A DNA stretch of 24,180 bases, from the IMG/VR virus record IMGVR_UViG_3300009504_000038, positions 1-24,180 of that record; one strand, given 5' to 3'. The position numbers and the translations under genes are program-made. The notes beneath the pieces are model-generated. The model was not told the origin of the DNA. It did not search any database and worked only from the letters and a program-made list of their open reading frames with translations. Source of the DNA: a virus. Below are positions 1-24,180 of this stretch, one piece after another; position 1 is the first letter of the stretch; each line of letters begins with the position of its first letter.

Positions 1-828
1 CATGTCCTCACTGAGCAGCACCGGAGCCATGCCCTTGATAAAAGGGCGATTGGTTAGGGCTGCGCCGTACAGCACGTTTTTGTGGCTCTTGCCGGACTCG
101 TCATCCTTGTACTTGAAACTAAACTCCGGTGAGATGTACCGGAAGATACGGTTTTGGACTAGATACTGCCCAATCGGAGTCCATTCGACCTTGGCGAACA
201 GGCTCTGGCCCCGCCGGACCAGCTCCCGGAACCAACCTGCGGCCCCTTCGTCGGGTTTGTGGGCCTGGTCGATTGCCAGGTCGACTCGCCGAACCTTGTC
301 CTTAAAATTGCCGATAAACAGGTCAAGGTCGGCCTCAGTGATGGCGATTTTGCCGTACTCGGGGTGCTCCCAACTACCGCAGCGGAGTATCTCTATCTCA
401 CTAGCGTTCTCGGCCAGCTTAACGAGACTCGAAACCCACTCAGCGGCCTTGACCCAATTTCCGGTGTCCTCGTTTTTGTGATACCCGCCCCGCTTGACAG
501 CGGACCAGGCCGCTATGGCAGATTCAGCCTCGGACTCCCCGGCTTCATGTCGGGAATTAAATGCCTTGAGCCATATCTGTTGAGCCTCTGGCGGGAGGAC
601 GTTGCGGACGGATTCGGGCAACTCGGAAGCCTCAGCGTAAGGAAAGCCCATAACCTCATCGGTCTCGGGTTCGTCTAGGAGCCCCTCAACCTCGGGTTTG
701 GGCTTCTTGGTCTTGCCCCCAGCGTAGCCTGCGGCTTTGGCCTTTGCCTGCACAGGGTCCAAGCCCTGTCTAATTAGGTGCGCCAGCTTCGACCGATAAC
801 GCCGTGCCGGGTCAGCCGTGTTCGGCAT
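1..828 (-). CDS. ChaB-domain / Mu I-like head protease fusion, C-terminus cut by window edge
   Basis: The frame is open from an ATG at 828 to the window edge (276 codons, no stop). Residues about 63-125 look like a ChaB domain, with the LPESVRNVLP start, the W-KAFNS core and the AWSAVKRGGY...W ending. Residues about 140-276 resemble the Mu I protein-like head protease/scaffold family: IEILRCGSWEHPEYGKI, then AIDQAH(K)...AAGWF, VEWTPIGQ and FRYISPEFSF, then LYGAALTNRPF. H190 and S233 lie in the conserved blocks and are candidate catalytic residues; that assignment is inference. In the Mu family this protein processes the scaffold and head proteins during capsid maturation. It is the last visible gene of the head operon, 24 bases after the 65-residue gene, so the major capsid protein probably follows off the left edge. 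An AAGGAAAGG tract lies about 12-15 bases before the ATG, so the SD is weak. Confidence 0.82.
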   Translation of the reverse strand, partial: MPNTADPARRYRSKLAHLIRQGLDPVQAKAKAAGYAGGKTKKPKPEVEGLLDEPETDEVMGFPYAEASELPESVRNVLPPEAQQIWLKAFNSRHEAGESEAESAIAAWSAVKRGGYHKNEDTGNWVKAAEWVSSLVKLAENASEIEILRCGSWEHPEYGKIAITEADLDLFIGNFKDKVRRVDLAIDQAHKPDEGAAGWFRELVRRGQSLFAKVEWTPIGQYLVQNRIFRYISPEFSFKYKDDESGKSHKNVLYGAALTNRPFIKGMAPVLLSEDM

Positions 829-852
829 AGTCTTACATTCACCCGCCTTTCC

Positions 853-1050
853 TTACAGCTTCTTTAACCATTCTATCTTGTCGACGTTGTAGCGGTAAAC
901 TGGCAACTGCTTGAATTGTTCGACGGTCCGCCCGGTCGCCTTGAGGTGCTCCCGAAGTTTCTCCACGGTGTCGATATCGAGCAGGTCCCAGGTGCGCTTG
1001 GTCCAATCGGCGTTGTCGAGGTCGGAATCGATGTTGATAATCTTACTCAT
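853..1050 (-). CDS. Small hypothetical protein (65 aa)
   Basis: This small acidic-then-basic protein starts MSKIINIDSDLD and ends WLKKL. It has no membrane segment, signal peptide or motif I recognise. I chose the ATG at 1050 because AAGGAGGAC lies just upstream; a longer open frame exists but lacks such a site. The start overlaps the 3' end of the preceding 82-residue gene by 8 bases, so translation is probably coupled. Residues 19-50 (DLLDIDTVEKLREHLKAT) look helical. By position, between the modular effector gene and the protease, it could be a head accessory or a partner of the large protein, but nothing in the sequence decides this. Confidence 0.7.
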   Translation of the reverse strand: MSKIINIDSDLDNADWTKRTWDLLDIDTVEKLREHLKATGRTVEQFKQLPVYRYNVDKIEWLKKL

Positions 1051-1291
1051 TTTTGTCCTCCTTACCAGCTCTCCAAAGGTCCACGATGTCCTGCGCTTTT
1101 CGTGGTGAAATCTCCACGTAGGTCCGCTCCGAGGGACCGCCCCGCAGCTCAATCAGCACGGAGTTTGATTCCTGCCATTCACCGTCCCTGTCCAAATACC
1201 AGGCCGTGTAGCCGCTCGGGGATAACCGCCGCAGACCGACTGGATTGGACTCCGGGTTATCTGGTAACATGACCGCCGCAAAGTACCGCAC
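1043..1291 (-). CDS. Small hypothetical protein (82 aa), GTG start coupled to upstream stop
   Basis: The product is a soluble protein without recognisable motifs; its centre (YTAWYLDRDGEWQESNS... LIELRGG) looks beta-rich. I chose the GTG at 1291 because GGGGGAGG lies 5 bases upstream and because the GTG overlaps the TAG stop of the 1252-residue gene (TAGTG), a standard coupling arrangement. An in-frame ATG at 1351 would lie inside the preceding gene and has no ribosome site. Because it is co-translated with the multi-enzyme protein, an immunity or chaperone role for that protein is possible. This is inference from position only. Confidence 0.65.
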   Translation of the reverse strand: MRYFAAVMLPDNPESNPVGLRRLSPSGYTAWYLDRDGEWQESNSVLIELRGGPSERTYVEISPRKAQDIVDLWRAGKEDKNE

Positions 1292-4200
1292 TATGGACCT
1301 CCCCCGAACGTCACCGCGCCCACTCCAGCAGGCACAGCAATCGCCCTCCACTTAGTGTTTATGGCTTTCATCAGCCGCTCTTTCGTGCTCTCGGTTTCAG
1401 CCTGCTCTAAAGCCTTGTAGTCGGCATGAGTGCGAAACTCCTTACACTCCCAGCTAGACGGCGTATGGAGCTGCAACTCAAACACAAAGCCTTGGTCATT
1501 TGTCCAGTTGGTGTTGACCCCCATGTACAGTGTGTCGGTCAGCTCAGCCTCAGATTTGGGCCAGTAATTCCGGGCCTCGGTCAGCTGGAACCCTGCCTGG
1601 CGCATCTCCTTCTCAGCGGCCATAATGCCCTGAGCGTATTTGTCCTCCTCGAAGGTCATCGTGTACCGCACCGAATCCCGGACCCGGCGTTCGAGTTGCT
1701 GGGCATTGGCCCGGCTGTCCTCCCGTTGATACTTCTGGAGCTTGTCCTTGAGGCTCTTTTCGGTCTTGAGACGATACTTGAGCCCCTCCATCTTGGCCCC
1801 AATCTTGTTGGCCACATCGGTTACAGCTGCGGTTATAGCTGGCTCATACCGCTTGGCTTTGTCCGTAAGGCTCTGGAGCGCACTGTCAGCCGCTCCGGGT
1901 CCCGGCAGGCTCCCACCCCAAACACCTGCTAGACCATCGTGGTCATGGTGCCCGGAGCCCTCACCACCAAGGGCAAACGTCTCATCGAACAATACTAATT
2001 TACGGCCTGTGATATTTGGTTTAGCTGGCCCTTCGCCCGTAAGCTGTTCAGTCGGGTTCCAGTCACGTCCGGCCAGGCCCTCGCCAGGCATCTGTGTAAA
2101 CTCGGACTTGTCGTATGCTGCCACCCGCCACTCATCCGTGCCGCCCAACACAATAATCTCGGCCTCGGACAGGCACCCCGTGCCTGTGAGCGGTGTTGAT
2201 AATATCCGCTCTGCCGGAATCTCCGCCGCCGCAATAATCCCCAACCCACCCGAACCCGGGTTCCCAAATACCGTTGCCTCACCTAGCAGGTAGGATGCCG
2301 AGCTCATCGGCTGCATCGACAGCTCTGTGGTGGCCGACTTCGACCACTGCTTATAGGGTGGTGCGGGTTCATCGGGCACAAGAACAGCCCGCATGTTGTC
2401 GTAATCCTCGTTGGGACCAATCGGCTTGTACGTTTCGCGGTCAATGATTTGCGGCCTGAGCACCATGCCCCGATAGACCGTCACCGACTCTATGCCCGCG
2501 TCTGCTAAAAACTCCTGGGTCTGCTCATATTGCGCCCGCAAAAACTGTCCCATAGCCTCTTTGTGCTGGCCGTATTGCTCACGGGCCTTTTCACGGGCCT
2601 CCCAAGGTAAGTGGTCAAACTTGGCCCCGCTGAGCCGAAACTCCGATGCTGCCACCATCTGCATGGCCACCGCCGCAGGCACATGGTCCGCGCTGGTCTC
2701 AGCCCACTGACCGATTATCGCGCTGCACATGCTCTCACGGGCCGCAGCCTCTACCTCAGCCAGGTAGCCATACTTGGCCAGTCGCGCCCGTACCCGGTCC
2801 TCAAGGTCGGACTCATAGCGGTTAAGCTGACTTGGTTCAAGGCGGATTGTCCGCAATTTCTCGGGACCGTGCAGATGTCGGGCCGTGGTCAGGTCCTTGT
2901 CTGCGCTTTGCATACTCATAATTAGCTCTTGCTGCTCACGGTAGTCCGCTTTAATCTCTGTATACTCCGGCGAATCCCATCCGTGTTTCCGGCCTATACG
3001 AGAAGCCTCATTGTTTATCTCCGTCTCCAGGTCCAACATCGTGTCGTAATAGTGCGAGGCTATACCCCGTGTACCAGTCACCATCGCACCGAACTCGGCC
3101 TTGTCGGCCAGCTTGTCGGCCAAAGACCGGGACACCGCGCCCTTGACCACGCCTCGGATGTCGTTTCGCACATCATCGATGTTCAGCGTATCGGGGTTGT
3201 CCAGGTCACGGCCTGCCCGTTCTAGCTGCTCATCAGACTGGTAGAAGATGTTTCGCTCAGTGACGTTTTCCCTTACCAAAACATCACGTAGCATGTCGAA
3301 CGTGGCAAAGTTGACCTGCTTACCCTGCCGGACCATGTTTTCGCGGGTCAAAGTGGTCTTGAACCGCCCGCCATAGCGGGTATGGGTCGGTCCGGAACCC
3401 TCCGAGCTGCCACCATGCACATCATCGACACCCGAATGGCCCCAATTCCCTGAGCCGGGACCACCAAACTGCATAATCGGCGGCTCGACCAAGGTGGCCG
3501 GGTCGACCCCGTAGACGTTAATCTTGATAATCGGCTTGCCCTCTAGCTCCCCGATGTTAAACTCGGTCTGCCGCTCCCTGTCCGTGATGCCGTAGTCCTT
3601 TAGAAACTTATCGAGCTGCTTTTGGCCCATGTCGAAGTGCCTCTGCAACACCTCGTCAAGCTCATTGTGCTGTATGTTGACCTCTATCAGAGCCTCCGGA
3701 CTGGACTGGATAGACGATATCTCCCCAGCTAGAGTGCCCATAGTGAACTTAGGGGTCTGAATGTTCATCTGGTCGACGGCCAGGGACAAATCCCGCTGCA
3801 AGTTGGGCTCCAACCCGGACTCCTTGATTTGACCCAACAGCTCCTGTCGGCCAGCCTCAAAAGCCTGCTCATCGCCGTCTCGCATAGCCTCGCCCAAATC
3901 GACCAGGATGTCCTCGCCGCCGGGCACGTACCGGAACATCGACGGCAGTTTCTCCGGCGCAAACAGGCTGAGGTTGTCGGCCAGACGGGTGCTGAGACCC
4001 ACCGGGTCGGCCACATCGAGCATAGCCGCCTGGTGTGTGCCAATCAGCTCAACCGCCCGGTCATACTCCTCGCCGGAGAATATCCGGTCCGCGTCCCACA
4101 ACTCACGCTGTTCCTCGTATATCTGGGACCCCATCTCTGAGTGGTGGCCTGCGGCCATGATGCCCCGCAAACCGCCCTCCCGGACCAGCGGAGTCGTGTA

Positions 4201-5049
4201 GCCCACGTCATGGTTGACCATGACCATCGTGCCTAGCAGGCGTTCTCTCGGGGAAATCTCGACCCCCGCGCTGATTAGTGCGTCCTGGATGTCGGACTGG
4301 TTCTCGATGTTGCTGGTGATGTGCCGGATGCCGTGGTCGGTGAACTGCTGACGGTTGCTCTCAACCTCCTGGTAGACCAGCTTCTCGACCGAATCCCGGA
4401 CCATATCGTTGAGGTCGGCTGCGTCAACGCCCTCCAAATCATCGGCTGCGGACTTTAGCTGGCCCTCAAGTAGGTTGGTATAGCGATGCAGTCGGTCGGT
4501 GCAGTCCGAGGCCAAATACCCCGTGAACGTGGTTATCTCCGCACGGGCATTGTTGATAATCGTGGCCACCGCCATCCGGTCGACCGGACCGCTAACAGGC
4601 TCTACCTTCGCGTCACCCCGCCGGATAGCAGCCAAGTCCTTACGCATGGTGGCCCGGATATCGTTGTAGTTGGCCTGGGCCATGAGCTGCTCTTTGCTGA
4701 TGTCCTTAAAGTTTGCGGGATACTCCGACACGTCGAAGGAGCCTCCCGTGCCCTCAGCAGAACCGCCGTGCTCACCCTCCCGGCCCAAGTGGCCCCAGTT
4801 ACCCGAGCCCGGACCGCCAAACTTGAGGCTGTTTAGCCTGCTACGCGGGGCATAGGTTATACCGCCGTCACCCCGGTAGTAGGTCCGGTGGTCATGTTCG
4901 CCCTTCCAGATTGGCTCTGGGACCCAATCGAACACCTGGCACCGCCGATAGCCCAACAACCTCGCGCACGAGTAGCAGGTCGGGCTGACCCACGGCACCT
5001 CGGGCCGGAGGTCTCGGTCATCAATCAGTACCAGGTTGGGCTCGGTCAT
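1291..5049 (-). CDS. 1252-residue modular protein: Zn-ribbon-like, HD, ADP-ribosyltransferase-like and RelA/SpoT-like domains separated by GGPGSG motifs
   Basis: Seen in order. Residues 25-60 hold a small Cys domain (C25-x2-C28, C37, IWKG, H54) shared with two neighbours. A first GGPGSGNWGH motif lies at 78-100. Residues 230-370 carry an HD-type pattern: H239/H243, H280-D281 followed by VGYT, H302-H303, H339 and D358. A second motif lies at 528-553. Residues about 850-985 fit an R-S-ExE ADP-ribosyltransferase: VYRG with R860, SKSATT at S903, SEAEIIV with E962/E964. A third motif, of GGEGSGHHDHDG form, lies at 1028-1053. Residues about 1080-1215 fit a RelA/SpoT nucleotidyltransferase: YRLK at 1092-1095, D1125 in RVRDSVRY, YMGVN, and E1191 in FELQLHT. 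In each family those residues bind or act on the substrate. The ATG overlaps the previous stop (ATGA). Domain calls are by motif; activity and targets are inference. It resembles the phage polyvalent or toxin-bearing proteins encoded next to MuF genes. Confidence 0.75.
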   Translation of the reverse strand: MTEPNLVLIDDRDLRPEVPWVSPTCYSCARLLGYRRCQVFDWVPEPIWKGEHDHRTYYRGDGGITYAPRSRLNSLKFGGPGSGNWGHLGREGEHGGSAEGTGGSFDVSEYPANFKDISKEQLMAQANYNDIRATMRKDLAAIRRGDAKVEPVSGPVDRMAVATIINNARAEITTFTGYLASDCTDRLHRYTNLLEGQLKSAADDLEGVDAADLNDMVRDSVEKLVYQEVESNRQQFTDHGIRHITSNIENQSDIQDALISAGVEISPRERLLGTMVMVNHDVGYTTPLVREGGLRGIMAAGHHSEMGSQIYEEQRELWDADRIFSGEEYDRAVELIGTHQAAMLDVADPVGLSTRLADNLSLFAPEKLPSMFRYVPGGEDILVDLGEAMRDGDEQAFEAGRQELLGQIKESGLEPNLQRDLSLAVDQMNIQTPKFTMGTLAGEISSIQSSPEALIEVNIQHNELDEVLQRHFDMGQKQLDKFLKDYGITDRERQTEFNIGELEGKPIIKINVYGVDPATLVEPPIMQFGGPGSGNWGHSGVDDVHGGSSEGSGPTHTRYGGRFKTTLTRENMVRQGKQVNFATFDMLRDVLVRENVTERNIFYQSDEQLERAGRDLDNPDTLNIDDVRNDIRGVVKGAVSRSLADKLADKAEFGAMVTGTRGIASHYYDTMLDLETEINNEASRIGRKHGWDSPEYTEIKADYREQQELIMSMQSADKDLTTARHLHGPEKLRTIRLEPSQLNRYESDLEDRVRARLAKYGYLAEVEAAARESMCSAIIGQWAETSADHVPAAVAMQMVAASEFRLSGAKFDHLPWEAREKAREQYGQHKEAMGQFLRAQYEQTQEFLADAGIESVTVYRGMVLRPQIIDRETYKPIGPNEDYDNMRAVLVPDEPAPPYKQWSKSATTELSMQPMSSASYLLGEATVFGNPGSGGLGIIAAAEIPAERILSTPLTGTGCLSEAEIIVLGGTDEWRVAAYDKSEFTQMPGEGLAGRDWNPTEQLTGEGPAKPNITGRKLVLFDETFALGGEGSGHHDHDGLAGVWGGSLPGPGAADSALQSLTDKAKRYEPAITAAVTDVANKIGAKMEGLKYRLKTEKSLKDKLQKYQREDSRANAQQLERRVRDSVRYTMTFEEDKYAQGIMAAEKEMRQAGFQLTEARNYWPKSEAELTDTLYMGVNTNWTNDQGFVFELQLHTPSSWECKEFRTHADYKALEQAETESTKERLMKAINTKWRAIAVPAGVGAVTFGGGP

Positions 5050-5384
5050 CCGGTCTCGTCATCCTTGGTGGTTTGGGGAGTTTGAGGTACGTTTCTGGTG
5101 AAGCGGAAGCCCTTATCTCCCGGATATCTCTCGGTGTGCCGATTCCGACCCTCCCAAATGTCCGCCGGGATTACGTCGAACGATTTACAGCGCATCCGGG
5201 CTTTTAGCCGGACCCGCCAATCCTCATCCCGGGACCGCCCGGGTGTATAATGTTCGCATAACATGCAAACACCGCTGTACCAGGTCGCATAGAGCTCTCC
5301 ATCGTCTATGATGTAGACCTCGGTGCCCTCCGGAATCTCCTGTATGTCTAGCTCAAACTCGAACTCAGGCTCCTTGCCCTCCAC
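5046..5384 (-). CDS. Small Cys/His domain protein (112 aa), free-standing copy of the N-terminal domain of its neighbours
   Basis: After an acidic, Glu-rich start the protein repeats the pattern found at the N-termini of the 823- and 1252-residue proteins: EGTEVYIIDDGEL, then CMLCEHY, a spacer, C with SF, IPADIW, GRN, H and YPGD. The CxxC plus later Cys and His suggest a small metal-binding fold. Phages often have small proteins of this CxxCxH...IPxxI...YPGD kind; I do not know their function. I chose the GTG at 5384 because AGGGG is 8 bases upstream; the GTG at 5393 would lie directly on that site. The stop overlaps the ATG of the 1252-residue gene. It may be a stand-alone adaptor for the same partner that the fused versions bind (inference). 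Confidence 0.7.
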   Translation of the reverse strand: MEGKEPEFEFELDIQEIPEGTEVYIIDDGELYATWYSGVCMLCEHYTPGRSRDEDWRVRLKARMRCKSFDVIPADIWEGRNRHTERYPGDKGFRFTRNVPQTPQTTKDDETG

Positions 5385-5386
5385 AG

Positions 5387-6793
5387 TTACCACCCCTTTT
5401 TGACGAAATCTGGAGTGCGGGCTTTCAGCGTAGACTTCACGTCATCGCTATGTCTGGGTTTGCGTTCATACTGGAACGCTCCGTTGGTCATCTCATCAAC
5501 TCTAGTCCACACCAGATGTGAGTGCTGCTCCGCAGCTCCCTCCGCAGTCAATTCACCTTTTCCGACTCTTTCGCGGAGCTGCGATACAACTTCTTGCTCC
5601 GCTCGGTCAAAAAGGTCATCGAGGATTATTTGGCCGTCAATGGGCTTGCTGCCGTGCCAATCGGGTGGGTCAAAAGAGGTATCCCAACCATCCAGAGTTT
5701 CTGGCCTTCTCATGCTGTATGTGTACCGTTCTCCAACTGCGCGAATCTCAGATACATCATCGTAGGAAGCTGCCCGCAGGTCAGCACCACTAAACGAGCG
5801 GCCACTCGGATGATTGTGCGTAAGCACCATACCCGCCATCTTAGACCGCACATCAGTTGGTATCCTTATCGAATACTCGTTGCCCGTGTAGGCGAAAATC
5901 TGCTCTCCAGTGTTCGGGTCGATACAAACGCCTATTTCGAGTCGGCTCCGTACAATACGGTCCTCAGTCATCTTGACAATCCGGGCCGTTCGACCGGATA
6001 CCGTCCCTACCCCACCACCAGGGTCAGAACCACCATGCACGTCCTCTAGACCAGTGTGTGCCCAGTTGCCGGAAGCAGGACTGCCCAACTGGTGCAAACC
6101 CTCATCTAGCTGGGTCTTTCGGGCTTTCAGCGTAGACTTAACGTCATCGCTGTGCCTGGGTTTACGCTCATACTGGAACGCTCCATCAGCCCACCCATCG
6201 ACCTTAGACCACATTAGGTGGTTGTGCTGCGTAGATGCTTCCTCCGCAGTCATTACACCCTGGTCCACCAAAGGTCTCTGCACTGAGTATGCGTACTCGT
6301 TTGCGTGTTCCATAAGGTCGCGTATATCCATAACCATCGAAGCCCCCAGCCACTCGCCCGAAGCGTCAACAGGTGTGGGAAAATCAGTTTGCCAGCCGTC
6401 CGGGGTGTCTGGCCGTTGGATAGTGTATGTGTACCGTTCTCCAACCGCCCGCATCCCAGCTAAGTCCTCCCTAGCTGCACATATCAGGTCGGCACGGCTA
6501 AAAGAGCTCCCACTCGGATGGTTGTGGGTAAATACCATGCCCTTCATCAGTGGCCGCGCATCTACCGGAAGATATACGTGGTCCGCGCCGCCCTTGTAGG
6601 CGAAAATCGGCTCCCCAGTGTTTGGATTGATACAAACGCCTGTCTCGTATGGGTTACGCACTATCCGGTCCTCGGTCATCTTTGTAACCCGGGCAAATCG
6701 GCCAGCCGGAGTGCCTACCCCTCCACCAGGGTCTGAGCCGCCATGCACGTCCTCTAATCCCGTATGTGCCCAGTTACCAGAGGCTGAACTGCC
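5387..6793 (-). repeat. Two tandem about 700-bp copies of a motif + JAB module
   Basis: Modules 2 and 3 of the 823-residue protein (about 6793-6089 and 6088-5387) remain alike in DNA. For example, the 64 bases at 5418 and those at 6120 (gggctttcagcgtagactt start, tggaacgctcc end) differ at only about five positions. The motif-coding segment near 6050 also recurs near 6760, 7525 and 8640. This shows a recent tandem duplication inside an older series of four or five copies. Confidence 0.75.
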
Positions 6794-7858
6794 AAGTTGG
6801 TGCAGACCCTCGTCTAGTTTGGCCTTCTTGGCCTCGGGGCTCACGTCCGCAGGGTGCCGAGCTCGGGTCGTGTACTGCAAATCGCCGTTGGTCCACTTGT
6901 CCACGAGCTTCCAAGCCTCGTGCCGAGTCTTGTTTTCGATGTCCCGCACGTCCTGGCCAGTTGGCCTGTTACCCGGCAAATCATACATAGCCATAATTCG
7001 GCTGTGTGCTTCATCGTCAACCATGTTATGTGCATCCAAAAACAACTCATGAACCGACATAGACTGTTTACCTCGGCCCAAGGAATAGAGAGTATTCCAG
7101 CCGTCTGGACCTGGTGGCCGGGAAATGCTGTACTCCCACTTTTCGGTTATAACCCGCATCTCGCGCAGGTCGGTGGTAGCCGCAGCCCGGAGGTCCGCCT
7201 GGCCCGGCGGGGTCATTTCATCATAGTTGACCGCACTGCCGTATGCCCCATCCTCGTGGTCAAGCCAGCCCCAGTATCTGTGTGATGGGTGATTGTGGGT
7301 GAATACCTTGTCGCGCATCAGCACTGTAGCAGCGTTTGGGAGACGAACAGACTGCTCATCGCCCGTGTAGGCAAACACCTGGTTCCCGGTCTCCGGGTCC
7401 ACGCAGACAGCTATCTCCACGGATGAACGCACAATCCGGTCCTCAGTGAGTTTCAGGAATTGCGCTGTCCGGCCCTCCGGCCCACCAAGTCCACCACCAG
7501 GGTCGGAACCCCCGTGCACATCCTCTAGACCAGTGTGTGCCCAGTTGCCGCTGAGCTGACTGCCCAGTTTCACGGTGTCCGGCTGTTCGACCAGCTCAAT
7601 AGGGGCGTATTGATAATCCCGGTCGCCAGTGTAGGGCTTGGTATGGTCATTCCGGCCCTGCCAAATCGGGTCGGGGATGTAACGGAACGCTTCGCAGGTC
7701 CGAAACTTGGTCTTGTGGTCCGGGCTGAACCCCACAAGGTGACCGCGAAAGTGTTTACAGGACATGCACCGCGCACCCCAAAACAGCTCTAGCAGCTCGG
7801 AGTCGTCAATCACGAAAACTTCTTCGCCCTCGGGAACCGGGATGGGCTCAATCTCCAC
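5387..7858 (-). CDS. 823-residue protein with Cys-rich N-domain and three tandem motif + JAB/MPN-like metalloprotease modules
   Basis: Residues 1-90 are the shared Cys/His domain (CMSCKH, C55, IPDPIWQG, H72, YTGD). Three modules follow, at about 98-355, 356-590 and 591-823. Each opens with an SGNWAHTGLEDVHGGSDPGGG motif, then a domain with a TEDRIVR strand, a CxxPxTGxxxFAYxG strand and a JAB/MPN-like metal site: H188/H190, H445/H447 with S454 and D457, and H681/H683 with S690 and D693. Each ends in a helical tail finishing QY-x2-(K/R)ARH/KPRH. In JAMM enzymes HxH...SxxD binds zinc for isopeptidase or peptidase action; RadC-type members share the HNHPSG form. Module 1 has an insertion after HNHPS. 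Modules 2 and 3 are also close at the DNA level, so duplication looks recent. The GTG start lies 2 bases after the previous stop. Substrate unknown. Confidence 0.75.
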   Translation of the reverse strand: MEIEPIPVPEGEEVFVIDDSELLELFWGARCMSCKHFRGHLVGFSPDHKTKFRTCEAFRYIPDPIWQGRNDHTKPYTGDRDYQYAPIELVEQPDTVKLGSQLSGNWAHTGLEDVHGGSDPGGGLGGPEGRTAQFLKLTEDRIVRSSVEIAVCVDPETGNQVFAYTGDEQSVRLPNAATVLMRDKVFTHNHPSHRYWGWLDHEDGAYGSAVNYDEMTPPGQADLRAAATTDLREMRVITEKWEYSISRPPGPDGWNTLYSLGRGKQSMSVHELFLDAHNMVDDEAHSRIMAMYDLPGNRPTGQDVRDIENKTRHEAWKLVDKWTNGDLQYTTRARHPADVSPEAKKAKLDEGLHQLGSSASGNWAHTGLEDVHGGSDPGGGVGTPAGRFARVTKMTEDRIVRNPYETGVCINPNTGEPIFAYKGGADHVYLPVDARPLMKGMVFTHNHPSGSSFSRADLICAAREDLAGMRAVGERYTYTIQRPDTPDGWQTDFPTPVDASGEWLGASMVMDIRDLMEHANEYAYSVQRPLVDQGVMTAEEASTQHNHLMWSKVDGWADGAFQYERKPRHSDDVKSTLKARKTQLDEGLHQLGSPASGNWAHTGLEDVHGGSDPGGGVGTVSGRTARIVKMTEDRIVRSRLEIGVCIDPNTGEQIFAYTGNEYSIRIPTDVRSKMAGMVLTHNHPSGRSFSGADLRAASYDDVSEIRAVGERYTYSMRRPETLDGWDTSFDPPDWHGSKPIDGQIILDDLFDRAEQEVVSQLRERVGKGELTAEGAAEQHSHLVWTRVDEMTNGAFQYERKPRHSDDVKSTLKARTPDFVKKGW

Positions 7859-7860
7859 GC

Positions 7861-9570
7861 TTAGCCACCACCCTTCTTAGGCATCGGCAGGGGCTCGGCT
7901 TTGCGGGTATCCTGCCTGTCCGCAGAGTGCCTCGGAATGGCTTTGTACTGTATCTCACCTTCGGTGAGCTCGTTTATTAGCTCCCAGGTCCGGTGCCTGC
8001 GGGACAGAGCCTGCTGCTCAACAGTTGCCCGGCCAGCCTGCACGTCCGCCGCGTCTTGTTGGGACACCCTCCAAGCGGCGTAGTTTGCGATTTGACCCAA
8101 GTCTCCAGACTTGTATCGGGAATCCTCCGGCATTGGCCACTCTCTGAGCCACCCGGTGCCGCGAACCTCGGGTATTTCACCACCTCGGTAGAGTGCCGGA
8201 CTGCTCACAACATCCCCACCGGGCCGGGAAATCTCGAACACCCAGTTTTCCGTGACGGCCCTCATACCCCGAACGTCCACTATGCGAGCAGCCTCTAGGT
8301 CAGTGGTGGAAAACGAAACCTTGGCCTCGGGAACCTCTATAATCTCCAACCCACCACCAATATCGAGTTTACCCGCGCCCTTACCATAGTGGCTGGTCCC
8401 GCTAGGGTGGTTGTGAGTCAAAATCCGGTTCTCGAGCTTCCAAGCCTCAGCCCGAGGAATATTGACGGTGCGCTTAGTGCCCGAATAAGCGAAAATCTGC
8501 TCTCCGGTTTTGGGGTCGATGCAAACCCCTATCTCCACGGGTGAGAGGACTATCCGGTCCTCGGTAAGTTTCAGGGTCCGTGCTGTCTTACCTGCGGGTG
8601 TGCCGACACCACCGCCCGGGTCGCTGCCGCCATGCAAATCCTCTAGTCCAGTATGCGCCCAGTTACCGGAGCCCACACCGCCAAACTGCCACGGTGCACT
8701 GAGCTGGGGAATCGTTGGCGGCTTGTCCGGGACCCGGGTCCGGGAATACTGGACCCCAGTCTGCTCGGCGATTCGCTGCCACAAGATGTGCCGGAGCTCG
8801 GCCTCCTGTTGGCCCCGGGTCATATCGCCCAGCTGACCGCCATACCGCTCGAACAGTATCTCGTATGCCCCATTGGTGCTGCGGTAGTCGCGGAAGATGT
8901 CAGTCAAGGTCTGCGGGTAAGGGTTGCTCGGACCGTCATCCCGGGCCTGGTAGACATACTTTTCGCGCCAGCCGCCCTCGGGCCGGGGGATACTGTGGAT
9001 ATAGTCCGGGGTCACCACCATAACCTCAGCCGGGTCATTGTCCGCCGCAAACTCCATATCCCCACCGCTAGGCCCGAACTGCCCACCATCGAGCACCACA
9101 TGGTTGTGGACCATGATTGAGTCTCGGATAAGGTGGAGTTGGTCGGACGGCCAGTACACCGCCAGCTTTTCGCCCTTGGCCTCGACCGGGATTTCACCGT
9201 CCGGCGTGACCACCGCGCCGTACTCGACCTCACGGTCCTTTATTGATAATGCAACCCCTACAGCCAGCCGCTTGTTTATGCTCCGCTGGCGGTTCTCCGG
9301 GCCTCCCGCGCCGGGCTGGGACCCACCGCGAACCCCAGGCACCCCAACGTGCCCCCAGTTACCGGAGCCTGGTCCGCCCATACTAAAAGGCTCCTGCGCC
9401 GTCTTTGTCGGCGGGTCAGGAGCCCAGAAGTCCCGGTGGAGACCCTCCCACTCGGAGTCGGTCATGTCATCTTCGTCGTTGCCGCCCAATTCACCGACAA
9501 TCGAGGTAATCCAGGCCCTAAAAGCCTCCAAGCTGCGGTCCTTTGGCGCGGCCATGATGCTTTCAGGCAA
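7861..9570 (-). CDS. 569-residue protein with two motif + JAB/MPN-like modules, the first divergent
   Basis: A short acidic leader (rich in D, E and W) ends in a GGPGSGNWGHVG motif near residue 65. The first module keeps a VHNHV site and a downstream PSGGD, so HxH...SxxD is present but the rest is diverged. The second motif (GGVGSGNWAH...LEDLHGGSDPGGG) near 297 precedes a typical module with LTHNHPSG and, after a roughly 30-residue insertion, FSTTDLEAA. It ends with the same helical tail (WELINELTEGEIQYK...PRH) as the modules of the next gene. I chose TTG 9570, which sits 9 bases after a perfect AGGAGG and overlaps the upstream stop by 8 bases. ATG 9555 is a possible but poorly spaced alternative, and TTG 9576 is too close to the site. 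Role inferred as a peptidase-like head cargo or effector. Confidence 0.72.
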   Translation of the reverse strand: MPESIMAAPKDRSLEAFRAWITSIVGELGGNDEDDMTDSEWEGLHRDFWAPDPPTKTAQEPFSMGGPGSGNWGHVGVPGVRGGSQPGAGGPENRQRSINKRLAVGVALSIKDREVEYGAVVTPDGEIPVEAKGEKLAVYWPSDQLHLIRDSIMVHNHVVLDGGQFGPSGGDMEFAADNDPAEVMVVTPDYIHSIPRPEGGWREKYVYQARDDGPSNPYPQTLTDIFRDYRSTNGAYEILFERYGGQLGDMTRGQQEAELRHILWQRIAEQTGVQYSRTRVPDKPPTIPQLSAPWQFGGVGSGNWAHTGLEDLHGGSDPGGGVGTPAGKTARTLKLTEDRIVLSPVEIGVCIDPKTGEQIFAYSGTKRTVNIPRAEAWKLENRILTHNHPSGTSHYGKGAGKLDIGGGLEIIEVPEAKVSFSTTDLEAARIVDVRGMRAVTENWVFEISRPGGDVVSSPALYRGGEIPEVRGTGWLREWPMPEDSRYKSGDLGQIANYAAWRVSQQDAADVQAGRATVEQQALSRRHRTWELINELTEGEIQYKAIPRHSADRQDTRKAEPLPMPKKGGG

Positions 9571-10102
9571 CCTCAATCACCTCCTGCGTATGCACACAAT
9601 ACACCGCAAGCTGCCCGTTGGCCCGTGCCAGCTCTAATGCGCTTTCTCTTGTCGAAGTCCTGATAGATACGTCTAAGTATACCGTATCTCCATCGACCCA
9701 GCCACCAAGGAAATGCTCGGGCTCCCGGAGCAGGTCACGGTTCTGGACCACGTATTCGGCCAGTTTGCGCCGGGACAGGTCCTTTACGGGCATAGCCTGC
9801 TCCCGGTCCTTATACGGACTGACCATATAGCCGTGCGTAGGCACCACGCCGTCGACGGTGGTCGAGAAACCACCGTCATCGCGCAGCTTCTGGAGCAGGC
9901 CGGACATCTGCAAACCGTCCGCCCGGTCCGGAATACGCTTGGCCTCGGCAGTCCCGGCCACAGGACCCGCGCCTGGTCCCGGTGGAGACCCTCCCCAAAC
10001 GTCCGGCAGTCCATCATGGTCATGGTGACCAGAACCCGGACCACCCAGCCTATACGGCGGAGGAACCGCTAGATAGCTGGCCATCCGAGCTGCTGATTTC
10101 AC
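9563..10102 (-). CDS. 179-residue protein: GGPGSGHH motif plus recurrent phage domain of unknown function
   Basis: Residues 20-46 carry the HH flavour of the recurring motif (GGPGSGHHDHDGLPDVWGGS, then PPGPGAG), the same form found near residue 1030 of the 1252-residue protein. Residues about 75-175 form a compact domain with GGFSTTVDG, PTHGYMVS, a charged helix, NRDLLREPEHFLGGW and YLDVSIRTSTRESALELA. I recognise this arrangement (GF...P..GY.V...GGW...LD.S...) from other phage structural-region proteins but cannot name a function. The GTG start overlaps the portal stop by 4 bases (GTGA); an in-frame ATG at 10084 is an alternative. It is the first gene after portal-MuF in the accessory series and overlaps the next gene. 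Confidence 0.7.
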   Translation of the reverse strand: MKSAARMASYLAVPPPYRLGGPGSGHHDHDGLPDVWGGSPPGPGAGPVAGTAEAKRIPDRADGLQMSGLLQKLRDDGGFSTTVDGVVPTHGYMVSPYKDREQAMPVKDLSRRKLAEYVVQNRDLLREPEHFLGGWVDGDTVYLDVSIRTSTRESALELARANGQLAVYCVHTQEVIEVA

Positions 10103-12402
10103 TGCACGAATACCCCGTAGCCGTCAACCAGGCTGTCCGGCGGGGTCTCCCAATCCTCCTCGGGTTGTGGGGTCTCCTCGGGTAGGATGTACACCCAAAC
10201 GCATCGACAGTGGAAGTGAATCAACGGCGAGAACCTTTTGTAGTCCGGATTGCCCAGGTTGATAATCTTGCCGTCCATGTACTCACAGAGCGGACAGGTC
10301 TTTTCGTCTAAAATCGCGCTGTACTGGGCCAACTCCACCCCAGCCATCTGAGCGGCCAAATCGCGCCCGGTGTTGACGGCCTCGCCCACAACGGCGGAGG
10401 CCATCGCCACCAATTCCCGCTTAGCCTTCTCCAGGACCTGCTCACGGCCCATGAAAGCCGCAGCTGACGCGGCCAAACCATCGTCATACGCACCAAGGGC
10501 AAATAAGGTCAAATCCATCTGCAATCTGTGGGTCAGGGCCTTGGCCAAAACGCCCGCCCTGGCCGACCAGGTGTCCTTGGTGCGGTCCGGGACCTCGACC
10601 TTGGCCGCATCGATACCGAGCTCGGATGCTGCCCGCTCAATACCGAAACCAGCCAGGGCCGACTGACGCTGCCTAAGCCAATTCGTGAACTCGCCCAGGT
10701 AACGAGGGTTTATCCGCGATATTTCAGCCACCTTACCCGATTCGAGAGCTCGACGCACCTGCTCGAACAGGTCCAGGAGCTGTTTCGACAGAATCGACAT
10801 GCCGTCCTCGACAAAAGCCTCCTCGGACCCATCCCACCAAGCCTCTAGCTCGGCAAATCCGACCGCCTTCTCGCGCTCGGTCAACTCCCGGGACCACTGC
10901 CGCTCACCCTCCGCAAATCGGCGTACCTCGCGCCGCTGGCTGGGCGTGAGAGCCGGACAGCCGTGTTCGGTGTGAGCGGTCACCGAGGGCTGGTCCGGCT
11001 CGATTGCCCATTTCCCCTGCGTTTCAGGGACGGCTTCTTCCGCCTTTACCGGGTTTTTGCGCTCGTTCGGCGGGGGAGACTCTGTTTTGGTGGGTTCCTC
11101 GACTGGTTGTTGCCCAGAAGGCGGAGAATCGCCGCTGGCCGGAGGAGGGCCATCCGGTGGGGGAGGAGGCGCAGACGCAGGCGCATCTTCGGTGACCTCC
11201 GCCTTCTCGGGCAAGTCTAGGAGCTCTCTGACCCAGGCTTCCAGGTCCTCGTCTGGGGCCACTAGCTGGCCTTGGACCAACTGTGCCAGGACCTGGACCA
11301 GCTTCTCCGAGGACTGGCCTATCGGCCTAAAAGTGACTCTCGGGTAGCCCTCCACCTGCCAGTTATAGTCCACTAGCTGCGGTATTGCATAACTATTCAG
11401 CACCGCAGCCACGGATTTGGCCGTAGCGTCAAGCGTCATCAGGAACAGGTTGGAGTGGTCTTGCGACAAAGCGAAGCTACCAACGTCACCAGAGCCTAGA
11501 TTGATAAACTGGGCCAAAACCGACCGCAGAATCATCTGGTCCTGGTGGTCGATATACGGGAGGACCTCCATCATCCCGCGTTTGCCCTCAAACAACGAGA
11601 GAACATACTCCGGGGGGAGGACAACCCCGGCCTTTTCGGCTGAGCGGAGGTCCTCCACAATCTCTATGGCCCGGTTGTAGTCGTCATCGGACCATTCGGG
11701 TGGCAGGGTTATCTGCGGGGTGCCGACAAAGTTGCGCTCAATGCCTATGTTGGTGATTTTGTATAAGAAGTCCTTAATGAGCCAGTTTCGATAGGCAGAG
11801 CGCAGGACCGACTGACCCCGCAAATCGCCGCCCTCCATCCGGTTCGAGAAAATAAGCAACTTCTCTACCGGGATGAATACCTCGGAATAGCCCGTATCAG
11901 CCAATTTGAGGTGTTTTACACCCTTCGGCCCACCTTGCTCATCGTAAGTGAACGCTGAAACGGTTGAAACGGGCCTTGGAGCAAACTTGCGCCAACGGAC
12001 CTTGCCGTCCTGGAGCTCAAACACCTTCTCGAACACTGCATGGCCAAAGGGAAGCATGGTGAGTGCCAGCCGCAAAAAGTCATCCCAATGCTGGGTCAGG
12101 CCGCTTGGCGGACCGTCGAACAGGTTGCTGCTGATGAAGTCCGCAATCTCCTCATCCTGCTTGGAGTCGGAGTAGGGCTCAACGAACCAGTGAGTCGACC
12201 GGATAGGCAATTCGATGACCAGGAGCATCGCCTGGACCTGGGAGTCCGAGCGGCGCATCTTCTCGTAAATCCCGATGTTTTGCGGCCACTTAAGCGCAGC
12301 TAGATACTCCTCTGTGGCCATAGAGCTCCAAATCGCGGAAGCAGCCCGCCCGGTGCTTCCCAGCTCTCCCGCCATGTACCGGGGCTTTTTTGCTTTTGCC
12401 AT
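10099..12402 (-). CDS. Portal protein (Mu gp29-like, DUF935 type) fused to MuF head-morphogenesis domain
   Basis: Residues about 1-395 match the Mu gp29/DUF935 portal pattern: EKMRRSDSQVQAMLLVIELPIRSTHWFVEP, then FGHAVFEKVFEL, W-KFAPRP and an SVLRSAYRNWLIK block. Portals form the dodecameric ring at the head vertex through which DNA is packaged and leaves. Residues about 405-465 are a Pro/Ser/Glu-rich linker. Residues about 480-745 are MuF-like, ending with the diagnostic CPLC (703-706), DGK and HFHCRC (729-734). MuF proteins sit inside the head and in many temperate phages carry C-terminal toxins; here the chain ends soon after the MuF core. Its start directly follows the terL stop (TAGATG), with GGGAGG upstream. 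Portal-MuF fusion in one chain is uncommon but in line with adjacent gp29/gp30 genes in Mu. Confidence 0.9.
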   Translation of the reverse strand: MAKAKKPRYMAGELGSTGRAASAIWSSMATEEYLAALKWPQNIGIYEKMRRSDSQVQAMLLVIELPIRSTHWFVEPYSDSKQDEEIADFISSNLFDGPPSGLTQHWDDFLRLALTMLPFGHAVFEKVFELQDGKVRWRKFAPRPVSTVSAFTYDEQGGPKGVKHLKLADTGYSEVFIPVEKLLIFSNRMEGGDLRGQSVLRSAYRNWLIKDFLYKITNIGIERNFVGTPQITLPPEWSDDDYNRAIEIVEDLRSAEKAGVVLPPEYVLSLFEGKRGMMEVLPYIDHQDQMILRSVLAQFINLGSGDVGSFALSQDHSNLFLMTLDATAKSVAAVLNSYAIPQLVDYNWQVEGYPRVTFRPIGQSSEKLVQVLAQLVQGQLVAPDEDLEAWVRELLDLPEKAEVTEDAPASAPPPPPDGPPPASGDSPPSGQQPVEEPTKTESPPPNERKNPVKAEEAVPETQGKWAIEPDQPSVTAHTEHGCPALTPSQRREVRRFAEGERQWSRELTEREKAVGFAELEAWWDGSEEAFVEDGMSILSKQLLDLFEQVRRALESGKVAEISRINPRYLGEFTNWLRQRQSALAGFGIERAASELGIDAAKVEVPDRTKDTWSARAGVLAKALTHRLQMDLTLFALGAYDDGLAASAAAFMGREQVLEKAKRELVAMASAVVGEAVNTGRDLAAQMAGVELAQYSAILDEKTCPLCEYMDGKIINLGNPDYKRFSPLIHFHCRCVWVYILPEETPQPEEDWETPPDSLVDGYGVFVQ

Positions 12403-13956
12403 CTACCACACAGCCTCCCTCGCCTGCGTTCGGCCTACCGCTGCCAGACCTCTAGTGGCCTTGCTCAGATAGTTACCTCGCAGGCGTAGTAGTGCCTGGG
12501 ACATCGCGTCTAGCTGGTCATCTGTTGCTCCGGCGGGTGCGTTCGCCGTTTCCTCGATGAACTCGTGAACCCACGGCTGCATATTCGGGTCCGGCAGGTA
12601 TATGTTGCCCGCCTCAACCAACGGGGTCACAGCGTGCCACCGAGCGATTTTCGGGCCTTTGGGCGTGTCAGGAATTATTCCTGGAACAACCTTCTTTAAG
12701 GCCGATATTACCGCAGGTCCGTTGGCTTTGTCCTCGATATACACCGCTGTAGCCTCCGGCCACTTCTCCGAGAGATTTTGGACGGCATTTACGGTCTCCA
12801 CGAAGTCCATTCTGCGCCTTACCTGGTCCAAAAGGTATCGGTCCGGCCCGATGGCCCCCCAAACCTGGCCCACAACGAAGGAGCCGCCCACGGTCTCCTT
12901 GAACGTCATGTCCCAACTGATGACGATACGAGCCAGGTAGCTCGGGATGTCCGTGTAGTGCCTCCACCACGAACGCTTGAACAGGCCACCTTCCTCCGGC
13001 GAGGGACGTTGTTGATAAAGTGCCGCCCAGGCGAAGGAGCCGACCTCTTTTTTGCGTTGCTCCGCCCATTCGGAGTCGAAACCGCCCTCCGGCCACAAAG
13101 TCTCACCAACCTCCCGGCCAAGCGCATCATCTTCCTCAGCCAGGGCCGGAAGGTTGACCACGGTCCATCGGTCGGGTTCCTCGGATATTAAACGCCCAGC
13201 TAGGTCATCTTCGTGCCACCGTGTCTGGATTAGGATGACCGCGCCGGATGGGGATAGCCGGGTCAGGAGCGTATGCTGCCACTCTCGCCACAAACGGTCC
13301 CGCATAGTGGGGTTCGAGGCTTCCGCCCGGTTTTTGATGGGGTCATCGATGACCAACAAATCCGCACCCTCGCCCGTGATGGAGCCCCCAACGCCCGAGC
13401 TGATTAGACCGCCACGATGGTCGGCGACTGACCAGTTGGTGACCGAAGCGTTCCCTAGCTGCACTCCATAGCCGAATAACTCAGGTCCGAAGTCGGCCAC
13501 CTTACGGCGATTGGCCCGACCGAACCGTTGGGCAAACTCATCGGAATACGAGACCTCAATGACCCGACGGTCGGGGTTCCGCAACAGATACCAGGCCGGG
13601 AAGGACTCGGTGACCGTCATCGACTTGCCGTGCCTTGGTGGCAGGGCTAGTATCAGACGGTCTATCTCGCCGGATTCGACGAGTTTGAGGTACGAGCAAA
13701 TTAGGCGGGTGTGTGCGGCGTGTTTGTAGAGCCCGCCGTGGACATACTCGACGAAAAACCAAAACTCCTTACGTGCCAGGGCTTTGTATAAAGATTCATC
13801 CGGTATGCGGGTCTTTACGCCGGGATACTTAGCCGCAAAGACCTGACCCACCCTCCGTCGCGCTTTGTTGATGGGGTCACGTCCAATACGAGTGTTGTGT
13901 TCGCGCCGCCAGACGGCGTATTCTTCGGGGTCATGGTAGTGCCTAGTCAGACTCAT
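12403..13956 (-). CDS. terL: Terminase large subunit
   Basis: The 517-residue protein has an ATPase half with Walker A-like PPRHGKS (106-112) and Walker B LLVIDDP (200-206), a TRWHEDDL coupling segment near 245-252, and a C-terminal RNase H-like nuclease half beginning ISWDMTF (D349) with a second acidic block at IEDKANG and a third at DDQLDAM. These are the usual TerL features: ATP-driven DNA translocation into the procapsid and end cleavage. Length is normal. The ATG overlaps the terS stop by 14 bases, and the portal gene begins at the next base after the stop. No intein or frameshift is visible. Confidence 0.95.
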   Translation of the reverse strand: MSLTRHYHDPEEYAVWRREHNTRIGRDPINKARRRVGQVFAAKYPGVKTRIPDESLYKALARKEFWFFVEYVHGGLYKHAAHTRLICSYLKLVESGEIDRLILALPPRHGKSMTVTESFPAWYLLRNPDRRVIEVSYSDEFAQRFGRANRRKVADFGPELFGYGVQLGNASVTNWSVADHRGGLISSGVGGSITGEGADLLVIDDPIKNRAEASNPTMRDRLWREWQHTLLTRLSPSGAVILIQTRWHEDDLAGRLISEEPDRWTVVNLPALAEEDDALGREVGETLWPEGGFDSEWAEQRKKEVGSFAWAALYQQRPSPEEGGLFKRSWWRHYTDIPSYLARIVISWDMTFKETVGGSFVVGQVWGAIGPDRYLLDQVRRRMDFVETVNAVQNLSEKWPEATAVYIEDKANGPAVISALKKVVPGIIPDTPKGPKIARWHAVTPLVEAGNIYLPDPNMQPWVHEFIEETANAPAGATDDQLDAMSQALLRLRGNYLSKATRGLAAVGRTQAREAVW

Positions 13957-14422
13957 TGGGCTTGGTCCGCTTCTGCCGGAATATCTCGCCTACACGCTCA
14001 GCGATTTCCTCGTCTCCAAGCAGGGCATCGACTATGGAGTGGTTGTGGTCGATTTGGAGCTGTAGAGGTTCATCACCCCAACGGTCCTTGGCCCGCCGTT
14101 TGAGCCATTCGAGCAGTGCCTTCCAATCCTTCTCCATCCCGATTTGCCGCAAAGCCGCAACCGCTTTGGCCTCAGCTTTGGCCTCGGCCTTCTCGATATC
14201 GAGCGCAAAGGTCTTGAACGGCTCTCGGGCACCCTTTTGGGAGCCTTTGTGACACCAGTAGGTTATGGTGTCTGTCGGCAGGCCAACTAACTTCTCCGCA
14301 ACTGACCGCCATTGGCCGTCCTCAAGGGCCTCAAGGATGACCCGCTTCTGCCAGTCCTCGACAACCACCTTATTTCCGTAGGTCAGCCGGGTCTCCAACC
14401 GTGTTCTTTTGCTTTGTGCCAT
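13943..14422 (-). CDS. terS: Probable terminase small subunit
   Basis: This 159-residue basic protein has an N-terminal helix-turn-helix-like stretch (QKRVILEALEDGQWRSVAEKLVGLPTDTITYWCHKG, about 25-60) followed by a long charged helix (IEKAEAKAEAKAVAALRQIG) and a C-terminal tail. TerS proteins bind the packaging start site with the HTH and oligomerise through helices. The gene sits directly upstream of and overlaps terL, the usual order. The ATG has GAGGGG about 10 bases upstream. The iteron array beginning about 340 bases upstream is a candidate recognition site (inference). The call depends on context plus HTH; the sequence similarity of such proteins is generally low. Confidence 0.8.
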   Translation of the reverse strand: MAQSKRTRLETRLTYGNKVVVEDWQKRVILEALEDGQWRSVAEKLVGLPTDTITYWCHKGSQKGAREPFKTFALDIEKAEAKAEAKAVAALRQIGMEKDWKALLEWLKRRAKDRWGDEPLQLQIDHNHSIVDALLGDEEIAERVGEIFRQKRTKPNESD

Positions 14423-14648
14423 TGGTCAACACCCCTCTTAGGTGTTCAGTGTAGATATCCTCAACCCGAGATAGTAGTGCCGGGGGCAATCTCTCCGGTG
14501 CCGCAAACAAAAGAGTCCGCAACCGTTTGGGCCAGGTCGCAGACTCTGCGATAACGCGGTCGTAATAAGAGTCGCCGACACCACGCAGACCCTCATCCCG
14601 GGCCTGTCGCCTAAACTCACGCAGGGCCATCATCCCGAGAGACCTCAT
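14370..14648 (-). CDS. Small hypothetical protein upstream of and overlapping terS (up to 92 aa)
   Basis: This open frame gives a basic, helical product (ALREFRRQARDEGLRG... LLSRVEDIYTEHLRGVLT) and overlaps the start of terS by 53 bases, an unusually long overlap for this genome. I recognise no domain. The annotated ATG at 14648 lies inside a palindrome (14644-14659). The ATG at 14633, 9 bases after GAGG, would give 87 residues and may be the true start. Protein-like composition and operon direction support it, but a regulatory leader is also possible. Confidence 0.5.
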   Translation of the reverse strand: MRSLGMMALREFRRQARDEGLRGVGDSYYDRVIAESATWPKRLRTLLFAAPERLPPALLSRVEDIYTEHLRGVLTNGTKQKNTVGDPADLRK

Positions 14649-14659
14649 ATCAATATGAG
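14644..14659. promoter_or_regulatory. 16-bp palindrome at the start of the head operon
   Basis: CTCATAT-CA-ATATGAG is a perfect 7-bp inverted repeat with a 2-base centre. It lies at the first gene of the rightmost head-operon block and just upstream of GAGG...ATG (14633). It looks like a dimeric repressor operator or a small translational hairpin. I could not find a convincing -35/-10 pair next to it, so the regulatory reading is inference. Confidence 0.35.
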
Positions 14660-14743
14660 TCTATCCTGCAATCTTCCGAAAAGTCTAGCCGTACCTCAAT
14701 TCTCCTAACTCCTTCCAAGTGACAAAAACAACCCAAAGTGTCT

Positions 14744-14905
14744 ATTTCGGCACACGAAATGCGGTCGATACCCTCATTTCAGCGGTCGATTAGTATGTCA
14801 GATTCTTACAACGGTCGATACCCTCATTTCAGCGGTCGATACCGCCAAAACGGCGGTCGATTAGCCGTTTTCAGCGGTCGATACCCTCATTTCAGCGGTC
14901 GATTA
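14744..14905. repeat. Phased iteron array, block A (CGGTCGAT every 21 bp)
   Basis: The octamer CGGTCGAT starts at 14762, 14783, 14812, 14833, 14854, 14875 and 14896. Every step is exactly 21 bases except one of 29. 21 bases is two turns of B-DNA, so the sites face the same side. The bases after the octamer alternate between A and TA, and the spacer CCCTCATTTCAG recurs at 14771, 14821 and 14884. A small inverted repeat (ATTTCG...CGAAAT, 14744-14760) sits just before the first copy. There is no convincing gene in 14649-15002; this array and the hairpin below are its contents. Such arrays bind replication initiators, terminase small subunits or repressors. Position next to terS favours a packaging or replication site (inference). 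Confidence 0.85.
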
Positions 14906-14923
14906 CAGCGAAAGCCGAATGAT

Positions 14924-14987
14924 AAATGCTAATCGACCGTTTCACCACCCCCCCTTTAGGGGGGGTAAAAACGGTCGATTAGCATTT
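14924..14987. repeat. 64-bp near-perfect inverted repeat carrying two iterons and a C7/G7 stem
   Basis: The 19-base arms AAATGCTAATCGACCGTTT (14924-14942) and its exact complement (14969-14987) each contain one CGGTCGAT iteron, pointing toward each other on opposite strands. Inside them is a second stem of seven C (14948-14954) and seven G (14959-14965) around TTTA. The DNA could extrude as a cruciform, or the transcript of either strand could fold into a long hairpin. No U-rich tract follows immediately, so it is not a typical terminator, though it could slow readthrough from the small-gene operon into the head operon. Confidence 0.85.
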
Positions 14988-15002
14988 CGGGGGTCCGGTC
15001 GG

Positions 15003-15146
15003 TTACTGTTTCGACAACTCACGCACCCAACAATACTTGCCTCTTTGCCACTGATAGCTGGGCTCCAAGATTATCGTGCACTCATTTCTGTTCTTCCAGA
15101 TTTTGCTACAGCCTTGGCATTGTTCAACCAGCCGCACACGCTCCAC
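15003..15146 (-). CDS. Tiny zinc-ribbon-like protein (47 aa or slightly longer)
   Basis: This is an open frame of 47 codons from a GTG at 15146, extendable to 15170 if CTG were used; a stop lies just before that. Its product has C-x2-C (CQGC), then C at EC-TII and C at KYCW, with aromatic and basic residues (IWKNRNEC, YQWQRGKYCW), typical of a small zinc-ribbon-like fold. Its tail is VRELSKQ. The site CGGCGG is a weak SD before the GTG. It lies between the two iteron blocks and is in the direction of the small Cys-rich gene run, which supports it as real. Function unknown. Confidence 0.5.
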   Translation of the reverse strand: MERVRLVEQCQGCSKIWKNRNECTIILEPSYQWQRGKYCWVRELSKQ

Positions 15147-15184
15147 CGACTTCCGCCGCTTCTTGGCCAGCTAGAACACCCCCC

Positions 15185-15235
15185 CGGTCGATTAGCCATT
15201 TTTAGCGGTCGATACCCTCATTTCAGCGGTCGATT
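15185..15235. repeat. Phased iteron array, block B
   Basis: Three more CGGTCGAT copies start at 15185, 15206 and 15227, again at exact 21-base steps, with the same CCCTCATTTCAG spacer at 15215 and the same A/TA alternation as block A. The last copies overlap the final codons of the small membrane-protein gene on the minus strand. The two blocks are separated by about 200 bases holding the large inverted repeat and the tiny zinc-ribbon gene, so bound protein could loop the region (inference). Confidence 0.85.
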
Positions 15236-15394
15236 ACGTCTGAACGGGAATGGTTCTCCACGCAGAAAAACGATGGTCACTACCTGAGCCATCAGGACCG
15301 TGAGCACTCCCCAGGGGTTCTGGTTAGCCAGCAACCAGAGGGTCAGTGCCCACAGACCCACTACACATACCAGGTTCGCCAGCAGAGTTGGCAT
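15218..15394 (-). CDS. Small two-helix membrane protein (58 aa), holin-like size
   Basis: The frame begins MPTLLANLVCVVG and runs 58 codons. Residues about 4-23 and 30-44 are strongly hydrophobic (VGLWALTLWLLA; VLTVLMAQVVTIVFL), joined by a short NQNPWG turn. The tail is basic (FRRNRPLK). This is the shape of small holins or other phage membrane proteins, but no lysin is visible here, so I do not call it a holin. The ATG at 15394 overlaps the previous gene by 34 bases. A GTG at 15361 overlapping that gene's TAG is an alternative start that would truncate the first helix. Its 3' end lies in iteron block B. Confidence 0.55.
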   Translation of the reverse strand: MPTLLANLVCVVGLWALTLWLLANQNPWGVLTVLMAQVVTIVFLRGEPFPFRRNRPLK

Positions 15395-15651
15395 TGGTAT
15401 GTGCGTTTCGTCCCGGCTCCGCCTTCGTCCACTACTCGGGTATCCTCATAGTGACAGTGTGGACACACGGAAACTTGCCGGGCTCTCTCGGCGATGGTGG
15501 CCTCTAGACCCTGTTGAAATAACCGCATCTCGGCTAGAGTCAACAGGCACACACTGTCGACGTGGACTCGTTTGTCCGGCGGCAGGAGCTGACAGTATCC
15601 TGATTTGTAGTACCGACACACCATACAGGTCCACATAGTACAGGTCCGCAT
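15361..15651 (-). CDS. Zinc-ribbon protein (96 aa)
   Basis: The N-terminal part is Cys-rich (MRTCTMWTCMVCRYYKSGYC), followed by a helical segment (LTLAEMRLFQQGLEATIAERA) and a C-terminal four-Cys ribbon: CPHCHYEDT...CQLCWRTW. CPxC...CxxC is the classic zinc ribbon of nucleic-acid-binding or transcription-related proteins. I chose ATG 15651 because AAGGAGGAG lies about 6 bases upstream; a longer frame upstream encodes the 25-residue membrane peptide in another frame. It belongs to the tightly packed small-gene run. A role in binding DNA, RNA or a host protein is inferred. Confidence 0.75.
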   Translation of the reverse strand: MRTCTMWTCMVCRYYKSGYCQLLPPDKRVHVDSVCLLTLAEMRLFQQGLEATIAERARQVSVCPHCHYEDTRVVDEGGAGTKRTYQCQLCWRTWYV

Positions 15652-15653
15652 AC

Positions 15654-15731
15654 CTACTCCTCCTTGTTGCTGAATACCAGAGCCAGCACCAGGACCACCC
15701 CGAGCAGTGCCACAAGTACGATGAGAGTCAC
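15654..15731 (-). CDS. 25-residue single-pass membrane microprotein
   Basis: A GTG that overlaps the upstream TGA (GTGA) opens 25 codons and stops at a TAG 2 bases before the next gene. The product is almost wholly hydrophobic (TLIVLVALLGVVLVLALVF) and ends SNKEE, one transmembrane helix with a short charged tail. The coding end GAGGAG also serves as the ribosome site of the next gene. Coupled start, stop placement and a perfect membrane helix in the only gap of the operon argue that it is translated. Function unknown; small phage membrane peptides can act in lysis control or superinfection exclusion. Confidence 0.55.
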   Translation of the reverse strand: MTLIVLVALLGVVLVLALVFSNKEE

Positions 15732-16042
15732 TTCGGCAACCAGTCATAGCAGCCATGATACAGCTCAGTGTAGACCTTCACCGGAATCAGTGGCCGGAAA
15801 TCATCCATCGGGCGATAGTCGGACGTACAGACCCCCAAAACATGATACCTTTCGGACAAACACCCCCCAAAACGGCTTTTATTTGCGTTACGTGCCCAGT
15901 ATCGACAGTTTGAGCAAGTCTTATCACGGTGGTCCATATCCGGGTCCTTCTCCAGATAGTTGTCACACGTAACCACCTGGACCGGAGCAGTACGGGGCAC
16001 CGAGCACACATTTTCGTGGATGCACTTTTTACACAGGTTCAT
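15728..16042 (-). CDS. Cysteine-rich hypothetical protein (104 aa)
   Basis: Two Cys groups are visible: MNLCKKCIHENVC with a further C at TCDNY, and CSNCRYW with C at GGC, GVC and GC near the end. Each CxxC...C...C group could hold a metal ion, so it may be a double zinc knuckle. The ATG has GGGAGGAC about 9 bases upstream. Its stop overlaps the GTG of the membrane microprotein. It resembles the many small Cys-rich early phage proteins of unknown function, and shares the CxxC-x(n)-YW/RW style with other products in this run. Confidence 0.7.
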   Translation of the reverse strand: MNLCKKCIHENVCSVPRTAPVQVVTCDNYLEKDPDMDHRDKTCSNCRYWARNANKSRFGGCLSERYHVLGVCTSDYRPMDDFRPLIPVKVYTELYHGCYDWLPK

Positions 16043-16066
16043 TTCAACTTGTCCTCCCGCCCTAGA

Positions 16067-16435
16067 TTACGAGCCGTAAACTCCTGCCCTCCGCAGGCGT
16101 TCGACCAACTGTTCAGCAATCTCTTGGAGGTTGGTTGTTCCTAAATCATCTCGTTTCACTGACACTGTGAGTGTCACGCCCTCGGCCTGCCTGTCTATGA
16201 CACGCAGCAAGTTTTGGACATCGGTCGGAGCATGTGCTATACGCTCGGCGTTGTCTCTAGCATCGTCATCGCCAAATCTGCCCACATCAGCAATCCAAGT
16301 ACCGTGTGGAAACTGTCCTGCGGGCCGCACAACCAGTTCGTTGCTACTAAACGCTTCGGCTCCTGGGTTATACCCGGATTCCCACGGTCCCACGTTTGCC
16401 CACCTTTTCCGGATGGCCTCGATGTCTACCTTCAT
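16067..16435 (-). CDS. Hypothetical phage protein of the EAIRxRW...GPW type (122 aa)
   Basis: It begins MKVDIEAIRKRWANVGPWE and later has DNAERIAHAPTDVQNLLRVIDR. This pairing (EAIR-RW...GPW at the start and IAHAP-D---LL near the middle) is common in phage early-region proteins; no biochemical role is known to me. The C-terminus (VTLTVSVKRDD... EIAEQLVERLRRAG) is an extra strand-helix unit. The ATG follows GGAGGG at good spacing and overlaps the previous stop (ATGA). The N-terminal DIEAIR-RWA also occurs in the 125-residue protein downstream in coordinates, suggesting paralogy. Confidence 0.7.
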   Translation of the reverse strand: MKVDIEAIRKRWANVGPWESGYNPGAEAFSSNELVVRPAGQFPHGTWIADVGRFGDDDARDNAERIAHAPTDVQNLLRVIDRQAEGVTLTVSVKRDDLGTTNLQEIAEQLVERLRRAGVYGS

Positions 16436-16554
16436 CCCGACTCGCCCTCCTCTTTCGCAGGTTCTAGAGCAGCTGCCTCCAACGCAGCCCGAAGGTCTTT
16501 GTGTGCCTGTATCAACCCCGCAAACGCGGTAATCGGCATCTGAACCTGCGACAT
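16432..16554 (-). CDS. Small hypothetical protein (about 40 aa)
   Basis: The frame gives a short Ala/Glu-rich helix (HKDLRAALEAAALEPAKEEGE) ending with a 4-base ATGA overlap with the next gene. That overlap is the main support. I take the ATG at 16554, which has an AGG about 6 bases upstream; ATGs at 16617 and 16608 would lengthen it but overlap the preceding gene without a clear ribosome site. No domain recognised. Confidence 0.45.
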   Translation of the reverse strand: MSQVQMPITAFAGLIQAHKDLRAALEAAALEPAKEEGESG

Positions 16555-16582
16555 CTGAGCCTGGTTTTGATGATATCGGTGG

Positions 16583-16903
16583 TCATCCCCACACAACCCC
16601 CTTCCCATCACAAGCATGGCATGGCCTTGTCGGAACAGCGGTGCCTGACCAGCCTACGGCGGTATAGTCATTGAGCCTGCCAGCTCCGTTGCACACGGGG
16701 CAGATGTGTGGCTTGCGGCCAGCCTTGCGCCCCATCAGCGGACACGGCTCGTCAGGATACGGGCAGCACCGCAGGTTGCCGCCGCAGCCGCCTCTGATAA
16801 CGACTGTTTGCGGCTCCGAGCCGCCTGTTGTGCCGCCACCGCTGCCCCCCGTGGTAGAGCCGCCGCCACCACCGCACCAGCCCACGCCGGGTATCCACTT
16901 CAT
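16583..16903 (-). CDS. Glycine-rich protein with DnaJ-like CxxCxGxG zinc motif (106 aa)
   Basis: After a short start (MKWIPGVGWC) comes a Gly/Thr/Ser run (about 11-30), then scattered Cys (GGC, RCCPY, PC), and a C-terminal zinc motif pair: CPVCNGAGRL and CHACDGKGVV. CxxCxGxG repeats are the hallmark of the DnaJ cysteine-rich domain, which binds zinc and unfolded proteins, but the J domain is absent here. Phages often carry such isolated repeats. The ATG overlaps the previous stop (ATGA) with a strong GGGGGAG site. Confidence 0.72.
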   Translation of the reverse strand: MKWIPGVGWCGGGGGSTTGGSGGGTTGGSEPQTVVIRGGCGGNLRCCPYPDEPCPLMGRKAGRKPHICPVCNGAGRLNDYTAVGWSGTAVPTRPCHACDGKGVVWG

Positions 16904-17277
16904 TCCCGCTCCCCCTCTCTTGGTTTCCAGGCGGCGCAGGAGTGGTCGGGGTCAACCCAAATCCTCACCCGCCCTGGCCCCCACAGTTCTAGCTGGAACG
17001 GCCTGTGGATGCACTTCCAGCCCGTGTCACCGTCAGGCGAACAGTCCTCCCTTGCCCACCCGCACCCATCACACCGCCTGCCCTCCAGCTCTCGTATCCT
17101 AGCCTGCGCTGCGTCACGCTCGGCGGTGGCTGCGTCTAGGGCGGCGAGGAGGGCAGGGATGTCCTCGCAAGCATCCCGCAACGCTGCCTGCATCTCCTCC
17201 AAGTAGTACGGCTCAGGGTTGGGGTCCGCCCACCTCGCCCTAATCGCCTCAATGTCTGCCGCTGTCGGGGTGGTCAT
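16900..17277 (-). CDS. Coiled-coil plus Cys-rich hypothetical protein (125 aa)
   Basis: The start TPTAADIEAIRARWADPNPEPYY is related to that of the 122-residue protein. Residues about 35-66 form a probable coiled coil (LLAALDAATAERDAAQARIRELEG), followed by CDGCGW, C in EDC and C in KCIHRP, a likely zinc site, and a WGPGRVRIWVDPDHSC segment. The ATG has GAGGAGG 9 bases upstream and overlaps the preceding stop by 4 bases. Function unknown; it is part of the early small-gene operon. Confidence 0.72.
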   Translation of the reverse strand: MTTPTAADIEAIRARWADPNPEPYYLEEMQAALRDACEDIPALLAALDAATAERDAAQARIRELEGRRCDGCGWAREDCSPDGDTGWKCIHRPFQLELWGPGRVRIWVDPDHSCAAWKPREGERE

Positions 17278-17654
17278 GGCTGTGCCTCCTCACGATAAGG
17301 GCAGTCCCAATAGGGGCCATCCTCCCTCGTGTTGTGCCAGTCGGGGTGGCAATGCCCGAAGGGTGATTCAGGCAGGGCGCACCACTCGTCAACTCGGTCG
17401 CCGTCGTCTGCTGTTTGCAGGTGCTCACACTCAAAGCAGGGCCAATGCTCTCCAGCCCACAGCTTCCGCTCCTCACTCATTCCCGCTCCCCCTCTCCCCA
17501 TCATAGCGTCTATCCTGGCCCGTAGCGTAAGCATGATTTCCTTGGCGACCTCGGCTGAGCCACCCTGCGTGATTTCATCGGGAAACTCGTGCATGATGAA
17601 GTTACCAAGGTCGAGTAGCTGGTCCCGGTAAAACTTCGCTGATGGTTTGGTCAT
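17274..17654 (-). CDS. Hypothetical protein (126 aa), apparent fusion of two small genes with an internal ribosome site
   Basis: Residues 1-55 are a helical unit (FYRDQLLDLGNFIMHEF... IMLTLRARIDAMM). Residues 59-126 are a separate Cys-rich unit (MSEERKLWAG, CFECEH, C, C, C near the end). The second unit begins with Met preceded by a GGGGGAG site identical to that of the gene at 16903, so it may also be translated alone from 17480. A single-base shift would end the first unit at a TGA overlapping that ATG, the normal junction in this operon. The main start has GGAGGGG upstream and a 4-base overlap. Function unknown. Confidence 0.68.
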   Translation of the reverse strand: MTKPSAKFYRDQLLDLGNFIMHEFPDEITQGGSAEVAKEIMLTLRARIDAMMGRGGAGMSEERKLWAGEHWPCFECEHLQTADDGDRVDEWCALPESPFGHCHPDWHNTREDGPYWDCPYREEAQP

Positions 17655-17983
17655 TTAGACCCCTCCTTCGCTGGCTTATGGTCTGGGCACCCCGAGCCAA
17701 ACCGATACTGTTTCGTGAGAGCGCAGCGACCCCAAGACAACCCAAGGGCGGCGTGCCACCCCGAAGGCTCCCAATGCACACAGAGCTTCTCGAATGGTTT
17801 CAGGTGCTCGTGACAGGGGTCGACCTTTGACTGCCACTCCCGGCAGTAGTGCCCCTCGGGCGTGAATACTTCATACCCGCCCTCCACGTAGTAGCCATCC
17901 CACTGACACCTGCCCATAACGTATCGACTTGGGCTATCCCACTGTTTCCAGCGTAGGCACGTGCCACACGTAGTATCGGTCAT
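17651..17983 (-). CDS. Cysteine-rich hypothetical protein (110 aa), two-fold internal repeat
   Basis: Eight cysteines fall into two similar halves: CGTCLRW...W...GRCQW...YC and LCVHWEPSGW...W-GRCALT...GC. A C...W...GRC pattern in each half suggests two small metal-binding or disulfide units from a duplication. Many phage early genes encode such domains; the role is not known. The ATG follows GGGGGAGC at suitable distance and overlaps the preceding stop (ATGA), and its own stop overlaps the next start. Confidence 0.7.
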   Translation of the reverse strand: MTDTTCGTCLRWKQWDSPSRYVMGRCQWDGYYVEGGYEVFTPEGHYCREWQSKVDPCHEHLKPFEKLCVHWEPSGWHAALGLSWGRCALTKQYRFGSGCPDHKPAKEGSK

Positions 17984-18168
17984 TTCAGACGCTCCCCCAG
18001 GATGTACACAATGTCGCTGAGTCCGTCACGCAGAGTCAGCTTGAGCTGGGTCAGCTCACGCCGGACCTCCACCAACTCACAACGGCCACTAGACGACATC
18101 AGCGCACAATCAGATGTGCAGTCCACCTCATCGTCTCCGGTCGACTGTAACGGACAGAATCTCTCCAC
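17980..18168 (-). CDS. Small Cys-rich phage protein (62 aa), first gene after the promoter
   Basis: It starts at the GTG at 18168, 8 bases after GGAGG, and reads VERFCPLQS...CTSDCALMSSSGRCELVEV followed by a helix (LTQLKLTLRDGLSDIVYILGERL). The CPL...C-x3-CAL...G-C-L arrangement is a widespread small phage protein type, presumably binding metal through the four Cys; function unknown. A longer frame up to 18231 would include the promoter and is rejected. The gene leads the small-gene operon. Confidence 0.75.
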   Translation of the reverse strand: MERFCPLQSTGDDEVDCTSDCALMSSSGRCELVEVRRELTQLKLTLRDGLSDIVYILGERLK

Positions 18169-18202
18169 ACTGTGCCCTCCTCCAGTTTTGCTTCTTATGA
18201 TA

Positions 18203-18231
18203 ATTATAACGGACCGCCCACCCGGGTTCAA
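18203..18231 (-). promoter_or_regulatory. Sigma70/sigmaA-type promoter of the small-gene operon
   Basis: On the minus strand TTGAAC (18231-18226) and TATAAT (18208-18203) are separated by exactly 17 bases, a near-consensus promoter. Transcription would start near 18196, about 28 bases before the GTG of the first small gene. The -35 overlaps the stop codon of the primase gene. The bases around the -10 (GGTCC-GTTATAATT) resemble those of the promoter near 20506. Confidence 0.8.
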
Positions 18232-20171
18232 CGGTGAATCGTGATTTCGCCCGGGTCATCTACTATGCTGCTCAGGGAGGTGTTCCGGCTCTCCTCGATT
18301 CCGAGCTCGGTTATCCGGCACCTGACGCTGCGTCCTGTGCCCTCCATCACCGCAAAGCCCCTGCTACACAGGAGGGTCACAATTTCGACCGCCTTGGTGC
18401 GCCCACACCCCAAAAGCTCCCGGACATCCCGGTTCTGCACGGCCTCGACCCGGACCATGTGGTGCAGCAACCGCCGCCATTCCGCGTCAGCTGAGGTCAT
18501 CGCCGTGACATCATATTGGTTGTCGCCGAATCGGCCCAGGTTGAACGTGAGCTCCAGCTCCGGTAGCACCCCGACCCGCAACTGCCGCTCCATATTGAGC
18601 GTCCGAGCACTGCCCTCCGGCTGCGACCTTTGCTCCTGGTCGACGTAACGCAGATACGCTCCAGAGTCCAACCATCCGTGCAGTGTAGTCGACCCCAAGA
18701 GCCTTTGACCACCCCGCACCCCTGCCGAGCCCTTGGAAAAGTGGTGGACCACCACAATCGCCAGCTGGTAGGTCCGGCTGAGCTGGATTAGCTGCTGCAA
18801 TACGGGCCGGAGCTCCCGCTCATCCGAGACACTGGCCGCACCGAGCATCAGGTAGAGCGGGTCCAGGACCAGCAGTACGGGCTCGGTCTCCTCGATTTTG
18901 GCCATCAGTCGCATCATGTGGTCCCGGTCGGTCAGGTTGAATCCCTCTTGTGACAACAGATGTATGGGGATGTCCTGTAGGGATGGGGTCGGCTGTATGG
19001 TATACCGCCCGTTGTCGGACCTGCGGATAATGGGTCTGAGGTCCCGGCCCATCTTATGTTGGAGTATCTTGAAAAAACGGTCCTGTACGTCCCGGGGATG
19101 GTTCTCATTTTGGACAATCAGCACCGGGCCTTGGTGGCCAATCTCCATCGAGCCCAAAAACGGTTTGCCTGTGGCCACGCTTACCGCTAGGTCGGCAGTA
19201 AGAACACTCTTGTACGTCTTAGGCTCCCCAGCCACAATGCCGTAGCTCTCCCGGGTCCAAAAGTCTTTGACCAGCCAGAGCTGTTCGCCGAAGTGCTCGT
19301 GCATGAGGTCATCAAGGTGCTGCCACGGGGTGGCCTCCAACAGAGCACTAGTGGCGGTTGGGGAGTTGTCCAGCAGCTCAATGAAGGTGTCGCGGAAGGT
19401 CTCTTGGTTCCGGCAGTACAGCTCATTGGGGTCCTTGGCCTCCGCCGGGAGCTTGGCCACCCGGACGGCTCCGCTGAACCGCAAAGAGCGCAGCTTGGCC
19501 GGGACGTTGGCCGCAAACTGCGCTCCCGCATCGTCATTTTCTTGGACCACCCAAATTGTCGACAGGTCCCGGACCATCTCCGCTGTCAGGAGGTGGACCA
19601 TCGAGGCCCCGGGGATACCGAGGGCCGGGATTTCGTTGTACCACAAGGTCCAACAGTCGGATTCGCCCTCGACAATCACCAGATACTGCTCCTGGCGGGC
19701 CTCATCGAGCCGCCAAAGACCATACGGCACGGGCCTGCCAGTGCTGCCGAGCCACCTCGGACCCCCGCCCGGACCCATGATGGTCCGCAGACGCTGCCGG
19801 GGTGCCGGGGTGCTGTCCTCCAATAGATAAGGTATGCCGACCCCTCTGGGGGTGTCCTCCAAGCCGAGCTCCCGCAGGAAGTCCTCCGGTATGCCTTTGC
19901 TCTCGGACAGTGCTGCGACCGTGGCGGACACCGAAGGGCTCCGGGTATCATCCAGGAACAGGTCCTCGGAACCCAGGCCCAGCTCCGTGGCTATCTGCTC
20001 CGCCGGAGCCTGGCACCCGTGACAGTGCAACAAAATGCGGTGGCCCCGCACGTCGATTGACAACGATGGATTGGTGTCGGCATGTACCGGGCATCTGGCC
20101 TGCCATTTGTCCGGTCCCTGCTCTCGAACACCGTCAAGACGCTCTAATAGCGCAGCTACCTTGGTGTGCAT
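18228..20171 (-). CDS. DnaG-type primase / RepA-like hexameric helicase (647 aa)
   Basis: The N-terminus is a CHC2-type zinc-binding domain (C27 and H30 in RCPVH, C50 and C53 in HCHGC), followed by a Toprim-like segment (VIVEGESD, 166-172). Residues about 310-530 form a RecA-fold ATPase: Walker A GEPKTYKS (315-322), Walker B VLLVLDPLY (432-440) and VVVHHFSKG with RGGQRLLGS. A winged-helix-like end (RDVRELLGCGRTKAVEIVTLL) follows. Together they synthesise primers and unwind DNA at the fork. I prefer ATG 20171, with AGG 9 bases upstream and 8 bases after the regulator's stop; it gives the usual short N-terminus. ATG 20231 would add 20 residues. The Toprim part is less canonical than the zinc and ATPase parts. 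Confidence 0.88.
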   Translation of the reverse strand: MHTKVAALLERLDGVREQGPDKWQARCPVHADTNPSLSIDVRGHRILLHCHGCQAPAEQIATELGLGSEDLFLDDTRSPSVSATVAALSESKGIPEDFLRELGLEDTPRGVGIPYLLEDSTPAPRQRLRTIMGPGGGPRWLGSTGRPVPYGLWRLDEARQEQYLVIVEGESDCWTLWYNEIPALGIPGASMVHLLTAEMVRDLSTIWVVQENDDAGAQFAANVPAKLRSLRFSGAVRVAKLPAEAKDPNELYCRNQETFRDTFIELLDNSPTATSALLEATPWQHLDDLMHEHFGEQLWLVKDFWTRESYGIVAGEPKTYKSVLTADLAVSVATGKPFLGSMEIGHQGPVLIVQNENHPRDVQDRFFKILQHKMGRDLRPIIRRSDNGRYTIQPTPSLQDIPIHLLSQEGFNLTDRDHMMRLMAKIEETEPVLLVLDPLYLMLGAASVSDERELRPVLQQLIQLSRTYQLAIVVVHHFSKGSAGVRGGQRLLGSTTLHGWLDSGAYLRYVDQEQRSQPEGSARTLNMERQLRVGVLPELELTFNLGRFGDNQYDVTAMTSADAEWRRLLHHMVRVEAVQNRDVRELLGCGRTKAVEIVTLLCSRGFAVMEGTGRSVRCRITELGIEESRNTSLSSIVDDPGEITIHR

Positions 20172-20179
20172 GGCCGCGC

Positions 20180-20464
20180 CTACTGTGCTTGCTGATTCGG
20201 TATCGGAGCTGCGTTTCGCCAGGACTCCCATTCAGTCCATAAGGTCTTAGGTCGACAGGCGTACAGCTTGGAGAGCTCCGTCGCCCGGGGTTCGGTCAAA
20301 TCCACCACGCCGGACTCGATTGCAGCGACTGTAGCAGGGGATACTCCAAGATGTAGGGCGATTGTAGCTCGGGATAGTCCTCTTTGCTCACGGCGGATTC
20401 TGACCGGATTTTCTCGGGTCCAGTCTCTGCGGCGGGTCTCATCGACACGACTAAGCGGCGGCAA
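20180..20464 (-). CDS. XRE-family HTH regulator (94 aa)
   Basis: The core PVRIRREQRGLSRATIALHLGVSPATVAAIESGVVDLTEPRATELSKLY is a Cro/CI-type helix-turn-helix with the usual IRREQ...S...A..LGVS..TV..IE.G spacing. It would bind operator DNA as a dimer. I chose the TTG at 20464, 8 bases after GAGG; no ATG is available downstream of the promoter in this frame. The C-terminal tail (KTLWTEWESWRNA) is Trp-rich. It is the first gene of the minus-strand operon and faces another XRE gene across the promoter region, so it is likely one half of an early switch (inference). Confidence 0.8.
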   Translation of the reverse strand: MPPLSRVDETRRRDWTRENPVRIRREQRGLSRATIALHLGVSPATVAAIESGVVDLTEPRATELSKLYACRPKTLWTEWESWRNAAPIPNQQAQ

Positions 20465-20500
20465 AATGCAGCCCCTCCTCCCAAGATGGTCTGTGCAACA

Positions 20501-20509
20501 ATTATAACA
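20501..20509 (-). promoter_or_regulatory. Extended -10 promoter of the leftward regulator/primase operon
   Basis: The minus strand reads TGTTATAAT, a perfect -10 hexamer with an extended TG. The -35 at 17 bases (TTCCGC) is poor, which extended -10 promoters tolerate. The start site would lie near 20494, about 30 bases before the TTG of the HTH gene. Its -35 zone overlaps the -35 of the rightward promoter, so the two may compete or share an operator. Confidence 0.65.
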
Positions 20510-20521
20510 GGACCATAGGTA

Positions 20522-20551
20522 TTGCGGAAGCCCAAACCCAAAGTATATAAT
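20522..20551 (+). promoter_or_regulatory. Rightward promoter for the HTH-queT-dpdA-polymerase operon
   Basis: TTGCGG (20522-20527) and TATAAT (20546-20551) are 18 bases apart. AGGAGG (20571-20576) and a GTG at 20586 follow. The C/A-rich spacer (AAGCCCAAACCCAAAG) is distinctive. The whole intergenic region is only about 120 bases and serves both directions. Confidence 0.75.
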
Positions 20552-20585
20552 TATGCTAAACACCCAACAGAGGAGGTTTTGAGTC

Positions 20586-20816
20586 GTGCCGATTACGGTA
20601 ATGGAGTACCGCAGGCGGACCAAGGGGCTAACGCAGATAGAGCTGGCCCAGCATGTCGGGCTCAGTCAGCCCGAGATTTCGCTCATTGAGAGCGGTCACG
20701 CCCAGCCCAAGCCGGATGTGCGGGCTGCGCTGGCCAGGACTCTCGATGTCGACCCGCTTCACCTGCAACTCGACTACGCCGAGTGGTTGAGGGTGCTGCG
20801 CGATGAGACTGCTTAA
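20586..20816 (+). CDS. XRE-family HTH regulator (76 aa)
   Basis: Nearly the whole protein is a Cro/CI-type HTH domain: EYRRRTKGLTQIELAQHVGLSQPEISLIESGHAQPKPDVRAALARTLDVDP, with the recognition helix around SQPEISLIESG. There is no effector domain, as in Cro-like repressors. The GTG at 20586 is 9 bases after AGGAGG; an ATG at 20601 is less well placed. The gene leads the rightward operon and overlaps queT by 14 bases, so it may autoregulate the DNA-modification and replication genes (inference). Confidence 0.85.
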   Translation: MPITVMEYRRRTKGLTQIELAQHVGLSQPEISLIESGHAQPKPDVRAALARTLDVDPLHLQLDYAEWLRVLRDETA

Positions 20817-21312
20817 GGTTGACTGGACCCCCAGGTTGTTGGCACATACGGCGGTTCTAGCTGCGGTTATCGTGGCCACGAACATGCTGACCTCGGTGTT
20901 CTCATTCAGCGTGGGTCCGCTCAACTTGAGAATCGGTGACGCTCTGTTAATGCTGGTCTACTACTCGGGACCGTGGGCAATCTACGCCTTCATCATTGGT
21001 GGTACGGTCTCCAACCTGTTAGGAAGTCCGCTCGGTCTCATCGACGTGATATGGGGTGGAGTGGGCCTCAGCCTCATCGGTGGCTACCTATCGCTCCGGG
21101 CTCCTAACGCTGTCACGTCCGCTTTGGCTTGGGCGTTGACCACGGGCATTGGAGTGGCTGGCATGTTGACGCTCATGCTGGGCCTGCCGTTTTGGGCTTT
21201 GGCTGTGCCCATCACCCTATCCAACGCCGTAGTCCTGTTGATAATCGGCATCCCACTCTGCCGGACCCTGGTTCATCGGGTCCTGTGGGTGCCTATACGG
21301 AGGGACCGCTAG
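20803..21312 (+). CDS. queT: QueT-like queuosine-precursor transporter (169 aa)
   Basis: This integral membrane protein has five or six hydrophobic segments (about 12-33, 48-67, 76-98, 103-126, 129-150). It carries the QueT-family signature: FSVGPLNLRIGDALLML near the start, and NLLGSPLGLIDVIWGG in the middle, matching the family's N-L-SPLGLIDV block. QueT proteins are thought to be substrate-binding subunits of ECF-type transporters for queuosine precursors such as preQ1 or preQ0. A phage copy would raise the supply of a 7-deazaguanine base. The ATG at 20803 has GAGGG 10 bases upstream. The TAG stop overlaps the GTG of the transglycosylase gene, a strong functional link. Exact substrate is inferred. 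Confidence 0.8.
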   Translation: MRLLKVDWTPRLLAHTAVLAAVIVATNMLTSVFSFSVGPLNLRIGDALLMLVYYSGPWAIYAFIIGGTVSNLLGSPLGLIDVIWGGVGLSLIGGYLSLRAPNAVTSALAWALTTGIGVAGMLTLMLGLPFWALAVPITLSNAVVLLIIGIPLCRTLVHRVLWVPIRRDR

Positions 21313-22136
21313 TGCATCTGGCTTTGATTACCCCGATTCCGCTCCTGGACAGGTTTCGGGAGCTGATGGACCCCTACCACCTGGTATTGGCGCACCTCTG
21401 CCGAGACCCAAGATACCTGGACTTTTACTGCCAACGAGCAGCAGACGGCGATGAGGTCATCCTGGATAACAGTGTCCACGAGGGCCACAACGTCGACCTG
21501 GTAGACCTGATTGGTCTGACGCACACGCTGAGTGCCACCACCGTAGTCCTGCCGGATACCCCGTACCAAGCCGCTCGGACCGTGCAGCAGGCCCGGCAAT
21601 ACTACCAGACCCTGCGGACGGCACTGCCCGGGGTCAAGCTCATGGCCGTGCCTCACGGGTCCACCTACCTGGGATTCGGGGCCTGTGTGTCCCAACTGGT
21701 CGGTCTTGGAGTGGATAGCATCGGACTGGTCCGGGACTGCACCTGTTGGTACACCATCCGGGCCTATCTAATCCCACACCTGCGGCACGTCCTACAGCCT
21801 ACGCAGACCCTACATCTATTAGGTGGCGAATCTCAGCCAGTGGAGGTCTACCTGTTGGGCCTGGCCGTCAAAATGGCCCGCACTCCCGACCCGGTACATG
21901 GCACCAGTCTGACCACCGTGGGCATAGACACCTCTAAACCGCTGGTCCTGGCGCACCACGGGATATGCCTGTCCGACAAACTGCTGTTTGACAACGTGGA
22001 ACGCGAAATCGACTGGAATGGTCGGCCAGTAGATTACTTTGAGCTCGATAACATTGACTATGACCTAGCCAAAGAGAACATCCGGGTCTACCGGGCCTGG
22101 TTGGATGGTGAGGTTGGGGGGTTGGACCGTGCTTAG
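21312..22136 (+). CDS. dpdA: DpdA-like DNA transglycosylase, TGT superfamily (274 aa)
   Basis: The barrel-like chain shows YHLVLAHL (22-29), DEVILDNSVHEG (47-58), TTVVLPD (76-82), VKLMAVPHG (108-116), LGVDSIGL (132-139) and LHLLGG. These resemble phage DpdA proteins, relatives of tRNA-guanine transglycosylase that exchange guanine in DNA for preQ0 or a related 7-deazaguanine. D52 and D82 are candidate catalytic aspartates by position (inference). The canonical TGT zinc site is not evident; a CTC pair sits near 143-145. I start at GTG 21312, 7 bases after GGAGGG and overlapping the queT stop; a longer frame runs inside queT and is rejected. No preQ0 synthesis genes lie in this window, which fits import by QueT. 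Confidence 0.72.
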   Translation: MHLALITPIPLLDRFRELMDPYHLVLAHLCRDPRYLDFYCQRAADGDEVILDNSVHEGHNVDLVDLIGLTHTLSATTVVLPDTPYQAARTVQQARQYYQTLRTALPGVKLMAVPHGSTYLGFGACVSQLVGLGVDSIGLVRDCTCWYTIRAYLIPHLRHVLQPTQTLHLLGGESQPVEVYLLGLAVKMARTPDPVHGTSLTTVGIDTSKPLVLAHHGICLSDKLLFDNVEREIDWNGRPVDYFELDNIDYDLAKENIRVYRAWLDGEVGGLDRA

Positions 22137-24180
22137 TGATTGCGACAACTGCCCGTTACAGGGTAGACCGCAGGTGCTCGGTCAGGGCACCAAGAACGGC
22201 ATCGCCGTGGTCGGTGAAGCTCCGGGGGCCAGTGAGGTGTCCCGCCGGGAGCCGTTTGTCGGCTCATCCGGTCAGCTGCTCCGGGCCACACTGAGAGCAG
22301 CCAGCATAGACGACTCCAAGCTCTGGGTCACGAACACCTGTTTGTGTCGGCCCGAGGGCAACGCTACTCCGACCCAAGACGCAATCGATGCGTGTCGGCC
22401 CCGGCTGTTGGCCGAGCTCCAGGGCATCCGGAAAATCCTGCTCTGTGGCAACACGCCGCTCCGGGCTTTGACCCCCTACAAATCGGTAGCCAAAACTCGG
22501 GGCATGGCTTTGTGGCTCGATGACCTGGACGCTCTGGCCGTGTCAACCTGGCACCCAGCTAAATGCCTGTATGTGTTCGATGATTTCCGTGACTTCGCCA
22601 AGGACGTGGAGAAGTTTTCGCTCTTGGCTCCTACACGAGAGTCCGCTGCTCAGCTGCCACCGCCAAGGGTCCGGATGTGTCGCTCGGTACGGGACGTGCG
22701 CGAAATGCACCAGGCCCTCCGGGACACGAACCTGCTGGTATGCGACCTGGAGACCTCGGGCAAGCGTTTGATACAGGCCCAGATAATCCTGGTCACGCTC
22801 CAAGGCACACCGGAGCTGGCCTGGCAGGTGCCTAGTCGGCTGCTGCGTATCCGCCAAGTGGTTGACCTGCTCCGGGACCTGCTTGAAAATCCTCCATACC
22901 CTACCGCAGGTCACAATGCGATGTTCGACTCCAAGTTTCTGCTGCACTACCTCGGAATCGACTGGCGACCGACTCATGACACAATGCTGGCGCACTACCT
23001 TATAGATGAACGGTCTGCCGAGGCCGACACTGGCGCAGGCGGTGAAGCTCTCAAAGTGCATGGCCTCAAGGTCCTGGCCCGGGAATACTACAACATCCCG
23101 GATTACGAAGAACCGCTGGCTCTGTACCTGCGGAAAATTAAGGCCGACCGCAAGAAGTTAGGCGATTTGACCCCCACCACCTTTGGTGACATCCCGCTCG
23201 AAATGCTTAGCCCGTATGCTGCCCGGGACACCCAGATAACCAGGCTGTTGGTCGACCCCCTAAACCAGTTGGTGCAGGAGGAGCCCAACCTGGTCCCAGT
23301 GCTTGAGGACATCCTGCTCCCGGCCAGCATGGCTCTGCGGGACATCGAGCGGTTGGGCATCACCATCAACGTCGATTATCTGCGGGATTTGCGGACCCAA
23401 TACATGACCGAGATAGAGACCGCCGCTCAGAAAATCGTGGCTCTCAATGGCGAGGACCTCAACCTGAACAGTCCGGTACAGTTGGCCAAGTTGCTTTACG
23501 ACAAGCTCAGGTTGCCCCAGCTCAAGGGCCGTTCCACCGACCGGGAGTGCCTGCGCTACCTCCGGGATAGACATGAGATAGCTGGTCTTATCCAAACGCA
23601 CCGGACCCGGACCAAGCTGGTAGGCACCTACGTCGACGGCATCCTGGAACGGGTCGACCCGGACGGCAGGGTGCGAACCAGTTTCCTGGTCCACGGCACG
23701 GTCAGCGGTCGGCTCAGCTCACGCGACCCCAACCTCCAGAACATCCCCAACTATGACGCACCGGAGATTCGCCGGGCCTTCGTGGCCACGCCGGGATGGG
23801 TCTTGCTGAACGCCGACTACAGCCAAATCGAGGTCCGGATAGCGGCCTGGTACGCAGAGGACCAGGGGCTCATCGAGGCTTACACCAAGGGTTACGATAT
23901 CCACCGGACCACGGCCAGCCAAATGTTCCGGGTCGACCCCGATAAGGTGACTGCACATCAGCGGCAACTGGCCAAAAGAACAGTGTTCGCCATTCTGTAC
24001 GGCGCGGCAGCACAGGCGTTGGCCGCAGAGTTTAAGGTCTCCATAAACCAGGCTCAGAAGTACATCACAGATTTCTTGGACCGTTTTGACGGCCTGGCCG
24101 AATGGATTGCAGCGCAGCAAGAACAGGCTATGACTCATGGGTATGTGGAGTCGATGTTTGGCCGCAAACGCAGGTTCCCG
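22129..24180 (+). CDS. Family 4 uracil-DNA glycosylase fused to family A DNA polymerase (partial, right edge)
   Basis: The frame is open for 684 codons to the window edge. Residues 1-165 are a family 4 UDG: Fe-S cysteines C5, C8, C73 and C89, GEAPG (29-33) with EPFVGSSGQLL, and WHP (141-143). Residues about 200-375 are a 3'-5' exonuclease: DLE (206-208), NAMFD (263-267), Y363 and D367. Residues about 395 onward are Pol I-like: DPNLQNIP, motif A DYSQIEVR (563-570), motif B RQLAKRTVFAILYG (612-625). Motif C would lie past the edge. It would replicate phage DNA while removing or sensing uracil. All key residues seen are intact. The GTG at 22129 follows GGGGGG and overlaps the dpdA stop by 8 bases. 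The fusion in one chain is unusual. Confidence 0.9.
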   Translation, partial: MLSDCDNCPLQGRPQVLGQGTKNGIAVVGEAPGASEVSRREPFVGSSGQLLRATLRAASIDDSKLWVTNTCLCRPEGNATPTQDAIDACRPRLLAELQGIRKILLCGNTPLRALTPYKSVAKTRGMALWLDDLDALAVSTWHPAKCLYVFDDFRDFAKDVEKFSLLAPTRESAAQLPPPRVRMCRSVRDVREMHQALRDTNLLVCDLETSGKRLIQAQIILVTLQGTPELAWQVPSRLLRIRQVVDLLRDLLENPPYPTAGHNAMFDSKFLLHYLGIDWRPTHDTMLAHYLIDERSAEADTGAGGEALKVHGLKVLAREYYNIPDYEEPLALYLRKIKADRKKLGDLTPTTFGDIPLEMLSPYAARDTQITRLLVDPLNQLVQEEPNLVPVLEDILLPASMALRDIERLGITINVDYLRDLRTQYMTEIETAAQKIVALNGEDLNLNSPVQLAKLLYDKLRLPQLKGRSTDRECLRYLRDRHEIAGLIQTHRTRTKLVGTYVDGILERVDPDGRVRTSFLVHGTVSGRLSSRDPNLQNIPNYDAPEIRRAFVATPGWVLLNADYSQIEVRIAAWYAEDQGLIEAYTKGYDIHRTTASQMFRVDPDKVTAHQRQLAKRTVFAILYGAAAQALAAEFKVSINQAQKYITDFLDRFDGLAEWIAAQQEQAMTHGYVESMFGRKRRFP

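Follow-up and report, generated by a model that had tools for sequence, protein, structure and literature searches.

Gene organisation around the array

We analysed a 24,180-nt stretch of DNA, referred to here as the window, which is part of a tailed-phage genome that is incomplete at both ends and belongs to an unclassified bacterial virus. A non-coding array of repeated octamers lies at the junction of a leftward early operon, which carries a primase-helicase gene and small genes, and the late operon. The first gene after the array is a 92-amino-acid (aa) ORF on the minus strand (14370-14648), which is without family in the ORF list and domain searches, and it is followed in order by terS, terL, the portal gene and the genes for large head-region proteins. 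The terminase small subunit gene (terS, 13943-14422, minus strand) matched phrog_4102 (1.2e-15) and the large subunit gene (terL, 12403-13956, minus strand) matched phrog_38 (2e-121).

The octamers fall into two blocks, A and B. Between the blocks lies a cysteine-rich 55-aa ORF (15003-15170, minus strand), which probably starts at a CTG or else at a GTG at 15146, and whose weak matches to NF038144 PxxKW (2.2e-5) and DUF6811 (5.9e-5) both fall below the curated cut-off. The ORF list further gave a membrane-like 58-aa ORF (15218-15394, minus strand), the 3' end and stop codon of which sit inside block B. Just upstream is a gene for a 96-aa protein, counted from an inner ATG (15361-15651, minus strand), with a C-terminal zinc ribbon that gave weak NrdR and PaaD-ribbon matches, making it a candidate regulator. 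The primase-helicase (18228-20231, minus strand) contains a CHC2 zinc ribbon, Toprim and AAA_25 in domain searches and is a candidate origin binder. Near 20.5 kb we observed a divergent regulator region with HTH genes on both sides.

Copies and spacing of the octamer

The octamer CGGTCGAT occurs in 12 exact copies in the window (11 direct and one inverted), all within 14762-15234, with none elsewhere in the window. The expected count is 0.80, and 100 dinucleotide shuffles gave no more than four. Octamer counting and a repeat search placed seven direct copies in block A (14762-14903, plus strand; starts at 14762, 14783, 14812, 14833, 14854, 14875 and 14896) and three in block B (15185-15234, plus strand; starts at 15185, 15206 and 15227), which closely repeats the last three units of block A. 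The remaining two are an inverted copy at 14932-14939 and a direct copy at 14972. A mismatch scan added one degenerate octamer, CGGTCGGT (14996-15003, plus strand), which carries one mismatch and is the sole such copy within the array.

The steps between successive copies are 21, 29, 21, 21, 21 and 21 bp in block A and 21 and 21 bp in block B. Seven of the eight are therefore exactly 21 bp, and the 29-bp step is the one break in the exact phasing of the array. When the same number of sites was placed at random, equal steps numbered at most four in 3000 trials. These results confirm that the array is real and non-random, and it is probably functional. The initial annotation of this DNA had the coordinates of the array right, along with the single inverted copy and the 21-base steps (five of six in block A, both in block B). 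Its ten direct copies become eleven on recounting, and of its two totals for the equal steps, seven of eight holds and eight of nine does not.

The two copies outside the blocks occupy the arms of a large inverted repeat, which had also been described between the blocks and is indeed present. The predicted hairpin or cruciform (14924-14987), identified by an inverted-repeat search and by folding, has 29-nt arms (14924-14952 and 14959-14987) that are 86% complementary and separated by a 6-nt gap, with one octamer per arm, the left inverted and the right direct, around a C7/G7 core. The array region folds with a z-score of -7.4, and this hairpin is the strongest feature of a very stable fold. 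An intrinsic terminator was rejected as its role, since no T-run follows it on either strand.

Signs of selection and duplication in the repeat unit

Nine of the twelve 21-bp units are distinct, and the octamer is invariant in all nine. The 13-bp spacers of these units share a mean identity of 38%, compared with 26% for random 13-mers. One spacer, ACCCTCATTTCAG, is present four times in the array, and this recurrence, together with the near-copying of the last units of block A in block B, indicates growth of the array by duplication. That process may also be the source of the constant 21-bp period, and because tandem duplication can give such a period, equal steps alone are no proof of helical phasing. 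The octamer, in contrast, has stayed invariant while the spacers diverged and so would be the part kept by selection. We consider a perfect octamer in diverged units to be a stronger sign of selection than the 21-bp period.

The array could instead have expanded within a non-coding gap as a selfish or neutral tandem repeat to which no protein binds. Such an origin would agree with the four identical spacers, with the partial copying of block A in block B and with the way the array runs into the end of the 58-aa ORF, but it sits poorly with an octamer that remains perfect in nine units despite spacers this divergent, with the confinement of the octamers to this one locus of the window and with the absence of a similar array from other viruses and from 299 bacterial genomes. 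We judge it improbable. A coding repeat was rejected, as the common unit has stops in all three minus-strand frames, the plus-strand frame shifts at the 29-bp step (octamer positions modulo 3 change from 2 to 1) and no ORF spans both blocks. Transposon ends were likewise rejected, the blocks being in direct rather than inverted orientation, and searches of the array for CRISPR repeats and Rfam families gave nothing at gathering score.

The claim of a multi-site protein-binding array, made in the initial annotation, is well supported by the invariant octamer, the diverged spacers, the non-coding position and an adjoining AT-rich segment. Judged from the sequence, an octamer that recurs unchanged at two helical turns in such a setting most likely serves cooperative protein binding.

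Searches for comparable arrays

TerL relatives show at most 53-54% identity. A search for the array in related phages had been proposed as a check, and no counterpart was found in the TerL relatives examined, in which we looked upstream for repeated 8-mers and for 7- and 8-mers with regular steps. The repeats that these relatives do contain (an 11-bp array in L044, a 26-bp array in L018, repeats internal to terS in L009 and a 24-bp array in L020) all differ in sequence and layout. The L044 repeats, at 7522-7697 of a 67.6-kb viral contig, are unrelated 11-bp-spaced copies of GTGCTAAC with inverted copies, and the ORF downstream of them is possibly a gene for replication or partition.

No array of this kind, with the octamer at a 21-bp period, was found in IMG/VR. 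Triplets of CGGTCGAT at 21 bp in L005-L008 are unrelated, representing one GC-rich locus that has been copied and has other spacers. A further 33 viral contigs carry two phased copies and show no common array, those that we read appearing to be coding sequence or isolated pairs. Neither phage nor plasmid records contained a meaningful match to the DNA of the array, and the three-copy octamer pattern was absent from the 299 bacterial genomes. Single-sequence searches of viral contigs with the primase-helicase, portal, TerS, zinc-ribbon and 55-aa proteins, which reach only close relatives, returned no relative, and TerS had no match in phage records. By sequence the phage is a singleton among the collections searched, and for this reason the function of the array cannot be argued from conservation.

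Possible control of the late operon

The most AT-rich part of the window is a 113-bp segment (14647-14760) with 41% GC compared with about 58% overall. It directly adjoins block A, which it separates from the 92-aa ORF, and we identified it in a composition scan as a candidate for an unwinding element or a late promoter. Second in AT-richness is the divergent early regulator region, at 20483. A strict scan of the AT-rich segment beside the array found no consensus promoter; this says little, because the same scan found none at the early region (20465-20585) either. A relaxed scan gave a weak sigma-70-like pair, TTGTCA-15-GAGAAT (14699-14725, minus strand), which matches at 9 of 12 positions with a short spacer and, in transcriptional terms, lies 37 bp downstream of the proximal octamer. 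The pair may be due to chance, although a weak promoter with a 15-bp spacer and no consensus would fit one that depends on an activator. A terminator was likewise not found in the AT-rich segment.

The reading we prefer, with a probability of roughly 0.4, is that the array would be a cooperative regulator-binding site that controls the late operon in the manner of the Ltr/Alt late-promoter repeats. The weights that we attach to this and to all other readings are based on position and analogy. Activators of late genes that belong to the Ltr/RinA/Alt kind have their direct-repeat sites at the end of the early cluster, before the late operon; Alt of TP901-1, for instance, occupies four direct repeats from -76 to -32 (PMC13123087). 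The array likewise consists of direct repeats that come after the last early or middle genes and before the late operon, and both its position and its AT-rich segment match the late-promoter repeats of Ltr (Phi13), Alt (TP901-1) and RinA type. The conservation of the octamer amid diverged spacers also argues for such control. Unlike these systems, it has twelve octamers, arranged in two blocks with a hairpin, and its promoter is putative. The twelve sites span 470 bp and are more numerous than the usual four of Ltr promoters. None of the small ORFs scanned matched the Ltr, RinA or ArpU families, and only the zinc-ribbon protein and the cysteine-rich ORF stood out. That the array was seen in no relative also speaks against late control, as does the early divergent region (20465-20585), where CGGTCGAT is absent even with one mismatch allowed; this leaves no shared-operator logic, and we rejected a stoperator or an operator shared with the early switch on the same result.

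Under late-operon control, a DNA-binding protein of the phage or host would recognise CGGTCGAT, and several molecules would sit side by side on one helix face of block A at two-turn intervals, perhaps joined to block B through a loop across the hairpin. The bound array would then switch, presumably activate, leftward transcription from a weak promoter within 14647-14760, giving transcripts that cover the 92-aa ORF, terS, terL, portal and the rest. The zinc-ribbon protein encoded at 15361-15651 is only a candidate for the binder. If control of the late operon, or of replication, proves to be the function, the octamer offers a direct handle for fishing out the responsible protein of a phage that otherwise has no relatives and in which the usual late-activator families were not detected. 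At present the array stands as one clear but isolated case of a kind of control region that is well known.

Possible roles in replication, packaging or partition

Not far behind late-operon control we place a replication origin, a tentative but possible reading in which the octamers would be iterons for a phage initiator that melts the adjacent AT-rich segment, with the hairpin perhaps aiding extrusion or regulation. Plasmid iterons, as in P1, R6K and F, have a period of about 20-22 bp, an invariant core with variable spacers and an arrangement in clusters, all of which the array resembles, its direct repeats having a period of about two turns; it differs in a core of only 8 bp and in having no Rep gene adjoining. 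In SPP1, oriL and oriR consist of direct repeats and an AT-rich unwinding element, with oriR among the late genes beside moron genes (PMC6316719). The likeness extends to the array, where iteron-like octamers adjoin the most AT-rich segment of a compact phage genome close to late genes, although here we saw no gp38-like initiator or helicase loader. At 41% GC the segment is only modestly AT-rich, and a promoter region would look alike.

The initiator might be the C-terminal part of the primase-helicase, whose gene lies on the same strand, 3 kb upstream; this part was modelled as a winged-helix-like helix-helix-strand-strand fold. The structure models of two window proteins were both of low confidence, and that of the primase-helicase had a mean pLDDT of 48. 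Several further observations weigh against an origin. There is no DnaA box near the array, the only TTWTNCACA lying at 16027, and L209 and L210, which encode related primase-helicases, have no comparable repeats in the stretches read. GC skew shows no switch, but as it is negative over almost all of the left-transcribed region it cannot decide on an origin.

The closeness of terS had been taken to suggest a packaging or replication start. An origin does remain conceivable through the AT-rich segment and the co-encoded primase-helicase, whereas the link drawn from terS is not established, since the gene next to the array is the 92-aa ORF and the TerL relatives have no array in that place. A pac or cos site, at which TerS would bind the repeats and TerL would make its first cut in or near the array, is accordingly less favoured than late control or an origin, and we regard it as unlikely. 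The pac site of P1 has two clusters of sites around a cut, a layout that the two blocks recall, and the distance from block A to the start of terS is 340 bp. In SPP1, the pac site has its direct repeats in three sets that surround the start of terS, and in SPP1/SF6 the TerS DNA-binding domain does not read the pac repeats, that of SF6 showing no preference for them (PMC4737164). The array resembles SPP1/SF6 pac in having direct-repeat sets close to terS, but SPP1 pac spans the terS start, whereas here an ORF (14370-14648) intervenes and the octamer is perfectly conserved. Moreover, the TerL relatives examined, including the close L009, L122, FP_Brigit and TPWB-09, have no comparable phased array upstream of terS, and we recognised no HNH nuclease beside terS, unlike in HK97-type cos phages.

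We think it very unlikely that the array serves a plasmid-like or temperate phage as a partition centromere, a set of integrase arm sites or some other accessory region for binding. Two blocks of direct repeats are found in parC/tubC layouts, and the array is similar in this respect. In Miko and Rachaly, five direct repeats make up part of a parS locus (PMC7157519). Against this, no ParA, ParB, ParM, TubZ or integrase was recognised among the proteins scanned in the 24 kb of a contig that is incomplete at both ends. Equally slim are the chances of a dual role, in which one octamer-binding phage protein, placed at intervals of two helical turns, would both fire replication and switch on the late operon, with the two blocks bridged by the cruciform and the cysteine-rich gene captured between them. 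The family of this protein would be new, as no known initiator, Ltr or partition family was detected.

Other features of the window

To the right of the divergent regulator region lie a QueT-like transporter gene, a gene without assigned family and a fusion of uracil-DNA glycosylase (UDG) with DNA polymerase A. The first two adjoin on the plus strand (20803-22136), the transporter-like gene matching PF06177 (1.8e-18). The 279-aa protein of the second (21297-22136) had no Pfam, PHROG, NCBIfam or PDB match, and by eye it resembles tRNA-guanine transglycosylase/DpdA; the two genes are perhaps a 7-deazaguanine DNA-modification pair. The fusion gene (22105-24180, plus strand, cut by the window end) encodes, within a single reading frame, a uracil-DNA glycosylase domain (PF03167), a 3'-5' exonuclease (PF01612) and DNA polymerase A (PF00476). 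In the left part of the window (1291-10102, minus strand), a glycine-rich motif like GGPGSGNWGHxG...GGS occurs in six copies in three proteins (1291-5049, 7861-9576 and 9563-10102), and these copies are possibly polyprotein processing or linker sites.
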